Source of the DNA: a virus
DNA: 64,000 bases
Direction: 5' to 3' (one strand)
Virus record (IMG/VR): IMGVR_UViG_3300028829_005183
Location: 1 to 64,000 of that record
Notes under the pieces: generated by a model
What the model was told of the DNA's origin: nothing
Seen by the model: the letters and a program-made list of their open reading frames with translations, nothing else
Database searches by the model: none
Made by a program: the position numbers and the translations under genes
Shown: piece after piece, positions 1 through 64,000 of the stretch
Numbering within the stretch: position 1 is the stretch's first letter
Layout: each line of letters starts with the position of its first letter

Positions 1-2
1 GT

Positions 3-494
3 GAAGATGAGTGGACCAAAGAGCAGTACAATGTTATTAGTGATTTGAAATTAGGATTCAGACACGAACAAATAGAAAACGAAGGAAACGACCCGGTTAA
101 GACTGGAGAATCGTTTGGTACACCACATGATTTAGCAGCAATGAACCAACAAAATAGTGATGACTCGGGTGGTGATTCTAATGCAGGATTTCCAACAGCA
201 GAGGGTGGTTCACCTGAGGGTGGACATGACGGCGCTGGTAGACCTAAAGAGGGTGGTAACTATGGAACAGATGATAATCCATTTGGTAGAGACCCGCTGG
301 GTAACAAATCAATTTCGGCAAAAGCAGAAAAGTATAATTCATCATCTGTAATCAATAAAGAGAACACAGATGCTATGCTTTCACAGATGAAACGAAATGT
401 TAAGACCAAAAAAATTATAATGGAATCCCTATCTGATGATAGCTCTGAAGAGACGGTATCTCTATTAGATGAAAAAAACATATTGGATTCTTAA
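3..494 (+). CDS. 20: Portal protein, C-terminal part (gp20-like, 5' truncated)
   Basis: The reading frame is open from the left edge and ends at TAA 492-494, so only the C-terminus of a longer protein is present. The visible part is hydrophilic and Gly/Asn/Asp-rich, with a final acidic stretch (SDDSSEETVSLLDE). The portal forms the dodecameric DNA-entry ring at one capsid vertex and starts prohead assembly. I assign it by position: the next genes are prohead protease, scaffold and gp23-type capsid, as in T4 20-21-22-23. The residues EDEWTKEQY at the very start fit a gp20 tail, but no diagnostic portal core is visible. It could be another head protein. Confidence 0.55.
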   Translation, partial: EDEWTKEQYNVISDLKLGFRHEQIENEGNDPVKTGESFGTPHDLAAMNQQNSDDSGGDSNAGFPTAEGGSPEGGHDGAGRPKEGGNYGTDDNPFGRDPLGNKSISAKAEKYNSSSVINKENTDAMLSQMKRNVKTKKIIMESLSDDSSEETVSLLDEKNILDS

Positions 495-502
495 AAATTC
501 AA

Positions 503-510
503 TATTTATA
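503..510 (+). promoter_or_regulatory. Putative late promoter TATTTATA
   Basis: Exact TATTTATA in the gap after the portal gene. The same octamer recurs upstream of most structural transcription units in this window. It probably starts the head transcript. Confidence 0.5.
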
Positions 511-610
511 ATAAATATATAGTTGATTTCGTGAAAAACGAGATTCAAAAGCTACTTACATAATAAAGGAGTTTTTTGGTAAAAAAGCTGAGCTCGCTAA
601 GGAGTTAAAA

Positions 611-1297
611 TTGTATAAGCTTTTTACAGAAGAAAATTTTAGTTCAGAGTATAAAGCATCCGAATTTGTAAACATTGTGTTGGAGGAGAGACGGAAGTTA
701 AATGATTCTGTTTTAAACAGACAGAAGTACAACCTCATCAAAGCAATTAAGAAAACATTTGTGTTAGAAGATTTTTTCAACTATAGAGTATCTAATTACA
801 AAGAAAACGCATCTGTATATAAGTTGTTCGAACACAACAAATCAGATAACCCAAAAGAATATGTTGAGTGTAAATCTACACTATTAGAGCACTTGACTGG
901 GAAGCAATCACAATCAGATAATGTGGTTACTACAATCAATGAAGATTATTCAAAGCAGCCAAAAGAAGTTAGATTATTGGCTTGGAAGATGTTAGTTGAA
1001 AACTTCAACGATAAATACACACACCTTACGGATAAGCAACGTGATATACTTAGAGAGTACATCAACTCAGTCGATAATTCAGAAAAACTAAAAAAGTTCG
1101 TTGTTAGAGAATGTAACTCTCTGAAGAAATCTATAAACGAAATCAATGTTTCGGATAAGGTTACTCAGATAAAAGTAAACGAAGTTGTAAAGTTGATTTC
1201 TAAATTGAAGAATTCAAAAGTTATTACAGAATCTCAGATTCTATCGTTATTGAGATACTATGAGTTAAGTGATGAACTAAAAAGGGTTTTCAAATGA
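611..1297 (+). CDS. Unknown head-cluster protein, TTG start
   Basis: A 228-residue, Lys/Glu-rich and probably helical protein with no recognised domain. The TTG start is supported by AAGGAG six bases upstream. The frame stays open for 84 nt further upstream without ATG, GTG or TTG, and that upstream translation (EFFGKKAELAKELKLY) looks like real protein. A GTG at 531 in another frame encodes MKNEIQKLLT before a stop. A lost base or a -1 shift could join the two, so the N-terminus is uncertain. It sits between portal and protease, where T4 has the small core proteins gp67/gp68, and may be a prohead core component. It overlaps the next gene by ATGA. Confidence 0.7.
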   Translation: MYKLFTEENFSSEYKASEFVNIVLEERRKLNDSVLNRQKYNLIKAIKKTFVLEDFFNYRVSNYKENASVYKLFEHNKSDNPKEYVECKSTLLEHLTGKQSQSDNVVTTINEDYSKQPKEVRLLAWKMLVENFNDKYTHLTDKQRDILREYINSVDNSEKLKKFVVRECNSLKKSINEINVSDKVTQIKVNEVVKLISKLKNSKVITESQILSLLRYYELSDELKRVFK

Positions 1298-1782
1298 AAA
1301 GCTTGCTAAGAGAGATTGAAGATAAGTTTGAAGAAATCGATGAGGCCAATGTAACTGGTAACTTAGATGGCGGTGAAGGTCCTATAAAAACCCCACATGC
1401 ATTTGCTAAAAGTGATGATGAGGATGATTTAGATACAGACCATATTGAAGTATTGGGATATAAGAAATCTAAGGAGAGTAAAATGAATACTAAAAAGTTA
1501 GAATCATTGGAACGAAAGTTAGAAGATAAAATCAATGAGATTTCATATAAGGAGTTTAAGAAAGATGATTCAAGAAAGAACCATCAGAAGATTAACGATT
1601 CAATCAAAGAAATCAACAGTATGTTGTTTAAGTTGGAAAGAATTGTTAATCAAAATGCAAAACTGAAAACTGAGGCAGAAGTACACAGTGGTCAGTATTG
1701 GAAATCTACACAGAAAAGATTTGGAAAAATATCCGAAAGAATGTTAACTGTTGCTCGTAAGTTAAAAGAGTTGAGTGCATGA
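1294..1782 (+). CDS. Unknown prohead-cluster protein, charged, coiled-coil-like
   Basis: A 162-residue protein that is strongly charged. Residues about 65-115 look like a coiled coil (LESLERKLEDKINEISYKEF), and a second helical stretch follows. The N-terminus MKSLLREIEDKFEE contains L-R-E, which fits the [L/I]xE cleavage rule of T4-type prohead proteases. Residues 20-40 are Gly/Pro and acidic and probably flexible. It is translationally coupled by ATGA to the gene before and the gene after. I infer an internal scaffold or core protein processed by the protease two genes downstream, but homology to T4 gp67/68 cannot be shown from sequence alone. Confidence 0.7.
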   Translation: MKSLLREIEDKFEEIDEANVTGNLDGGEGPIKTPHAFAKSDDEDDLDTDHIEVLGYKKSKESKMNTKKLESLERKLEDKINEISYKEFKKDDSRKNHQKINDSIKEINSMLFKLERIVNQNAKLKTEAEVHSGQYWKSTQKRFGKISERMLTVARKLKELSA

Positions 1783-1913
1783 GTTCTAAAAAGAAAATAC
1801 TAAAAGAAGAACTCACAAATAAAGATTTGGAGAACATTCGTCTACTTATAAGATATGAGGTAGCACAAGTCATGTTTGACCTGTACAAAAAACGTAAAAC
1901 TTGGGGAGCGTAA
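1779..1913 (+). CDS. Small unknown protein (44 aa)
   Basis: A short gene with ATG overlapping the previous stop (ATGA) and its own TAA overlapping the protease ATG (TAATG). The product begins MSSKKKILKEELTNKDLENI and ends KRKTWGA. It is highly charged with a central amphipathic helix (IRLLIRYEVAQVMFDLY). The coupling on both sides is the main evidence that it is real. Function unknown; its place suggests a head-core accessory protein. Confidence 0.6.
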   Translation: MSSKKKILKEELTNKDLENIRLLIRYEVAQVMFDLYKKRKTWGA

Positions 1914-2527
1914 TGGGTAAATTACTGATAGATACAATTCCATTTAAAATGAGTAAATCTCAAATCAACGAATCCATTAAAGAAAACAATGGTAGGTTGA
2001 TTGTTGAGGGTGTACTACAACGCTCCGAAGCAGAAAATCAAAATGGCAGAATCTATCCAACTGAAATTCTCAAAAGAGAAGTTAAGAAATATATGGGTAG
2101 AGAAGTTAAGGAGAGTAGAGCATATGGTGAACTCGACCATCCGGAATCTTCAGTTGTTGAGTTAAAGAATACATCACACATTGTTAGAGATGTTTGGTGG
2201 GATGGTAACGATGTAATGGGTAAAGTTGAAATCTTAAAAACACCAGCAGGTAACATCCTAAAAGAATTGTTGGAAGCTGGGTGTACTGTTGGTATCTCAT
2301 CAAGAGGTATGGGTTCAGTTAAGGAATCTAACAATGGTGCTACTGTAACTGTAGAAGATGATTTTGATTTGATTTGTTGGGATTTTGTATCAAACCCATC
2401 AACACATGGTGCATTTATGAAACCAGTAAACGAGTCGGTGGGTTCTAAACCACAACCATCGTATAAGAAAATAAATACATTAGTGAGAAATATCATCTGC
2501 GAAATCGATGGTGTTTGTTCAATATAA
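1913..2527 (+). CDS. 21: Prohead maturation protease (gp21-like)
   Basis: This serine protease cleaves scaffold and capsid proteins inside the prohead before DNA packaging. The protein has 204 residues. Family hallmarks are visible: the N-terminal strand with RSEAENQNGRIYPTEIL, the catalytic His in YGELDHPE near residue 80, and the nucleophile Ser in GISSRGMGSV near residue 130. These match the U9/S77 herpes-protease-like fold. ATG 1913 is preferred over the in-frame TTG at 1901 because it overlaps the upstream stop (TAATG) and has GGGGAG seven bases before it. T4-type enzymes cut after Glu in [L/I]xE, and such sites are frequent in the neighbouring head proteins here. Confidence 0.92.
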   Translation: MGKLLIDTIPFKMSKSQINESIKENNGRLIVEGVLQRSEAENQNGRIYPTEILKREVKKYMGREVKESRAYGELDHPESSVVELKNTSHIVRDVWWDGNDVMGKVEILKTPAGNILKELLEAGCTVGISSRGMGSVKESNNGATVTVEDDFDLICWDFVSNPSTHGAFMKPVNESVGSKPQPSYKKINTLVRNIICEIDGVCSI

Positions 2528-2537
2528 GAGGAATATT

Positions 2538-4328
2538 ATGAAGTTAACTAACCTATTAAATCTAAATGAAGCCAAATACGATATTGGTATGGCTCGTAAG
2601 GGTAATGGTATAACAGTATACAACCGAGCTGAAGAAGAGAGTGGTGATTACAAAAATGTAGCACATATTGATTCTAAAGGTAAGGTAAAGTATTACGATA
2701 AAAAAGTACCATCTAACATTAAGAAACAAATCGAAGCTGAGGCTAAGAAGATGGTGGAAATAACAAAAGAGGGAACTATGAAACTAAAAGATATATTAAA
2801 AGAATCATTTGAAAGTGGTAAAGTTTATTCAAACCCATTTCACACCCCATTCGTTAAAGAAAACGATGAAGAGAGAAGAGAAGAATCATCAGAGATGACT
2901 AACGAGCAAAAGATGGCATTTTTAGAAGCAGTTAAGGCATACAAATCATTTGGCGAAACTGTATATAGAAATGAAGGATTGGCTGAAGTTTATGAATCAA
3001 TCAGAAACGTAGTAGAATCCGCTGGAAAAAATATGGTTAAAGAAACCGAAGGTTCTTTTGATGGTATTACAGTTGGTAGACACGTAAAGAGAATGAATGA
3101 ATCATTTAAAATCTTTGAGAAAACTTTAAGAGAAGTTGGAACATTACAACAAAGATTAGAATCAACTTATGATGAGATTGGTGAAGTATTAGGAAAGTAT
3201 TACGAAATCAGTGAAGTAGAAGAAAACGATATTGAAGAAGGTAATGAGTTTGGGGCTGCTAGAGCTAAAGCAATCGCAGCGGGTGATAGCGAATTCGAAG
3301 TAGATGGTAAGAAATATCCTGTAAAGGACGTTGATAAAGATGATAAAGAGAACGCTAAAAAGTTCGCTAACGAATCTAAATCAATGAAACTTACTTCTAT
3401 GTTAAAAGAAGGATTTGGTATTGGTGATTTACCATCATCTAAACTACCTAAGATGAAAATGAGTTTTGCAGAACTTATGAGCGAAGCTAAAAACGACGGT
3501 AACTTAGATACTATCGCTGATTATGTAAAACAAGTCTTAGATAGCGGTAAATCATTTATGGATATCGGTAAAAAACTTAAAGGTGCATATAAGTATGATT
3601 TTAGTACCGGCATGATGCCGATGTATGTTATTCCAGTATCTGGAAATAAAATTGTTATAATTAACAAAAAATACGTTGAAAAAGGACAAGCGGATAGAAT
3701 CGTTGGTGATATTGCAATCGGCCTGATGGAAAATATCAAAAACGGATTAACAACCGAAGGTAAAGATGATTTCAACGCAAGCTATTCTGGTGTGAACATC
3801 AACCTAAAGAAAGGTTATAAGAAACACAACGAAGATGATTTGATGAAACTATATTCTGCACTCGGAAAGGCAATAAATCGTGTGAAGGGTGTGAAATCAG
3901 TTGAGGTTGTATTTGAAGGTGTAGTGAACGAAAGTAAGTACACTGTAATCAACCCATCAAATGGTAACCCAATGGGTTTCGGCTCAAAAGCTCAAGCAGT
4001 TGCGATGGCTAAAAAGAAGGGTGGTAGTAAGAAGGGATTCTATGTAGTTCCACAGAAGAACGCTTTGAAAGCCAGAAGAGCAATGGAAAAGCATCAGTTC
4101 AAAATGACATCTAAGTTAAAGGGTATTCTTGATAATTTGTACTACGAAAGTACAATCGAACAACTTGTTGGTGAAGGAGCATCTACCGAAGAGAAGCGAA
4201 TCGTTATGTTGGCAGTTAGAAAAATCGCTAAATACAGAAACGTTGATATCGAAACCGCAGCACTTGATGTGATGAGAGCAGCAAATGAGTTGGAAAGAGA
4301 TATCAAAAAAGGTAAGGTAAAGAAATAA
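2538..4328 (+). CDS. Modular internal head protein with three MKLxxxLxE tags
   Basis: A 596-residue protein without a recognised fold. The ATG at 2538 follows AAGAGG and is preferred over an upstream GTG inside the protease gene. The motif MKL-x-x-[LIM]-L-x-[NK]-E-like occurs at the N-terminus (MKLTNLLNLNEA), at residues 81-89 (MKLKDILKES) and at 283-291 (MKLTSMLKEG). It closely resembles the capsid N-terminus MNLSNILNEG. Each carries an L-x-E|A/S/G site expected for the gp21 protease. Further candidate sites are LMSE|A near 316 and VVNE|S near 465. Residues about 467-525 are very basic. I infer a polyprotein-like core protein cut into internal head proteins. It is coupled to the next small gene by TAATG. 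Confidence 0.75.
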   Translation: MKLTNLLNLNEAKYDIGMARKGNGITVYNRAEEESGDYKNVAHIDSKGKVKYYDKKVPSNIKKQIEAEAKKMVEITKEGTMKLKDILKESFESGKVYSNPFHTPFVKENDEERREESSEMTNEQKMAFLEAVKAYKSFGETVYRNEGLAEVYESIRNVVESAGKNMVKETEGSFDGITVGRHVKRMNESFKIFEKTLREVGTLQQRLESTYDEIGEVLGKYYEISEVEENDIEEGNEFGAARAKAIAAGDSEFEVDGKKYPVKDVDKDDKENAKKFANESKSMKLTSMLKEGFGIGDLPSSKLPKMKMSFAELMSEAKNDGNLDTIADYVKQVLDSGKSFMDIGKKLKGAYKYDFSTGMMPMYVIPVSGNKIVIINKKYVEKGQADRIVGDIAIGLMENIKNGLTTEGKDDFNASYSGVNINLKKGYKKHNEDDLMKLYSALGKAINRVKGVKSVEVVFEGVVNESKYTVINPSNGNPMGFGSKAQAVAMAKKKGGSKKGFYVVPQKNALKARRAMEKHQFKMTSKLKGILDNLYYESTIEQLVGEGASTEEKRIVMLAVRKIAKYRNVDIETAALDVMRAANELERDIKKGKVKK

Positions 4329-4483
4329 TGGATAAGATTGAATTACTTCAGGAATTATCTGTTGAATTATCTCAAATGGTAAAGAAGCACATCAAACACA
4401 TTAAGCAGTTAGATGGTAAGACCCAACGGCAATTAGGAAAGTTGATTGGTGATTTCAAAGATGGTCTAGATGATATGAGCTAA
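4328..4483 (+). CDS. Small unknown helical protein (51 aa)
   Basis: The ATG overlaps the previous stop (TAATG). The product, beginning MDKIELLQELSVELSQMVKK and ending FKDGLDDMS, is a predicted single amphipathic helix with basic centre and acidic end. It is the last gene before a strong hairpin terminator. It has the size and charge of a small prohead core protein such as T4 gp68/gp67, but similarity is not demonstrable by eye. Coupling and clean helical periodicity support that it is expressed. Confidence 0.6.
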   Translation: MDKIELLQELSVELSQMVKKHIKHIKQLDGKTQRQLGKLIGDFKDGLDDMS

Positions 4484-4509
4484 ACTTAACTTTATAAAAA
4501 ATATTCAGA

Positions 4510-4517
4510 TATTTATA
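4510..4517 (+). promoter_or_regulatory. Putative late promoter TATTTATA touching a terminator
   Basis: Exact TATTTATA whose last base is the first base of the terminator stem at 4517-4545. A transcript begun here would start within the hairpin and escape it, while read-through RNA would be terminated. It would drive the bS21 homologue at 4564. Confidence 0.45.
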
Positions 4518-4551
4518 TACACCTATCGGTATTCGGTAGGTGTATTTTTTT
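4517..4551 (+). terminator. Rho-independent terminator after head core genes
   Basis: Perfect 9-bp stem ATACACCTA (4517-4525) with TAGGTGTAT (4537-4545), an 11-nt loop and a following T run. Confidence 0.85.
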
Positions 4552-4563
4552 AACATAGAATAT

Positions 4564-4815
4564 ATGCAGAATAACAAACCTTACAAAAAAGCAAAACGTG
4601 AAGATATGGATATTCCGGGTTGTGCTACAGGAGTTAGAGTAATTAATGGTAACATTGAGTTGGCATTAAAAGTGTGGAAGCGTAAACTCAAAGATAGTAA
4701 TAAGCTTGAAGAGTTGAAAGACCGTAAAGAATATACCAAACCAACTACTAAGCGTAGAAAGCAAAAGAAAGATGCCATCAGAGCAGAATGGCGTAGAAGA
4801 AACTACGAAATTTAA
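4564..4815 (+). CDS. rpsU: Ribosomal protein bS21 homologue
   Basis: An 83-residue, strongly basic protein. Residues about 26-74 match bS21: VINGNIELALKVWKRKLKD, then NKLEELKDRKEYTKPTTKRR, then KQKKDAIR. The KPTT element and the Lys/Arg-rich C-terminal helix are typical. Some 20 N-terminal residues (KREDMDIPGCATG) are extra. bS21 sits on the 30S platform next to the 16S 3' end and affects start-site selection. In Bacteroidota it helps hide the anti-Shine-Dalgarno. ATG 4564 is preferred to the GTG at 4540, which lies in the terminator hairpin. No Shine-Dalgarno is visible. The gene is flanked by two terminators and has its own late promoter, so it forms a single-gene unit among the head genes. 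Confidence 0.88.
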   Translation: MQNNKPYKKAKREDMDIPGCATGVRVINGNIELALKVWKRKLKDSNKLEELKDRKEYTKPTTKRRKQKKDAIRAEWRRRNYEI

Positions 4816-4820
4816 TTGGT

Positions 4821-4843
4821 AAACACTTTTTTAGTGTTTTCAA
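4821..4843 (+). terminator. Terminator after the bS21 gene
   Basis: Stem AAACACT (4821-4827) with AGTGTTT (4833-4839), a T5 loop and a T-rich tail. A short, A/T-rich stem, so probably of moderate strength. Confidence 0.6.
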
Positions 4844-4854
4844 TTTTATTACAC

Positions 4855-4862
4855 TATTTATT
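4855..4862 (+). promoter_or_regulatory. Putative late promoter variant TATTTATT
   Basis: One-base variant of the late octamer, about 110 nt before the scaffold gene. A small hairpin (CACCT 4877-4881 with AGGTG 4888-4892) lies just inside the expected transcript start. The rest of the 150-nt gap is A/T-rich leader. Confidence 0.4.
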
Positions 4863-4969
4863 GTAGATTATAATATCACCTCTAAATAGGTGGTTAAAAT
4901 ATTAGTATATAATATTCTATTAAGATTCTCAATAATCTTATTTCCAAAACAAATTTTAGGAGAACAATT

Positions 4970-5977
4970 ATGGCAAGAAGAAAAGACTTGTTATCTGAAG
5001 CTATCGCTGATGCAAAGGCCGTTAAAGAAACTGCTCTAGCAAATGCTAAGTTAGCTCTAGAAGAAGCGTTCACTCCAAAACTACAATCAATGATTTCTGC
5101 AAAGTTAGCTGAAGAAGCTGATGAAGAAGAAATAGACGAAGATTTGGATTCATCTGATTTAGGTACTGGCGATAACGCTGAACCTGCTGATGATGCATCT
5201 GATTCCTCTGATATCGAAAACGAAGAAGAATTGACTGAAGAAGAGGACATGGACGAAGAAGAGGAAGAAGTATCTGAAGAAGAAAACACAGATGAAACCT
5301 ACGGTGAAGGTGAAGAAGTGGATGAAGATGAAGATATGCATTCTGAAGAAGAAATGGGTGATGACATGGAAGATGATGATGAAGATGATTTAGATTTAGA
5401 ATCTGTAATCGCTGAGTTAGAAGCTGAAATGGATGAAGAAGAAGCCCCAGCTGATGAAAACTATCACGAAGAAGAGGACATGGACGAGGAAGAGGACATG
5501 GACGAAGAAGAAGAAATCGATTTGGATGAAGTAATCAAAACTTTGAAAGAAATGGAAGAGGGTGATTACAACGAAGAAGAGATGGATGAAGAAGAAGAGG
5601 TGGATGAAGAAGAAGATTTAGCAGGTGAATTAGAAGAAGCTTACAGCACAATCGCATCATTGAAGGATACTATCAATGAAGTAAACTTGTTGAACGCTAA
5701 ACTACTTTACACTAACAAATTATTCAGAACATTTGACTTGAACGAAAACCAAAAGGTAAAAGTTCTTGAAAACTTCGATAGAACATCTTCTGTAAGAGAA
5801 GTGAAGTTAGTTTTCTCAACTTTAGCTGAAAATTTAAATGTAGCTAAAAAGAAAAGAAGTGTTGTAAAAGAAGGATATGCTTCTAAAGCAACAAAGAGTT
5901 CAGCACCAAAGAAAGAAATTATTTCTGAAGGTAACGAGCTATCTGCTAGATGGAAAAAGTTAGCAGGACTAAAATAA
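4970..5977 (+). CDS. 22: Prohead core scaffolding protein (gp22-like)
   Basis: The main internal scaffold around which the gp23 shell assembles; it is later degraded by the prohead protease. It has 335 residues. The N-terminus is helical (MARRKDLLSEAIADAKAVKE, with an L-S-E|A protease site at residues 8-10). Residues about 50-215 are extremely acidic with repeats of EEDMDEEEDMDEEEE type. The C-terminal helix (LLYTNKLFRTFDLNENQKV) resembles the gp22/gp23-binding end. AGGAG lies eight bases before ATG. It directly precedes the capsid gene, as in T4. The Asp/Glu tract is far longer than I expect from T4 gp22 and is built of short near-repeats, so its length may vary between relatives. Confidence 0.88.
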   Translation: MARRKDLLSEAIADAKAVKETALANAKLALEEAFTPKLQSMISAKLAEEADEEEIDEDLDSSDLGTGDNAEPADDASDSSDIENEEELTEEEDMDEEEEEVSEEENTDETYGEGEEVDEDEDMHSEEEMGDDMEDDDEDDLDLESVIAELEAEMDEEEAPADENYHEEEDMDEEEDMDEEEEIDLDEVIKTLKEMEEGDYNEEEMDEEEEVDEEEDLAGELEEAYSTIASLKDTINEVNLLNAKLLYTNKLFRTFDLNENQKVKVLENFDRTSSVREVKLVFSTLAENLNVAKKKRSVVKEGYASKATKSSAPKKEIISEGNELSARWKKLAGLK

Positions 5978-6002
5978 TAAATAAGATTCAAAGGAGAATA
6001 AA

Positions 6003-7640
6003 ATGAATTTATCAAACATCCTAAATGAAGGAACATCTCATCAGAAGAGACTGTCTGAGGCAACTCGTGTACTCGCTTCAAAATGGGAAAAAACTGGTCT
6101 TCTTGAGGGTATTGCAAATGACGTTGAAAAAGCTGGCGTTGCAACTCTATTGGAAAACCAAGCTAAACAACTTGTAAAAGAGGCATCTTCTACAGGTACT
6201 TCAGCAAACTCAGAAGAGTGGGCTGGTGTTGCGTTACCATTGGTACGCAGAATTTTTTCTGAAATTGTAGCTAAAGATTTCGTATCGGTTCAACCAATGA
6301 ACCTACCATCGGGTCTTGTGTTCTACTTAGATTTCAAATATGGTACAGGTCAACCTGGTTTCGCTACCGGTAGCGGTAAAGATTCACAAGCTGATTCTGT
6401 ATTCGGTGTTACTGAAACTACTGATGACCCATCAGGTGGTTTGTATGGAGCTGGTCGCTTTGGTTACACTATTAACGATAGTGTATCTGTTGCACAAACA
6501 TTGGGTACTGCAGGCTCTAACAAATTCGTAACAGGTTCTGTTGCAGCTGTTGATTACAACTATGATACTAACTTCTCATCATCTTACGCACTTCAGATTG
6601 CTAGTGGTGAAGTATTTACTGCCGCTGTACCTACTGCATCTATCGCTGGATTCGATGATAAAGGCATCAGAGCATTCAGAGTATCATCAGCTCAAGTAAC
6701 TGACCAATTCCCACAATTCACTAAGTTGAGTGGTGGTGATGTTGAGTTTGTATTGAGAGGTACATTAGATGCTACAGATGACTTGAGAGTAAAGTATCAC
6801 AAACAACCAACTGATGTATCAAGAGGTGATTTCGAAGCTAGTGGTAACCAGTTAACTGGTAATCCAGAAGCAGCTCTTGATATTCCAGAATTGAACGTAG
6901 AGATGAAGTCCCTACCAATTGTTGCTAAGACACGTAAGTTGAAAGCACAATGGACTCCAGAATTCGCTCAAGACTTGAACGCATATCACTCAATTGATGC
7001 TGAAGCTGAATTGACTTCAATGCTTTCTGAGTACATCTCACAAGAAATCGATTTCGAAATTTTGGATATGTTGATTCAGGACGCTAAAACAGAAGGTTTC
7101 TGGTCAGCTCAAATCGGTAGAGAGTGGAATGGTAATAACTTCGGTAATTACAATTCAACCCAATCTGCAGCTGCAGCATTTACTCAGCAAGCATGGTATC
7201 AGACACTTGGTACTGTAATTGCAGGTGTATCTAACAAAATTCACCAAAAAACATTGCGTGGTGGTGCTAACTTCTTAGTAGTATCTCCTGATGTTGCCAC
7301 TATCATCGAATCTATCCCAGGATACGCTTCGACTGCAGATAATGGTGATGCTCAATTCGCATTTGGTGTAACTAAAGTTGGTTCATTGAACAGCAGATTC
7401 CAAGTTTATAAGAATCCTTATATGAAAGAGAACGTAATCTTGATGGGTTACAGAGGAACACAATTCCTTGAAACTGGTGCTGTATACGCTCCATATATCC
7501 CATTGATTATGACTCCGCTTGTATACGACCCTAAAAACTTCACTCCAAGAAAAGGTGTAATGACTCGTTACGCTAAGAAAATGTTGAGAGGTGAGTTCTA
7601 CGGTAAGGTATATGTGGATGGCTTACACTTAATTCAGTAA
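6003..7640 (+). CDS. 23: Major capsid protein (gp23-like)
   Basis: A 545-residue HK97-fold shell protein. Recognisable gp23 features are the pro-region with ATLLENQAKQLVKE (residues 47-60), then the expected maturation cut after E60 before ASSTGT. Next come EEWAGVALPLVRRIFSEI, FVSVQPMNLPSGLVFYLDF, and a C-terminal part with YKNPYMKENVILMGYRG and YAPYIPLIMTPLVYDP. The first residues, MNLSNILNEG, repeat the tag seen in the internal head protein at 2538 and give an additional possible cut after E9. A strong AAAGGAG precedes ATG. A strong terminator follows, so this is the end of the head transcript. Confidence 0.97.
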   Translation: MNLSNILNEGTSHQKRLSEATRVLASKWEKTGLLEGIANDVEKAGVATLLENQAKQLVKEASSTGTSANSEEWAGVALPLVRRIFSEIVAKDFVSVQPMNLPSGLVFYLDFKYGTGQPGFATGSGKDSQADSVFGVTETTDDPSGGLYGAGRFGYTINDSVSVAQTLGTAGSNKFVTGSVAAVDYNYDTNFSSSYALQIASGEVFTAAVPTASIAGFDDKGIRAFRVSSAQVTDQFPQFTKLSGGDVEFVLRGTLDATDDLRVKYHKQPTDVSRGDFEASGNQLTGNPEAALDIPELNVEMKSLPIVAKTRKLKAQWTPEFAQDLNAYHSIDAEAELTSMLSEYISQEIDFEILDMLIQDAKTEGFWSAQIGREWNGNNFGNYNSTQSAAAAFTQQAWYQTLGTVIAGVSNKIHQKTLRGGANFLVVSPDVATIIESIPGYASTADNGDAQFAFGVTKVGSLNSRFQVYKNPYMKENVILMGYRGTQFLETGAVYAPYIPLIMTPLVYDPKNFTPRKGVMTRYAKKMLRGEFYGKVYVDGLHLIQ

Positions 7641-7662
7641 TCATAACTGAATTACAATAATT

Positions 7663-7689
7663 AAGGGGAGCTTCGGCTCCCCTTTTTTA
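7663..7689 (+). terminator. Strong terminator after the capsid gene
   Basis: Perfect 9-bp stem AAGGGGAGC (7663-7671) with GCTCCCCTT (7676-7684), a TTCG tetraloop and a T run. Confidence 0.95.
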
Positions 7690-7700
7690 TGTCCATATGA

Positions 7701-7708
7701 TATTTATA
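7701..7708 (+). promoter_or_regulatory. Putative late promoter TATTTATA before phoH
   Basis: Exact octamer 40 nt before the phoH start. A small inverted repeat AGTAA (7708-7712) / TTACT (7717-7721) follows immediately. Confidence 0.55.
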
Positions 7709-7740
7709 GTAAATGGTTACTTAATTTCTAAAAGGATAGT

Positions 7741-8400
7741 ATGGCAGACAATATAAATAAAACTCCGCCGAAAGGGAACATTAGATTCTCAATCTCTTTA
7801 TCAGAGGAACAAAAACAAGCAAAAGCACAAATTCTGACTCATCCCTTTAATTTTGTTATAGGTAAGGCTGGTAGTGGTAAAACTCTATTGGCATGTCAAA
7901 TTGGACTGGATATGTTTTTCAAACGACAGGTAAATAAAATCGTTATAACACGACCAACTGTATCAAATGAAGATAATGGGTTTTTACCCGGCTCATTAGA
8001 AGAAAAAATGGAACCTTGGTTAGTGCCAATTAAATCTAATATGAGAAAGGTTTACAACAAACCTGCTATATTAGATAAAATGATTAGTGATGAAAAAATA
8101 GAATTGGTATCATTATCTCATTTTAGAGGAAGAACTTTTGAAAACTCAGTATGTATAGTTGACGAGTTTCAAAACTTAACAAAGCAACAATTACTTATGG
8201 TGTTGGGTAGAGTGGGTAAAGGTTCTACTATGATTCTTTGTGGAGACAAGCAGCAAGTCGACTTAAAGTTTAACAATGATTCGGCAGTACATGAAGTTCC
8301 AAAACTAAAAGGTTCAAACTGGGTGTATGATGTAGTACTGCAAGATAATCACAGACATGAATCATTAGATGAAATTTTAAAGTTACTTACTGATTATTGA
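7741..8400 (+). CDS. phoH: PhoH-like P-loop ATPase
   Basis: A 219-residue PhoH family protein. Walker A is GKAGSGKT (41-48) and Walker B is CIVDEFQNL (138-146). Other family signatures are ITRPTVSNEDNGFLPGSLEEKM and GDKQQVDL. PhoH proteins are RNA-binding ATPases, possibly RNA helicases, and are common in marine myoviruses. Its cellular role in phages is unclear. Here it stands alone between the capsid terminator and the fibre cassette, under its own late-type promoter. That argues for a late function, such as mRNA handling, rather than an early phosphate-stress role. Confidence 0.93.
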   Translation: MADNINKTPPKGNIRFSISLSEEQKQAKAQILTHPFNFVIGKAGSGKTLLACQIGLDMFFKRQVNKIVITRPTVSNEDNGFLPGSLEEKMEPWLVPIKSNMRKVYNKPAILDKMISDEKIELVSLSHFRGRTFENSVCIVDEFQNLTKQQLLMVLGRVGKGSTMILCGDKQQVDLKFNNDSAVHEVPKLKGSNWVYDVVLQDNHRHESLDEILKLLTDY

Positions 8401-8409
8401 TATTTGATA

Positions 8410-8417
8410 TATTTATT
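8410..8417 (+). promoter_or_regulatory. Putative late promoter variant TATTTATT
   Basis: One-base variant of the late octamer, 35 nt before the first fibre gene. It is followed by the palindrome TTAGT (8416-8420) / ACTAA (8424-8428). Confidence 0.45.
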
Positions 8418-8444
8418 AGTAGTACTAATTAATTAAGGAAACGT

Positions 8445-9389
8445 GTGGTAGACTATTCAGGTTCTTTTAGCGGTTCATTTACTGGTTCAATACTTTCCAC
8501 AAATGGCGTAATCTCATCATCAGCACAGGTGATTGGGAGTTTGCCAATGGGTGTAATATCGGGCTCATCACAAATAAGTGGTGATGATTTGACTATTGAT
8601 TATTATAACCTAACAAATCTACCACTTACAATCACACCATTCCAAGCAAATTCTATATTAGCCAATAACGCACTACGTGATAATTTCACAAGTAATGTTA
8701 AGGTTAGATTAAATGCTGAAGATGTACTTAGTGGTTCGTTAAAAGGGCAGTTGCCAGTTGGTACAATATCATCATCTTTACAATTAATTGGTGAATTTGA
8801 TGATAGATACGGAAACGAACTAAACGATGGGTTGGTTAGTGGTTCGGCTCAAATTACCTTATTAGATACCGATAGAACTGGATTCGATACGGGTGATGTG
8901 CCTGAGGGTAGTAATCTGTACCACACAAATCAAAGAGTAAAATCTCTATTAGATACTGAAGGTGTAGTATCATCATCAGCACAGATAACCGCTCTTGGAT
9001 TTAGTACAACCGATAATGATTCTCAAACCTTAACAATTGCAGGACAAACATTATCAATTTCAAATGGTAATAGTATTATACTACCAGATGGTGGCGGCAG
9101 TGGTGGTGGTTCATCAATATGGAATACTGGTTCTCAAGACCCAAATTCATATACTCATTTGATGACATCAAACAATCTACAAGTAACTGGTAGTTTTGAT
9201 ATAAAAGGAGCACTTACTGTAAATGGTAAGGCGGTGTTCATTCAGAGCCAATCATCAGATGCTGGGATGGCCCTAGAGGTTAAAGGTAGGATGCGTGTTT
9301 TAGAAGAGCAAATAGGTAACTATATTGCATCAGCCTCAATACAAATAGGAAATTCACAAGATTCTATAGATTGTGGTGGATTTTTCTAA
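8445..9389 (+). CDS. Fibre/adhesin protein with SGSAQI repeats
   Basis: A 314-residue Ser/Gly/Thr-rich structural protein. It contains five copies of a short motif of the form G-[VTL]-[IV]-S-[SG]-S-[AS]-Q-[IVL], for example NGVISSSAQV, MGVISGSSQI and DGLVSGSAQI. The same motif occurs in the fibre gene at 12023. A LYHTNQRVKSLL segment near residue 165 and a Gly-rich hinge (PDGGGSGGGSS) precede a C-terminal beta-rich part. The start is GTG with AAGGAA before it. I infer a trimeric fibre shaft or whisker; the receptor-binding role is not proven. There are no membrane segments. Confidence 0.75.
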   Translation: MVDYSGSFSGSFTGSILSTNGVISSSAQVIGSLPMGVISGSSQISGDDLTIDYYNLTNLPLTITPFQANSILANNALRDNFTSNVKVRLNAEDVLSGSLKGQLPVGTISSSLQLIGEFDDRYGNELNDGLVSGSAQITLLDTDRTGFDTGDVPEGSNLYHTNQRVKSLLDTEGVVSSSAQITALGFSTTDNDSQTLTIAGQTLSISNGNSIILPDGGGSGGGSSIWNTGSQDPNSYTHLMTSNNLQVTGSFDIKGALTVNGKAVFIQSQSSDAGMALEVKGRMRVLEEQIGNYIASASIQIGNSQDSIDCGGFF

Positions 9390-9399
9390 AAAAAAATGA

Positions 9400-9407
9400 T
9401 ATTTATG
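9400..9407 (+). promoter_or_regulatory. Putative late promoter variant TATTTATG
   Basis: One-base variant of the late octamer, 52 nt before the next gene. A perfect hairpin, CTACAG (9415-9420) - TAAA - CTGTAG (9425-9430), would sit at the very 5' end of the transcript. Confidence 0.45.
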
Positions 9408-9451
9408 ATAAATACTACAGTAAACTGTAGATGATATAATGGGATAAAAAT

Positions 9452-12007
9452 ATGGCTCAAACAATAAAACATAGAAGAGGTTCGGTATCATCCGTAAGGA
9501 ATATTACCTCATTTGGTGAAGCGGAACTTGTAATAGGTAGTGGTTCGGTTGATGGTAAGGTAGATGGACCGATAGTATATATCGGTAAGCCGGGTGGAAC
9601 AAGTGCGGCAAATGATTACGCACCCATATCAAAGATATACACAGGCGCTGGGATACCATCTATGACTCCTGGAAATTTTGGTTCTACAATGGATGGGTTA
9701 CCATACTATGATTCTACTAATAAAAAGCTGTACATCTTAGGTTCACACGCAGATGGTGAATCGGGACATACCGAAATCATAATCACAACATCATCACTAC
9801 AGAACTTTGATAATCATGTATCCGCATCTGCAGCAGCTGCTGGATTTGGAGCGGGTGGTTCTGATGGTATCTTTGTTTTAGAATCAGGAGCGATATATCG
9901 TTCATCGGATAAGGATTTGCAAATCACAGGTTCTAATTCCGACCAATACGCATTAAAGGTATCTCAATCAATTCAAGCACATAATATAAATGCTGGTGTA
10001 CCAACATCAAATGACTGGCAAAATAACTTAGATGGTTCGTACTTTAACAATTTCACAAAAGATACAGATGTATCTGAAATACTAAGATTCATCGCTGGAC
10101 TGCTATCATCATCAGCAGCGGATGCATCTCCAAACTCAAGAACATATTCGACTATAGTTGAAAGTTTTTCAAGCACATCAGGAACAGGAACAATTTCAGG
10201 TAGAGTTTCACAAAATCACGATATCGATGATATTACATATTTGGTTGACCAAGGATTCGCATCAGTTGGTGGTACTCTTTTTCCTGGCAAAACAGTTAGA
10301 ACAAATACTGGATATTCGGTTTCGTATAGGTCTAATTCAGGTGGTACATCAGATGTACAATCATCGGCCGATTCTCAATTATTTGGATTGGGCAAATTAA
10401 CAAGTGGTGGTCCTACTGAATTTAGGGTTAGTGGTTCTCATATTTGGGAATTTGATAACAATAATTCAGGAACTTTAACGGAAACATCTTCTTCTGCGGT
10501 GATTTTATCCAATTCTTCATTTGGAACTTCAAATGGACTAACTTTAGGTAAAATTAACACTGTGAATCCAACTGTAATTCCAGCAGCATATCAAGATGGT
10601 AAATTCTCGGGTGTATTTTCTCAAAATCTAATTGATTGGACTTCAGAAAGTTTAACATCTGTATCATCATCTGGTACATATACGATAACAACAACAATTG
10701 GTATAGAAACTGGCTCTCAATCTACATATGTAACAGCACCTGCTGTAAGTGAAGAAATATTTTGGGCACCAATTTCAACCATAAATACAAATATTGGTAC
10801 AACTACACCAACCGATAGTAATACAGCAACTACCGCACTTACGTTAACATCAAGTTCTCTATCCGGAGCACCATATGTTACAGGTGGTACATATCGATTG
10901 ATATCATCTGCTAGTGGATTATTCAATCCGATGTATGTTGCATCTACTACCGCAGCAAGAGTTGTTATATCTTCACCCACACCATCAAATGTGAGTGTAG
11001 CTAAAACAAGTGGTACTGATACTTTAAGTACAAATGGTGGTACTATACAAACATCGAATGCAGTATTTTCTGAAACTGGAAACACTGTAAGAGCAACAAG
11101 CACAGTACCACATAAAACCGATAGATTTCATACCAACGCTACATACACACTTAGTGGAACGGGTACAACCTTCAGCGAGAATGGATTTGCAGATACAGAC
11201 TTTACATTATCGGTTCGTGGTACAAACAGAAATAGTTCAGAAACAAATATGGGAACTGAAACCGTAGAAATCCACTCAGCGGGTGCATTCAACCAACCAG
11301 CAGCAAGTGGTTCAATGGGATATTTCGGTGGTGGAACTGCTAGTACAGCAACAGTGGAACGATTTTCTAATGAAACATACAGAAGGCAGATAGGTACTTC
11401 AACAGGATTGACTACTGCTTGGGATTCTGAAGATAGAATAACATTAGGAGATGGTGGTGATTTGCAAGTTAAGCCAGGATTTTTGGTAAATGCAGAATCT
11501 ACCACAAATGGTACTGGGTATTGGTATCCTACATCTGGTTACAACGCAGCACATTATAAGTGGTATCTGAGAGAAGTTGATACATCGGCAAGTAATAACA
11601 AAGGTAGCTTGATATTAAACTTTAATCCGGACTCATCATCTAATTTCGCAGCGTTTGATAGTACAACGACTGGTAAGATTGCCATAGGGGTAATCTTCGA
11701 AGCACAGCTACCATCAAATAGTGGTGATAGTAGAACAATAATATTTGATGCTGTTAAGGGTAATGGTACATATGGTGGTGGTGAAGATAATATCTCATCA
11801 TCAAATCAAAAAAATCCATTTAGTGATAATGTAGATTTGCAAGCAGACTTCTCATCACTCACAGACTCATCAGGTACACTAACACTTGGCTTGAACAACT
11901 CAGTAAACCAAACTATTAATGGAACTTATGGTAAGGTTTGGGTTTTAATTAGATATACTGGTTCACCATCTGACACACTAACTCAATTAACAGTGACAAC
12001 ATCGTAA
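9452..12007 (+). CDS. Large adhesin / tail-fibre-like protein
   Basis: An 851-residue Ser/Thr/Gly-rich, beta-predicted protein. The N-terminus MAQTIKHRRGSVSSVRNIT, then FGEAELVIGSG, has the same layout as the small protein at 13241 (TIKLKRSS, then LGELAVN). It is probably a common virion-attachment module like that of tropism-determinant fibres. The middle has many TSSS/SGT repeats. The C-terminal 250 residues (YWYPTSGYNAAHYKWYLREV, then YGKVWVLIRYTGSPSD) look like a folded receptor-binding head. It carries GGGAT before ATG. A host-recognition role is inferred from composition and from its place in the fibre cassette. Confidence 0.75.
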   Translation: MAQTIKHRRGSVSSVRNITSFGEAELVIGSGSVDGKVDGPIVYIGKPGGTSAANDYAPISKIYTGAGIPSMTPGNFGSTMDGLPYYDSTNKKLYILGSHADGESGHTEIIITTSSLQNFDNHVSASAAAAGFGAGGSDGIFVLESGAIYRSSDKDLQITGSNSDQYALKVSQSIQAHNINAGVPTSNDWQNNLDGSYFNNFTKDTDVSEILRFIAGLLSSSAADASPNSRTYSTIVESFSSTSGTGTISGRVSQNHDIDDITYLVDQGFASVGGTLFPGKTVRTNTGYSVSYRSNSGGTSDVQSSADSQLFGLGKLTSGGPTEFRVSGSHIWEFDNNNSGTLTETSSSAVILSNSSFGTSNGLTLGKINTVNPTVIPAAYQDGKFSGVFSQNLIDWTSESLTSVSSSGTYTITTTIGIETGSQSTYVTAPAVSEEIFWAPISTINTNIGTTTPTDSNTATTALTLTSSSLSGAPYVTGGTYRLISSASGLFNPMYVASTTAARVVISSPTPSNVSVAKTSGTDTLSTNGGTIQTSNAVFSETGNTVRATSTVPHKTDRFHTNATYTLSGTGTTFSENGFADTDFTLSVRGTNRNSSETNMGTETVEIHSAGAFNQPAASGSMGYFGGGTASTATVERFSNETYRRQIGTSTGLTTAWDSEDRITLGDGGDLQVKPGFLVNAESTTNGTGYWYPTSGYNAAHYKWYLREVDTSASNNKGSLILNFNPDSSSNFAAFDSTTTGKIAIGVIFEAQLPSNSGDSRTIIFDAVKGNGTYGGGEDNISSSNQKNPFSDNVDLQADFSSLTDSSGTLTLGLNNSVNQTINGTYGKVWVLIRYTGSPSDTLTQLTVTTS

Positions 12008-12022
12008 TAAAGAGGGATAAAA

Positions 12023-13222
12023 ATGGCATATGATACAAATAATAGGTCGGAACGTTTACTACAAGGTAGACGTTTTACCACAGATAATCTAACTCTAAGT
12101 CAGGAAGCATTTACGGATGTTTTCGACTTGGGAGCGGGTGAGATATTTACGGATGATGGTTTAATCCCAACTGGAAGTTCTCAATTGGCCTATAGTGGTT
12201 CATCGCAAGATGGCGAAATCATATCGGGTAGTATTGTAAATCCATCAATCAGTTCAGATGTTTCTGTATTGAAGTTCCATCACAGGCACAAATTAAAACA
12301 AGCGGCTGATGGACAACGTGAAGTATACTACTTTACAACATCAGAACCCGCATCTGTGAGTGAAACTGTAACATCAGACCAGTTGATTGAGACCGACCAG
12401 CAGACAAATTTTGTATCACCAAAATACATTATAGCAGCACACTCAACGAGAAATGCTGAGGCGCTGAGTCCTGGTTACAAAGCAGTTGTATACAAAAGTA
12501 CTGCAACAGATGGGGATAGTGTTTCCGAATCTGCAATAACAGATGATAAATATGTATTCGATTATAAGACTGGTGTGTTGACATGGGTGGGTAGTAATCA
12601 GCCAGCTTCAAATCAATTTGTATATATGACCGTTTATCAGTACGTTGGTAGAACCCTCCGTTCTCAGATTGATGATGGTTCAATTGGTGGGGGTGGTGCA
12701 TCATCGTTTACCGAATTAACAAATGTGCCTGATGGATTGGTATCGGGTTCGGCACAAACTATAGCAAATCTACCTGATGGAACTGTATCTGGTTCAGTTC
12801 AGATTGAGATAAATTCCACTACTGGGACATTAACAACTCTTGGTACGGTAACTTCGGGTGATGTAACAAATATACTACCATCGGGTGTAGTATCCGGCTC
12901 AATACAAGTATCATATACAGGATTATCAAACGTACCAGCTGATATAATAAGCGGTTCAGAACAAATAGCATCAAACTTACCAGATGGTGTGGTTAGTGGT
13001 TCAGCACAAACCATAGCTAACTTAGTTGGACAAGATGTTATAGTAAGAAACCTAACGGCAGAAAACTATGTTGTAAGTTCATCAGTAACACATATGACTA
13101 CATCATTTAGTAGTGGTTCGACTATATTTGGAGATGATATTGCAGATACACATCAAATGACAGGTTCTTTGTTTGTATCGGGAAGTATTTCGTTTAGTGA
13201 AATTGATGGTGGAAACTTCTAA
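12023..13222 (+). CDS. Fibre protein with SGSAQ repeats
   Basis: A 399-residue structural protein. The first 215 residues look like a folded domain (FDLGAGEIFTDDGLIPTGSS, then LKFHHRHKLKQ). The second half contains five motifs of the form DG-x-[VI]-SGS-x-Q (DGLVSGSAQT, DGTVSGSVQI, SGVVSGSIQV, ADIISGSEQI, DGVVSGSAQT), separated by 15-40 residues. These are the same kind as in the gene at 8445. AGAGGG precedes ATG. It is probably co-transcribed with 9452 and 13241, with gaps of 15 and 18 nt. I infer a shaft or connector of the tail-fibre network. Confidence 0.75.
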   Translation: MAYDTNNRSERLLQGRRFTTDNLTLSQEAFTDVFDLGAGEIFTDDGLIPTGSSQLAYSGSSQDGEIISGSIVNPSISSDVSVLKFHHRHKLKQAADGQREVYYFTTSEPASVSETVTSDQLIETDQQTNFVSPKYIIAAHSTRNAEALSPGYKAVVYKSTATDGDSVSESAITDDKYVFDYKTGVLTWVGSNQPASNQFVYMTVYQYVGRTLRSQIDDGSIGGGGASSFTELTNVPDGLVSGSAQTIANLPDGTVSGSVQIEINSTTGTLTTLGTVTSGDVTNILPSGVVSGSIQVSYTGLSNVPADIISGSEQIASNLPDGVVSGSAQTIANLVGQDVIVRNLTAENYVVSSSVTHMTTSFSSGSTIFGDDIADTHQMTGSLFVSGSISFSEIDGGNF

Positions 13223-13240
13223 CGGTATCGGATTTCATAA

Positions 13241-13639
13241 ATGGCTTCACAGAATACTATTAAGTTAAAACGCAGTTCAACGCAATCCAATGTACCATCT
13301 TTAGGTGATTTAACATTGGGCGAATTGGCTGTCAATACATTTGATGGTAAGTTATTTATAAAAAAAGATGATGGTTCAGAGGCAATAGAAACAATTGTAA
13401 CTACACATGCACAGATTACTGGTTCAATAGAACTAACATCTGCAGTTACATCATCATTTCAATTAATACATAGTACAGATGGCTCATCATTAGATATGTT
13501 AACAATTCGTGTTGGTGATGAGGATAGAGTAACTGTAAACTCAGATGGTACATTTATAATAAAGGAAGTAGATTCATTACCAACTGGAGAAACTGGCGGA
13601 CTTGCAGTTAGTGGAAGTAACTTTTTTATATACTTATAA
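13241..13639 (+). CDS. Small fibre-attachment-like protein
   Basis: A 132-residue protein. Its N-terminal half, with TIKLKRSSTQSNVPSLGDLT and LGELAVNTFDGKLFIKKDDG, is the typical module found at the N-terminus of phage tropism determinants and head fibres. It closely parallels the N-terminus of the 851-residue protein at 9452. The rest is short and beta-rich (LTIRVGDEDRVTVNSDG), ending SGSNFFIYL. The end resembles that of the next fibre (SSADIFIYV), so both may share a C-terminal packing element. It may cap or anchor other fibres. Without a long shaft it is unlikely to be a receptor-binding protein itself. Confidence 0.7.
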   Translation: MASQNTIKLKRSSTQSNVPSLGDLTLGELAVNTFDGKLFIKKDDGSEAIETIVTTHAQITGSIELTSAVTSSFQLIHSTDGSSLDMLTIRVGDEDRVTVNSDGTFIIKEVDSLPTGETGGLAVSGSNFFIYL

Positions 13640-13659
13640 TCGTAAACAAAATTTTTTAA

Positions 13660-13667
13660 TATTTATA
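13660..13667 (+). promoter_or_regulatory. Putative late promoter TATTTATA
   Basis: Exact octamer in the 79-nt gap before the decapeptide-repeat fibre, 59 nt upstream of its ATG. Confidence 0.55.
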
Positions 13668-13718
13668 TGCAACAACATAATGTTCATATAGTAAAAAACC
13701 AAAAAAGAGGAAAATAAA

Positions 13719-15038
13719 ATGGCAGAATGGAAAAAAGTAATTGTCTCGGGTTCAACAGCGGACTTAGCGGCAATTAATGTAGATGGAACGGTAACCGCTA
13801 ACGCATTTAGTGGTGATGGTTCAGCCCTTACGGGCGTAGCTGCAGGAAGTATCGATATCGATGGATTCACTGCAGGAACAGCACTGGTACAAGGAGACCT
13901 CTTCTTATATTCAGATGGTGGTACTGAAAAGAAAATTACATTTAGCAATGTAGAAGATGCAGTATTTGGTAACGTAAGTGGTGATGTAACAGTCGCTGCA
14001 GGTGGTGCTGCAACAATTGGAGCTGATAAAGTAGTAACTGCTAAGATTTTAGATGCTAACGTAACAACTGCTAAAATTGCAGATGATGCAGTTACCAATG
14101 CTAAAATCGGTTCAGGTGCTGTTGATACAACAGAACTTGCGGCTGATGCAGTTACCGCTGCTAAATTAGCAGATGATGCAGTTGTAACGGCTAACATTGT
14201 TGATGGTAACGTAACGACTGCTAAGATTGGAGCTGGTCAAGTTACAACTGCTAAGATTACAGACTTGAACGTAACAACTGGAAAAATTGCAGCTAGTGCA
14301 GTAACTACAGCTAAGATTGCAGATGACAACGTAACTACAGCTAAGATTGCAGAAGATGCAGTAACAACAACAGAACTTGCAGGTGATGCAGTTACAGGCA
14401 ACGAAATCGCTGATGATTCGATTGATTCAGAACACTATGTCGATGGTTCTATCGATACAGCCCACATTGCAAACCTACAGGTAACAACTGGAAAACTTGC
14501 AGCTGACGCAGTAACATCCGCTAAGATTGCAGATAATGCTGTAGATAGCGAGCACATTGCAGAAAACGCAATAGGAACATCAGAACTTGCGGCAACCATA
14601 TCTGGCGCCCATACATTCCAAGCCTTGACTACAATAGGTGATTTGACTGTTGGTCAAGACCTTACTGTATCTGGTGATTTAACTGTAAGTGGTAATACTA
14701 CTACATTGAACACTACAAACTTAGCAGTAGATGACCAATTGATTCTATTGAATTCAGGTTCTACATCAGGTGATTCAGGTATCGTATTTGGTGGTTCGCT
14801 TGGAACAGCTAACTCTGGTATGGCACTTATCTTAGATGATTCAGATGATAGACTTGTATTCCAAGCTACGGCTTTGGATCCAGATTCAACTGGAACACCA
14901 TTTGTACCATCTGCAACAAACCACTACTCAATCGTAGGTTCATTTGAAGGTAGTGAAGCAGACGCTGCAACTGCAAAAGCAAACAAAGTTGGTAATATCA
15001 GAGTTGACTCTTCTGCTGATATCTTCATCTACGTTTAA
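13719..15038 (+). CDS. Tail fibre with decapeptide repeats
   Basis: A 439-residue fibre. The N-terminus MAEWKKVIVSGSTADL matches that of the gene at 15376 (MPNWKKVVTSGSDTAL), so both probably dock to the same site on the virion. Residues about 101-290 are 19 unbroken decapeptides of the type ADDAVTTAKI, giving a regular beta-structured shaft. The C-terminal 150 residues (TFQALTTIGDLTVGQDLTVS, then DDQLILLNSGSTSGDSGIVFG) form a beta-helical tip common in phage fibres. AGAGG precedes ATG. The gene has its own late promoter. The repeat shaft is prone to length change by recombination. Confidence 0.85.
   Translation: MAEWKKVIVSGSTADLAAINVDGTVTANAFSGDGSALTGVAAGSIDIDGFTAGTALVQGDLFLYSDGGTEKKITFSNVEDAVFGNVSGDVTVAAGGAATIGADKVVTAKILDANVTTAKIADDAVTNAKIGSGAVDTTELAADAVTAAKLADDAVVTANIVDGNVTTAKIGAGQVTTAKITDLNVTTGKIAASAVTTAKIADDNVTTAKIAEDAVTTTELAGDAVTGNEIADDSIDSEHYVDGSIDTAHIANLQVTTGKLAADAVTSAKIADNAVDSEHIAENAIGTSELAATISGAHTFQALTTIGDLTVGQDLTVSGDLTVSGNTTTLNTTNLAVDDQLILLNSGSTSGDSGIVFGGSLGTANSGMALILDDSDDRLVFQATALDPDSTGTPFVPSATNHYSIVGSFEGSEADAATAKANKVGNIRVDSSADIFIYV
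14019..14588 (+). repeat. 19 tandem 30-nt units encoding decapeptides
   Basis: The translation keeps exact ten-residue spacing for about 190 residues (A-x-D-A-V-T-T-A-K-I type). Identity at DNA level is only partial (frequent gcagatgatgcagt and actgctaagat), so this is an old, selected protein repeat, not a recent slippage product. Confidence 0.85.
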
Positions 15039-15063
15039 TCTAACCCAAAATAAGTTATAAAAT

Positions 15064-15240
15064 ATGGGACTTACAGATTTAAGACGTAAAGATACATCTG
15101 AAAAAAAAGTTGAGCACGAGTTTACAAACGAGGAGTTAGATTTCCTCTTACAACTAATAGCCAACTCAACGTTTGAAGGACGAGATGTTCAACTGGTGTA
15201 TCAGGTCGCTCTGAAGATACAGAATAAAATAAAAGGTTAA
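15064..15240 (+). CDS. Small unknown protein (58 aa)
   Basis: A short gene after the decapeptide fibre, ending just before a terminator. The product runs MGLTDLRRKDTSEKKVEHEF then TNEELDFLLQLIANSTFEGR and ends VALKIQNKIKG. It is charged and helical with no transmembrane segment. Its position suggests a fibre-assembly helper, but nothing in the sequence shows this. Codon use and the fit between stop codon and terminator support a real gene. Confidence 0.6.
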   Translation: MGLTDLRRKDTSEKKVEHEFTNEELDFLLQLIANSTFEGRDVQLVYQVALKIQNKIKG

Positions 15241-15243
15241 CAG

Positions 15244-15272
15244 AAACCCCCACAGAAATGTGGGGGTTTTTT
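15244..15272 (+). terminator. Strong terminator within the fibre cassette
   Basis: Perfect 11-bp stem AAACCCCCACA (15244-15254) with TGTGGGGGTTT (15259-15269), a GAAA loop and a T run. Confidence 0.95.
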
Positions 15273-15281
15273 CATTTAATA

Positions 15282-15289
15282 TATTTACT
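15282..15289 (+). promoter_or_regulatory. Weak late-promoter-like site TATTTACT
   Basis: A two-base variant of the late octamer in the 135-nt gap after the terminator. No better candidate exists for the S74 fibre gene. The following leader holds a GCCC/GGGC hairpin at about 15326-15346. Confidence 0.3.
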
Positions 15290-15375
15290 CACATACTTAT
15301 TGTTAGAAGCTTTTGTATTGGCCCGAAAGGGAAGTGGGCTTATAGTAACCAACCATATAAAACGGAATAAAGGAT

Positions 15376-17829
15376 ATGCCAAATTGGAAAAAAGTCGTTA
15401 CATCTGGTAGCGACACAGCGTTAAACTCCCTATCGATGTCGGGAGATATCATACCAGACCAGGACAATGTACATACACTTGGTACTGCTGATAATAGATT
15501 TAAATTGAATGGTGGGCTGCCAGTAAACGTAAGTGGCACAGGTACTGCTAATAAACTCACCAGATTTCAGGGTTCAAATACTGTAGAAGATTCAAAGATA
15601 ACTTCGACTGATACACAAACTACCATAGACCATGATAGCGACGGTAATATTATATTTACTGTACAGGGTTCTAATGGTTCCTTAATGAACATAAGTGATG
15701 TAGATAATGGTGGCGCTGGGGTGTTATTCTCAGTTAATGATAATGCGGGGATACCAATGTTTGAGGTATCATCAAGTGGTACATTGGTTGCTCAGAATCT
15801 ATCATCGAGTAACGAATCGTTTATACTAACATACAATTCAGCTTCCGGCCGTATCCATTTTGCATCAAGCTCCACAGTAGGTGGTGGTGATGATTTAGGT
15901 AACCATACAGCCACTACTACCCTAAATATGAGTACTAACAACATAAGTAATGTAACCTCTATTGATGGTACTTTTTCGCAAGACCTCACCATCAACGTAG
16001 GTGGTTCGGATGATTTGTTTGTATCTGCGAACAACATAAACTTGAATGATGAGGTAATATTAACCAATAATGGTGATGTGAATGCAAGTGGTGTTGTATC
16101 AGCGAGTACTGCAGTGAGTTCAAGTGATATATATACAACCAATCTACGCTCGATAGGGTCGCAGGATACTACAAGAATGAACCTAGGTGCTGGTCAGATA
16201 CTTTTTTATGCTGGTGGGGGGGCCTCATCGTTCCAACATATGTCTATGAATCTTGCACAGGGTACTATATTGAATGATGATGGTAACGCTAACTTTGATT
16301 TCAGAGTAGAAGGTGATACCGATACACATTTAATTTTCGCAGATGCAGGTGAAAATAGAGTTGGTATAGGTACTGATAGCCCAGCTTATTTATTTGATGT
16401 AGATGGAGCACTCCGTGCGACTGGAATGTATGTAGATACATCGATATTCCATACTGATGATACTGACACCAAAATTACATTTGGTAATGACCAAATGTTC
16501 ATGTACGTTGGTAATAAATCAACAATAGCATCAACTCCATCGATAGTAACTATAAATGGTGAAGGAAACAATATGGATTTCCGAGTCGAAGGTGAAAATG
16601 ACGGAGATTTGATTTATACGGATGCAGCTAACGACCGAGTTGGTATAAGTACTAGCACCCCATCAACTCTCTTTGATGTGGCAGGCGAATCTTCTCTTAG
16701 TAGTATTTTATTGGGTTCTACAATGAGACATGAAGGTGACCTCGATACCAGAATTGCATTCACTACTAATCAAATAGTTCTAACAACCGACGCGGCCGCT
16801 GATACATCTGTCACCATCAGTAATCTGAGCGTAACGATAAATGATGATGGGGCTGATAAAGATTTCATTGTTAATGGTAATGAAGCCGATTTAATTGTAG
16901 CAAGTGGTTCTCAGAATAGAGTTTACATAAAAGGCAGAAACGAACTATTAGATAAAACACTAAACATACAAGGTGAAGTAACAGCATCAGATGTTTACAT
17001 AGATGATTGGGGTTCGGTATCATCATCGTTAGCAAATGCAGGAGGTACACTACCCGATACTGGTCCTGGAGCTGGAACGTATGGTTCAACTTCCAATAGT
17101 ACTAAAATCGACCAAATCACATTAGATGCGAAAGGAAGAGTAACCGCTGTAACTACGGGAACTACTGGCGATGGTGATATCACAGGTGTAACTGCTGGAA
17201 CTGGACTAACTGGTGGCGGTACATCAGGCACTGTAACTTTAAATTTAGATAACCCTATATCAAAAGTAGGTATTCAGGTCGGTTCTGGAACTTCAGCAGC
17301 ACCATCTATATCATTTTTTGATGGAACAGATTATGGGTGGTATCAAACTTCGCTTAGCAAAGTAAGTGTAGCGACCATAACCTTTGCCTTCAATGGTAAT
17401 AACCAGATGATACACGATGAAGATGGTATTCAAATCACATCTGATTATGCACTTGGGGTTGGTGTAGCACCATCAACAACTAATGGTAGAATTGATGCAT
17501 CTAATGATATCGTAGCATTCTCATCTTCAGATATAAGATGGAAAGAAAATATCAAACCAATTGAAAACGCATTGAATAAAGTATCTCAAATCGGGGGATA
17601 TGAATTTGATTGGAAAGAGTTACCCGATGATAAAAAAGAAACTCAGCATGGAAATGTTGGACATGATGTTGGGGTAATAGCACAAGAGATTGAAAAAGTA
17701 CTGCCAGAGGTTGTAACCACTCGTGATAATGGATTTATGGCTGTACAATATGAAAAGATAGTTCCGTTATTGATAGAATCAATCAAAGAATTGAAAGCAG
17801 AAGTTGAAGAACTAAAACGGAGATTATAA
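15376..17829 (+). CDS. Tail spike/fibre with C-terminal S74 chaperone
   Basis: An 817-residue fibre with the docking N-terminus MPNWKKVVTSGS shared with the gene at 13719. It has a long beta-rich body with repeated DFRVEG and NRVGI elements, typical of host-recognition fibres. It ends in an intramolecular chaperone of the endosialidase type (peptidase S74, last 110 residues). The Ser/Lys dyad motif SSDIRWKENIKPI starts near residue 716. HDVGVIAQEIEKVLPEVV follows, then a coiled coil (IESIKELKAEVEELKRRL). The chaperone trimerises the fibre and is released by self-cleavage before the Ser of SDIR. AAAGGA precedes ATG. The next gene is coupled by TAATG. Confidence 0.9.
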   Translation: MPNWKKVVTSGSDTALNSLSMSGDIIPDQDNVHTLGTADNRFKLNGGLPVNVSGTGTANKLTRFQGSNTVEDSKITSTDTQTTIDHDSDGNIIFTVQGSNGSLMNISDVDNGGAGVLFSVNDNAGIPMFEVSSSGTLVAQNLSSSNESFILTYNSASGRIHFASSSTVGGGDDLGNHTATTTLNMSTNNISNVTSIDGTFSQDLTINVGGSDDLFVSANNINLNDEVILTNNGDVNASGVVSASTAVSSSDIYTTNLRSIGSQDTTRMNLGAGQILFYAGGGASSFQHMSMNLAQGTILNDDGNANFDFRVEGDTDTHLIFADAGENRVGIGTDSPAYLFDVDGALRATGMYVDTSIFHTDDTDTKITFGNDQMFMYVGNKSTIASTPSIVTINGEGNNMDFRVEGENDGDLIYTDAANDRVGISTSTPSTLFDVAGESSLSSILLGSTMRHEGDLDTRIAFTTNQIVLTTDAAADTSVTISNLSVTINDDGADKDFIVNGNEADLIVASGSQNRVYIKGRNELLDKTLNIQGEVTASDVYIDDWGSVSSSLANAGGTLPDTGPGAGTYGSTSNSTKIDQITLDAKGRVTAVTTGTTGDGDITGVTAGTGLTGGGTSGTVTLNLDNPISKVGIQVGSGTSAAPSISFFDGTDYGWYQTSLSKVSVATITFAFNGNNQMIHDEDGIQITSDYALGVGVAPSTTNGRIDASNDIVAFSSSDIRWKENIKPIENALNKVSQIGGYEFDWKELPDDKKETQHGNVGHDVGVIAQEIEKVLPEVVTTRDNGFMAVQYEKIVPLLIESIKELKAEVEELKRRL

Positions 17830-18494
17830 TGGCGGTTGGTACAACAAACATAGGATTAGCAAGTACACTTAGAACCGAAATGGGCCTAACCACGGGTATA
17901 GAAACATCGCTACAAAGTATAAGTAAGGGTACTTATGCAACAATAAACACAAACTCAGCAAACAGACCTGATAGTTCCGCACCATTCGCAATGAGTGAGT
18001 TCCAAAGCTACGACCATACTACTGGTGGTACAACAAAGTTCAATATAAATCACACCAAATACTCAACCGGGGCACAAGCGTGCGCAGTTCCCGCTAATCT
18101 TACAGAATTTGGCGACCACGATGGTACTGGTGCATATCCGGTAGCAGGTGATACAATCAGCATCAACGGTGCTGGGATTGGTACTGGTACTTGGAGATAT
18201 CCAAGTGGATACCTTGTAACATCAAACTCAGTTGTTTCAGTAACAGGAGTTTGTGGTGGTCGTTCCGAACGCAGATACAAGCAAAATATCAAACAAATTG
18301 GCACATCTCCAATGGGAATTCCTATCTATGAATTTGAGTACAAAAACAAATTACATGGTTCTGGTAAATATGTAGGAGCTATGGTTGATGATTTGATGAG
18401 AATTGGGTTTGAAAGTGCGTTGTACACCCTAAATAACGAAATTTGGGTAGATTACGATAAAATTGATGTACCATTCGAAAAAATATACAAATAA
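17829..18494 (+). CDS. Fibre-associated protein with reduced S74-like domain
   Basis: A 221-residue protein. Residues 1-145 form a Thr/Ser/Gly-rich beta domain with MAVGTTNIGLASTLRTEMGL at the start. Residues about 148-221 resemble a short S74 domain: RSERRYKQNIKQIG (S-x-x-R-x-K-x-N-I), IPIYEFEYKN, GKYVGAMVDDL. The end lacks the long coiled coil of the preceding protein. It may be a second self-cleaving fibre, or an S74-derived chaperone acting in trans. TAATG overlaps on both sides couple it to the spike and to the methyltransferase. Confidence 0.7.
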   Translation: MAVGTTNIGLASTLRTEMGLTTGIETSLQSISKGTYATINTNSANRPDSSAPFAMSEFQSYDHTTGGTTKFNINHTKYSTGAQACAVPANLTEFGDHDGTGAYPVAGDTISINGAGIGTGTWRYPSGYLVTSNSVVSVTGVCGGRSERRYKQNIKQIGTSPMGIPIYEFEYKNKLHGSGKYVGAMVDDLMRIGFESALYTLNNEIWVDYDKIDVPFEKIYK

Positions 18495-19132
18495 TGAATC
18501 TCCCCAAAAGTAGATTAGAGGCATACCTACAAAACAATGTTGAATATACAGATACCTCAATGATATCAGATATTGCGGGTGTTTGTTGTCCCGTTATGGA
18601 TGTTGAAGAAGATGGCATAATGAAAGAAACTGCCAGAATGTTATGTTCAAATGGTGGTTCTGTTCTAAATGTTGGATTTGGTATGGGTATCATAGATAGT
18701 TACATAAAAAGCCACAACCCATCTGAGCATATTATGATAGAAGCACACCCAATGGTCGTAGAACATGCCAATTCTTTGGGATTTGAACCAATATTGGGAA
18801 AGTGGGAAGATGTTATTCCAAAATTTATTGAAGAGGGTAAGAAGTTTGATAGTATATACTTTGATACATTCACATTTGATTACCACACCGACCCACAATG
18901 GGGACCATTTACAAAATTAGTACCTCAGTTACTGAATAAGAGTGGTATTTATTCGTTCTTCAATGATATCGCATCGAAGGTTGAAAAAGTAGAAGAAATT
19001 ATAGAACCTTGGGGGTGGGAACGTAATGTAAAATACGTTTCTTACATAGAAAGAGAACAACCAGCGGATAGTGAAGTAATAATCCCAGTCGATCGTGGTG
19101 ATTATGAGTTAGTGTGGTATGTGAGTAACTGA
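18494..19132 (+). CDS. Guanidinoacetate/arginine N-methyltransferase-like protein
   Basis: A 212-residue class I SAM methyltransferase. The SAM loop is VLNVGFGMGIIDSYI (about 58-72). The acidic residue after strand 2 is in HIMIEAHP. Then come GKWEDVIPKF and FDSIYFDTFTFDYHTDPQWG. These follow the GAMT/RMT2 pattern VGFGMG, GxWEDV, FD-x-x-x-[YF]-DT-[YF], which methylates guanidino groups (guanidinoacetate, or protein arginine in yeast RMT2). It is coupled by TAATG to the S74-like protein and is the last gene of the fibre operon. I infer modification of an Arg in a fibre or another virion or host protein, but a small-molecule substrate cannot be excluded. Confidence 0.75.
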   Translation: MNLPKSRLEAYLQNNVEYTDTSMISDIAGVCCPVMDVEEDGIMKETARMLCSNGGSVLNVGFGMGIIDSYIKSHNPSEHIMIEAHPMVVEHANSLGFEPILGKWEDVIPKFIEEGKKFDSIYFDTFTFDYHTDPQWGPFTKLVPQLLNKSGIYSFFNDIASKVEKVEEIIEPWGWERNVKYVSYIEREQPADSEVIIPVDRGDYELVWYVSN

Positions 19133-19148
19133 TTCTTAGTTATCTCCA

Positions 19149-19156
19149 TATTTATA
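19149..19156 (+). promoter_or_regulatory. Putative late promoter TATTTATA
   Basis: Exact octamer 28 nt before the neck gene at 19177, followed by AAGGAG as ribosome site. Confidence 0.6.
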
Positions 19157-19176
19157 TAAAAGATTAAGGAGATTTT

Positions 19177-20340
19177 ATGGCAGTAAATATTCCGATATGG
19201 CCAGGTTCATCATCGTTTTCGGAGGGTAGTACTCCATTTGGACACTACGATACTGATAATGAGTTCACATCATCAGCAGATAAGACTGCCGGTTGGTGCG
19301 CCAAACGTTTGGGGTATCCTATAGTTGATATTGAACTACAAGATATCAATTTTTATGCCTGTTTCGAAGAAGCGGTTACCGAATACTCATCTCAAGTCAA
19401 TCAATTTAACATTAGAGAGAATCTACTTAATATTCGTGGTAACTCCACTGGTTCAAATCTGAGCCAGACTGAGTTGAACGCAAATTTAGGTGGAATTGTA
19501 TCTCTCGCAAAAGATTATGGTACTGAAGCGGGTAGTGGTGGTAGAGTAACATACTACACTGGTTCGTTTGTAATGAAATCAGGACAACAGGTCTATGATT
19601 TGACAGATACGGATTCGGTATCATTTGAAAGTGGTACGCCTGGAGTTGATACCATAGAGATTAAGAAAGTACTACACACAGCTCCACCTGCGATGGTTAG
19701 ATATTTTGACCCATTTGTAGGAACTGGATTGGGTTCGCAGCAAATGATGGATACTTTTGGTTGGGGTAACTACTCACCGGGTGTATCGTTTATGATGCAA
19801 CCACTTTACGATGATTTGTTAAGATTGCAGGCGATTGAGTTCAACGATTTAGTTCGTAAATCTCAATATGGGTTTGATTTAAAGAATGATAAGATACGAA
19901 TCTTCCCAATTCCACAATATGGTGATAGGGGTACAAAAGTTCATTTCCACTACATATTAGACTCGGAGCGTAGAGACCCAGTAGTTTCGAGGTCTGTTGT
20001 ATCTGATTACTCAAATGCGAAGTATGATAGAATGGAGTACAAACACATTAATCATGTTGGTAAACGGTGGGTTGAGAAGTACACATTGGCACTTGCCAAA
20101 GAAATGTTGGGTGCGGTTAGAGCTAAATTTAGTTCAGTTCCAATCCCAAATTCGGAAATAACATTAGATGGGGCAGATTTAAGAAGTGAAGCGGCATCGG
20201 AAAAAGAAATCTTAATTTCAGAATTGAGAGAAAACTTAGAAGCTACTTCTAGAAAAGCATTGTTACAAGCACAGCAAGAAGAATCAGAAGCGATGGAGCA
20301 GACTCTTAACAGAGTCCCTCGTGCAATATATATAGGATAA
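19177..20340 (+). CDS. 13: Neck protein (gp13-like)
   Basis: A 387-residue head-completion/neck protein that joins portal and tail. The segment WCAKRLGYPIVDIELQDINF, then YACFEEAVTEYSSQV, matches the start of T4 gp13 (RRLGAPIINVELT..IYDCI..ALELY). A later segment YDDLLRLQAIEFNDLVRKSQ, then IRIFPIPQYG and KVHFHYILDSERRDP, agrees with the family. It is longer than T4 gp13, with an extra N-terminal arm and a charged, Gln-rich C-terminal helix (LLQAQQEESEAMEQTLNRVP). AAGGAG lies before ATG. The next gene follows after 3 nt. Confidence 0.82.
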   Translation: MAVNIPIWPGSSSFSEGSTPFGHYDTDNEFTSSADKTAGWCAKRLGYPIVDIELQDINFYACFEEAVTEYSSQVNQFNIRENLLNIRGNSTGSNLSQTELNANLGGIVSLAKDYGTEAGSGGRVTYYTGSFVMKSGQQVYDLTDTDSVSFESGTPGVDTIEIKKVLHTAPPAMVRYFDPFVGTGLGSQQMMDTFGWGNYSPGVSFMMQPLYDDLLRLQAIEFNDLVRKSQYGFDLKNDKIRIFPIPQYGDRGTKVHFHYILDSERRDPVVSRSVVSDYSNAKYDRMEYKHINHVGKRWVEKYTLALAKEMLGAVRAKFSSVPIPNSEITLDGADLRSEAASEKEILISELRENLEATSRKALLQAQQEESEAMEQTLNRVPRAIYIG

Positions 20341-20343
20341 GCT

Positions 20344-20871
20344 ATGGCACTATTTGGTGGACAACGAGATGCGGCATTCTTCAGTAAAGTAAATAAAGAG
20401 TTAATTAATGATATAATCGACACTGAAATTTACTACTATAAGATTATATTGCAAGATTCTAAGAGAAATATCTATGGTGAGGGTAAGGATAAGGTATACT
20501 ACAATCCACTTAAAATTCCAACTTTGGTAGATAGAACTAATGCAGAGCAGATTTTTGATGAATTTGGTTCATCGTACACAAGAAACGTTAACTTTTACTT
20601 TTTGAGAGATACATTGGTTGAAAAAAACATATTTCCTGAGGTTGGTGATGTCATTGAGTGGAATGATGAGCAACATATCGTTGATGTAACATTTACAAAT
20701 CAGTTCTTCGCCGGTAAGAATCCTGAAACTTGGGATGGTGGAAACACACAAGGATACAACGTATCGGTAGTTTGTGAAACTCATGTCGCAAAACGTACTC
20801 AGTTGAAGTTAAGAGATGATTTTAGAGTTGGTAACAACAATAGTAACAACGATTTACCAGTAGGAATCTAA
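20344..20871 (+). CDS. 14: Neck protein (gp14-like)
   Basis: A 175-residue protein placed between gp13-like and gp15-like genes. FFSKVNKELINDIIDTEIYY, then YKIILQDSKRNIYGEG, and EVGDVIEWNDEQHIVDV correspond to the T4 gp14 pattern (SQILADVLVAESIQM..GVECYYVPRE..IFGE and GDLIYFP..LFEI). It is shorter than T4 gp14 (256 aa). gp14 forms the second neck ring, through which the tail docks. The three neck genes are tightly packed with 1-3 nt gaps and are presumably made together. Confidence 0.78.
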   Translation: MALFGGQRDAAFFSKVNKELINDIIDTEIYYYKIILQDSKRNIYGEGKDKVYYNPLKIPTLVDRTNAEQIFDEFGSSYTRNVNFYFLRDTLVEKNIFPEVGDVIEWNDEQHIVDVTFTNQFFAGKNPETWDGGNTQGYNVSVVCETHVAKRTQLKLRDDFRVGNNNSNNDLPVGI

Positions 20872-20872
20872 G

Positions 20873-21676
20873 ATGGCACAGCGATATAGACAAAATAGAG
20901 ATGAAAAAATTGATTTGAAGAGAACTCAGAGTTCATTTTCGGATGACCCTAAGTTGAACAAAGCAAGGCAAGTATCTCGTCGTAACGATGATGTTAAGAA
21001 TGTATCGATTGGTATCTATGATATTGATTTGGCATTCAAAGATTTCTTAGAAAAGGATGTAAAACCAACGATTGAAGAAAGTGGTAAGTTTATACCAGTT
21101 CCAGTTGTATATGCATCGCCTGAAAATTGGGCATCTGCTCAAAAGGATGGATTTATGAGAGATGCTAATGGTAAAGTACAAACACCATTAATTTCATTTA
21201 AGAGAAATTCGTTGGATGTGAACACAGAATACTCAAAACTAAAGGTACTTACCGATAGTGATACCTCACAAACGTTTGTTAGGAAGTATACACACGAAAA
21301 TCGGTATGATGCGTTCTCACAACTTATAGGTCAGAAGCCGGTTGATGAAAAATACATTGTAGATAGACCAGATTATGTAAATATCCAATATGATGTGATA
21401 GTGTGGTGTGATTTTATGGAAGATTTAAACAAATTGGTAGAACAAATCATATATTTTCAAGGTGGGGCATTTGGGGATAGATATAAGTTTCAAATCAAAG
21501 GAGAATCTTACTCATTTGAAACTACAAATGGTGTAGGTGAGGAACGATTAGTCAGAAGTAACGTAACATTGACTACAAAAGCGTACATTGTGCCAGAAAA
21601 CAGAGGAAATGTAATAAATACTCAAAAAGCATTTGGTACATCCAAGATTGTTTGGAATTTAAAGTCCAATATTTAA
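20873..21676 (+). CDS. 15: Tail completion / sheath stabiliser (gp15-like)
   Basis: A 267-residue protein. GKFIPVPVVYASPENW corresponds to T4 gp15 DKFIRVPITYASKEHF. NIQYDVIVWCDFMEDLNKLV, then EQIIYFQGGAFGD, corresponds to IYELSIFTRYEDDMFQIVEQILPYF. gp15 caps the tail terminus and locks the sheath after polymerisation. The N-terminal 40 residues are Arg/Lys/Asp-rich (RYRQNRDEKIDLKRTQSS) and likely disordered. The gene begins two bases after the gp14-like stop and ends the neck transcript. Confidence 0.85.
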   Translation: MAQRYRQNRDEKIDLKRTQSSFSDDPKLNKARQVSRRNDDVKNVSIGIYDIDLAFKDFLEKDVKPTIEESGKFIPVPVVYASPENWASAQKDGFMRDANGKVQTPLISFKRNSLDVNTEYSKLKVLTDSDTSQTFVRKYTHENRYDAFSQLIGQKPVDEKYIVDRPDYVNIQYDVIVWCDFMEDLNKLVEQIIYFQGGAFGDRYKFQIKGESYSFETTNGVGEERLVRSNVTLTTKAYIVPENRGNVINTQKAFGTSKIVWNLKSNI

Positions 21677-21696
21677 TCTTTGATAAAAAAATATCA

Positions 21697-21704
21697 TATT
21701 TATA
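21697..21704 (+). promoter_or_regulatory. Putative late promoter TATTTATA
   Basis: Exact octamer 38 nt before the gene at 21735. The palindrome TTAAA..TTTAA (21716-21728) follows in the leader. Confidence 0.5.
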
Positions 21705-21734
21705 TACTGGAACAATTAAATAATTTAAAAAGTT

Positions 21735-22034
21735 ATGGCAGACGTTAAAAATGTAAACGAAACAGAAGTAATCAGTATCGAATCAAAAGATATTGATAGA
21801 ATTAAAAAATTCAGAACAGAATATACTGATATTGTAAGCCGGTTGGGTGAGGTAGAAGCTGAAATGTTAAATGCTGAAATGGTTTTAGAAAACATTAAAG
21901 CAATAAAAAACAATTTATCGGATTCTTTCAGAACGCTAAGGTTAGATGAAAAAAATCTAACAGAGGATTTTCAGAAAAAATATGGTAATGGGGAATTTAA
22001 CATAGAAGATGGTACTTTCATTCCTACCAAATAA
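21735..22034 (+). CDS. Small coiled-coil protein before the sheath gene
   Basis: A 99-residue acidic protein. Residues 15-80 form a probable coiled coil (ESKDIDRIKKFRTEYTDIVS, then VEAEMLNAEMVLENIKAIKN). It ends EDGTFIPTK. No transmembrane segment or known domain is visible. It has its own late-type promoter and lies directly upstream of the sheath. I infer a virion or tail-assembly protein of unknown role. Confidence 0.65.
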   Translation: MADVKNVNETEVISIESKDIDRIKKFRTEYTDIVSRLGEVEAEMLNAEMVLENIKAIKNNLSDSFRTLRLDEKNLTEDFQKKYGNGEFNIEDGTFIPTK

Positions 22035-22060
22035 ATATAATCGTTTTGAGTTTTTTGATG

Positions 22061-22068
22061 TATTTATA
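22061..22068 (+). promoter_or_regulatory. Putative late promoter TATTTATA before the sheath gene
   Basis: Exact octamer 47 nt before the sheath ATG. Confidence 0.6.
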
Positions 22069-22107
22069 GATATACTAAAAACTAAAAGAAATCAATAGGA
22101 GAATCAA

Positions 22108-24468
22108 ATGGCAGAAAGAATAGTAAGTCCTGGCGTATTTACGAGAGAAAAGGACTTGTCATTTCTACCTCAAGGGATTGGTGAGATTGGCGCAGCGTTA
22201 ATCGGTTCAACAGTTAAGGGACCGGCGTTTGTACCAACACAAGTAGAATCTTTTCAAGAGTTTCAACAAGTATTCGGTGGATTGACAGAAGATTCATATC
22301 TACCATATACCGCACAAGCTTATTTGGAAGATGCAGGAACTGCAACAATCGTTAGGGTATTAGGGCAAGATGGATACACTCTTGAAAATCCAGTGGCATT
22401 AACAGTATCATCATCGCATGGTAGTAAAGTAGTAGCAGTACTACATCCAACAAATCAAATCACATCCGATACAGATGTGTTTGATGAAACTTTAATAGTA
22501 GACCACTTAGGGTCATCTGATGTAAGTGCATCACTATTTACACTAACATTATCAGGTTCTGAAGCAGCTGATACTGATTTTTCAGCATCTTTGAATCCAA
22601 CAAATGATAACTACTTCACTAAGCTATTTGGATTCGGACCAAGAGGTGGTGAAGAGGCATACGTTTACTCAAACTTCAAAACATTCCAATCAGCATCATT
22701 TGCAACTGGTGAAATTCCTGTAGTAACATTGGATGTTGCTAAAGATATTGATTACACAAAAGCATATTCTGAGGCAAATACACCTTGGATTACATCACAA
22801 AAAGTTGGTGGAAACACAACAAACTTAATTAAGTTCCATACGCTATCACATGGTACTGCAACTAACTATGAATTCAAAATTGGTATTCAGGATATTAAAG
22901 CAGCAGGTACTGTTGCGGGTTCTGAGTATGGTTCATTCTCAGTAGTTGTGAGAAGAGTAGACCAGGATAAAATAAATGGAACTCCATTTGTTGGGGTTGT
23001 TGATTCTGATATCAGACCTAACTTGATTGAAACATTCCAAAATGTAAATTTGGATCCTGATTCACCAAACTACATTGCTAGAGTAATTGGAGATAAGTAC
23101 ATCACTGTTGATGCTAATGGTAAATTATCAACCAATGGTGACTATCCAAACAATTCAGCAAATGTTAGAGTTGAGGTTTCATCAGTTGTTGCTAACAAAG
23201 GTATTGACCAATCATTAGTTCCATTTGGATTTGCTAAATTACAGAACCCATTCGGAACTGCATTTGCACTACCAAACCCAACATATGTTGTATCACAATC
23301 AATCAATGAATCTTACAATGATAAGGCGTTTTTAGGTTATAATTTTGATTTTGCAACAACAGATAACTTAAATTTCTTATTACCAACACCAGATTCCGCA
23401 ACTGCGACTGTAGGTGATGCATTCTACTTAGGAGATTGTCATGATAACACAGCAAACGCAGCCGTAGCATTGACTGGTACATTAAGTTCTAAAAAGTTCT
23501 TAGTACCCTTCCAAGGTGGTTTTGATGGATTTAAACCATCTAGAACTGTATCGTTGGGTAACGATATTTTAGCAGGAAATTCACAAGGATATGATTTATC
23601 ATCCAATACAGCGACTGGTACTGTAGCATACAGAAAAGCAATAAATGCTGTATCTAATCCTGATGAATTTGATATTAATATGCTAGTTATTCCAGGCGCT
23701 ATCCACAGATTACACTCTTCAGTAACAACATTTGCTAAAGATATGTGTGAGGATAGACAAGATACATTCTTCGTAATGGATTCGGCAGCGTATGGGGATA
23801 GTATTTCAACTACTACTAACACTGTTCAATCATTTGATTCGAACTATGTAGCTACATACTACCCTTGGGTTAAAATATTGAACACAGATAAGAATAAGCC
23901 GGTATGGGTTCCACCATCTGTAGTACTTCCGGGTGTTATAGCATTTAATGACCAGGTTGCCGCTGAATGGTTTGCACCTGCTGGATTAAACAGAGGTGGG
24001 TTAACTTCAGTAATTGAAGCTAAAACCCGTTTGACTAGAACTGAAAGAGATGATTTGTATGAGGGTAGAGTTAATCCAATCGCAACGTTCCCTGGTCAAG
24101 GTGTAACGGTATTTGGACAAAAAACACTACAGGCAAAACCATCGGCATTGGATAGAATCAATGTAAGAAGATTGATGATTGCAGTGAAGAAGTTCATCGC
24201 ATCTTCAACTCGTTACTTGGTGTTCGAAAACAATACAGCAGCTACGAGAAATAGATTCTTATCAATCGTTAATCCTTACTTAGAATCAATCCAACAAAGG
24301 CAAGGTTTGTACGCATTCCGTGTGGTGATGGATGAGACTAACAATACACCGGATGTGATTGATAGAAACATTATGGTTGGTGAGATTTTCCTACAACCAG
24401 CGAAGACTGCAGAATTTATAGTTCTTGACTTTAATGTATTACCAACTGGGGCAGCGTTTCCAGAGTAA
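22108..24468 (+). CDS. 18: Tail sheath protein (gp18-like)
   Basis: A 786-residue contractile sheath subunit. The N-terminus SPGVFTREKDLSFLPQGIGE, followed by AALIGSTVKGPAFVPTQVES and FQEFQQVFGG, is diagnostic. The C-terminal domain contains WFAPAGLNRGGLTSVIEAKT, NPIATFPGQGVTVFGQKTLQ, and the conserved end with RVVMDETNNTPDVIDRNIMV and PAKTAEFIVLDFNVLPTGA. It is longer than T4 gp18 (659 aa); the extra residues lie in the surface-exposed middle (about 80-450). AATAGGAGA precedes ATG. A strong terminator follows. Confidence 0.97.
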   Translation: MAERIVSPGVFTREKDLSFLPQGIGEIGAALIGSTVKGPAFVPTQVESFQEFQQVFGGLTEDSYLPYTAQAYLEDAGTATIVRVLGQDGYTLENPVALTVSSSHGSKVVAVLHPTNQITSDTDVFDETLIVDHLGSSDVSASLFTLTLSGSEAADTDFSASLNPTNDNYFTKLFGFGPRGGEEAYVYSNFKTFQSASFATGEIPVVTLDVAKDIDYTKAYSEANTPWITSQKVGGNTTNLIKFHTLSHGTATNYEFKIGIQDIKAAGTVAGSEYGSFSVVVRRVDQDKINGTPFVGVVDSDIRPNLIETFQNVNLDPDSPNYIARVIGDKYITVDANGKLSTNGDYPNNSANVRVEVSSVVANKGIDQSLVPFGFAKLQNPFGTAFALPNPTYVVSQSINESYNDKAFLGYNFDFATTDNLNFLLPTPDSATATVGDAFYLGDCHDNTANAAVALTGTLSSKKFLVPFQGGFDGFKPSRTVSLGNDILAGNSQGYDLSSNTATGTVAYRKAINAVSNPDEFDINMLVIPGAIHRLHSSVTTFAKDMCEDRQDTFFVMDSAAYGDSISTTTNTVQSFDSNYVATYYPWVKILNTDKNKPVWVPPSVVLPGVIAFNDQVAAEWFAPAGLNRGGLTSVIEAKTRLTRTERDDLYEGRVNPIATFPGQGVTVFGQKTLQAKPSALDRINVRRLMIAVKKFIASSTRYLVFENNTAATRNRFLSIVNPYLESIQQRQGLYAFRVVMDETNNTPDVIDRNIMVGEIFLQPAKTAEFIVLDFNVLPTGAAFPE

Positions 24469-24480
24469 TACGATGAGATA

Positions 24481-24524
24481 ATTTAGTTCCTCCGTTTTTT
24501 TCGGGGGAACTAAATACTTTTTTG
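24481..24524 (+). terminator. Strong terminator after the sheath gene
   Basis: 14-bp stem ATTTAGTTCCTCCG (24481-24494) with CGGGGGAACTAAAT (24502-24515), one G-U pair, T7 loop. The tail is T-rich. Confidence 0.9.
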
Positions 24525-24534
24525 GAAAGAACTA

Positions 24535-24542
24535 TATTTATA
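24535..24542 (+). promoter_or_regulatory. Putative late promoter TATTTATA before the tube gene
   Basis: Exact octamer 36 nt before the tail-tube ATG, just after the sheath terminator. Confidence 0.6.
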
Positions 24543-24570
24543 ATAAAGAAAAAATAACGGAGTAGTATAA

Positions 24571-25059
24571 ATGGCACAATTATTAGACCCAACTGAAGTA
24601 ATGTTCACATCATTCGAACCGAAGATGTCGAACCGCTTTATTATGTATGTAGAAGGAATTCCGGCATATTTAATTAAAGCAGCCAACAGACCTGAGATAA
24701 CCAATGGTAAAGTTACCGTTGACCATATCAATGTAAGACGATATGTAAAAGGAAGAAGTGAGTGGAGTGATTTGAGTATTTCATTATACGACCCAGTAGT
24801 TCCATCAGCAGCGCAAGCAGCAATGGAGTGGGTAAGACTACACCACGAATCGGTAACTGGTCGTGATGGATACTCTGATTTCTACAAAAAAGATATCACA
24901 TTCAATAGTTTGGGTCCTGTTGGTGATAAAGTAGAAGAGTGGACACTTAAAGGAGCTTACATTCAGACAGCAAAATTCTCAGATATGGATTACACTGGTG
25001 AAGATTTAGCAACCGTAGATTTAACACTTACATACGATTACGCAATACTACAATACTAA
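24571..25059 (+). CDS. 19: Tail tube protein (gp19-like)
   Basis: A 162-residue tube subunit, matching the length of T4 gp19 (163 aa). Recognisable segments are FEPKMSNRFIMYVEGIPAYL, IKAANRPEI, WSDLSISLYDPVVPSAAQAA, RDGYSDFYKKDITFNSLGPV, DKVEEWTLKGAYIQTAKF and the terminal LATVDLTLTYDYAILQY. ACGGAG precedes ATG. It is a single-gene unit between two terminators. Such isolation fits the need for a very high copy number. Confidence 0.96.
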   Translation: MAQLLDPTEVMFTSFEPKMSNRFIMYVEGIPAYLIKAANRPEITNGKVTVDHINVRRYVKGRSEWSDLSISLYDPVVPSAAQAAMEWVRLHHESVTGRDGYSDFYKKDITFNSLGPVGDKVEEWTLKGAYIQTAKFSDMDYTGEDLATVDLTLTYDYAILQY

Positions 25060-25093
25060 TTCGGATTGTAATAAATACAAATTGGTAATTGAA

Positions 25094-25121
25094 AGTCCTC
25101 AGCATTTTGTTGGGGATTTTT
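25094..25121 (+). terminator. Terminator after the tube gene
   Basis: 10-bp stem AGTCCTCAGC (25094-25103) with GTTGGGGATT (25109-25118), including three G-U pairs, and a T run. Confidence 0.8.
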
Positions 25122-25143
25122 CATTTATAAAGTAATAGTTACA

Positions 25144-25151
25144 TATTTATA
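25144..25151 (+). promoter_or_regulatory. Putative late promoter TATTTATA
   Basis: Exact octamer 49 nt before the chaperone-like gene at 25193. The rest of the 130-nt gap holds the tube terminator and leader. Confidence 0.55.
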
Positions 25152-25192
25152 TATGGTTAACAAATATAGTTTTAAAACAAAAGAGTAATGTT

Positions 25193-26080
25193 ATGAGCGA
25201 AGAAAAGCAATTACAAGATGAGTACACCGCACCAGCATCCAATAAGGATATGGTGGAGATGGCTAAACAACAATACGAGCAACAGAAGGTAGTTGATTAC
25301 AAATTTCCTACCGAAATAGTAGAGTTACCATCCAAAGGATTAATTTATCCAAAAGAAAGTCCGCTATCATCGGGCAAAGTGGAAATGAAATATATGACCG
25401 CAAAAGAAGAGGATATTCTAACAACACAATCATATATCAAAGATGGTTCAGTTTTAGACCGGCTATTCCAATCTCTTATTATTTCAAATGGTGAGGGTGT
25501 TCCAGTTAAATACGTTGATATTACAATGGGTGATAAAAACGCAGTAATGATTGCGGCTAGAATTTTAGGTTATGGAAAGGATTACGAAGTTGAGATTGAT
25601 GACCCAACCTCACCTGGTGATAAGCAAAAAGATGTTATTGATTTAACTCAATTTGAAGCAGTTGAGTATGATGGTTCTAATCAAACAAAGTTACATAGTA
25701 ACGAATTTGAGTTTGAATTACCACAATCTAAAAGAAAAGTAACATTTCAGGCATTAACAGAAAGTAAAGAACGTAAAATTAAGCATCAATTGGAAGATTC
25801 TAAAAAAGCGGCAAGACGTATGAAGGATACTACCGATAGACAACTTACAACGAGATTAAAGAATACAATTACATCAATCGATGGTGAAACTGACCAGAAG
25901 ATGATAAACGAATTTGTGGATAACGAACTATTTGCGGTGGATTCAAGAGCCCTCAGAGCGCATATAAACACAGTTGTTCCAGATATTGACTTAACATATG
26001 AATTTGTATCTGAGGAAACTGGGGAAAGGAGAGAAATGCTACTGCCGATGGATTTAGGGTTTTTTTGGCCTCAATCCTAA
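25193..26080 (+). CDS. 26: gp26-like protein / tail assembly chaperone, frame 0
   Basis: A 295-residue protein of the T4 base-plate gp26 type: EIVELPSKGLIYPKESPLSS, GKVEMKYMTAKEEDILTTQS, then a central region with VTFQALTESKERKIKHQLED. T4 gp26 is a minor hub protein. Here the gene lies between tube and tape measure, where other tailed phages encode the G/GT tail-assembly chaperones. Near its end, GGG TTT TTT TGG (26057-26068) precedes the stop at 26078. A +1 slip there would add about 70 residues from the next frame. I infer a G/GT-like pair; the baseplate name is by family resemblance only. Confidence 0.8.
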   Translation: MSEEKQLQDEYTAPASNKDMVEMAKQQYEQQKVVDYKFPTEIVELPSKGLIYPKESPLSSGKVEMKYMTAKEEDILTTQSYIKDGSVLDRLFQSLIISNGEGVPVKYVDITMGDKNAVMIAARILGYGKDYEVEIDDPTSPGDKQKDVIDLTQFEAVEYDGSNQTKLHSNEFEFELPQSKRKVTFQALTESKERKIKHQLEDSKKAARRMKDTTDRQLTTRLKNTITSIDGETDQKMINEFVDNELFAVDSRALRAHINTVVPDIDLTYEFVSEETGERREMLLPMDLGFFWPQS

Positions 26081-26273
26081 TTATAGAAAGCAGTTACATT
26101 CTCACATCTTTGATTTAATCTATCATGGAAATGGTGGATTTACTTGGAATGATGTTTACAATATGCCTGTTTGGGCTAGAACATTTTACATCAGTAAAAT
26201 TGTAGAGTTCAAAGAAGCTGAAAAGAAGGCATATGATAAGGAAATGAAAAAAGCAAAAGGTAAACGAAGATAA
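26058..26273 (+). CDS. gp51-like C-terminal extension reached by +1 frameshift
   Basis: An open frame that starts right after TAG 26055-26057 and ends at TAA 26271-26273, with no start codon near its beginning. It translates to FGLNPNYRKQLHSHIFDLIY, then HGNGGFTWNDVYNMPVWART, then FYISKIVEFKEAEKKAYDKE, then a Lys/Arg tail. This is clearly protein-like (aromatic-rich, no internal stops). The only overlap with the upstream frame is GGG TTT TTT, so the shift must occur on the T7 run (26060-26066). tRNA-Phe can re-pair TTT to TTT, shifting +1. The fused product would have about 360 residues. It may match the small T4 hub-assembly factor gp51. A -2 shift would reach the same frame. Confidence 0.7.
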   Translation, partial: GFFGLNPNYRKQLHSHIFDLIYHGNGGFTWNDVYNMPVWARTFYISKIVEFKEAEKKAYDKEMKKAKGKRR

Positions 26274-26278
26274 TAGAG

Positions 26279-26307
26279 ATACCCAACAATTTTGTTGGGT
26301 ATTTCTA
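26279..26307 (+). terminator. Terminator after the chaperone pair
   Basis: Perfect 11-bp palindrome ATACCCAACAA (26279-26289) with TTGTTGGGTAT (26292-26302), very short loop, short T-rich tail. Confidence 0.8.
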
Positions 26308-26315
26308 TATTTATA
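26308..26315 (+). promoter_or_regulatory. Putative late promoter TATTTATA
   Basis: Exact octamer 35 nt before the gene at 26343, directly after the terminator. It probably drives the long tape-measure/baseplate operon (26.3-35.2 kb). Confidence 0.55.
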
Positions 26316-26342
26316 CTATATACAACCAATGGAGTACCCAAT

Positions 26343-26573
26343 ATGGCGACAATAAAAGAATCACAATTAAGGAAGATATTCAAAGAGTATGGAATATCCG
26401 ATGGTGTGTTTGATATCTTTAACAAAAAAAGAAAGAAGTTAAAGAAGCAACTGAAACAAACCAGAGATGATATAGAAGATACTATACAATCTGCACCAAA
26501 AGACCAACAAGCGAAACTAAAAGATTTGGCAAATGCGTTTGATAAAGCGTATGATGCTGGTGTATTCAAATAA
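26343..26573 (+). CDS. Small helical protein before the tape measure
   Basis: A 76-residue basic protein. It begins MATIKESQLRKIFKEYGISD, then has a Lys-rich coiled-coil stretch (KKRKKLKKQLKQTRDDIEDT) and ends DKAYDAGVFK. The ATG at 26343 has TGGAG upstream and lies after the promoter; a longer reading starting inside the terminator is rejected. It is next to the tape-measure gene and could be a tail-assembly helper. No family recognised. Confidence 0.65.
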   Translation: MATIKESQLRKIFKEYGISDGVFDIFNKKRKKLKKQLKQTRDDIEDTIQSAPKDQQAKLKDLANAFDKAYDAGVFK

Positions 26574-26583
26574 GACTCAATAA

Positions 26584-29250
26584 ATGGCGGATGATAAGAA
26601 TAAAAGTTTAAAAGAGAGAAAAGCTCTTCTACAAGCTGAGTATGATTTCACTCAGAAACTTATCGCTGCCGCTAACACTACAAGAGCACTATCTAATAAA
26701 GCTAATGAAAGTAAGACTGAGTTACTGACTCAACTTGCACAAGAGCAAGATTTAAAAACTAAAATATCTAATATAGATGATGCAATTGAGACTATGCTCA
26801 AAGAGCAGGTTGAGAGAGGTGATGAGGTCAACCAACACTACATCAGCCAGTTAGAATCAATGAAAAAGATTTTACAAGATAAAGATAAAGAAAAAGAAAT
26901 AGAAGAACAGCTGAATGGATTTCGTCAGGACGCAAACGATAATCTATACACCAGTTTGGGTACGATGGGTGATATGCTTAAAGCAGGTACAGCTCTTGGT
27001 GCTGCTATGGCATTGTTTAAAGGATTAACCGAACAAGTCGGAGCGGCATTTCAAAATACAATCGGATTCGCATCAGAGTTAAACCAAACGTTGGGTTTGA
27101 ATGGCGCGGAGGCGATGAGAATGGGATTCGAAAACTTATCACCATCGATTATTTTCTCCAGGTTTAGTGTAGAGGAGTTGAATGCCGCAACTAAGAGTTT
27201 CGCAGAAACTATGGGTACAACTGCTGGGTTAACGAACAACATTCGTAACTCAATGGCAGAGATGACCAAATTTGGTGTTGGTGGGGATGATGCAGCTAAG
27301 TTAGCACAATCATTTGATAGCGCTACTGGTGATTCTAAACAACTAACCACCGAAATCAAAAATATGGCTAAAGATGCCGGTGTATTAGCGAGTACCACAT
27401 TCAAAGATTTAGCATCTCAGCAGAGGTTGATAGTGGGTATGACTGAAAAGGAAATAAAATTACTTGCTAAGAAAACAATCGAAATAAATAAGCAAGGATT
27501 GGCACTTGGTGATATGAAAGATATCTCTGATAGTATGATGGATATCGAAAGTTCTATGAAAGCTCAATCAAAGGCCAGAGTGATGTTGCAGGGTAAACTT
27601 ACTCAGGAGCAAATAAATGGTATGACCGCTATGAATGCGGCAGCTCTTGAGTTCCAAAGAACTGGCGATGAAAGCGCACTTTTAGATTCATTGAAGCAAA
27701 CTAATATGACCGCTGAGCAATTTAAGGAATTGGGTCCGAGAGGACAAGAAGTATACGCTACATCCATTGGTATGAGTGCGGATAAGTTAGCAGAGATGAT
27801 TCAAAAGCAAGAACAAGCTCAGAAGATTGAAGAATCGGGTGTGTTCGGTAAAGCAGCAGCTGGTGCATTGGAGATGTGGGAAAGAATACCTGGTGGTTTG
27901 AAAGAAGCAACTACTGGTTTGATTGCATATATTGCACAAATGGCTATTCTAAATACTATGCAAGGTAGGGGTACTGGTTTGGGTAACCTAAATCCATTTA
28001 AGAAAAAAGGTGGAGGTGGTGGTGTACCAGGAATGGATGCTACTCAAGATGCTGGTGGACAAGCAGGACAAGCAGCACAAGGTAGTGGAGGTGGATTAAA
28101 ATCACTTGCAGAAGGTTTAAGAGAAATGGGTGATGGTAAAGTATTCGCAGGTATTGGTGCAGTTGCATTAGCAGGACCTGCGTTCATATTAGCACTCCCA
28201 TCAATTCCATTCTTATTATTTATGGGTAAGGTTAAACTAAAAGCATTAGAAGAAAACTTTAGTGGATTGGGTAAAGGTTTAGCTGAAATGCCACAGGGAG
28301 CACTGGGTGCGTTAACAATGATGTTAGTTGGACCTGCACTCGCGATGGGAACGTTAGCCATCCCATTCCTATTGTTCATGTCCATACCGGGTATCGGACC
28401 ACTAATGCAGGCGAACTTTACCGCATTAGCAGCGGGACTGGCAGCATTTGGTAATCCGGGTACGGCGGTGTTCGTATTGATTGGTATTGGTTTGATGGCA
28501 GCATTGGGTGTAGCTATGATTCCATTCGCATTCTCACTATCTCTACTCACCCCATTATTAGAAGCATTTGGTAATGTTGTGGTAGGTGTGATGGGAGCGA
28601 TACCACCAATCATTCAGGCGATAGCAGATGGGTTCGTAACGATGTTCGGGGCAATAACACCAGAAACTGTGCTTGGATTGATGATGTTGGGACCAGCACT
28701 AACATTAGCATCATTTGGTATGATAGCATTTTCAACAGCACTATTGGCTGGTGGTATAATGTCATTCTTTGGTGGTGGTTTGGTAGATGATATTGTGAGA
28801 TTGGGTACTGTTGGGCCTGGTGTTAAAGCAGCAGGAGATGGATTGGCATCGGTAGCTGAAAACATAGGAGTAATTACAAGCTCTATGAGTGGGTTGGGTG
28901 ATTTGGTAACACCACTCTACGCACTATCTGGTGGATTATACTCAATAAGTGGTGGGTTGATAGCAATCGCTGGTGCGGGGTTATTGGCATTACCAACATT
29001 CGCAGCACTGCAAGGATTGGCAGCTATAGCTCCTGTACTAACTGGACTGGGTGAGTTCTTTGGTATGGGTGGTGATTCTGCTGAAGTAGAGAGTAGTGAT
29101 AGTTCAGATAAAGAGTTGTTAGAAGAGATAAAAGGGTTGCGTAGCGATATTAAAGCACAGCCGATTGTACTCAACATTGATGGTAAGGCAGTTCAAAAAA
29201 TTACAAGAGTACAAAGTAGACAGGGTGTATCAACAAGAGGATTTAGCTAA
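26584..29250 (+). CDS. 29: Tape measure protein
   Basis: An 888-residue protein that sets tail length and leaves the tube during ejection. The N-terminal 120 residues are coiled coil (LKERKALLQAEYDFTQKLIA, then LKTKISNIDDAIETMLKEQV). Residues about 140-480 are helical with Ala/Gly-rich stretches. A Gly-rich linker (KKKGGGGGVPGMDATQDAGG) lies near 475-495. Residues about 520-830 have several long hydrophobic Ala/Gly/Leu/Phe segments, typical of tape measures. The C-terminus is charged and ends QSRQGVSTRGFS. It is larger than T4 gp29 (590 aa), predicting a longer tail. No lysozyme domain is visible. It is coupled to the next gene by TAATG. Confidence 0.85.
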   Translation: MADDKNKSLKERKALLQAEYDFTQKLIAAANTTRALSNKANESKTELLTQLAQEQDLKTKISNIDDAIETMLKEQVERGDEVNQHYISQLESMKKILQDKDKEKEIEEQLNGFRQDANDNLYTSLGTMGDMLKAGTALGAAMALFKGLTEQVGAAFQNTIGFASELNQTLGLNGAEAMRMGFENLSPSIIFSRFSVEELNAATKSFAETMGTTAGLTNNIRNSMAEMTKFGVGGDDAAKLAQSFDSATGDSKQLTTEIKNMAKDAGVLASTTFKDLASQQRLIVGMTEKEIKLLAKKTIEINKQGLALGDMKDISDSMMDIESSMKAQSKARVMLQGKLTQEQINGMTAMNAAALEFQRTGDESALLDSLKQTNMTAEQFKELGPRGQEVYATSIGMSADKLAEMIQKQEQAQKIEESGVFGKAAAGALEMWERIPGGLKEATTGLIAYIAQMAILNTMQGRGTGLGNLNPFKKKGGGGGVPGMDATQDAGGQAGQAAQGSGGGLKSLAEGLREMGDGKVFAGIGAVALAGPAFILALPSIPFLLFMGKVKLKALEENFSGLGKGLAEMPQGALGALTMMLVGPALAMGTLAIPFLLFMSIPGIGPLMQANFTALAAGLAAFGNPGTAVFVLIGIGLMAALGVAMIPFAFSLSLLTPLLEAFGNVVVGVMGAIPPIIQAIADGFVTMFGAITPETVLGLMMLGPALTLASFGMIAFSTALLAGGIMSFFGGGLVDDIVRLGTVGPGVKAAGDGLASVAENIGVITSSMSGLGDLVTPLYALSGGLYSISGGLIAIAGAGLLALPTFAALQGLAAIAPVLTGLGEFFGMGGDSAEVESSDSSDKELLEEIKGLRSDIKAQPIVLNIDGKAVQKITRVQSRQGVSTRGFS

Positions 29251-32200
29251 TGGCACTAAAAGATATGAAATCGGATTTATCCAAGTTTAGAATGCCAAAG
29301 AAAGAACCTTTGGAATCTAAGAAGAGAGAGGATATAAAATCAAAGCAGAATCAAACACCATTGAGTTCATTGGTAGATTCAGCGCCAAAAATCCCACGTT
29401 CTCAAACAACAACAAATAAAGAGGGTGTAAACCCAAACAAAATTCAGCAGGGTGATAAGTTCAAAGGTGAAACATCAGCAACACCCATAGATAACTCAGA
29501 GAAGTTCAAAGGTGAAACTACACCCACTCGAATGAGTTTAGAACAAAGATATTTAGGTCAGACTACACCAGAGAAGATGGATAATTCACCAAACTACTTA
29601 GGTGAAACAAATCCACAGCAGATGGATAACTCAGAAAAGTTTTTAGGGGAAACTACACCAAATAAGTTGGATAGTTCCGAAAGATTCTTAGGCGAAACCA
29701 ACCCCACTCCAATGGATAACTCAGAGGGGTTCTTAGGAGAAACTACCCCTAAGCCAATGAGTTTGGAAGAAAGATATTTGGGTGAAACAACACCAAACCC
29801 TTCTAACTTAGAATCAAAATTCTTAGGAGAGACTACACCAAACCCATCTGATTTGGAATCAAAATTTTTAGGTGAAACAGACCAATCAAAGTTTGATAAC
29901 TCATCTAACTACTTAGGTGAAACGGACCAATCAAAGTTTGATAACTCATCTAACTACTTAGGTGAAACAACACCAACTGAGATGAACAATGAATCTCAGT
30001 ATTTGGGCGAGACAACCCCAAACTCAGCAGTACCTATATCTCAGTATTTGGGTGAGACAACACCAACACCATCTGATTTACAATCTAGATTCTTAGGTGA
30101 AACAACACCTACCACTATGAATCTTTCACCTAACTTTTTGGGTGAAACAACACCATCCCCATTTAAGGTTCGTTCGAACAAAGATGAGCAGGCAACTGAA
30201 CCTAAGTTTGTAAACTTTATTGTGGATTCTGATGGTAAAGGATTCTCACCATATCAGAAACCAATGAACAACTCAACGTTTATTGGTGTAGACCCATCAC
30301 AAACACAATTTGATGGAATCACACCACTAACGGGTCAGTTCACTCTGAAGAAGTATGGAGTAACGCTACAAAGTGATAATGGTATCAAAGATAACTACTC
30401 AGATAAGGTACTAAAAAGTACATACAATAAGTTTAGCTTAAAGGAGGATTCTTATAACTCATCTATCTTTAAGCAACCATTTATCCTAAGTGGTATACAA
30501 AGGAAGAAGGGAGAACCACAGACACTTGGGATTGGTTCGTTCTCATTCATCAGAGGTGGTGCTGTTACATCAACCGCTAGAGCGGCAATTGATTTAGTTA
30601 GGATTGGAAAGTTCCTATTGACACCACGTGGTGTAACTTGGGGATTGAAACAGGCCGCATTACAAGCTACAAACCCAAATGTTGAAGGTGCTAGTTTAAC
30701 TAAGATTTGGACACCTGCTGGTTTACTATCAGCAGTTGGGGGAAACCACTTAGGATTACACCCACGTAGACATGGTAATTCACTAACACCACTTCCAGAG
30801 GCAGTTGGGCCTGAAAAGTATGAATCAATACTAAAAACAAAAGGATTAACTCAAATTGGTGATTTGGCATTGGGTGCTCCTGTAACTGGAAACCGACTGA
30901 TTCAACTGTATAATGAATCATTTGTGATTGCTGGACCTACCAACTCATCAAATAGCTTTATTGGAGCACCATTTGTTACTTTGGGTGGACCTGGTGGTAT
31001 AAATTCAGTATATGGTATTATTCCTGGTGGGAAGTTTGCAAAACGTGGTGATAACACTCGGAGCAAACCATTCACTGGGTATACTGCACAAACGCAATAC
31101 AATCCAATAGATAACGACCCATCGACCGCGCCAACAGCAGGTCCGCTGGCATCGTTACCATTTGATAGAGATAATAGTTCAATTGGTAAACTTATAAAAG
31201 AACCAAAAGAATTCAAACCACTCAGAGCACCAGCTTCAGACCCAAATGATGAGGGTAACTCAAAAGTAGGTGAGGTACATAATGAAGATAATACTTATGA
31301 TAACGCTGTTAACGAAGGTTCAACAAAAGGTAACAGCTTAGAGAGTATATACAATGATTATGTAGAAAAAGAAGGTAAACAACCACTTAACTCAGAAGAA
31401 ACTCACACTGGTAATGATTCACCATTCAATAAAAAAATAGTAACTGAAGGTGAGTTGCACGGGAATGAAAGTTTCAATAAATCTGAGTTGATTAAAAGCT
31501 ATGAGACTGTACCATATGGTAAGCTTCCAAAAAGAATTGCAGGTGATACTGAAATAAACGATTTTAGAAATCTACTCAATGATGGTACTAATAAAAAAAT
31601 AGCTGAGTTGGATGATTACAAAGATTACAATCAGGACAAAAGAGTTAATTTTTCTAGTCCAGGTAAGATAGGCCCTAATGAAGATAGAGCAACTTGGTAC
31701 AACACAAACAAAGCATTTGGTGGAAATACTGATAGATGGGATAAAATACAAGCATCTGAAATAGGTTCTGATGAAATAAATGATTTGGTACATTTGTGGT
31801 TTACTGAAGCTGATGGTGGAAGTAGAATACAATTCAGAGGTGCTGTTAGTGGTATTACAGAAACATTCTCACCATCTTGGGATTCTTTTAAATATAATGG
31901 TAGAGCAGACCAAGCATATAAGTACAGCACATTTGAACGTAGTTTATCATTTAATCTTCAGGTATACGCTACATCTAGAGTTGAGATGAAGCCAATATGG
32001 CAAAAGTTAGAAAGATTATCTACAATGACTATGCCTCAATATGGAACAAACGGATATCAAGGTACATTAGTTAGATTCAGATTGGGTAATTTATATGGTA
32101 CAAAGGCATCAGGAAAGTTGGCATTCATTGAATCTCTATCGTACACAATCTCTGATGAAACACCTTGGGAAATCTCAATGTTAGGTTCAAACGAGTACAT

Positions 32201-32300
32201 TGGTGAATTACCTATGGGTATTGATGTTGCGATTGGGTTGAAGATATTGGGTGATAACTTACCTGAGTATGCTAGTAAGGTGTACGATACTAATTTTTAA
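29250..32300 (+). CDS. Baseplate/tube-initiator-like protein with 16 LGETTP repeats
   Basis: A 1016-residue protein. Residues 70-309 are 16 tandem 15-residue units of the type YLGETTPxxMDNSxx. The C-terminal 220 residues (INDLVHLWFTEADGGSRIQF, then FSPSWDSFKYNGRADQAYKY, then FNLQVYATSRVEMKPIWQKL and TISDETPWEISMLGSNEYIG) form a tube-like domain of the kind seen in T4 gp48/gp54 cap proteins. The gene follows the tape measure just as 48 follows 29 in T4. Residues 310-760 are unknown. The repeat arm is not known from T4. It could be an extended flexible arm within the baseplate or along the tape measure. The start is TAATG-coupled. Confidence 0.7.
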   Translation: MALKDMKSDLSKFRMPKKEPLESKKREDIKSKQNQTPLSSLVDSAPKIPRSQTTTNKEGVNPNKIQQGDKFKGETSATPIDNSEKFKGETTPTRMSLEQRYLGQTTPEKMDNSPNYLGETNPQQMDNSEKFLGETTPNKLDSSERFLGETNPTPMDNSEGFLGETTPKPMSLEERYLGETTPNPSNLESKFLGETTPNPSDLESKFLGETDQSKFDNSSNYLGETDQSKFDNSSNYLGETTPTEMNNESQYLGETTPNSAVPISQYLGETTPTPSDLQSRFLGETTPTTMNLSPNFLGETTPSPFKVRSNKDEQATEPKFVNFIVDSDGKGFSPYQKPMNNSTFIGVDPSQTQFDGITPLTGQFTLKKYGVTLQSDNGIKDNYSDKVLKSTYNKFSLKEDSYNSSIFKQPFILSGIQRKKGEPQTLGIGSFSFIRGGAVTSTARAAIDLVRIGKFLLTPRGVTWGLKQAALQATNPNVEGASLTKIWTPAGLLSAVGGNHLGLHPRRHGNSLTPLPEAVGPEKYESILKTKGLTQIGDLALGAPVTGNRLIQLYNESFVIAGPTNSSNSFIGAPFVTLGGPGGINSVYGIIPGGKFAKRGDNTRSKPFTGYTAQTQYNPIDNDPSTAPTAGPLASLPFDRDNSSIGKLIKEPKEFKPLRAPASDPNDEGNSKVGEVHNEDNTYDNAVNEGSTKGNSLESIYNDYVEKEGKQPLNSEETHTGNDSPFNKKIVTEGELHGNESFNKSELIKSYETVPYGKLPKRIAGDTEINDFRNLLNDGTNKKIAELDDYKDYNQDKRVNFSSPGKIGPNEDRATWYNTNKAFGGNTDRWDKIQASEIGSDEINDLVHLWFTEADGGSRIQFRGAVSGITETFSPSWDSFKYNGRADQAYKYSTFERSLSFNLQVYATSRVEMKPIWQKLERLSTMTMPQYGTNGYQGTLVRFRLGNLYGTKASGKLAFIESLSYTISDETPWEISMLGSNEYIGELPMGIDVAIGLKILGDNLPEYASKVYDTNF
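29457..30176 (+). repeat. 16 tandem 45-nt units (LGETTP repeat)
   Basis: The units begin with aromatic or Lys residues and keep exact 15-codon spacing over 720 nt. The GET core is invariant except for one GQT. The spacer alternates between MDNS-type and SDLES-type versions, which suggests growth by unequal duplication. Confidence 0.9.
29880..29968 (+). repeat. Near-identical recent 45-nt duplication
   Basis: Two adjacent units encoding DQSKFDNSSNYLGET agree over 44 bases at 29880 and 29925. Other units differ at many positions, so this is the youngest copy event in the array. Confidence 0.9.
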
Positions 32301-32311
32301 ATCATTAAATT

Positions 32312-32611
32312 ATGCCGAATAGATACGATAAAATAGAAATCCTAAAGACCGATAACGGGAAACGATACAGAAAAACTGTAAAATATCCAGAGATGTTACG
32401 CACTTCTAGAGATACTTACATCATATCAAGACAGGGTGATAGGTTAGATAATCTTGCCTACAAATACTACAATGATTCTAGATTGTGGTGGATATTAGCG
32501 AGAGCTAACAACTTGGGTAAGGGTGATTTGGAAGTTCCTATTGGGATTCAACTTAGGATTCCAGCGGAATACATAAAGATATATGATGAATACATAGAGT
32601 TGAACAAATAA
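32312..32611 (+). CDS. 53: Baseplate wedge protein with LysM-type fold (gp53-like)
   Basis: A 99-residue protein. Residues 32-90 form a LysM-like module: DTYIISRQGDRLDNLAYKYY, NDSRLWWILARANN, then VPIGIQLRIP. In T4, gp53 connects neighbouring wedges around the hub and contains such a domain; small LysM proteins also link tube and baseplate in other myophages. ATG at 32312 has no strong Shine-Dalgarno. It lies between the tube-initiator-like and hub-like genes. Confidence 0.75.
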   Translation: MPNRYDKIEILKTDNGKRYRKTVKYPEMLRTSRDTYIISRQGDRLDNLAYKYYNDSRLWWILARANNLGKGDLEVPIGIQLRIPAEYIKIYDEYIELNK

Positions 32612-32624
32612 GGTTAAATAAGTT

Positions 32625-34574
32625 ATGTCAGATTTCGATAAGGATTTTCCAGGAGAAGTATCAGCAGAGTTGGATAGAAGAGCAACTTTTGTTGAAACTA
32701 AATCTATAGAATGGAATTACGATAAATATTGTTGGGTAAATATGAAAGCCACTGGTAATAGTACCACTGTATTTTGTTCAACCGAAGGTAACCAAGTTGG
32801 GGATCCTGGTATTAGAAGTGGACACTTAGACCTATATGATAGCGAAGGTGGTGTTAGAAAATTTAAACCCCAATTAAAATCGGTAAAAATTACCAATCAA
32901 GGTGCACAAGATTACGCAGATTCCTTTATATATGAAGTGGAGGCATCGTTCACACTATATACATTAGCTCAGCTAGAGGAGTTTGATGCTAGTTACTTTA
33001 GAGTTGGGGCAGAAGTTGAATTTAATTTTGGATGGGAAGGTTACACCGATACCACTAATAGAGGAACCGTTACAGCGAACGTATATAATTTTGGATTTAC
33101 TCTGGCGGATGATGGTTCATTTGATTGTAATATAAAATGTATGTCTGCTGCTGGATTATGGTCATCCGATGATATGGGTGGTATAACCAAAGATAAGGAG
33201 GGTGATGAAGATTCTGAGGAGGACCCGTACGCAGATTTCATAAAAGAACTCCAAAAGGGATTTAGAAGAGCGTTCGGTTTGGAGGATGATGAAGGACCAG
33301 ATTCAATAGATGATTTAGGTAATAACAAATTACGGTATGCCTTTAAGACTGGATTAGATTATGGTACGGGTGTATTTTTTGCAGGAGAAATTGTAACAGC
33401 TCCAGGATGGATTAATGATGATGAAACGTATGTGGGTTACACAAACATAGATACTCTCATAAGGTATTTAAACTATAAAGCTAAGGGTACTGATAGTATT
33501 TACACCTATGAAGTGGGTACGGGTGATATTGGCACATTCCCAAAAATAAGTGCAATTGGGTGTGCAGACCCAAGAAAATTTATAATACCTGGCGCACAGG
33601 GTTCCTATGGGGATACCAATGATGATAGCTTTGGTGATGGTGATTATGCACTTAATTTTTCTAAATGGGGTAACCAACTTGAAGCAGCTTCTAATGCGGG
33701 AGTAGCAACATCAGATATCGGTAAAATCGCCGTATCAATACAGTATCTAAATTCAGTATATAAGGATTTATCAAGTAAGGCAGGATTTAAAAATGGTGTA
33801 AAACTAAACCCTAAAGTTACGGAGTTTGTAAAAGCTGTGTTTGGTGAATTAGAATCATTAACAGGTGGGTTAATCTCACTAAACCTCATACCATTAGATT
33901 CTTCAGGCGAAGTACTAACACCAAATCAAACAATCTCAACAGGAGACCCTATAAAGTTGGTTTTGGGAAATAAGAAAATGATTAGCAATGCCACTAAGGC
34001 AAAAGTACCAACACCATATGAGTTTGATGTTTTGGGTAAACGTTCAATTACTAGAGGTGTTTCGTTGGATAGTGATTTTGATACAGATTTGATGATTGCA
34101 GCTACACCACAGAATGTTAAAAAGGGTACATCCAACATGGGCCCGCTTGCTAGTGGAGACGGGCCATACAAAATATGTAACCCAGTACCTAAAGATGAGC
34201 AGGGTGTTGATGAAGGAAGTAAACCACCAACTCTAAAAGAAATTGAAGATACGAGATTACAATATGGTAATGGTGGTTTCGATGATGCAAAAGTACAATC
34301 ATATGCGGAACTTTGTAGAAATTACATTCTGAGAGAATCTAGAACTGATAGTAAACTAAAGGCGGGTAGGTATGGTGAAATTCAGTTTGTGCTAAATCTA
34401 AGTGTAACTATCGATGGTGTTTGGGGAATCCCATATTTAGCACCAATTATAATTGATAGACTGCCATCAAACTACAAACAAAATTGTATATTTAGTATCA
34501 TCGGTGTAGAACATACATTTGATGGGCAGGGAGATTGGGAGACCAATATTAACACTGTAATGAGGATGGTGTAA
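32625..34574 (+). CDS. Baseplate hub-like protein
   Basis: A 649-residue protein. An early beta domain (about residues 75-180) has KPQLKSVKITNQGAQDYADS, then FIYEVEASFTLYTLAQLEEF and FRVGAEVEFNFGWEGY, resembling tube-fold hub domains (gp27/gpD type). An acidic insertion (KDKEGDEDSEEDPYADF) is at about 190-210. The C-terminus IIDRLPSNYKQNCIFSIIGV, then EHTFDGQGDWETNINTVMRM, matches the end of late-control/hub proteins. I infer the trimeric hub that joins the tube to the spike. It is longer than T4 gp27 (391 aa). No lysozyme domain seen. It is coupled to the next gene by TAATG. Confidence 0.65.
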   Translation: MSDFDKDFPGEVSAELDRRATFVETKSIEWNYDKYCWVNMKATGNSTTVFCSTEGNQVGDPGIRSGHLDLYDSEGGVRKFKPQLKSVKITNQGAQDYADSFIYEVEASFTLYTLAQLEEFDASYFRVGAEVEFNFGWEGYTDTTNRGTVTANVYNFGFTLADDGSFDCNIKCMSAAGLWSSDDMGGITKDKEGDEDSEEDPYADFIKELQKGFRRAFGLEDDEGPDSIDDLGNNKLRYAFKTGLDYGTGVFFAGEIVTAPGWINDDETYVGYTNIDTLIRYLNYKAKGTDSIYTYEVGTGDIGTFPKISAIGCADPRKFIIPGAQGSYGDTNDDSFGDGDYALNFSKWGNQLEAASNAGVATSDIGKIAVSIQYLNSVYKDLSSKAGFKNGVKLNPKVTEFVKAVFGELESLTGGLISLNLIPLDSSGEVLTPNQTISTGDPIKLVLGNKKMISNATKAKVPTPYEFDVLGKRSITRGVSLDSDFDTDLMIAATPQNVKKGTSNMGPLASGDGPYKICNPVPKDEQGVDEGSKPPTLKEIEDTRLQYGNGGFDDAKVQSYAELCRNYILRESRTDSKLKAGRYGEIQFVLNLSVTIDGVWGIPYLAPIIIDRLPSNYKQNCIFSIIGVEHTFDGQGDWETNINTVMRMV

Positions 34575-35218
34575 TGAATGAGTATCGTAGAAGTAGAGTT
34601 TACTATACAAAAGCACAAATAACTACAGGTCTTATTACAAACGGCCTCGAGTGGATGTTTTTGGATACGACTGAATATACTGGTCAGTATCACAAATACA
34701 GTAGTGGTGAGGTATTTTCGGAATCAACTTTTATTGATGGTAAGTCCAGAAAGCTGATACCTTATGTGGATGTGAAAAAGTTGGGTAGTATGGATTCGTT
34801 GGGATTGGATATTTCTAAAAACTATGAATACAATCTGATAAAAAATGTGGATATTAAAAAAACATTTGTACCAAATGCTGGTCAGGTAGAAATCACAGAA
34901 AAGGATTTGAAACGATTGTACTTCGAACGATACTTTGCGTATAAGAGAAATGATGGTAGAGTCTTAGAACTCACAAAAGAAGATTATGGTAAGGTGGGTA
35001 GTAAAGATGGATTAAGTGATATTCTATGGGAGCCATTTAAACTGAGATGGAAGATTAGAGGACCGATTAGCGATGTGTTGGATGGTATGGGTAATATAGC
35101 AGAATCTGGTGTATTTGATACTAACAAACGAACGGTAGAACTATACTGTGAAAATTACCCAACACTAAAAGAGTATCTAATGGATTTCACAGAGTACTAT
35201 ACACCTCCACAAATTTAA
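34574..35218 (+). CDS. Unknown baseplate-operon protein
   Basis: A 214-residue protein, the last gene of the 26.3-35.2 kb operon. The N-terminal part, YYTKAQITTGLITNGLEWMF followed by EYTGQYHKYSSGEVFSESTF, looks like a virion-associated domain seen in other large phages; I cannot name a function. The middle is basic (IKKTFVPNAGQVEITEKDLK, then RLYFERYFAYKRNDGRVLEL). The C-terminus (NKRTVELYCENYPTLKEYLM) is aromatic-rich. By position it is probably a hub or wedge component. Confidence 0.65.
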   Translation: MNEYRRSRVYYTKAQITTGLITNGLEWMFLDTTEYTGQYHKYSSGEVFSESTFIDGKSRKLIPYVDVKKLGSMDSLGLDISKNYEYNLIKNVDIKKTFVPNAGQVEITEKDLKRLYFERYFAYKRNDGRVLELTKEDYGKVGSKDGLSDILWEPFKLRWKIRGPISDVLDGMGNIAESGVFDTNKRTVELYCENYPTLKEYLMDFTEYYTPPQI

Positions 35219-35237
35219 GAATTTTTAACATTATAAA

Positions 35238-35268
35238 TTTGGATAATTCAGATACTATTCGTATATTG
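35238..35268 (+). promoter_or_regulatory. Bacteroidota-type promoter before the gene at 35288
   Basis: TTTGG (35238-35242) and TATATTG (35262-35268), with 20 nt between TTG and the box. The expected start leaves a leader of about 15 nt. Confidence 0.75.
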
Positions 35269-35287
35269 TACTTGTAACGATTGAGAA

Positions 35288-35554
35288 ATGAATAAAGTAA
35301 AAGAATTTGAAAAAGCTATTGAGGGTGTTAAGTTCACTCCAGCTCAAAAAAAGATTGTTGATTTAATCCTTAAAGGATATGAAATCGAAGTTGTTAACAA
35401 ACACCATATGAATGGTGGTGAAATGATGTGGAAATCCCCACATTCAGATTATTTAGAGCATGCTGGTAAAGTTTACAAAGCATTCTACAATGTATTCTAC
35501 CAAATCAAAAAACAAAAAGGAATTGATATTCCTACCAATCGATTTGTAAGTTAA
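35288..35554 (+). CDS. Unknown small protein (88 aa)
   Basis: An 88-residue basic protein. It begins MNKVKEFEKAIEGVKFTPAQ, continues KKIVDLILKGYEIEVVNKHH and MNGGEMMWKSPHSDYLEHAG, and ends PTNRFVS. The FTPAQKKIVDLILKGY segment resembles the start of a helix-turn-helix, but the rest does not support a specific family. It is the first gene under the first Bacteroidota-type promoter in the window, so it is probably early or middle. Function unknown. Confidence 0.65.
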   Translation: MNKVKEFEKAIEGVKFTPAQKKIVDLILKGYEIEVVNKHHMNGGEMMWKSPHSDYLEHAGKVYKAFYNVFYQIKKQKGIDIPTNRFVS

Positions 35555-35574
35555 CAAATAATTTTGTATATTTG
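35543..35574 (+). promoter_or_regulatory. Bacteroidota-type promoter, leaderless arrangement
   Basis: TTTG (35543-35546) and TATATTTG (35567-35574), a perfect TAnnTTTG box, 20-nt spacing. The ATG at 35579 begins only 4 nt after the box. The -33 box lies inside the preceding gene. Confidence 0.8.
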
Positions 35575-35578
35575 ATGT

Positions 35579-36841
35579 ATGGTTGAATTTCTTAGTGAAG
35601 GAAGTATATCTATAAACAAAGTATATATTCATCCCGTTTGGGAGAGTATATCGGTACACCCACATAATGATGGGTTATCGTTGTTGTATATATATGATAT
35701 AGAATCCGATAGGGAAATTGTAATCAACCTAAAAAACATCGATATACATATAACCTCTTTGGAGAAGTTTAAGTTTCTATTTAAAGAGGCTTATGTGTAC
35801 GATAACAAATCGTTGATGAATCACATTCAGATTCCAAATTCATATGATGCAAGTTTGGTTAAGTACTTACAATCGAACCACCCATTGGAATCGAAACTAA
35901 CTCCAACACATACATTCTATCAACGTAGGTTCAGTAACCTAAAGGGAGTAAACAATCTTATTCCAATCTCTAAACATATAGAATCCATCAGAGATACAAA
36001 AGATGAATTCATAGAGTATTACGATTTGGGCGGGGGAGAGTTCGATTGTGTGAAGAAATTTGAAAATTTCTATATCAAGCCACTTCACAAAGTAGAAAAG
36101 AATGGAATCAAAACCGAAGGGGGTATGGAGTGGACTCAGTATCACCCATTCACTATCACATCACGACCTTCAAACAATTATGGTGGGGTAAATTATGCGG
36201 CATTGAATAAAGATGATGGGAGTAGGGATAGATTCGTAAGTAGGTTCAAAGGGGGGAAGTTGATTCAATTTGATTATGATGCATATCACCCTCGTATCAT
36301 TGGTAAAATGGTAGATGAACCTATTCCAATAGATATAAGCGGTCACCAAGCACTTGCCGATATGTATGGTGTATCCTATGGTGAATCAAAGGGAATTACG
36401 TTCCGACAACTATATGGTGGGGTACAATCGGAATATCTACATATTCCGTTGTTTTCCAAAGTTTCACACAAAATTGATTTGATGTGGATGGAATTCAATC
36501 GTAGGGGATATATTAAAACGCCATTGGGTAGGAGATTATCAAAGAGTAGTTTGAAAGATATGAATGCCAACAAACTATTCAACTATTTACTCCAAGCAAC
36601 AGAAACGGAGTTGAATATGAGAATACTAACTAAGGTGGTAGACTTTTTAAAAGATAAGAAGTCCAAAATGGTTTTATACACTTATGATTCATATTTATTG
36701 GATATACATCCCGATGAAGTTAGTATTTTACAGAATTTAAAGATACTTATAGAAGGGAATGGATTCCCTGCAAAAATGGAAATTGGAGATAGATATTCTG
36801 AAATGAAATCTACAGATATTGAAACACTGGATATAGTATGA
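35579..36841 (+). CDS. Short family-A DNA-polymerase-like protein
   Basis: A 420-residue protein whose C-terminal half has PolA palm/finger motifs. Before motif A, TITSRPSNNYGGVNYAAL (192-209) mimics the T-x-R-x-x-S-x-x-P-N region. Motif A is LIQFDYDAYHPRIIGKM (228-244; pattern DYSQIELR). Motif B is ESKGITFRQLYGGV (269-282; pattern K-x-x-x-x-F-x-x-x-Y-G). Motif C is VLYTYDSYLLDI (365-376; H-D-E becomes Y-D-S). Both catalytic Asp are kept. The N-terminal 150 residues show only a vague exonuclease-like trace (VYIHPVWESISVHP). Family-A enzymes are usually much longer. The replicase of this phage is family B (gene at 51701), so this may be a repair, priming or regulatory enzyme. Confidence 0.75.
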   Translation: MVEFLSEGSISINKVYIHPVWESISVHPHNDGLSLLYIYDIESDREIVINLKNIDIHITSLEKFKFLFKEAYVYDNKSLMNHIQIPNSYDASLVKYLQSNHPLESKLTPTHTFYQRRFSNLKGVNNLIPISKHIESIRDTKDEFIEYYDLGGGEFDCVKKFENFYIKPLHKVEKNGIKTEGGMEWTQYHPFTITSRPSNNYGGVNYAALNKDDGSRDRFVSRFKGGKLIQFDYDAYHPRIIGKMVDEPIPIDISGHQALADMYGVSYGESKGITFRQLYGGVQSEYLHIPLFSKVSHKIDLMWMEFNRRGYIKTPLGRRLSKSSLKDMNANKLFNYLLQATETELNMRILTKVVDFLKDKKSKMVLYTYDSYLLDIHPDEVSILQNLKILIEGNGFPAKMEIGDRYSEMKSTDIETLDIV

Positions 36842-39051
36842 ATGAATTTCTTAACGAATTAATCACCATATGGTGGAATGAGGTACGTGGTGAGTTAACA
36901 GACCCACTATCTGAAAGTTCCATTAATGGGTTGAGAAAAGTATTGGAAGAAGAATACGATTTTGATTCTGATGTAATTGAGTACATTATAGAATCAACTG
37001 TAAAAACACCTACAAACTTTCACTTAGGTGGTGATAGAACATCGGGTATGGTTGTCGGTAAAAATGATACTGCGGTATCGGCACATTTACATGATGATGG
37101 CGATGATGATGATGAACCATCATATGTATGGGAAGAGGGTGATGAAGAGGACGAGAAACGTGCGGAGACTGGTGAAGATAAAGATGATGCAGAAGATGAT
37201 ATTAAACAACATGCATTAACAAAATACGAAAAAGAAAAGATGATGCGTGAGGTTGTAGAGGGTTTAGGAATCCTTTTATCTGAGGCATCGATTTTTGATT
37301 CAAAGTATATGGTTGGTGATAAATTCCTTGCACTAACAAACACATCAGATTTGTTTACACAAGGATTACCACCCGGCGAAAGCGTACCAAAAGGCCCGTT
37401 TACGAAAGCAGCGCCAGTTGATGATGCAATTGAAGTGAATTTGGGTAGCGGCAAGGTTGTATATGTAACAGATGATGCTGGTGGTAAAACATATGTGATT
37501 AAGAGTAGTGCTGCTAAACTCAAATCGATGTTCGGTAAGATGCGTAAGGGTAAGAAACCAACCGATGTGAATTGGAACACAGATACGTTGGAAACGGCAG
37601 CTGCGATGGGATTGTATGTAAATGGTATTGGTGTACTCAAAGAGTTGAATTCCGCTAAAACCTCTGAAGATTTACCAAAGGTAATTGATTCGGTAAGGGA
37701 TAGGTTTGAAAAAGCACTATCTATGAGTGGTGAGTATGCAGCACCTAGCAATATTTTAAATAAGTTGAGTACAATGCCACTGGGTGATTTCTTTTTGACT
37801 GCTCAATTAATGGCGGGTATGACGAAGTTTACACAGGGTGTGATTCCATTCAAAAAACCATACCTAATCCACAAAAGCATCAGAAATTACTATTCTGCGA
37901 CAGAACGTTCGGAGTTAGTAGATGGTGTAAAGGATAATACAGCGGATGTAGTTGTATCAAGTGTGCCTGGCTTAGAGTTGATAGCTGCATTGAACGCTGG
38001 TAAAGCTGTGGAGTTTGATTCTAAAGGTGTGTGTTCAGTAAAAGGAACAAAAATCAAATTCCTACAGGTTTCCCTAAAGAAAGCTAAGGATGAAGCTCAG
38101 CTTGGTAAGATATATGGTTTTTTAAAGGATAAATACGGATTACTATCTAATGATGATGTAAAATCATTGGCATTAGAGGGTGTACATCTAAATGAGGGGT
38201 TATCTGACTTCTTTTCTAGAGGTATGAGCTTTATAAAGGGTATTGGTACTAAATTAATTGAAAAAATAGGTAAAATCGGTAAGTTACTTAGTGGTTTGTT
38301 CAAAAAAATTGAAAAAGGATTTCAAAAATCACCAAAATCAGAAGTTAAGAAGCTAGAGAAAGAACTAATCAGAGCAGGATTGCACGAAGGTGTACTGAAC
38401 GAAGCTAAAAAACCATCAATATATGATTCATTCGATGATATCGCCAAAAATCAGATATTATTGGATAAGTTGTTAAACAACACCAACTCAAAGCTTACAG
38501 AGTTGAACAAAGCAGCTATGAAAAATCCAGCATTTCATTATGATGGGTTCTCTAAGATTAGTGTAAAAGCACCTACATCAAAAGATAAGGTAGCTAAACT
38601 ACTTACCAACTTCCAATCTGCCATTGTTATCAAAAATATGTTGGGTGATTTATCTGGTGATGCAAAAACCCTATATACTCAGATGGTTGAGCTGGAAAAA
38701 GAAATGATATATGGTAAAACCAAACTACCAATCTACAAAGTTTATGGTTTGAGTAAAGATGGTGGTGGTACTGCATACGAACAATATCCTGGCTCTGAAG
38801 AGTTCGTTCAAGAAAAGATTGCTGGTGATTTAAGTGATACTGTGGTATTCTACTTAAACACAACAAAGCAAGATGGGTACTTTACTATGAGTGGGTATGG
38901 TTTGAATGGCATATCATCAACTACTGGTGAATTAAAGTACTCTAAATTTAGAATGGGAACAAACGATAGTGGTAGATACAGCTATACATTCGAAGGTACT
39001 AAGCAAGTTCCTCTTGGTAAGGTATTAAATGCTTTAAGAAGTAAAGGTTAA
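36838..39051 (+). CDS. Large unknown protein with protease sites flanking a cationic amphipathic segment
   Basis: A 737-residue protein of unknown family, ATGA-coupled to the PolA-like gene. Residues 84-122 are strongly acidic. Residues about 145-330 contain a folded-looking region (VNLGSGKVVYVTDDAGGKTY, then NTDTLETAAAMGLYVNGIGV). Residues 454-500 are a cationic amphipathic stretch (GLSDFFSRGMSFIKGIGTKL, then IEKIGKIGKLLSGLFKKIEK). It is bracketed by HLNE|G at 453, LHE|G at 517 and LNE|A at 522, which fit prohead-protease sites. I infer an internal head protein that may be cut to release a membrane-active peptide, but its early/middle-type promoter argues for caution. Confidence 0.6.
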   Translation: MNEFLNELITIWWNEVRGELTDPLSESSINGLRKVLEEEYDFDSDVIEYIIESTVKTPTNFHLGGDRTSGMVVGKNDTAVSAHLHDDGDDDDEPSYVWEEGDEEDEKRAETGEDKDDAEDDIKQHALTKYEKEKMMREVVEGLGILLSEASIFDSKYMVGDKFLALTNTSDLFTQGLPPGESVPKGPFTKAAPVDDAIEVNLGSGKVVYVTDDAGGKTYVIKSSAAKLKSMFGKMRKGKKPTDVNWNTDTLETAAAMGLYVNGIGVLKELNSAKTSEDLPKVIDSVRDRFEKALSMSGEYAAPSNILNKLSTMPLGDFFLTAQLMAGMTKFTQGVIPFKKPYLIHKSIRNYYSATERSELVDGVKDNTADVVVSSVPGLELIAALNAGKAVEFDSKGVCSVKGTKIKFLQVSLKKAKDEAQLGKIYGFLKDKYGLLSNDDVKSLALEGVHLNEGLSDFFSRGMSFIKGIGTKLIEKIGKIGKLLSGLFKKIEKGFQKSPKSEVKKLEKELIRAGLHEGVLNEAKKPSIYDSFDDIAKNQILLDKLLNNTNSKLTELNKAAMKNPAFHYDGFSKISVKAPTSKDKVAKLLTNFQSAIVIKNMLGDLSGDAKTLYTQMVELEKEMIYGKTKLPIYKVYGLSKDGGGTAYEQYPGSEEFVQEKIAGDLSDTVVFYLNTTKQDGYFTMSGYGLNGISSTTGELKYSKFRMGTNDSGRYSYTFEGTKQVPLGKVLNALRSKG

Positions 39052-39063
39052 TGGGGAGAATGA

Positions 39064-39453
39064 GTGAGAACGCAATTATTATGTACGTTTACTACAGAGA
39101 CTGATTTCGAAGAACTTTTAAATCAAATTTTCGATACGTGTGAGTTGTTTAGTAGAAAAATATTTATTTTAAAGTTAGAACCATCCAAAGAATTGGTGGT
39201 TAGTTACAATATAGTACCAAACAGAGATAACAGATTTTTACCAAATAGCATTATGGTACACCGAAAAAAAGAATCAAATACAATGTATACGATTAACTCG
39301 CTAAATAGGTTAATCAAAGAGTTAAATAGTGGTGTGATTGATAAATCATATCAAGTAAATTGGCAAGATTACCGAAACTCTATGATTCTAACCGATGGTG
39401 ATGGGTATAAGATTATGAAAACAAAGTTATTTAGAATAGTTGATGTAAAATGA
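39064..39453 (+). CDS. Unknown protein (129 aa), GTG start
   Basis: A 129-residue protein with GTG start and GGGGAG six bases upstream; a stop directly before the GTG rules out a longer form. It begins VRTQLLCTFTTETDFEELLN, then ELFSRKIFILKLEPSKELVV and SYNIVPNRDNRFLPNSIMVH, and ends KTKLFRIVDVK. It is a mixed alpha/beta protein, not a membrane protein. Family unknown. It is coupled (ATGA) to the adhesin-like gene at 39450. Confidence 0.65.
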   Translation: MRTQLLCTFTTETDFEELLNQIFDTCELFSRKIFILKLEPSKELVVSYNIVPNRDNRFLPNSIMVHRKKESNTMYTINSLNRLIKELNSGVIDKSYQVNWQDYRNSMILTDGDGYKIMKTKLFRIVDVK

Positions 39454-40208
39454 GTACGACAATTGTAAACGCTACCACAGAAGGTGGTAGAACAGATGTA
39501 GGTGGTGGTCCTATTTGGATTGGGAATCTTTTATTTTATTTAGATGCTGGAAATCCCTTTGGTGGGCCTCAAGCTGGAGAAGGTAGTAGCGTCATTAACA
39601 ACATTGCACCCAAAAGGAGTGCAAATAGATTCCGCCAAACATCAACACTCGATAACAATGCACAGGTTTTGAATAATTACTTCAACTTTGATGGTGTAAA
39701 TGATAGAATCGATATGGAAGCTGAATTCACTATGGATTCTGCGGGTGCTACTTTGATGTGGTGGATGGCACCACATAGTGCAACTACAAACTATAATATC
39801 GTTGGAAATGGTGAAAATGGTGGAGTTCTTCAAAATATAGAGTTCAGACAAACTTTCTTTTATGCTGAAACCAATAACAATTGTGGGTACTATCACTCAC
39901 CATCTTTTGACCAATGGAATGATAATGAGTGGCATCACGTCGCTGTAACGTTTAATTCAAATCAAGAAGCAAATTGGTATATAGATGGGGCTGCCATTGG
40001 TGAAGCAACTACTTATGGTCAAGTGAACTGTACTGCTACAACATTATCAAATTTAGGTGGTTATGATGCTACAATGAGATATTGGGGTTCAGGCGGGTAT
40101 AGCTCAGATTATAAGGGAAATTTGAACCAAATGATGTTTTATGATACAGAACTTACGCTTTTTCAAATAAGCACAAATTACCGAACTCAGAAGTATCGTT
40201 ATTCTTAA
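39450..40208 (+). CDS. LamG/concanavalin-like adhesin
   Basis: A 252-residue protein with a LamG-type jelly-roll (residues about 70-250): NYFNFDGVNDRIDMEAEFTM, then DEWHHVAVTFNSNQEANWYI-like strand (NEWHHVAVTFNSNQEANWYI, DGAAIGEAT), and GGYSSDYKGNLNQMMFYDTE. These are typical of phage and bacterial LamG_3 domains that bind sugars. The N-terminus (STTIVNATTEGGRTDVGGGP) may be a virion-docking tail. It sits after the structural genes and before replication. I infer a decoration or receptor-binding protein. Confidence 0.8.
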   Translation: MSTTIVNATTEGGRTDVGGGPIWIGNLLFYLDAGNPFGGPQAGEGSSVINNIAPKRSANRFRQTSTLDNNAQVLNNYFNFDGVNDRIDMEAEFTMDSAGATLMWWMAPHSATTNYNIVGNGENGGVLQNIEFRQTFFYAETNNNCGYYHSPSFDQWNDNEWHHVAVTFNSNQEANWYIDGAAIGEATTYGQVNCTATTLSNLGGYDATMRYWGSGGYSSDYKGNLNQMMFYDTELTLFQISTNYRTQKYRYS

Positions 40209-40216
40209 CTTTTCTA

Positions 40217-40224
40217 TATTTATA
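40217..40224 (+). promoter_or_regulatory. Late octamer TATTTATA in the gp32 leader region
   Basis: Exact TATTTATA nine bases after the adhesin stop and directly followed by the -33 box of an early-type promoter. It would allow late transcription of gp32 as well. Confidence 0.4.
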
Positions 40225-40225
40225 C

Positions 40226-40255
40226 TTGGAAATTAGAAATAATTTTCGTATATTG
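40226..40255 (+). promoter_or_regulatory. Bacteroidota-type promoter P1 of gp32
   Basis: TTGG (40226-40229) and TATATTG (40249-40255), 20-nt spacing. It gives a leader of about 120 nt containing a hairpin (TCAACAC 40264-40270 with GTGTTGA 40287-40293) and an 11-codon ORF (40271-40306). Confidence 0.75.
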
Positions 40256-40313
40256 TAACCATATCAACACATGGGATTAAATAGTGGTGTTGAAAATAAA
40301 AAGTGAAATATAA

Positions 40314-40345
40314 TTTGGAAGTTTGAAGAAACTTTCGTATATTTG
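40314..40345 (+). promoter_or_regulatory. Bacteroidota-type promoter P2 of gp32
   Basis: TTTGG (40314-40318) and a perfect TATATTTG (40338-40345), 20-nt spacing. It lies 39 nt upstream of the gp32 ATG, which has GGAG in front. Confidence 0.85.
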
Positions 40346-40383
40346 TAAAATAAATGTTTAACTAATTAAAAAATGGAGTAATT

Positions 40384-41166
40384 ATGGCAATTGATTTAAA
40401 CGCTATCCGAAACCGTTTGGACAGTCTACAAACGAAAACTACAAAGACTGATAATTTATGGAAGCCCAAACCAGGCAAGCAGCAGGTAAGAATCGTACCT
40501 TATGTACACAATCCATCAAATCCTTTTATTGAACTATTTTTCCACTACAACTTTGGTGGTAAAAATATTCTATCACCACAAACACATGGTGAGGCAGACC
40601 CACTTATGGAGTTCGCTGACCAATTGAAATCAACTGGTGATAGAAACGATTGGAATCTTTCAAAACAACTTACTCCTAAAATGAGAACGTATGTTCCCGT
40701 TATTGTAAGAGGTGAAGAATCTGAAGGTGTTAAATTTTGGGGATTCGGTAAGACTGTGTATCAGGAGTTGCTGGCATTCTTTGCTGATCCTGACTATGGT
40801 GATTTGACCGACCCGACCAATGGTAGGGATGTAACTGTTGAGTTCAAAACCGCTAAAGAGTTAGGTAAGAACTATCCTGAAACTTACATCAGAGTTAAAC
40901 CAAACCAAACAGCCATCACAGAAGATAAGAATGTTTTGGAATTGGTTAAAGACCAGATTGAACTTCCAGGTATGTTTAAAAAATACTCCTACGATGAGAT
41001 GAAAGGTTTGTTGGAGAAGTGGTTGGAAACTGGACAGGTAGCAGATTCTTCAGAAGAAGAAGAAACTCAACCAACGCAAACTACTCAAAGTGATGAACCA
41101 ACTGCAGTATCAAATGCAACTACTGCTGATGTGAAAGACGCATTCGAAGATTTATTTAATAGCTAA
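40384..41166 (+). CDS. 32: Single-stranded DNA-binding protein (gp32-like)
   Basis: A 260-residue gp32 homologue. The N-terminal interaction segment is MAIDLNAIRNRLDSLQTKTT. The OB-fold core has WKPKPGKQQVRIVPYVHNPS, FIELFFHYNFGGKNILSP and FWGFGKTVYQELLAFFADPD, then GRDVTVEFKTAKELGKNYPE. The tail is acidic and ends ADVKDAFEDLFNS. The protein has no cysteine at all, so the zinc site of T4 gp32 (one His, three Cys) is absent. The protein coats ssDNA and coordinates replication and recombination. It has two tandem promoters and a structured leader, consistent with the strong, autoregulated expression known for T4 gene 32. Confidence 0.93.
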   Translation: MAIDLNAIRNRLDSLQTKTTKTDNLWKPKPGKQQVRIVPYVHNPSNPFIELFFHYNFGGKNILSPQTHGEADPLMEFADQLKSTGDRNDWNLSKQLTPKMRTYVPVIVRGEESEGVKFWGFGKTVYQELLAFFADPDYGDLTDPTNGRDVTVEFKTAKELGKNYPETYIRVKPNQTAITEDKNVLELVKDQIELPGMFKKYSYDEMKGLLEKWLETGQVADSSEEEETQPTQTTQSDEPTAVSNATTADVKDAFEDLFNS

Positions 41167-41177
41167 TAAGTTAGGAT

Positions 41178-42302
41178 ATGTCCAAAACGAATCGTGATGA
41201 ATTGTCCTCAATTCTCGCAGATAATCTTAACAAAAAGTTCAAAGGACAATCGAAAGTAGCTTACTTTCTTGATGGCTCCGAACAGACACCCACCGACCTT
41301 ACTGAGTGGGTGTCTACCGGAGATGATATGCTAGATTTAGCAATATCAAATCGACCAAATGGTGGATTTCCTGTAGGACGCATTGTTGAGGTAACTGGGC
41401 TTGAGGCAAGTGGTAAATCTCTACTATCAGCACATACATTGGCTAACACTCAAAAGAAGGGTGGTTTGGCGGTGTATATTGATACAGAGAACGCAATCAA
41501 TCAAGAATTCTTAGAAGCATTGGGTGTTGATACTCAAAAGCTACTTTACGTTCCATTGGAAACTGTAGAGGATATCTTTGATGCAATGGATTCTATCATT
41601 GAATCTATTCGTAAATCAGATAAGAATAGGTTGGTAACAATCGTAGTTGATTCAGTTGCAGCTGCAACTACAAAGGTGGAGCTATCAGCAGATTATGACC
41701 AGGCGGGTTACGCAACCCAAAAGGCAATCATTATCTCTAAAGCAATGAGAAAGATTACAAATCTTATTGGTAGAGAACGTATCTTAGTAGTATTCACCAA
41801 TCAGTTACGTGTTAGAATGGGGGTATCGTTTGGTGACCCATATACAACATCGGGTGGTAAAGCATTGGGTTTCCACGCATCGTGTAGATTGAGAATGAAG
41901 CAGATGGGTAAACTTAATTCCAAAGTTGGTGGTGTGGACCAGACAGTTGGTATCAAAACCAGAGTTCAGGTCATTAAGAACCGAATGGGACCGCCATTGA
42001 GAGCAGTTGATTTTGAAATCTACTTTGATAGGGGTATTGATAGATATGGTTCGTGGTTGAATACTATGAAAACATATAAGTTGGTACAGACTAGTGGAGC
42101 TTGGTATACTTGGGTTGATGAATCAACTGGAGAAGAGATTAAATTCCAAGCTAAGAATTTCACTAAACTCTTAGAAGATAGACCAGAGGTAAAGGAACAA
42201 ATGTATAACCAAATCTGTGATGCATATATCTTAGGATACAAAGAAGCATCTGAAGCAGCAAATACAGATTCAACACAACTTGATGAAGGACACGAAATCT
42301 AA
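41178..42302 (+). CDS. uvsX: RecA/UvsX-type recombinase
   Basis: A 374-residue strand-exchange ATPase. Walker A is GLEASGKS (74-81). YIDTENAINQEFLEALGVDT, TIVVDSVAAATTKVEL (Walker B region) and LVVFTNQLRVRMGVSFGDPY, then TTSGGKALGFHASCRLRM (loop L2 area), are all typical. The sequence is nearer to bacterial RecA/marine-phage UvsX than to T4 UvsX. It follows gp32 by 11 nt and is expected to act with it in recombination-dependent replication. The end overlaps the RNase H gene. Confidence 0.95.
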   Translation: MSKTNRDELSSILADNLNKKFKGQSKVAYFLDGSEQTPTDLTEWVSTGDDMLDLAISNRPNGGFPVGRIVEVTGLEASGKSLLSAHTLANTQKKGGLAVYIDTENAINQEFLEALGVDTQKLLYVPLETVEDIFDAMDSIIESIRKSDKNRLVTIVVDSVAAATTKVELSADYDQAGYATQKAIIISKAMRKITNLIGRERILVVFTNQLRVRMGVSFGDPYTTSGGKALGFHASCRLRMKQMGKLNSKVGGVDQTVGIKTRVQVIKNRMGPPLRAVDFEIYFDRGIDRYGSWLNTMKTYKLVQTSGAWYTWVDESTGEEIKFQAKNFTKLLEDRPEVKEQMYNQICDAYILGYKEASEAANTDSTQLDEGHEI

Positions 42303-43323
42303 CTACAGAGAAATGCTAAATAGCTTATCTAATACATCAAGTGGTGATGTTAACGATAAGGTTATGATTGTAGATGGATTGAATTTGTTCATCAGATGTT
42401 TTGGAGCAGTTCCAACTCTGAATGATGATGGAGAGCATGTCGGAGGGGTAACAGGTTGTCTGTTATCCCTCGGCGCTCTTATTCGTAAAAACAAACCAAC
42501 GAGAGTTTTGGTGGTGTTTGATGGTAAGGGTGGTTCGCATCGTAGAAAAAAGATGTATAAGGGATACAAAGAAGGTAGGACTGGATTAACAAAGGTAAAT
42601 AGATTGGTTGGGTATGAAGATTTAGAAGACCAAGCAGAATCTATGAAAAAGAACTTTAATATGTTAATCAAATACTTAGAGTTCTTACCCGTTGATTTGT
42701 GTTACATTGATTACATCGAAGCAGATGATATTATGGCCTATGCCGCCAGACATATATTTAAAAAAGAAGTTATGATAATTTCCTCTGATAAAGATTTCTT
42801 ACAATTGGTGGATGATAGAATATCAGTATATCTACCAACTAAAAAGAAACTTATGCACAAAGAGGATGTAAAAGAGTTATATGGAGTTCCATCAAAGAAC
42901 TTAGTATATTATAGAATTTTTGATGGTGATAAATCCGATAATATTCCTGGCGTAAGGGGCATCGGACCAAAAACACTAATAAACAAATTAGATTTCCTTC
43001 AATCGGATGGATTAACATTAGATACCTTATTTGAAAGGGTATCTCAATTGGATGATGAAAAACTGAAAAACAAAATATTGGAACATACCGATACTTTGAA
43101 ATTAAATTACGATTTAATGCAGTTATCAGAACCAATAATGGGTTCAGCGATTACATCAAATGTACGAAATATCATTGATACACCAATCAACGGGTTAAAT
43201 TCTTTTGGATTCAAAAAAGAGTTTATGGTTGATAAACTTTACACTGCGTTTAAGAATGTAGAAACGTGGTTGGTAAATACTTGGGGTGATTTGGATAGGT
43301 ATTCAAAACAAACCAAAAAATAA
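42283..43323 (+). CDS. rnh: RNase H / 5'-3' exonuclease (FEN-like)
   Basis: A structure-specific 5'-nuclease of the T4 RNase H type, about 346 residues. Metal-binding motifs are VMIVDGLNLFIRCF (first Asp), VVFDGKGGSHRRKKMYKGYK, YIEADDIMAYAAR, VMIISSDKDFLQLVDD and FDGDKSDNIPGVRGIGPKTL (helix-hairpin-helix with two Asp). It removes primers from Okazaki fragments. The ATG at 42283 overlaps the recombinase end by 20 nt. ATG 42313, after GAGAA and just past the upstream stop, is a good alternative start that would shorten the protein by ten residues. Confidence 0.9.
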   Translation: MKDTKSNYREMLNSLSNTSSGDVNDKVMIVDGLNLFIRCFGAVPTLNDDGEHVGGVTGCLLSLGALIRKNKPTRVLVVFDGKGGSHRRKKMYKGYKEGRTGLTKVNRLVGYEDLEDQAESMKKNFNMLIKYLEFLPVDLCYIDYIEADDIMAYAARHIFKKEVMIISSDKDFLQLVDDRISVYLPTKKKLMHKEDVKELYGVPSKNLVYYRIFDGDKSDNIPGVRGIGPKTLINKLDFLQSDGLTLDTLFERVSQLDDEKLKNKILEHTDTLKLNYDLMQLSEPIMGSAITSNVRNIIDTPINGLNSFGFKKEFMVDKLYTAFKNVETWLVNTWGDLDRYSKQTKK

Positions 43324-43355
43324 TTTGGTAAATACAATAATAATTCGTATATTTA
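43324..43355 (+). promoter_or_regulatory. Bacteroidota-type promoter, leaderless arrangement, gp41
   Basis: TTTGG (43324-43328) and TATATTTA (43348-43355), 20-nt spacing. ATG 43360 starts 4 nt after the box. Confidence 0.8.
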
Positions 43356-43359
43356 ATCT

Positions 43360-44718
43360 ATGGATAAACTTGGAAATAAGTTTGGAACAAGCTTTCAGAT
43401 AAAGATTATATCAGCACTATTATCCGATAGGATATTTTTACAAACGGTGTACGATATACTCAAACCTGAGATGTTCGATTCTGAGGCAAATGAGTGGCTT
43501 GTAACCAAAACGTTATCACACTTTGATGTATACTCAACGTTACCAACATTAGATGTATTTAAAAACGAAGTAGATAGGGTTGAGAGGGATGTTCTTAAAC
43601 AATCTATCGTAGATAACCTAAAGCAAGTTTGGAATCAATTAGAATCTGATGATTTAAATTACGTTAAAGAGCAAACCTTAGAGTTCTGTAAGAATCAAAC
43701 ATTTAAGAGTGCTATCTTAGAATCGGTTGGACTGTTAGAAGAAGGGAAGTTTGATGTAATAAAATCTAAGATTGATTCCGCTATGAAAGCGGGGCAGGAT
43801 ACCGATATTGGACACGAATATAAGGAGAATATCATTGAAAGGTATGAATCTACAGTTAGAGATGTAATCTCTTGTGGATGGGATGTGATTGATGAATTGG
43901 TAGATGGTGGGTTTGGTAAAGGTGAACTTATTATGTTCGCAGCACCACCGGGTATTGGTAAATCTTGGGCATTGGTAAATGTTGGAATGGCTGCTGCTAA
44001 AAAAGGTAAGACTGTAGTTCACTACACATTGGAGTTGAATGAGGGATACGTGGGTCAGAGATACGATGCAGTATTAACTGGAACTGCTGTACCTAACCTT
44101 AAATTTAATATCGATGATGTACGAACTCAAGTGGAAGGGCTGAGTGGTGATATCATTGTGAAACATTGGCCTACTAAATCTGCTGGATTGAATACTATGA
44201 GAGCATCATTAGATAAACTGAAGTTGCAAGGTAAGAATCCTGATGTGATTATAGTAGATTACGCTGATTTGTTAAAGGGTAATAGTAGAAAAGAACGACA
44301 CGAAGAGTTAGAAGAGATTGTAGAGGGATTGAGAGGCATCGCGGGTGAATATGAAGTTCCATTATTTACAGCATCTCAAATCAATCGTAGTGGTGCTAAT
44401 GATGATGTTATTACTGGTACTTCTATAGCTGGCTCATTCTCAAAATTGATGACTGCAGATTTTGTAGTTTCATTGAGTAGAAAAATTGAGGATAAGTTAG
44501 CTGGAACAGGCAGATGGCACGTTATCAAAAACCGATTTGGACCAGATGGTATGACTTTACCTTCAAAAGCTAATATGAGTAATGGTAGAATCAATATATA
44601 TTCCGATGATTCCATTGATGGTAAACAAGCACAAAGTGATATGTCAAAGGGGGAGAGTTTGGTAAGAAAGAATTTGTTACAAAAATATAATGATATGAAG
44701 GGGGATATTGACTTCTAA
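43360..44718 (+). CDS. 41: Replicative DNA helicase (gp41, DnaB family)
   Basis: A 452-residue hexameric 5'-3' helicase. The N-terminal 150 residues form the helical DnaB-like domain. The RecA-type core has Walker A APPGIGKS (about 195-202), HYTLELNEGYVGQRYDAVLT, Walker B PDVIIVDYADLLKG (about 294-307), and FTASQINRSGANDDVITGTS with IAGSFSKLMTADFVVSLSRK. The C-terminus is charged (NLLQKYNDMKGDIDF). No primase domain is fused. There is no Shine-Dalgarno, since the mRNA should begin at or next to the ATG. Confidence 0.95.
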   Translation: MDKLGNKFGTSFQIKIISALLSDRIFLQTVYDILKPEMFDSEANEWLVTKTLSHFDVYSTLPTLDVFKNEVDRVERDVLKQSIVDNLKQVWNQLESDDLNYVKEQTLEFCKNQTFKSAILESVGLLEEGKFDVIKSKIDSAMKAGQDTDIGHEYKENIIERYESTVRDVISCGWDVIDELVDGGFGKGELIMFAAPPGIGKSWALVNVGMAAAKKGKTVVHYTLELNEGYVGQRYDAVLTGTAVPNLKFNIDDVRTQVEGLSGDIIVKHWPTKSAGLNTMRASLDKLKLQGKNPDVIIVDYADLLKGNSRKERHEELEEIVEGLRGIAGEYEVPLFTASQINRSGANDDVITGTSIAGSFSKLMTADFVVSLSRKIEDKLAGTGRWHVIKNRFGPDGMTLPSKANMSNGRINIYSDDSIDGKQAQSDMSKGESLVRKNLLQKYNDMKGDIDF

Positions 44719-44774
44719 CCACTATATATTATCACCCAAATTAACAAAACAACATCAGAATAGAAAGACGGAAT

Positions 44775-45770
44775 ATGGCACAATTATTTACAGAAAGAAT
44801 CGCATTTAAACCATTTGAATACCCAACCTACTACACCGAAGGGTGGTTGAAACAAGCACAAGCATTTTGGTTACATACAGAAATCCCAATGCAGGGTGAT
44901 TTAAAAGATTGGAATGAAAATCTAAATGAATCAGAAAAGAACTTGGTTGGTAATATCCTATTGGGGTTTGCACAAACTGAATGTGCCGTATCTGATTATT
45001 GGACAACAATGGTGACCAAATGGTTTCCTAAGCATGAAATCAAACAAATGGCGATGATGTTTGGTTCACAAGAAACAATACACGCCACAGCTTACTCATA
45101 TCTAAACGAATCATTGGGTTTAGAAGATTTTGAGGCTTTCCTACACGAACCTGCAATTGCAGAAAAATTTGAATTCCTAACCGCTACTTCGGCAGATTGG
45201 ACTCACGAGGATTTACAGAAAAATCCTATTGCGAGAAAAGAAGTAGCCCGTTCATTAGCGATATTCTCAGCATTTGCAGAAGGTGTATCTCTATATAGTA
45301 GTTTTGCAGTCCTGTATTCCTTTCAGATGAGAAATCTTCTGAAAGGAATCGGGCAGCAAATGAAATGGAGTGTAAGAGATGAATCGTTACATTCCAAAAT
45401 GGGGTGTGAATTATTCAGAGAAATGTGTAATGAATATCCTGAACTTCACAGTGAAGTTAAAGATGATGTTCATCAGGCAGCAACATATATGGTAGAAATG
45501 GAACATAAGTTCATTGATATGATATTTGAAATGGGTGATTTAGAGAATCTCAAATCTAAAGACCTAAAAAACTTTATCTCAAAGCGGGGAAATGAAAAGT
45601 TAAAAGAATTGGGATACGATACAACCTTTGAGTACAACAAAAAATCAGCAGAAGAGTTAGATTGGTTCTATCATCTTACTGGTGGTACTACACATACTGA
45701 CTTCTTCGCAGTAAGACCTACTGATTACTCTAAGGCGAATGAAGGTGAAGATTTTAATGATATTTGGTAA
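44775..45770 (+). CDS. nrdB: Ribonucleotide reductase, small subunit (class Ia)
   Basis: A 331-residue diiron subunit. Ligand segments are GFAQTECAVSDYW, GSQETIHATAYSYL, FAEGVSLYSSF and RDESLHSKMGCELF. In QETIHATAY the Tyr sits at the position of the E. coli radical Tyr122, so a normal Tyr-radical class Ia enzyme is expected. The C-terminal tail that docks on NrdA is acidic (NEGEDFNDIW). It starts after GACGGA. It lies immediately before nrdA, in the order B-A. Confidence 0.95.
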   Translation: MAQLFTERIAFKPFEYPTYYTEGWLKQAQAFWLHTEIPMQGDLKDWNENLNESEKNLVGNILLGFAQTECAVSDYWTTMVTKWFPKHEIKQMAMMFGSQETIHATAYSYLNESLGLEDFEAFLHEPAIAEKFEFLTATSADWTHEDLQKNPIARKEVARSLAIFSAFAEGVSLYSSFAVLYSFQMRNLLKGIGQQMKWSVRDESLHSKMGCELFREMCNEYPELHSEVKDDVHQAATYMVEMEHKFIDMIFEMGDLENLKSKDLKNFISKRGNEKLKELGYDTTFEYNKKSAEELDWFYHLTGGTTHTDFFAVRPTDYSKANEGEDFNDIW

Positions 45771-45775
45771 AAGTT

Positions 45776-47548
45776 ATGAAGAATTATGGTGAAGAATTAG
45801 GTTGGGAAATCGGAGTAGATTTTCCCGATTGGGCGAATACGGAGATTTATGTTAAAACAATTTCAAAAGGATATCTTCTATCTGGCGAAACGCCTAAAGA
45901 TGCTTATTGGAGGGTTTCAACAGCGGTCGCTAGAAGATTGGGTAGACCTCAGCTTGCTAGTAAGTTTTTTGATTATATTTGGCGTGGGTGGCTTAATTTG
46001 GCTACTCCTGTACTTTCTAATACGGGTACTGATAGGGGGTTGCCGATATCTTGCTTCGGAATTGATGTCGGTGATTCGATTCAAGAGATAGGTAGTAAGA
46101 ATTTAGAAATGATGCTATTGGCTAAGCACGGCGGTGGTGTTGGTATTGGTATCAACCAAATCAGACCGGCTGGTAGTAGAATCACTCAGAATGGTACATC
46201 CGATGGGGTTGTTCCATTCACTAAAATCTACGATTCAACAATCCTTGCTACAAATCAAGGTTCAGTTCGTAGGGGGGCTGCATCGGTTAATCTAAACATT
46301 GAGCATGATGATTTTGATGAGTGGATTGAGATTCGTGAACCAAAGGGAGATGTAAACCGACAGTGTTTGAACCTACATCAATGTGTGGTAGTGGGTGATA
46401 AGTTTATGAGAAGGCTCGAAGAGGGTGATGGAGAAGCAAGACGTAGATGGGGTAAGGTACTTCAGAAGAGAAAAGCAACTGGAGAACCATATGTTATGTA
46501 CAAAGGTAATGTGAATAAACAAAATCCTGAAGCATACAAACAGAATGGGTTGAAGGTGTTTATGACTAATATTTGTTCAGAAATCACACTTCATACAGAT
46601 GAATCACATTCGTTCGTATGTTGCCTATCATCGCTGAACCTATCAAAATATGATGAGTGGAAGAATACCGACCTCATCTACACAGCAACTTGGTTTTTGG
46701 ATGGTGTACTCGAAGAGTTCATTCAGAGAGCAAAGAATATGAGAGGATTTGAGAACTCAGTTCGTTCAGCAGAGAAAGGTAGAGCACTTGGATTGGGTAC
46801 ATTGGGATGGCACACATATCTACAAAAGAATGGTATCCCATTCGATTCTCTAACTGCTCAGTTTGAAACTCGTAAGATATTCTCACAAATGAAGATTGAA
46901 TCTGAGAGAGCGAGTAGAGATTTGGCTGAAGAGTATGGTGAACCACTATGGTGTGTTGGAACTGGATTCAGAAACACTCACCTACGTGCCGTAGCACCAA
47001 CTGTATCAAACTCTAAGTTAGCGGGTAATGTATCACCAGGCATTGAACCTTGGGCAGCAAACGTATTCACCGAACAGACAGCTAAAGGTACTTTCATCAG
47101 AAAGAACAAAGAGTTGGAGCGGGTTTTGAGAAAAGTAGGTATCAACAACAAAGAAACTTGGGATAAGATTCTATCCGATGGTGGTTCAATACAAGATATC
47201 GAAGCATTGGATGGTTGGGTATATTGTGATGGTAGAGTGATGAAAGAATCAGAATGTAGTACTGATAGGGATATTGATAAAGTAAAGAATGTTTTCAAAA
47301 CGTTCAAAGAAATCAATCAGTTAGAGTTGGTAAGGCAAGCTGGAGTAAGACAGCAATACATCGACCAATCAGTATCACTTAATCTAGCATTCCCATCTGA
47401 GGCAACACCTAAGTGGTTGAATCAGGTACATATGGAAGCATGGAAGCAGGGTGTTAAAACACTATACTACACCAGAACCGAATCGGTGTTGAGAGGGGAT
47501 ATCGCAGCACAGGCGATGGATCCTGACTGTTTGTCGTGTGATGGATAA
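45776..47548 (+). CDS. nrdA: Ribonucleotide reductase, large subunit (class Ia)
   Basis: A 590-residue catalytic subunit, shorter than the usual 750 because no N-terminal ATP-cone is present; dATP feedback is therefore probably lost. Active-site elements are LPISCFGIDVGD, the radical-site region TNICSEITLHTDES, and FVCCLSSLNLSKY. The C-terminal CLSCDG is the thiol shuttle reduced by thioredoxin. ATG 45776 is chosen over an upstream TTG that lies inside nrdB. A thioredoxin gene follows 21 nt downstream, giving a complete nrdB-nrdA-trx unit for dNTP supply. Confidence 0.95.
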   Translation: MKNYGEELGWEIGVDFPDWANTEIYVKTISKGYLLSGETPKDAYWRVSTAVARRLGRPQLASKFFDYIWRGWLNLATPVLSNTGTDRGLPISCFGIDVGDSIQEIGSKNLEMMLLAKHGGGVGIGINQIRPAGSRITQNGTSDGVVPFTKIYDSTILATNQGSVRRGAASVNLNIEHDDFDEWIEIREPKGDVNRQCLNLHQCVVVGDKFMRRLEEGDGEARRRWGKVLQKRKATGEPYVMYKGNVNKQNPEAYKQNGLKVFMTNICSEITLHTDESHSFVCCLSSLNLSKYDEWKNTDLIYTATWFLDGVLEEFIQRAKNMRGFENSVRSAEKGRALGLGTLGWHTYLQKNGIPFDSLTAQFETRKIFSQMKIESERASRDLAEEYGEPLWCVGTGFRNTHLRAVAPTVSNSKLAGNVSPGIEPWAANVFTEQTAKGTFIRKNKELERVLRKVGINNKETWDKILSDGGSIQDIEALDGWVYCDGRVMKESECSTDRDIDKVKNVFKTFKEINQLELVRQAGVRQQYIDQSVSLNLAFPSEATPKWLNQVHMEAWKQGVKTLYYTRTESVLRGDIAAQAMDPDCLSCDG

Positions 47549-47569
47549 TAAATTAATCGGAGTAACAAA

Positions 47570-47809
47570 ATGAAGTATTTGTATTTTTCAGCACAATGGT
47601 GCGGCCCTTGTAAAAGCTTGGGGCCAATTATGAACGAAGTATCAACACATATACCCGTTCAAAAAATAGATGTAGATAAAGACTACGAAATGGCACAAAA
47701 GTATGGTGTCAGAAATGTCCCAACGGTTGTGTTGGTCAATGGTGATTCAGAAATCACTCGTATTATAGGTTCACATTCAAAGCAAAGATATTTGGATGCT
47801 ATCAAATAA
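47570..47809 (+). CDS. Thioredoxin
   Basis: A 79-residue minimal thioredoxin: beta strand KYLYFSAQ, active site WCGPCK at residues 10-15, VQKIDVDKDYEMAQKYGVRN then VPTVVLVNG with the cis-Pro. It is shorter than host thioredoxin (about 105 aa), like other phage versions. It presumably reduces the CxxC tail of the upstream NrdA. GGAG precedes the ATG. The -33 box of the next promoter lies within its last codons. Confidence 0.92.
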   Translation: MKYLYFSAQWCGPCKSLGPIMNEVSTHIPVQKIDVDKDYEMAQKYGVRNVPTVVLVNGDSEITRIIGSHSKQRYLDAIK

Positions 47810-47822
47810 TTTTGTATATTAG
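47791..47822 (+). promoter_or_regulatory. Bacteroidota-type promoter, near-leaderless, MazG-like gene
   Basis: TTTGG (47791-47795, inside the thioredoxin gene) and TATATTAG (47815-47822), 20-nt spacing. ATG 47828 is 5 nt after the box. Confidence 0.75.
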
Positions 47823-47827
47823 TAGTT

Positions 47828-48262
47828 ATGAAAGAAGTATTAAATAAACTAAAAGAGTTTCACTCAACGTATGGGCACCCAATCGAATTAGAGCCCACAG
47901 CTCAAACAGAAGAAATGGCTGAGTTGAGATACAAATTGGCAAAAGAAGAGTTAGATGAGTATTTGGAGGCAAATCAAAACGATGACCCTATTGAAATAGC
48001 AGATGCACTAGCTGACCAGTTGTATATTTTGTTGGGAACAATGTTGGTTCACGGAATGCATGATGTTATCGAAGATGTGTTCAATGAAGTACATCGTTCC
48101 AATATGTCAAAGTTAGGTGAAGATGGTAACCCCATCTATCGTGATGACGGTAAGGTTATGAAAGGACCAAACTACACTAAACCAGAATTGGGTAGTATTA
48201 TATCAAACGTTTGGAAAGAGAAACGAGCTCAGTTAAACATTCCGTTTAATGAGGAAGTTTAG
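47828..48262 (+). CDS. MazG-like / all-alpha NTP pyrophosphohydrolase
   Basis: A 144-residue protein. RYKLAKEELDEYLEA followed by DPIEIADALADQLYILLGTM gives the E-E-x-x-E ... E-x-x-D metal motif of the all-alpha NTP pyrophosphatases. The following NEVHRSNMSKLGEDGNPIYR, then DDGKVMKGPNYTKPEL, is a common phage signature of this group. It may hydrolyse non-canonical or competing (d)NTPs, or (p)ppGpp-related nucleotides. In a phage with DNA-modification genes, removal of an unmodified or toxic nucleotide is plausible. It is followed by an HTH gene one base away. Confidence 0.85.
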   Translation: MKEVLNKLKEFHSTYGHPIELEPTAQTEEMAELRYKLAKEELDEYLEANQNDDPIEIADALADQLYILLGTMLVHGMHDVIEDVFNEVHRSNMSKLGEDGNPIYRDDGKVMKGPNYTKPELGSIISNVWKEKRAQLNIPFNEEV

Positions 48263-48263
48263 G

Positions 48264-48467
48264 ATGGCCCTAAGAGGAGAATCCCACCCGGCACATAAAC
48301 TTACTGAGGAGCAAGTAAACACTATCAGAAAACTATGGAAGATTGGGCATAGGAATGTTAGGGTTTTAGCAAGAAATCATAGCGTATCACCTGCGAATAT
48401 TCGTAGAATTGTTAGGAATGAAACTTGGACACATTTGTTAGTGGGTGAGTTTGATAAATACCAATAA
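48264..48467 (+). CDS. Small helix-turn-helix DNA-binding protein
   Basis: A 67-residue basic protein. GESHPAHKLTEEQVNTIRKL, then VRVLARNHSVSPANIRRIVR, then NETWTH, is the HTH module often attached to phage HNH endonucleases. Here it is free-standing. ATG 48264 has GAGGAAG upstream and follows the MazG stop; an in-frame ATG at 48249 inside that gene is less likely. It could be a local regulator or the remnant of a homing endonuclease. Its TAATG overlap with the Mom-like gene suggests co-expression. Confidence 0.7.
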   Translation: MALRGESHPAHKLTEEQVNTIRKLWKIGHRNVRVLARNHSVSPANIRRIVRNETWTHLLVGEFDKYQ

Positions 48468-49225
48468 TGAAGGAAGAGGGAAAGAACTATTGTGATGTAT
48501 CAAAATTATCAATCCGACCGATTTCTAAATCGGTAGCAAAGGGTATCATTATCAACAATCATTATAGTGGGTTGTGGACAAAGGTATCATACGCATTGGG
48601 TTTGTTCGTTGAGGATGGTTCACATCAGTTTTTTGATTCTACAGATAAGTTGATTGGGGTTGCGTGTTATGGCGACCCCATTGGTAGATTGACTGGGCAA
48701 TCCATATCGGAAACGTTAGATAGGACTGAGGTTTTAGAATTAGTTCGATTGTTCGTTTTTGATGGGTATGGTTCAAATATCGAAAGTTGGTTCTTATCAC
48801 AAACATTTGATTGGCTGAGAACAAACGTTTCAAAGATAAAAGCACTCATATCCTACTCAGACCCAAAAGAAGGGCACGCTGGGACAATCTATCAAGCAAC
48901 AAATTGGATTTATCAAGGTAACAAACTTAGATTCAATGATAGTTGGAGTTTTAAGTTTGAAGAAGATGGAAGATGGATACATGGTAAAACCATATTTCCA
49001 CAATACAGAACAAACGACCCTAAGAAGATACAAGAGCAGGTAAATAAACCTTTTTGGATTCGAAAAGAACCAAGAAAACATAGATACGTTTACATATTAG
49101 CTAGGGGCGGTGAGCGTAGGAAACTACTGAAGAATTTGAAACACCCAACATTTCCATATCCAAAGGGAAGTGAAGATGTTGAGATGGAAGTACATAAATT
49201 ACAACCAATTGAAAGAAACGGATAA
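48467..49225 (+). CDS. Mom-like DNA modification protein A
   Basis: A 252-residue GNAT-fold protein of the phage Mu Mom type. Matching segments are IRPISKSVAKGIIINNHYSG, YALGLFVEDG, KLIGVACYGDPIGR, ELVRLFVFDGYGSNIESWFL, IKALISYSDP and GTIYQATNWIYQG. Mom converts adenine in DNA to N6-carbamoylmethyladenine and protects against restriction. It has an additional basic C-terminus (RKEPRKHRYVYILARGGERR). A paralogue overlaps its end. Target base and modification are inferred from the family. Confidence 0.82.
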   Translation: MKEEGKNYCDVSKLSIRPISKSVAKGIIINNHYSGLWTKVSYALGLFVEDGSHQFFDSTDKLIGVACYGDPIGRLTGQSISETLDRTEVLELVRLFVFDGYGSNIESWFLSQTFDWLRTNVSKIKALISYSDPKEGHAGTIYQATNWIYQGNKLRFNDSWSFKFEEDGRWIHGKTIFPQYRTNDPKKIQEQVNKPFWIRKEPRKHRYVYILARGGERRKLLKNLKHPTFPYPKGSEDVEMEVHKLQPIERNG

Positions 49226-50009
49226 AATATATTGTGATGTATCCAAAGTGCATATAGCACCAATCGCCAAATCGATTGCTAAGGATATCATCGTAAAGAA
49301 ACACTACACTCACGCGTGGACTGCGTGTAGATATGCATTGGGCATCTACTATAAAACTGATGGTGATTCATTTCAGTTTGGAGATGATAAACTCATTGGT
49401 TGCGCAATATATGGATTCCCAGTTGGAGCAAGAGCAGCAACCTCTGTATGTGAGGGATTAACTAAGGATAACGCATTGGAGTTGACCAGATTGTACATCG
49501 ATGATGGGTATGGTTCGAATATCGAATCATATGCGATGGGACAAACATTCAAATGGTTGAAAGAAAACGATAAGAACATTAAGTTGTTGATATCGTATGC
49601 CGATGCGGGACAGGAACACTTAGGTAAGATTTATCAGGCAACTAATTGGATTTATCAAGGGTTATCAACCGACATCGCACTAATGCCAAACTATGGTATC
49701 TCACTAACGAAAGACCCGTACAATTGGATTCATAGTAGAACGGTATATTCACTTTGGGGTAGTTCAAATTTAGACCACCTTAAAAACGAAATTGGTAAAG
49801 AGGGGCATAGTGAATTTTGGAGGAGAATGGAGCCACCAAAACACAGATACATCCAACTATTACCACAAAACAAAAAAGAGAAGAAAGATTTGATTAAACG
49901 GTTGAAGCATGAAATCAAACCATATCCAAAGAATACGGATGATTTTAATACAGAGGTTGTGAATCATAAAACAACTTATGTAGCTGAGAGTACCGAAAGT
50001 TTTTGGTGA
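49176..50009 (+). CDS. Mom-like DNA modification protein B (tandem paralogue)
   Basis: About 277 residues, clearly paralogous to the preceding gene: IYCDVSKVHIAPIAKSIAKD then IIVKKHYTHAW, LIGCAIYGFPVGAR, ELTRLYIDDGYGSNIESYAM, and KLLISYADAGQEHLGKIYQA followed by TNWIYQG. The ATG at 49176 overlaps the first paralogue by 50 nt. A TTG at 49209 aligns with the start of the paralogue (LKETDKIYCDVSK with MKEEGKNYCDVSK) and may be the ancestral start. The two proteins differ in the middle (insert around STDIALMPNYGIS), so they may modify different contexts or form a heterodimer. It is coupled by TGATG to the HNH gene. Confidence 0.82.
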   Translation: MLRWKYINYNQLKETDKIYCDVSKVHIAPIAKSIAKDIIVKKHYTHAWTACRYALGIYYKTDGDSFQFGDDKLIGCAIYGFPVGARAATSVCEGLTKDNALELTRLYIDDGYGSNIESYAMGQTFKWLKENDKNIKLLISYADAGQEHLGKIYQATNWIYQGLSTDIALMPNYGISLTKDPYNWIHSRTVYSLWGSSNLDHLKNEIGKEGHSEFWRRMEPPKHRYIQLLPQNKKEKKDLIKRLKHEIKPYPKNTDDFNTEVVNHKTTYVAESTESFW

Positions 50010-50500
50010 TGAATAAAGTGTTAGTTCTAAATTCAGATTACACCCCATTGAACGTAACAAATATGCGGCGTGGATTCATTCTTGTGATGAAAGGCAAGGC
50101 TGAAATTGTAAAAGAGGATGTGAACAAAATTGTAACTACGATTGGAGAGTTCGCTAAACCAATAATCATACGATTACTCAATTATATCGGATATCGGAAT
50201 ATGGGTATAAAGGTAAATCGTAAACGGATTATGAAGCGTGATGGTTTTGAGTGTGGATATTGTGGTTCGAAAAAGAATCTTACAATCGACCATATCATTC
50301 CTAAATCTCGTGGTGGTGGTAACACTTGGGATAATTTGGTGACTTGTTGTAGTAGATGTAACACAATCAAAGATGATAGGACTCCCAAAGAAGCAGATAT
50401 GGTATTGAGAGTTAAACCACATCAACCATCTATATTTTCATCGGTAATTTCAGATGAAGTGGAAACTGAGTGGATTTTGTACAAAAAAAGTTTCCAATAA
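50009..50500 (+). CDS. HNH endonuclease
   Basis: A 163-residue protein of the free-standing bacterial HNH type (N-terminal VLVLNSDYTPLNVTNMRRGF, then ILVMKGKAEIV). The HNH core is RDGFECGYCGSKKNLTIDHI, then IPKSRGGGNTWDNLVTCCSR and CNTIKDDRTP, with two CxxC zinc pairs. The upstream domain is usual in Bacteroidota and cyanobacterial proteins, so it may be host-derived. It could be a homing enzyme or act on unmodified DNA. Sitting directly after the Mom-like pair, a restriction/protection relationship is possible but unproven. Confidence 0.88.
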   Translation: MNKVLVLNSDYTPLNVTNMRRGFILVMKGKAEIVKEDVNKIVTTIGEFAKPIIIRLLNYIGYRNMGIKVNRKRIMKRDGFECGYCGSKKNLTIDHIIPKSRGGGNTWDNLVTCCSRCNTIKDDRTPKEADMVLRVKPHQPSIFSSVISDEVETEWILYKKSFQ

Positions 50501-50501
50501 A

Positions 50502-50533
50502 TTTGGTAGATTGAAAAACATTCCTTATATTAG
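50502..50533 (+). promoter_or_regulatory. Bacteroidota-type promoter before the glycosyltransferase gene
   Basis: TTTGG (50502-50506) and TATATTAG (50526-50533), 20-nt spacing. The leader to ATG 50564 is about 25 nt. Confidence 0.75.
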
Positions 50534-50563
50534 TAGTATAAGAGATAAAATGTATGTACCCGT

Positions 50564-51697
50564 ATGAACTTTTGGGATAGTGTAGATTATAACAATGCTA
50601 GAAAGGTGTTGGTGATACCTAATATCACTAACTCTTCTAATATTGAAAAAGATTCGTTTATTGATGTGATACATAATCATATCAAAGGACTGGAGAAGTA
50701 TGGTGAGTACTATTGGCATGTTTTAGTACCAACTGGAAATGTTACGAAGAAACTAAACTTACCAAATGTGAAACAACATCAGATTGATATTCCAGGTGAT
50801 ATGATGAACCAACGTTCGTTCCCATCTGATAAGTTGATGAAACTTCTAAAGGATATCGATTATGATGTAATCTATTCACACCTGCCCGATTGGCCTCAAG
50901 TCGGTAGATACAAAAACGATATCAACACTAAAATAGTTGGGTATTGCCATTGGTGGGAAATGAAGTCCTGTAATGGTGTAGACCGTAGACCTGGTAAAGC
51001 AAAGTGGTTGTGGTTACCCATCGAACTATTAGGTATATCTCAGATGGAAACCTGTTACTTAAATACACAAGACCAGAAGAATAGGGTGTTGGAAGAGGCG
51101 AGAGAAACATTCAATGAAGAGTTTGTTCAGAAGTTGGATGATATTCTCACTGTTTGGAACTTAGGATTGGAAGAATCCAAAATAGTATCCGAACCAAAAT
51201 CAGAAAAGGAAAAGGTGATTGTATTCAACCACCGAGCAGCTGCATACAAGGGGTATCCTAAGTTTATGGAGTTGATGGAAGAATATCGTAAACAGCGACA
51301 GGATTTCAAAGTTTGGATTCCGCAATTAAATGGTAAACCACCATATGGGTGGGTAGATACTACCAAAGTACCAAAGCATGAGTACTATAAGAGATTGCAG
51401 GATTGTACCGTCGGTGTACAGATGAGGCAAACGAATTATGGTTGGAGCGTGAGTGGTACTGATTGTATGATGAATGGAACTCCAATGATTTGGCAGGAAT
51501 CCGATTGTTATCACGAAATCGACCCGAATGGTATGTTCTTCAAATACAAAAAAGAATTCTTTGAGTATTTGGATAAGATGTTAGATGATGAACCATTCCG
51601 AAAAGAGCAAGAGTTAAAATCAGTAGAGAGGGCAAACGAGCTATCTAAGAATGAGGGTAAAATGCTTGGAGAACTACACAAAAAGTTGTATATTTAA
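50564..51697 (+). CDS. Glycosyltransferase (GT-B type)
   Basis: A 377-residue protein. Residues about 15-120 look like the N-terminal Rossmann part (RKVLVIPNITNSSN, YDVIYSHLPDWPQ, KIVGYCHWWE). The C-terminal half has the sugar-nucleotide domain (KVIVFNHRAAAYKGYPKFME, FKVWIPQLNGKPPYGWVD, VGVQMRQTNYGWSVSGTDCM, then MNGTPMIWQESDCYHEI). The gene directly precedes gp43 and is read from an early-type promoter, so DNA glucosylation is attractive, as with T4 alpha/beta-GT. I do not see T4 AGT/BGT-specific motifs. Virion or host glycan targets remain possible. Its first residues MNFWDS resemble MNFWDT of the DruA-like protein at 54976. Confidence 0.75.
   Translation: MNFWDSVDYNNARKVLVIPNITNSSNIEKDSFIDVIHNHIKGLEKYGEYYWHVLVPTGNVTKKLNLPNVKQHQIDIPGDMMNQRSFPSDKLMKLLKDIDYDVIYSHLPDWPQVGRYKNDINTKIVGYCHWWEMKSCNGVDRRPGKAKWLWLPIELLGISQMETCYLNTQDQKNRVLEEARETFNEEFVQKLDDILTVWNLGLEESKIVSEPKSEKEKVIVFNHRAAAYKGYPKFMELMEEYRKQRQDFKVWIPQLNGKPPYGWVDTTKVPKHEYYKRLQDCTVGVQMRQTNYGWSVSGTDCMMNGTPMIWQESDCYHEIDPNGMFFKYKKEFFEYLDKMLDDEPFRKEQELKSVERANELSKNEGKMLGELHKKLYI
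51666..51696 (+). promoter_or_regulatory. Bacteroidota-type promoter, leaderless arrangement, gp43
   Basis: TTGG (51666-51669) and TATATTTA (51689-51696), 20-nt spacing, lying entirely within the 3' end of the glycosyltransferase gene. ATG 51701 starts 4 nt after the box. Confidence 0.75.
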
Positions 51698-51700
51698 GGT

Positions 51701-54217
51701 ATGTATCAAAACGCTTATTACGAAAAAGAGGGTGGTATCATCCATTGCTGGGATGATGAAAAAGGTTACTTTACCAAAAAGTATCGTAACTATGGTTATG
51801 TTAGAGATGGTAATGGTTCTTACGAATCAATCTATGGGGAACGGTTGAAGAAGATTAACTTTTGGAAAAACGAAGATAATCTAAAACTTTATGAATCGGA
51901 TGTAAATGAAATGACCCGTTTCTTAATCGATGAATATGGTGATTCAGACGAGGTATCCACTGGTCATACTGTACTAACCTTTGATATTGAGGTAGAGATG
52001 AATAGTGGACTGCCCGATACAGATAAAGCAGAGAATACTATGACTTCTGTAGCATTCCACGATTCAGCAACAAACGATTATTATGCTTATGTACTAAGTG
52101 AGGGTGAAGAGATAAACAAAACTATCAAAGGGGCTAAAGTCCGTTCCTTTCGTAGTGAAGAAGATATGTTGATAGCATTTGTAAATGCTTGGGAAGAGAT
52201 TTCACCGACTATCATTACGGGATGGAACATTGACTTCTTTGATGTTACATATTTGTACAATCGATTAAAGCGGGTACTTGGGACATCAACAGCAAATAGG
52301 CTATCCCCAATCAGAAAAGTACATTGGAACAAATATCGTAAACGTTACATCATCGCAGGTGTATCTGCATTGGATTACATCGCATTATTTAAGAACTTTA
52401 CATATACGGAATATCCCAACTATCGCTTGGATACTATCGCTAAATTAGAATTAGGTAGAGGGAAGATTGAGTACGAAGGAAACTTAGACCAATTATTCAG
52501 AGATGATATTGAGAAGTTTGTTGAATATAACTTAGTTGATGTTGAGTTGGTGGTAGATATGGATAAGAAACTACAATTCATCGATTTGGCTAGAGCAATA
52601 TGCCATGCGGGTCATGTGTTCTATGAAGATTTCTTATTCTCATCGAAATGGTTAGAGGGAGCAATTCTCACATTCCTTAGACGGAGTGGTAGGGTAGCTC
52701 CGAACAAACCACAGCGGATGTTTAAAAATGCTGATGGTTCTGATGGGGAAGGTAAGTTTATAGGTGCATATGTAAAACAACCAAAGCCCGGCCTTTACAA
52801 ATGGGTATACGATTTGGATTTAACATCACTATACCCATCAATCATTATGAGTATCAATATCTCACCTGAAACTAAGATTGGTAAGGTGAAGAACTACTCC
52901 GCTGAAGAATCTATGAAGGGAAATATTGAATCATATTCTATTATAGATAATAATGGTAGTGAATCAAAGCCCGTATCAAAAGAACACTTTACCAACTTTA
53001 TTGAACAACAAAAGCTATCAATAGCATCAAATGGTGTGTTGTATTCACAGAATAGGGTTGGTATCATACCTGAGATTCTTAACGTGTGGTTTGATAAGAG
53101 AGTAGAGTACAAAGACCTGATGAAAAAATATGGTAAAGAGGGTAATGATGAACTTTATAAGTTCTACTCTCAGCGCCAGTTGGTACAAAAAATTATGTTG
53201 AATTCCCTTTACGGAGTATTGGGATTACCATCATTCAGATTCTACGATGTTGATAACGCAGAAGCAGTAACACTTACAGGTCAGACTGTAATTAAAACAA
53301 CTGAGATGATTGCCAATCAATACTATAGTAAGAACATTGGTGAAACAAAAGATTACAACATCTATGTTGATACTGATTCTGTATTCTATGAAGCAGCACC
53401 ATTGGTAAAGGCTAGGAATCCTAATATTGATGTAACATCTGATAAAGAAATGATTCCAGCTATTCTATCAGTTGCTAAAGAGGTTGAGGACCATATCAAT
53501 AAAGTATATGATTCAATGGCATTGAAAATGTTCAATATTAATTCACATAGATTTGATATTAAGCAAGAAACTATCGCTAAGGGTGGGTTTTGGGTATCTA
53601 AGAAAAGATACGCTCAATGGATTATCAACGATAACACTGTAGATTGTGATAAGTTGGATGTGAAAGGATTGGATGTGAAACGTTCATCATTCCCAACTTA
53701 CTTCAAAGAAGTGATGAGTACTGTGTTGATGGATATCCTAAAGGATGAGAACAAAGATAAAATTGATGAGTATATTCTTAGGAAGAAAGATGAGATGAAA
53801 ACTACCAACTTTATCGATATAGCAAAGAATTCAGCAGTTAAAGGTATGAGTAAGTATACATTTAAGAATCAAGCACTGGGTGAGTTTATGAAAGGAACAC
53901 CAGCGCATGTTAAAGCAGCACTTACTTACAATCAACTATTGAAATATTATAATGCAGCATTTAAATTTGAACCAATGAAAGATGGTGATAAGATTAAGTG
54001 GGTGTATTTGAAACCTAATCCATTAGGATTAGACTCCGTTGGGTTGACGGGATATAACGACCCGAAAGAGATTTTGGATTTGGTAGAACAGCATATAGAT
54101 TATGAGCTAATTTGGACAAAAGAATTAGAGAATAAGTTAGATGATTTCTACAAAGCAATGGGGTGGGAAAAGCCAAATCCGAATCTAGCAAAAGCATCAC
54201 AATTTTTTGGATTTTAA
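51701..54217 (+). CDS. 43: Family-B DNA polymerase (gp43)
   Basis: An 838-residue replicase with proofreading. Exo I is TFDIEVEMN (about 93-101), Exo II is TGWNIDFFDVTYLYNRL (about 173-189) and Exo III is VEYNLVDVELV. Polymerase motif A is DLDLTSLYPSIIMS (about 369-382), motif B QLVQKIMLNSLYGVLG, and motif C YVDTDSVFYE (about 553-562). The C-terminus ends AKASQFFGF, a PIP-type sliding-clamp binding sequence. The gene is complete with no intein or split. There is no Shine-Dalgarno, in line with a leaderless start. Confidence 0.97.
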   Translation: MYQNAYYEKEGGIIHCWDDEKGYFTKKYRNYGYVRDGNGSYESIYGERLKKINFWKNEDNLKLYESDVNEMTRFLIDEYGDSDEVSTGHTVLTFDIEVEMNSGLPDTDKAENTMTSVAFHDSATNDYYAYVLSEGEEINKTIKGAKVRSFRSEEDMLIAFVNAWEEISPTIITGWNIDFFDVTYLYNRLKRVLGTSTANRLSPIRKVHWNKYRKRYIIAGVSALDYIALFKNFTYTEYPNYRLDTIAKLELGRGKIEYEGNLDQLFRDDIEKFVEYNLVDVELVVDMDKKLQFIDLARAICHAGHVFYEDFLFSSKWLEGAILTFLRRSGRVAPNKPQRMFKNADGSDGEGKFIGAYVKQPKPGLYKWVYDLDLTSLYPSIIMSINISPETKIGKVKNYSAEESMKGNIESYSIIDNNGSESKPVSKEHFTNFIEQQKLSIASNGVLYSQNRVGIIPEILNVWFDKRVEYKDLMKKYGKEGNDELYKFYSQRQLVQKIMLNSLYGVLGLPSFRFYDVDNAEAVTLTGQTVIKTTEMIANQYYSKNIGETKDYNIYVDTDSVFYEAAPLVKARNPNIDVTSDKEMIPAILSVAKEVEDHINKVYDSMALKMFNINSHRFDIKQETIAKGGFWVSKKRYAQWIINDNTVDCDKLDVKGLDVKRSSFPTYFKEVMSTVLMDILKDENKDKIDEYILRKKDEMKTTNFIDIAKNSAVKGMSKYTFKNQALGEFMKGTPAHVKAALTYNQLLKYYNAAFKFEPMKDGDKIKWVYLKPNPLGLDSVGLTGYNDPKEILDLVEQHIDYELIWTKELENKLDDFYKAMGWEKPNPNLAKASQFFGF

Positions 54218-54249
54218 TTTGGATATTCCAAAATAAATTCGTATATTTA
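54218..54249 (+). promoter_or_regulatory. Bacteroidota-type promoter before the gp45 operon
   Basis: TTTGG (54218-54222) and TATATTTA (54242-54249), 20-nt spacing. The leader to ATG 54281 is about 27 nt, A-rich and without Shine-Dalgarno. Confidence 0.8.
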
Positions 54250-54280
54250 AGACCAATAAACAATAAATAATTAATTTCAT

Positions 54281-54976
54281 ATGAAAAAAGCAAGTATTGA
54301 AAGTTTCATTAACCGATACAATCTCGGTGGTGAAGTAGAATCGGTAAAGATTACATCTACTGATTCGGAGATGAAGGTAAGTTTTATCTCAGATGATAAA
54401 ACTTTGTTAGGAGAGGTAACCTCTAAAGAGGGTGATTTTCCCAATGGTGAGTTTGGTGTTTACACAACTTCTCAGTTAAAAGCACTTTTGGGTGTATTAG
54501 AATCTAATGTGGAGGTTGACTCTACTGAATCTTACATCAAGTTTTCAGATAAGGGTACATCGGTTAATTATATGCTGGCAGACCTTTCTGTGATTCCAGT
54601 TGTTCCTGATTTGAAGCAAGTACCACCTTTCAACTCAGAAGTTACTTTGAACGATGAGTTTACATCTAAGTTTATCAAATCAAAAGGAGCGCTGAGTGAA
54701 TCAGATACATTTACATTTAGTTGTATTGGTGATAAGGGTGAGGTTGTTTTAGGATATTCCACAATTAACACTAACCGAATCTCAATCTCAGTAGAATGTA
54801 AGTGTGATGGGGATGTACAACCAATCTCATTTTCAGCTAAGTATCTGAAAGAAATCCTAAATGCTAACAGAGCCTCTAAATCTGCTACATTAAAAATTTC
54901 ATCGCAGGGGCTTTCTTACATTGAATTTGAAACAGATACCATCACATCAAAATACTATTTGGTAGAGATTAAATAA
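54281..54976 (+). CDS. 45: Sliding clamp (gp45)
   Basis: A 231-residue clamp subunit, close to the 228 residues of T4 gp45. Typical features are the short N-terminal helix, GDFPNGEFGVYTTSQLKALL, YIKFSDKGTSVNYMLADLSV, then IPVVPDLK, and a C-terminal domain with PISFSAKYLKEILNANRASK and the end ITSKYYLVEIK. It confers processivity on gp43 and, in T4, also activates late promoters with gp33/gp55. That is relevant here because the late octamer suggests a gp55-like sigma factor. It is coupled by TAATG to the next gene. Confidence 0.93.
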   Translation: MKKASIESFINRYNLGGEVESVKITSTDSEMKVSFISDDKTLLGEVTSKEGDFPNGEFGVYTTSQLKALLGVLESNVEVDSTESYIKFSDKGTSVNYMLADLSVIPVVPDLKQVPPFNSEVTLNDEFTSKFIKSKGALSESDTFTFSCIGDKGEVVLGYSTINTNRISISVECKCDGDVQPISFSAKYLKEILNANRASKSATLKISSQGLSYIEFETDTITSKYYLVEIK

Positions 54977-56190
54977 TGAGTATGAACTTTTGGGATACAG
55001 AACCAGCTAAACCAATCTTTGACTTTGAAACTCAAAAGAGGGAGTTAATCGAAAATATGGATTATCTATCTTCGATGACAGTTGAAGAACAAACACTTTA
55101 CAAAAAGTGGGTTGAGTTACAAGAGCCCTCTATGATTAGGGATAAATCGCACATTGCGGAACTATACCCAACACAGTGGGCTCCGGCTGATATTAACAAT
55201 TTGGAACAAACCATTTCGGAGATTGAAGCGTTAGAACCTTATGTTGAGATTGTAGAAGATGCTAAGGATTCTACTAAATGGGCATATCTCAGAAGGATGA
55301 TTCATACAATGGGGTTTACCGCCAATCCTGGTCGAAACGTTAAGATTAATGTTAAAGATAGGGTTACTGGAAAGCTTTTAGGGCAGATATCACTAGCATC
55401 TGATGTAACCTCTATGAAGGTTAGAGATGACTATATTGGGTGGAGTAAAGATAATAAGTTCGTAGATAAAAAACTCAACCATACTACAATAGCATCTACA
55501 ATTGTGTGTACTCAGCCACTTGGATTTAACTTCTTAGGTGGTAAGTTAGTTGCTATGATGACCACTGTGCCTGAAGTGAGGGAGTTTTGGAAAGATAAAT
55601 ATGGCCAGACCCTTATAGCAGTTGGGACTACATCTCTGTATGGAATTCACTCTCAGTACAATGGTATTCCTCACTTCAAAACATTAGGTGAATCGGCCGG
55701 AAAGATTTCAATAAAACCAGATGATAAGTACTACGAACCTTGGCATCAATGGATTAAAGAAAACAGAGCAGATTGGTACGAAACTGCAATTACGAATGAA
55801 AGAATCCGTAATGGTAAAAGTATGGGTGTAGCAAGTGGGCCTGTAAGTGGTATCAAACAAAAGATTCTTGGGCAGATATTCAAAGAATGTGGTATCAAAC
55901 AATCAGATTATCATCATGGGTTTAAAAGAGGTGTATATCTCGCTATGATGTATGAGAATGGGCCGGAGTTCCTTAAAGGTGAAATTGGTGAAGATGAGCT
56001 AAAGATGAAGCAGAAGTTCGAAGAGGGTGTGGATTACATCAGTAGATGGTGGAAGAAAAAGGCAATAAAACGATACACCAAACTACACTCTGAAGGTAGA
56101 TTGAAGCCAGAGCATTTGTTCTATATCGATGCGATTGGTATGAGTTGGGAAGATATGAAAAGTAAGTATTTGAAAGAAGTTGGTAGATAA
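54976..56190 (+). CDS. DruA-like (DUF4338) protein
   Basis: A 404-residue protein. The central region, TGKLLGQISLASDVTSMKVR, DDYIGWSKDNKFVDKKLNHT, FNFLGGKLVAMMTTVPEVRE and LIAVGTTSLYGIHSQYNGIP, follows the DUF4338 pattern of DruA, a subunit of the bacterial Druantia defence system. Its molecular role is unknown. The C-terminal 160 residues (WHQWIKENRADWYETAITNE, then GVASGPVSGIKQKILGQIFK and HHGFKRGVYLAMMYENGPEF) are basic and helical. It is coupled on both sides (TAATG) between clamp and clamp loader, which implies a role at the replisome or on DNA rather than classic defence. Confidence 0.75.
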   Translation: MSMNFWDTEPAKPIFDFETQKRELIENMDYLSSMTVEEQTLYKKWVELQEPSMIRDKSHIAELYPTQWAPADINNLEQTISEIEALEPYVEIVEDAKDSTKWAYLRRMIHTMGFTANPGRNVKINVKDRVTGKLLGQISLASDVTSMKVRDDYIGWSKDNKFVDKKLNHTTIASTIVCTQPLGFNFLGGKLVAMMTTVPEVREFWKDKYGQTLIAVGTTSLYGIHSQYNGIPHFKTLGESAGKISIKPDDKYYEPWHQWIKENRADWYETAITNERIRNGKSMGVASGPVSGIKQKILGQIFKECGIKQSDYHHGFKRGVYLAMMYENGPEFLKGEIGEDELKMKQKFEEGVDYISRWWKKKAIKRYTKLHSEGRLKPEHLFYIDAIGMSWEDMKSKYLKEVGR

Positions 56191-57122
56191 TGAATAACAC
56201 AGAAAACACACTTTGGGTTGAGAAGTACAGACCCGATACATTGGAAGGGTATGTTGGAAACGAACATATCCTTGAGAAAGTAAAGATTTACATTGAGAAT
56301 GAGGATGTACCTCACTTGCTACTCTATGGTGTGGCGGGTACTGGTAAGACTACCCTCGCTAAAATCATTACCAATCAGATTGATTGTGATGTGATGTACA
56401 TCAACGCTTCGGATGAAAACAACGTAGATACAGTTAGGGATAAGATTAGAGGATTCGCATCATCGATGGGATTCCGTAAGTGGAAAGTGATTATTTTGGA
56501 TGAGAGCGATTACCTAACTCCGAACGCACAGGCGGCACTTCGTAATCTAATGGAAACGTTCTCCAAAACAACACGATTCATTTTGACGTGTAACTATGTT
56601 GAAAAAATCATCGACCCAATTCAGAGTAGATGCCAAACGTTTGGTATTACACCACCATCTAAGAAAGAGGTGGCGCTGCGTTTGAAAGAGATTTTGGATT
56701 CTGAGAATGTATCATATGAGATGCAGGATTTAGCTATTTTGGTAAATAGTGGATATCCTGATATTCGTAGAGTTCTGAACGCAGGACAACGGCAGGTTAT
56801 AAAGGGTGAATTGAAGATTGATAAAACATCAACGATTCAAGCGAATTATATGGATGAGGTATTGAATGTACTTAAATCTGATGGTAATGTAAAAGAGGTG
56901 TTCCTAAAGAGTAGGCAGATTATCGCAGATTCAAAAGTTAAGGACTTCACACCATTCTACAGATTTTTGTACGATAATGTAGATGATTTCGCAGCTGGAA
57001 AAGTGGGTAACACAATAATCAAAATTGCAGATGCTCAATACAAAGATGCATCAGTAGTGGATAAAGAAATCAACATCGTAGCGATGTTATTGGAAATTTT
57101 AATTGATATCAAAGGAAAATAA
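56190..57122 (+). CDS. 44: Clamp loader large subunit (gp44, RFC-like)
   Basis: A 310-residue AAA+ ATPase. WVEKYRPDTLEGYVGNEHIL begins the protein. Walker A is GVAGTGKT (47-54), Walker B is VIILDESDYL (about 100-109), sensor 1 is RFILTCNYVEKI, and the SRC motif is IQSRCQTFGI. It opens gp45 on primed DNA together with gp62. It is coupled by TAATG to the DruA-like gene. Confidence 0.96.
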   Translation: MNNTENTLWVEKYRPDTLEGYVGNEHILEKVKIYIENEDVPHLLLYGVAGTGKTTLAKIITNQIDCDVMYINASDENNVDTVRDKIRGFASSMGFRKWKVIILDESDYLTPNAQAALRNLMETFSKTTRFILTCNYVEKIIDPIQSRCQTFGITPPSKKEVALRLKEILDSENVSYEMQDLAILVNSGYPDIRRVLNAGQRQVIKGELKIDKTSTIQANYMDEVLNVLKSDGNVKEVFLKSRQIIADSKVKDFTPFYRFLYDNVDDFAAGKVGNTIIKIADAQYKDASVVDKEINIVAMLLEILIDIKGK

Positions 57123-57124
57123 TT

Positions 57125-57394
57125 ATGGCAAAAGGAAAGGGAAAATCAAAAATAGTTGGAATGGGACAACCAACACAACAAGCACCACAAATGCAGTTAG
57201 ACCCAACAAAGTTACCAACGGTACATTGTGAGAATTGTGATTCTATTTTTTGGGAAGAAGTGACAATGTTCAAAGAAGTTCCAGCGGTTCAATCACCGAA
57301 TGGGCAGAAATCAATGTTACCAATTCCTGTAGTTAGATGTGCAGAGTGTGGGCATGTATCGGAAAAGTTTTTACCTAAAGAGTTATTACCTTAA
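57125..57394 (+). CDS. Small zinc-ribbon protein
   Basis: An 89-residue protein with two CxxC knuckles: VHCENCDS (about 34-41) and VRCAECGHVSEKF (about 70-82), forming a zinc ribbon. The N-terminus (MAKGKGKSKIVGMGQPTQQA) is basic and flexible. It is between gp44 and gp62 with TAATG coupling. Similar small ribbons occur among replication genes of marine T4-like phages. I have no evidence for a specific function; binding to DNA, RNA polymerase or the loader is possible. Confidence 0.75.
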   Translation: MAKGKGKSKIVGMGQPTQQAPQMQLDPTKLPTVHCENCDSIFWEEVTMFKEVPAVQSPNGQKSMLPIPVVRCAECGHVSEKFLPKELLP

Positions 57395-57849
57395 TGGCAA
57401 AAAAGAAAAGTGATAACACTGTAAAGGCTAAGAGTATCTTCCAACATCTTAGTGGTATAAAGGAGAAAAAAGATTCTTGGGAATCTCTATCTGAGATGGA
57501 TAAGAAATCATTTACTCCATTTATCATAAATCGTTGGTTAAGTATGAACTTGGACTTACTACCTATCATAAATGTACTACAGAAGTACACAATCGGCTTG
57601 TTATCCGCCAGAGATGTATACAAAGTGTATTTGGATTTTCTACCAAAGCAAAAAACATTTGATAAGTACATCAAAGGTAAGAAAGATGGTAAGTACAACA
57701 AAGAGTTACTACAACACCTATCAACTTGGTATGGTGTATCACATAGAGAAGTAATTGATTATTTGGATATACTACCAAAGGATGAGGTGATTTCGATTCT
57801 AATGAAGTATGGTATGACCGATAAGGAAGCAAAAAAGTTATTGAAATGA
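57394..57849 (+). CDS. 62: Clamp loader small subunit (gp62-like)
   Basis: A 151-residue helical protein. SFTPFIINRWLSMNLDLLPI is the family hallmark (the gp62 pattern S-x-F-x-x-N-R-x-L-S). The following KVYLDFLPKQKTFDKYIKGK, then REVIDYLDILPKDEVISILM, agrees. It has no ATPase motifs, as expected. It completes the gp45-44-62 set in one coupled operon. It is ATGA-coupled to the next gene. Confidence 0.88.
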   Translation: MAKKKSDNTVKAKSIFQHLSGIKEKKDSWESLSEMDKKSFTPFIINRWLSMNLDLLPIINVLQKYTIGLLSARDVYKVYLDFLPKQKTFDKYIKGKKDGKYNKELLQHLSTWYGVSHREVIDYLDILPKDEVISILMKYGMTDKEAKKLLK

Positions 57850-58256
57850 GCGAAGTATTAAGAGAATCAAAAACCAAAGTAGTTCACAGAGGTGAGCGAG
57901 TGGTTACAACGAATAAAGAAGAAACTGCAGTACAATACTGCGAACGAATGTATCCTGATACCACAAATGAGTTCAAAGTTATTTTGGATGAGATGTATGA
58001 TACATTCTGTAAGAAGCAACGTAACTATGGGCCAGGTAATATTTCGGTGGGAACTGATTTGAAAACCGATGATGATAAGAAGTTATCATTAACTGGGCTG
58101 TGGTTCAGAATCAACGATAAGGTTCAGCGATTGAAGCAATTGGTTGTATTAGGTCAACCAGATGAGGTTGGAGAATCAGTACAAGATACATATCAGGATT
58201 TGAGTGTATATGGTGTGATTGCTCAGATTGTTCAACGTGGAAAGTGGGCTAAATGA
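57846..58256 (+). CDS. Nmad1/DUF1599-like nucleotide-modification-associated protein
   Basis: A 136-residue protein. YDTFCKKQRNYGPGNISVGT, then GLWFRINDKVQRLKQLVVLG and TYQDLSVYGVIAQIVQRGKW, matches the Nmad1 (formerly DUF1599) pattern: K-x-x-x-Y-G, then R-x-x-D-K-x-x-R-L, then D-x-x-x-Y. This family is found in phages near nucleotide-modifying enzymes and is distantly related to dUTPase/MazG-type proteins. Here it is ATGA-coupled to the dCMP deaminase, which supports a role in the nucleotide pool or base modification. Confidence 0.75.
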   Translation: MSEVLRESKTKVVHRGERVVTTNKEETAVQYCERMYPDTTNEFKVILDEMYDTFCKKQRNYGPGNISVGTDLKTDDDKKLSLTGLWFRINDKVQRLKQLVVLGQPDEVGESVQDTYQDLSVYGVIAQIVQRGKWAK

Positions 58257-58690
58257 ACTGGAATGAATATTTCAGAGGTATAGCACACCAAGTAAAACTA
58301 AAATCAAAGGATGAACGTACTCAGATAGGTGCTGTTATCGTTGGAACTGATAACGAAATCGTATCAACTGGGTACAATTCATTTCCCAGAGGTATTGTTG
58401 ATTCTAAATCAGAAAGACAAGAAAGGCCTGAAAAATACTATTGGTTTGAGCACGCAGAACGAAACGCAATCTACAACGCAGCTAGAATTGGAGTATCCAC
58501 GAAAGGTTGTAGAATGTATCTAACTTGTGGTATTCCGTGTTCTGATTGTGCTAGGGGTATTATAAACGCAGGTATCATCGAAATCTATTGTGAGCGAGAG
58601 GGTGGTGCAACGGGCAGTAAGTGGGATGAATCAGCTATCCGTTCAATGAAGATGTTCAATGAAACTGGAATAGAAATAAAATTCTATTAA
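58253..58690 (+). CDS. cd: Deoxycytidylate deaminase
   Basis: A 145-residue zinc enzyme converting dCMP to dUMP. Catalytic motif is HAE at 67-69 (WFEHAERNAI) and PCSDC at 95-99 (TCGIPCSDCARGII). GYNSFPRG near the start of the substrate loop is typical. It belongs to a thymidylate-supply route together with the NrdA/B proteins; no thymidylate synthase is in this window. It is coupled to the Nmad1-like gene. Confidence 0.95.
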   Translation: MNWNEYFRGIAHQVKLKSKDERTQIGAVIVGTDNEIVSTGYNSFPRGIVDSKSERQERPEKYYWFEHAERNAIYNAARIGVSTKGCRMYLTCGIPCSDCARGIINAGIIEIYCEREGGATGSKWDESAIRSMKMFNETGIEIKFY

Positions 58691-58712
58691 TTCAAAAAAA
58701 TTAATCAAAATA

Positions 58713-58744
58713 GTTGGATATTCCAAATAATTTTCTTATATTAG
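58713..58744 (+). promoter_or_regulatory. Bacteroidota-type promoter, leaderless arrangement, GTG gene
   Basis: GTTGG (58713-58717) and TATATTAG (58737-58744), 20-nt spacing. GTG 58749 starts 4 nt after the box. Confidence 0.8.
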
Positions 58745-58748
58745 TGTA

Positions 58749-59696
58749 GTGAAAGATAGTAAGATAAATAACGTATTTTCTCTTGGTATTAGAGAACCCA
58801 GTGATGGAGATGTTGGGGTATCATACTCCCAATACACAATGTATGCTAATTGCCCACATCAATGGAAGCTGAACTATATGGATGGTAACAGAACGTTTGA
58901 CCCATCCATACATTTGGTGTTTGGTACAGCAATGCATGAAACACTACAAGAGTGGTTGGATATACTGTACAACAAATCACCCAAAGAAGCATCTGAGATA
59001 GATTTGGGTAAGATGTTGTATGAGTGTATGATTACCGAATATACAAAGATGCGTAAACAGACTGGTGTTGAATTTAGTTCACCATCTGAAATGGAGGAGT
59101 TCTTAGAAGATGGAATTGAGATTCTGAACTTTGTTACAAAGAATCGCTTGGATTACTTCAATACACGTCATATGAAACTTCTAGCCATTGAGTTACCAAT
59201 CTACGCTAAAGCTATGGAATCTCATAATGTATATATGAGAGGGTTCTTAGATTTGGTGTTTGAGGATACATATGAGAATAAGATTCAGATTTGGGATATC
59301 AAAACATCAACAATGGGTTGGAATAAGTGGCAAAAAGCAGATAAAACCAAAACAGCTCAGTTGGTTCTGTACAAAAAATTCCTATCCGAACAATTTGGTT
59401 ACCCAATTGATAACATCAGTACCAAATACTTCATCGTAAAGAGAAAGTTGCACGAAGGTATGATGTTTGCTCAAAAGAGGGTGCAAGAATTTGTACCTTC
59501 TAGTGGTAAACCCACACTAAATAAGATAACAAAAAGTTTTGAAGATTTCATCAGAAATTCATTCAACGAAGATGGTAGCTACCGAAAAGAATCTGAGTTC
59601 CCTGCTATGGCGGGTAAGAACAATAAGAATTGTAAGTGGTGTCCGTTCAAAAATGATTTTGAGAAATGTCCGAAAGAGAATAGACATAAAGTATGA
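58749..59696 (+). CDS. Cas4/AddB-like PD-(D/E)XK nuclease with Fe-S cluster
   Basis: A 315-residue nuclease. The first cysteine is in MYANCPHQWKL (Cys35). Catalytic elements are MRGFLDLVFED (Asp168) and IWDIKTS (Asp183, Lys185), followed by the QxxLY motif (AQLVLYKKF). Three more cysteines lie at the C-terminus (NCKWCPFKNDFEKC), completing a four-Cys iron-sulfur cluster of the Cas4/AddB type. It could process DNA ends in recombination-dependent replication. No CRISPR or cas1/2 is nearby. The start is GTG. ATGA couples it to the transglycosylase. Confidence 0.88.
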   Translation: MKDSKINNVFSLGIREPSDGDVGVSYSQYTMYANCPHQWKLNYMDGNRTFDPSIHLVFGTAMHETLQEWLDILYNKSPKEASEIDLGKMLYECMITEYTKMRKQTGVEFSSPSEMEEFLEDGIEILNFVTKNRLDYFNTRHMKLLAIELPIYAKAMESHNVYMRGFLDLVFEDTYENKIQIWDIKTSTMGWNKWQKADKTKTAQLVLYKKFLSEQFGYPIDNISTKYFIVKRKLHEGMMFAQKRVQEFVPSSGKPTLNKITKSFEDFIRNSFNEDGSYRKESEFPAMAGKNNKNCKWCPFKNDFEKCPKENRHKV

Positions 59697-60235
59697 AGAA
59701 GATTTTATTGATTGTACCATTTTTGGTTGCAGCTGGGATTTCCAATAATCGGTTCAATTTAGAACCGATTGTGGTATTACAACCAAAAGAAATAAAAGGT
59801 GATACACCTAACTCAGCTAAGTTAAAAACTATCACAAATTATGTTGATTGGACACCATTAATCCGAGCTATGATTCAAGTCGAAAGTCGAGGTAATGATT
59901 CGGCATATAACAAACGTGAGGAAGCTGTGGGATGTTTACAAATCAGACCAATTATGCTAAAAGAATGTAATCGTATTCTAACGCTGATTGGTGTTGATAA
60001 ACAATACACATTAGATGATAGGTGGAATCGAACTAAATCAATTGAAATATTTTATGTAGTAAACAATCATCATCACAAAAATGGAACATATGAAGAAATC
60101 GCGAGGGCCTGGAATGGTGGTCCGAACTGGGCTAAAAAGGGCGGTACAAAAAGATATTGGAAAAAAGTACAAAAGCAACTCAAAAAACAATTTAAAGAAA
60201 ATGAACGTAGCGGTGATAGGTTCTCCGAAGTATGA
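59693..60235 (+). CDS. Exported lytic transglycosylase (SLT-like)
   Basis: A 180-residue protein with a signal sequence or N-terminal anchor (MKKILLIVPFLVAAGIS, residues 1-17). The SLT domain has IQVESRGNDSAYN (catalytic Glu64), AVGCLQIRPIMLKE, and ARAWNGGPNWAKKGGTKRYW. It would cleave peptidoglycan in the periplasm. The N-terminus could act as a signal-arrest-release anchor in an endolysin, or the protein may be an early exported wall-modifying factor. Its coupling to an early-type operon with a nuclease is unusual for a lysis enzyme. Confidence 0.85.
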   Translation: MKKILLIVPFLVAAGISNNRFNLEPIVVLQPKEIKGDTPNSAKLKTITNYVDWTPLIRAMIQVESRGNDSAYNKREEAVGCLQIRPIMLKECNRILTLIGVDKQYTLDDRWNRTKSIEIFYVVNNHHHKNGTYEEIARAWNGGPNWAKKGGTKRYWKKVQKQLKKQFKENERSGDRFSEV

Positions 60236-60596
60236 GAATGTTAGAAAGTTGCGAGAATTTCTGTTCACAATCAAAGAAAAGCTAGGAACTGAAATTAACA
60301 TTATAAGTAGGGGTAATAAAGATGGTTGTGAAAAATATGTTCGTAAGTATACATTAGAGTTTGGGTTAAGATACACCGAATACAACGCAGCACATACGAA
60401 CAGAAATCTATACAGTGGTATGAGTGATGAGTACTATGATAAACCATTTCATCCAACACAAACATTACATCAATATGATTGTATAGTAAAACACGCTGAT
60501 AAATTATTCTACTTTGGTGGTATAAAAGCATCTGAGCAAAGACACTTCGAAAAATTGCTAAAACGGTATGGAAAGCGTGTTACATATATGGTTTAA
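60201..60596 (+). CDS. SLOG/DUF2493-like nucleotide-binding protein
   Basis: About 131 residues. The start MNVAVIGSPKYENVRKLREF, then IISRGNKDGCEKYVRKYTLE, has the G-S-P/R-x-x-x and G-(N/A)-x-x-G-x-(D/E) layout of the YspA/DUF2493 SLOG family, which binds nucleotide-derived ligands. KLFYFGGIKASEQRHFEKLL closes the fold. ATG 60201 is chosen because the homology begins there; a longer reading from 60081 would overlap the transglycosylase domain entirely. It overlaps the preceding gene by 35 nt. Confidence 0.7.
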   Translation: MNVAVIGSPKYENVRKLREFLFTIKEKLGTEINIISRGNKDGCEKYVRKYTLEFGLRYTEYNAAHTNRNLYSGMSDEYYDKPFHPTQTLHQYDCIVKHADKLFYFGGIKASEQRHFEKLLKRYGKRVTYMV

Positions 60597-60638
60597 TTAA
60601 ATCGATTTAGATACTTATTTAAAAGAAATAAAAGAGTT

Positions 60639-62036
60639 ATGAGTAAACAAAGAAAAAAACCTCTGATACTTCTGTTATCAGATGATTTAAGATTACATAG
60701 TGGTATAGCTACTATGTCAAAACAGATAGTGCTAAATACAGCACATAAATATGATTGGTTGCAGGTTGGAGCAGCAGTTAAACATCCCGATGAAGGTAAG
60801 TTCTTCGATGTATCTGATTCTGTAAATGAAGAAGCGGGAATAGATAATGCGAGTGTTCGTATTATACCTCAGAGTGGATATGGTAATCAACAATTAATCA
60901 AACACCTAATTACTACTGAGAATCCAGATGCCATTCTACACTTTACCGACCCTCGTTTTTGGGGATGGTTGTATGCAATGGAAGATGAGATTCGTAGACA
61001 CATCCCAATTTTTTACTACAACATTTGGGATGATTTGCCAGACCCAATGTGGAACGCACCATTCTATGGAAGTTGTGATTTGTTGATGGGTATCTCAAAA
61101 CAAACATATGGTATCAACAAAAGAGTAATGGATAAGTATGGTATGCCTATGGACGATTGGCAAATCCAATATGTACCACATGGTGTTTCAGATAAGTTTA
61201 AACCAATCGCTAAAGATTCAGAAGAGTATCAGCATGTTTTAAAAATGAAATCTGATTTGGGCATTGTAGATAAGAAATTTGTGGTTCTGTATAATAACAG
61301 AAATATCAGACGTAAAAATCCTGGAGATGTGGTACTAGCATACAAAGAGTTTTGTGATACTCTAAGTGAAGATGAAGCAAAGGATGTAGTGCTACTATTC
61401 CATACATCAAAAGTAGACCCGAATGGTACTGACCTGCCTGAAGTGGTTAAGAATGTATGTCCTGATTATGATGTAGTATTCACTAATCAGCAATATTCTA
61501 CTGAAGAACTTAATCATATTTACAACTTAGCAGATGTTACAATTAATATGGCATCAAATGAGGGATTTGGGTTGGCTACATGCGAATCCGCTAATGCTGG
61601 AACACCCATTATTGTAAACGTTACTGGTGGGATGCAAGACCAGTGTGGATTTACAATTGATGGTAAATACATTGAAGCAGATGAATATGTTAAAATTGGC
61701 TCTCTACATGATAAGAAGAAACTACCTCATAATTTAAGTTGGGGTAGTTGGGTAAACCCAATATGGCCAACGAATCGTTCACTGCAGGGTTCACCAGCAA
61801 CACCATACATTTTCGATGATAGATGTTCTTTTGAAGATGCGGGTAAGGCAATACGGCAGTGGTATGATACTACTGAAGAACGTAGAATCGAATGCGGGTT
61901 GGAAGGTTCTGAGTGGATGAAATCAAAAGAAAGTGGTATGAGTTCTAAGGAGATGGGAACTCGATTTATTGATGCTATGGAAACAGCATTTAAAAAATGG
62001 CAACCTATAAATAAAGTAACATTATGGAAGATATAA
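60639..62036 (+). CDS. Glycosyltransferase, GT4-like
   Basis: A 465-residue GT-B enzyme. The N-terminal domain has PLILLLSDDLRLHSGIATMS and IPIFYYNIWDDLPDP. The C-terminal domain has FVVLYNNRNIRRKNPGDVVL, YSTEELNHIYNLADVTINMA and the donor-binding ASNEGFGLATCESANAGTPI (E-x7-E motif). Such enzymes occur in pairs in marine T4-like phages. The acceptor (DNA base, virion protein or cell-surface glycan) is unknown. It overlaps the next glycosyltransferase gene by 13 nt, so the two are probably made together. Confidence 0.85.
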   Translation: MSKQRKKPLILLLSDDLRLHSGIATMSKQIVLNTAHKYDWLQVGAAVKHPDEGKFFDVSDSVNEEAGIDNASVRIIPQSGYGNQQLIKHLITTENPDAILHFTDPRFWGWLYAMEDEIRRHIPIFYYNIWDDLPDPMWNAPFYGSCDLLMGISKQTYGINKRVMDKYGMPMDDWQIQYVPHGVSDKFKPIAKDSEEYQHVLKMKSDLGIVDKKFVVLYNNRNIRRKNPGDVVLAYKEFCDTLSEDEAKDVVLLFHTSKVDPNGTDLPEVVKNVCPDYDVVFTNQQYSTEELNHIYNLADVTINMASNEGFGLATCESANAGTPIIVNVTGGMQDQCGFTIDGKYIEADEYVKIGSLHDKKKLPHNLSWGSWVNPIWPTNRSLQGSPATPYIFDDRCSFEDAGKAIRQWYDTTEERRIECGLEGSEWMKSKESGMSSKEMGTRFIDAMETAFKKWQPINKVTLWKI

Positions 62037-63352
62037 AAAAGTTTTGTGTAGTTAGTTGTCCTATTTCAACCAGAAGTGGTTATGGGGCTCGTAGTAGAGA
62101 TTTTGTAAGGGCTTTGATTAAATCGAAGCCGGACTGGGATATCCAAATCTTATCACAGAGATGGGGGCAGACTGCAATGGATGCGTTGGCACCAGGAATC
62201 GATGATGATTTGTTAAATAGAATCATTACAAAAAAAGAAGATAAAAAACCAAATGTTTGGATTCAGATTACTGTTCCAAATGAGTTTCAACCTGTAGGTG
62301 ATTATAACATCGGTGTAACTGCTGGTGTTGAAACGACTATCATGCCTCCTGAGTGTTTAGAGGGTATGAATCGTATGGATAAGGTATTGGTATCATCTAA
62401 CTTTACCAAAGAGGTTATTCAAAAGACTGTGTTTGATAAGAAGGATGAGAAAACAAACCAATCGGTCGGTCAGTTGAAATGTGAAACTCCCATTGAGGTA
62501 CTATTTGAGGGTATTAATTTGGATATCTACAATAATAAGGCAGAGCGTGAACCAGCGATTGATGATGTTATGCGTGATGTATCGGAATCGTTTTGTTTCC
62601 TATTCGTTGGGCATTGGCTGCAAGGAGATTTTATGCAAGATAGAAAGAATGTATCAGGTCTAATATGGACATTCTTAAATGCGTTTAAGAACAAAACGAA
62701 ACAACCAGCACTCATACTAAAAACCAGTAGGGGTAATACTTCTTTGGTGGATAGACATGAACTTAGAAAAATAATCCAACAGATAAAATCACAATGTGAT
62801 TCAACCCGACTTCCTAATATATACCTACTACATTCTGATTTGACAGATGAGGAAATGAACGCTCTGTACAACCACCCGAAGGTAAAAGCACACGTATCAT
62901 TTACTCGTGGTGAGGGATTTGGTAGACCGTTGTTGGAAGCTACCATTAGTGGTAAACCAATGGTTGTATCAGGATGGTCTGGTCAAACGGATTTTTTGAA
63001 TCCTGAGTACGTTAATCTTATAAATGGTAAGCTAACACAGGTACACAAATCCGCATCGGATAAGAAGTTCCTTTTGAATGAAGCTTCTTGGTTTGAGATT
63101 GATTACAATATGGCGGGTAGTACTATGAAGGATATGGTTGATAACTATAAGAAGTACTTAGAGAAGTCCAGAAAGCATAGACAGTACACAAAAGATAGAT
63201 TTACCTTTAACCATATGGTAGAACTATTGGGTACTCGACTTGAGGATGTAAACTCTAAACCACAAACTGTTGGATTAAAACTACCAAAGTTGAAGAAGAA
63301 AGAAGAACCGAAAAAAGTAGAACTACCTAAATTGAAAAAGGTAACTAACTAA
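62024..63352 (+). CDS. Glycosyltransferase, GT4-like
   Basis: A 442-residue GT-B enzyme. It begins KKFCVVSCPISTRSGYGARS with the Gly-rich loop, followed by WDIQILSQRWGQTAMDAL. The donor domain has FVGHWLQGDFMQDRKNVSGL, VKAHVSFTRGEGFGRPLLEA, then TISGKPMVVSGWSG (E-x7-E type). The C-terminus is a Lys/Pro-rich tail (LKLPKLKKKEEPKKVELPKL) that may bind nucleic acid or another protein. It is TAATG-coupled to the next gene. Confidence 0.85.
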   Translation: MEDIKKFCVVSCPISTRSGYGARSRDFVRALIKSKPDWDIQILSQRWGQTAMDALAPGIDDDLLNRIITKKEDKKPNVWIQITVPNEFQPVGDYNIGVTAGVETTIMPPECLEGMNRMDKVLVSSNFTKEVIQKTVFDKKDEKTNQSVGQLKCETPIEVLFEGINLDIYNNKAEREPAIDDVMRDVSESFCFLFVGHWLQGDFMQDRKNVSGLIWTFLNAFKNKTKQPALILKTSRGNTSLVDRHELRKIIQQIKSQCDSTRLPNIYLLHSDLTDEEMNALYNHPKVKAHVSFTRGEGFGRPLLEATISGKPMVVSGWSGQTDFLNPEYVNLINGKLTQVHKSASDKKFLLNEASWFEIDYNMAGSTMKDMVDNYKKYLEKSRKHRQYTKDRFTFNHMVELLGTRLEDVNSKPQTVGLKLPKLKKKEEPKKVELPKLKKVTN

Positions 63353-63876
63353 TGGCTGGGTATTACAATACACATCTAAGGAAAACATCAGACCCCACTC
63401 CAATTACGAAAACTAAAATGGAGAGGGGTATGGTGGTTAAAATTAAGTACAAAAAAGATACAGGTACAAAGTTGTATTTGGTATTTGTACTACAACCAAA
63501 ATGGCCAAATACGACTGAAGGTAAGTTACATGGTCTATCCTTAGATGCAGTATCTCCTGGTAAACTTTTAGAAATAGCAGAAATCTACAATGAAGTGATA
63601 TCAAAATCATCAAAGGTTAAAAGATTAGATTTAGCTAAGATTCAAATCAACGAAGCATCTAAAGTGTTCTATACATCAGAAATCAAAACTGAGAAACAAC
63701 TGAAGGCATCGTATCGTACATTCAATCTATTAGATATTAAATCAGTTCAAGCAGTAAACTATGATTGGGGTAAATTTGATTTGGTTCCTGATAGAGATGC
63801 TAGAAGAAAACAGATGGAAGAGGAAGCTAAGATGAGAAAAGAAGCTGCTGAGGCTAAGAAGGAATTGGGTAACTAA
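63352..63876 (+). CDS. Unknown protein coupled to glycosyltransferases
   Basis: A 174-residue protein. The first half is a beta-rich domain (GMVVKIKYKKDTGTKLYLVF, VLQPKWPNTTEGKLHGLSLD). The middle contains VFYTSEIKTEKQLKASYRTF then NLLDIKSVQAVNYDW. The C-terminus is a charged helix (RRKQMEEEAKMRKEAAEAKK). I do not recognise the family. TAATG coupling ties it to the glycosyltransferase pair. The beta domain with conserved-looking Trp and Pro may be a nucleic-acid- or protein-binding fold. Confidence 0.7.
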   Translation: MAGYYNTHLRKTSDPTPITKTKMERGMVVKIKYKKDTGTKLYLVFVLQPKWPNTTEGKLHGLSLDAVSPGKLLEIAEIYNEVISKSSKVKRLDLAKIQINEASKVFYTSEIKTEKQLKASYRTFNLLDIKSVQAVNYDWGKFDLVPDRDARRKQMEEEAKMRKEAAEAKKELGN

Positions 63877-63934
63877 CTGATTATCAACACGATAGCTATG
63901 ATAGTGAGCACAAAAGTAAAAAGTACGGATGATA

Positions 63935-63966
63935 TTTGTTTAAATGAACATTTTTTCGTATATTAG
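63935..63966 (+). promoter_or_regulatory. Bacteroidota-type promoter at the right edge
   Basis: TTTG (63935-63938) and TATATTAG (63959-63966), 20-nt spacing. The leader is about 16 nt before an ATG at 63985. The stretch 63877-63934 holds nothing else recognisable. Confidence 0.75.
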
Positions 63967-63984
63967 TAGTAATATAGATACATT

Positions 63985-64000
63985 ATGAAAATAAGTTACG
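63985..64000 (+). CDS. Start of a gene cut by the window edge
   Basis: ATG AAA ATA AGT TAC follows the promoter at 63935-63966 at a suitable distance. Only five codons (MKISY) are visible, so the product is unknown. Confidence 0.4.

Follow-up and report, generated by a model that had tools for sequence, protein, structure and literature searches.

The window analyzed here is the first 64 kb (64,000 nucleotides) of a metagenomic IMG/VR virus record of 113,339 bp, and every gene recognized in it lies on the + strand. Its left half holds a T4-like structural module with head protease, capsid, sheath, connector, and tail-fiber genes, and its right half holds replication and nucleotide-metabolism genes, e.g., RecA and ribonucleotide reductase. 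A gp23-type capsid, a contractile sheath, and a gp21-type protease (PHROGs 138, 23, and 207) identify the virus as a T4-like myovirus. The late genes with a Shine-Dalgarno (SD) core, all on the + strand, include those for the head maturation protease (1913..2527; PHROG 207, E = 1e-54; SD GGGGAG), the major capsid protein (6003..7640; PHROG 138, E = 2e-74; SD AGGAG), a gp13-like head-tail connector (19177..20340; PHROG 211, E = 6e-13; SD AGGAG), and the tail sheath (22108..24468; PHROG 23, E = 2e-72; SD AGGAG). The gene at 4970..5977 (SD AGGAG) returned no match in a PHROG search and probably encodes the scaffold protein, since it lies between bS21 and capsid as in relatives; a candidate tube-like protein (24571..25059; SD GGAG) has the size and place of the annotated tail tube of Microcystis phage Mel-JY01.

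Three hallmarks of Bacteroidota are encoded in the record beyond the window, namely a Por_Secre_tail protein, a CHU_C protein, and a TonB-dependent barrel, and the nonstructural half of the window contains Bacteroidota-type promoters of the form TTG-N19-21-TATATTW. Together, the type IX secretion tails and these promoters suggest that the host belongs to the Bacteroidota, and a cultured relative infects Flavobacterium. The secreted-type genes (record G000, 84045-84287, 105878-107776, and 107786-109822; L003 and L004), which comprise Por_Secre_tail, CHU_C, and an M43-type peptidase with a dockerin-like domain, lie near the TonB-dependent receptor barrel and are unusual cargo for a phage. Named by eye from their translations, a complete-looking GroEL-like chaperonin gene occupies positions 96390-97997 of the same record (L003:12390-13997), and a long run of ORFs at 64039-79349 (L002) resembles glycosyltransferases, sugar-nucleotide enzymes, methyltransferases, and a NeuB-like synthase.

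With the protease upstream and the scaffold and capsid genes downstream lies the gene for a phage bS21 of 83 residues (4564..4815, +), which was assigned by Pfam, PDB, and viral alignments. The Pfam Ribosomal_S21 profile (PF01165) matches this ORF at 39.4 bits (E = 4.8e-10; cut-off 27), residues 59-62 form the KPTT element, and the gene stands singly, flanked by a terminator-like hairpin on one side and the scaffold gene on the other, which bears out the preliminary description of a single-gene bS21 homolog with KPTT in the late head region. No second bS21 was found within the 113,339-bp record. The protein has close relatives in further metagenomic phages, encoded at the same head-module place in those examined; among named phages, Mel-JY01 was the sole match in a tblastn search with bS21.

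A gapless phmmer alignment against the PDB, at an offset of 19, pairs the protein with the bS21 of 7jil (Flavobacterium johnsoniae) and of 9i5v; relative to F. johnsoniae bS21 it has an N-terminal extension of ~19 residues, and Arg73 stands opposite host Tyr54. In the host, Tyr54 stacks on A1534 and steers the 16S tail into its pocket (PMC9976891), and it is present in the bS21 of 80/80 sampled Bacteroidota genomes. The Tyr that contacts the anti-Shine-Dalgarno (ASD) is thus not intact in the phage protein, as had been suspected, and with Arg73 in that column the protein falls outside the Bacteroidia-type (ASD-sequestering) bS21s as judged by Tyr54. Arg also occupies this position in its close relatives. 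The accompanying remark that the protein looks proteobacterial was only half right, since the best PDB match is 9i5v, which carries the Bacteroidota signature (E = 8.8e-5) and scores better than E. coli (2.8e-4).

To compare leaders within the window, we scored an SD as GGAG, AGGA, or GAGG at -4 to -20. Throughout the analysis, starts were taken as the first ATG, and early or late class was assigned from gene content and promoter motif. An SD precedes 18/30 late and 4/31 nonstructural starts, and non-start ATGs score at 9-10%; starts from an automatic ORF caller give 15/28 late vs. 1/26 nonstructural (background about 10%). AGGAG or GGAG stands ahead of each of the capsid, scaffold, sheath, tube-like, and gp13-like genes, and late SD cores are mostly 4-5 nt long. 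The octamer TATTTATA occurs 12 times on the + strand and twice on the - strand; 11 copies lie in the late half, mostly 28-59 nt ahead of late starts, and from this distribution we consider it a likely late promoter. The TTG-N19-21-TATATTW motif occurs nine times on the coding strand and once on the other (1.2 expected), with all nine coding-strand copies at 35-64 kb. Five of these nine end 5-6 nt ahead of a start codon, so their mRNAs are probably leaderless: a TTG-N20-TATATTT promoter at 35544..35581 ends 5 nt before the ATG at 35579, and those at 43325..43362, 47792..47830, 51666..51703, and 58714..58751 (all +) end 5, 6, 5, and 5 nt before the ATGs at 43360, 47828, and 51701 and the GTG at 58749, respectively. 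Both observations of the preliminary description, AGGAG-type SDs on late genes and leaderless-looking early genes, were therefore reproduced, and the late-vs.-early SD enrichment that it proposed to check is present.

The bS21 gene has a late promoter and a leader of another kind. A copy of TATTTATA at 4510..4517 (+), recognized by its strand bias and its conservation upstream of bS21 in relatives, is followed by a hairpin with arms CACCTATCG and GGTAGGTG and then a T run (4520..4551, +; fold -13.8 kcal/mol, z -1.8), and no SD stands ahead of the start codon at 4564. The order is thus late promoter, hairpin with U run, and start codon, and both promoter and hairpin are conserved across 16 phages, whose stems show paired changes. 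The promoter leads directly into this terminator-like hairpin (CACC..GGTG plus T run), where the 5' end of the mRNA is expected; the hairpin may act by terminating transcription from upstream, by protecting the 5' end, or by attenuation. The same leader hairpin was seen in the window (4510-4551) and at L005-L009, L131, L133, L138, L164, L318, L334, L341, L347, L348, and L350. A shorter CACCT-AGGTG hairpin lies at 4877-4892 of the window, after TATTTATT at 4855 and upstream of the scaffold gene.

An SD is also absent from the bS21 gene of all 71 related phages outside the Mel-JY01 subclade (0/71), in which 51.8% of late genes (p = 3e-23 vs. bS21) and 64/71 capsid genes carry one. Host rpsU shows the reverse, with an SD in 57/80 sampled genomes, where it serves autoregulation (PMC9976891). 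The SD-free phage gene could be translatable by SD-blind host ribosomes and stand outside an rpsU-type autoregulatory loop. In the Mel-JY01 subclade, 10/12 bS21 genes do have an SD (L116, which is Mel-JY01, and L169, L299, L303, L306, L310, L311, L316, L319, and L326), and the N-terminal extension is the shortest, at 10-12 residues. A bS21 gene with its own SD fits poorly with the idea that the protein bootstraps its own synthesis, and a different regulation or host is possible in this subclade.

To examine how bS21 and late SDs are distributed among relatives, we collected 133 representatives by capsid searches (<95% capsid identity; many records are fragments). A clean gap in HMM scores separates 83/133 phages that carry bS21 from 50/133 that do not. 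Late-gene SDs amount to 528/1036 (51%) in the bS21-positive group vs. 69/642 (10.7%) in the bS21-negative group, against backgrounds of 8.9% and 12.6%, and the capsid gene itself has an SD in 76/83 vs. 1/50. The capsid tree requires six or more gains or losses of bS21, and SD usage matches bS21 state at 127/133 tips. Well-supported independent pairs are nearly always concordant, though at n = four they are too few for a significant sign test; in a phylogenetic regression (PGLS) with fitted lambda on a quick tree, the p value is 5e-11 when SD fraction is the response and 2e-22 when pairing energy is. To see whether the negatives might encode bS21 elsewhere, 25 of their whole records (up to 183 kb) were searched with Pfam, along with the genome of Flavobacterium phage immuto and the L178 record, and no bS21 was found; many of the negatives are fragments.

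Several simpler accounts were rejected. Chance or base composition does not account for the SDs, as non-start ATGs give a background of 5-22% in the same genomes and the backgrounds of the two groups are similar. Late SDs are not a general trait of Bacteroidota phages: in immuto, phiST, phi38:1, PTm1, and crAss001 they are not significantly above background. Nor is bS21 universally sufficient for SD use, because bS21-positive phages that lack late SDs exist both outside the clade (L015, L017, L018, L020, and L023-L026) and inside it (L118 and L302).

The preliminary description had singled out the Tyr-to-Arg change as what sets the phage protein apart, and as a determinant of SD use this is not supported. 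Of the 83 bS21s, 39 have Arg or Lys at position 54, 41 have Tyr or Phe, and 3 have another residue. The two main types use SDs equally, both in a comparison of 31 Arg vs. 29 aromatic loci (60 loci were aligned) and by PGLS (p = 0.29 and 0.32); Arg for Tyr54 is thereby ruled out as the sole determinant. Phage bS21s of the Tyr54 type should still stack on the ASD, yet they go with SDs equally, which counts against a reading by ASD release. In 23/39 of the basic-54 proteins, an aromatic residue follows three residues later, one helical turn on. There is one place where the residue-54 idea looks right: L013 and L014 have nearly the same bS21 core as L015, L017, and L018, with Arg vs. Tyr at 54 and SD use of 41-45% vs. 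15-16%.

The N-terminal extension tracks SD use more closely. Late SDs accompany every protein whose extension is 10 residues or longer (81/81; lowest 22% of genes), and the two bS21s with shorter N termini, L118 and L302, occur without them. L118 (LR756508) is an uncultured phage of 484 kb with a related head module, whose bS21 has Met54 and no N-terminal extension and whose late genes have no SDs. Lys and Arg make up ~25% of the extension residues. Among the bS21-positive phages that lack late SDs, short N termini predominate, but outside the clade the picture is mixed; with this and only two exceptions inside the clade, we favor the basic N-terminal extension over residue 54 as the determinant, as a candidate rather than a result.

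Bacteroidota ribosomes hide their ASD and normally ignore SD signals. Starting from what can be read in the genomes, namely the bS21 gene, the two promoter classes, the split of SDs between them, the SD-less bS21 leader, and the co-occurrence of bS21 and late SDs among relatives, we lean toward the view that the late-expressed phage bS21 changes how translation starts in the infected Bacteroidota cell. Unmodified host ribosomes, with the ASD held in the bS21-bS18-bS6 pocket, would translate early phage genes from mRNAs that are leaderless or lack an SD. The late promoter would then drive bS21 from an mRNA that has no SD, so that SD-blind host ribosomes should still be able to make the protein. 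Phage bS21 would replace host bS21, the ASD would become available, and the new ribosomes would favor the SD-bearing late mRNAs for capsid, scaffold, sheath, and connector. The steps have some precedent: in F. johnsoniae, ribosomes whose bS21 is C-truncated or carries Y54A translate SD mRNA 3-5 times more (PMC9976891), and a pelagiphage bS21 enters E. coli ribosomes (PMC6375957). Host rpsU needs an unusually strong SD (PMC9976891), and the short cores of the late SDs set against it argue for a change in the ribosome itself. The original proposal that late mRNAs gain access to the ASD through phage bS21 has strong comparative support in the 133 phages, in the restriction of SDs to late-promoter genes, and in the bS21-negative relatives that have no late SDs; loss of Tyr54 as the cause is not supported. 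A fuller version has, in our judgment, an even chance of being correct. It holds that the bS21 swap shifts the initiation rule from leaderless or SD-less early to SD-dependent late, that an SD-independent bS21 mRNA starts the switch, in reverse of the SD-driven autoregulation of the host, and that what acts is the N-terminal extension rather than the missing Tyr54.

The strongest competitor, which we nevertheless regard as unlikely, is that bS21-positive phages infect Bacteroidota (or relatives) whose ribosomes accept SDs, so that late SDs and bS21 both mark a host group. Hosts here are inferred, not observed, the related Mel-JY01 is recorded from Microcystis, and its 80-128 kb region also has SDs (25% of genes), all of which this account would accommodate. 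When genes are sorted by promoter in four bS21-positive genomes, including that of the window phage, however, an SD is found at 39/63 late-type vs. 4/62 early-type genes (p = 2e-11); early genes without and late genes with SDs in one genome mean that the same host shows both behaviors. Two bS21-negative genomes with the same late promoter have an SD at none of their late-promoter genes (0/17 and 0/17), and bS21-negative members nested inside the bS21-positive group also lack SDs. Furthermore, each group has members with type IX secretion tails and hence includes Bacteroidota phages, so a phylum-level difference in host does not explain the contrast.

We give still less credence to a mechanism in which host bS21 is removed or outrun, bS21-free ribosomes translate the SD mRNAs, and the phage protein does no more than replenish or tune the pool afterward. 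A preference for SD mRNAs is indeed seen in F. johnsoniae ribosomes without bS21, and the same study (PMC9976891) raises a phage protease that targets host bS21; however, depletion leaves unexplained both the loss of late SDs whenever phage bS21 is absent and the constant head-module position of bS21 in nearly all relatives. Least probable, though by a shade, is ordinary replacement, in which phage bS21 keeps ribosomes complete and working late in infection with no effect on SD use: Chen et al. (PMC9723584) infer from a conserved aromatic at 54 that host-like function may hold, but the association of bS21 with SDs across phages, an SD-less bS21 gene amid SD-bearing neighbors, and the lack of SDs in relatives that share the late promoter but have no bS21 all speak against it.

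A phage bS21 that redirects initiation would bear on why so many aquatic phages carry this gene. The comparison of late mRNAs with and without bS21 turns the "specialized ribosome" idea into a prediction, that phage bS21 raises expression of SD reporters and not of SD-less ones, and the 83 + 50 phages form a natural set for mapping the determinant, with the N-terminal extension as a candidate in place of Tyr54. If true, this would be a viral takeover of translation through changed ribosome composition, and phage bS21 could serve as a tool for SD-based expression in Bacteroidota.

That phage bS21 is expressed late and replaces host bS21 has already been proposed (PMC9723584, PMC6375957, PMC7162821). 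The huge Bacteroidetes phages of Chen et al. 2022 resemble the window phage in having bS21 beside head genes, inferred late expression, Bacteroidota hosts, and a proposed replacement of host bS21 (PMC9723584); they differ in that bS21 lies on the reverse strand of 293-331 kb genomes, whereas here it is co-directional in a T4-like phage. Position 54 is aromatic in 61/61 of their proteins, so the Arg of the window protein is unlike that set, and SD usage of the phages is not reported in that study. Mizuno et al. 2019 showed that phage bS21 enters the 70S in E. coli and drew no link between S21 and SDs (PMC6375957); Al-Shayeb et al. 2020 noted N-terminal extensions of phage S21 and connected missing SDs to S1, not S21 (PMC7162821). 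We found no report of a link between phage bS21 and SD usage in the literature searched, a scope outside which preprints and most subscription journals fell, and this link appears to be new. The nearest regulatory parallel is the autoregulation of F. johnsoniae, in which bS21 occupancy decides the use of SD mRNAs by ribosomes (McNutt et al. 2023, PMC9976891); there rpsU has a strong SD, whereas the bS21 of the window phage has none and the SDs are on other late genes. The same T4-like head module occurs in two cultured or named phages. Flavobacterium phage immuto (MW353175; capsid 56% identical to that of the window) has no bS21, late SDs at 3/39 genes, and the same late-promoter motif, with an SD at 0/17 of the genes that it precedes. 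Mel-JY01 (PP395634; capsid 60% identical) has an Arg-type bS21 and late SDs like the window phage, and differs from it by the SD on its bS21 gene.
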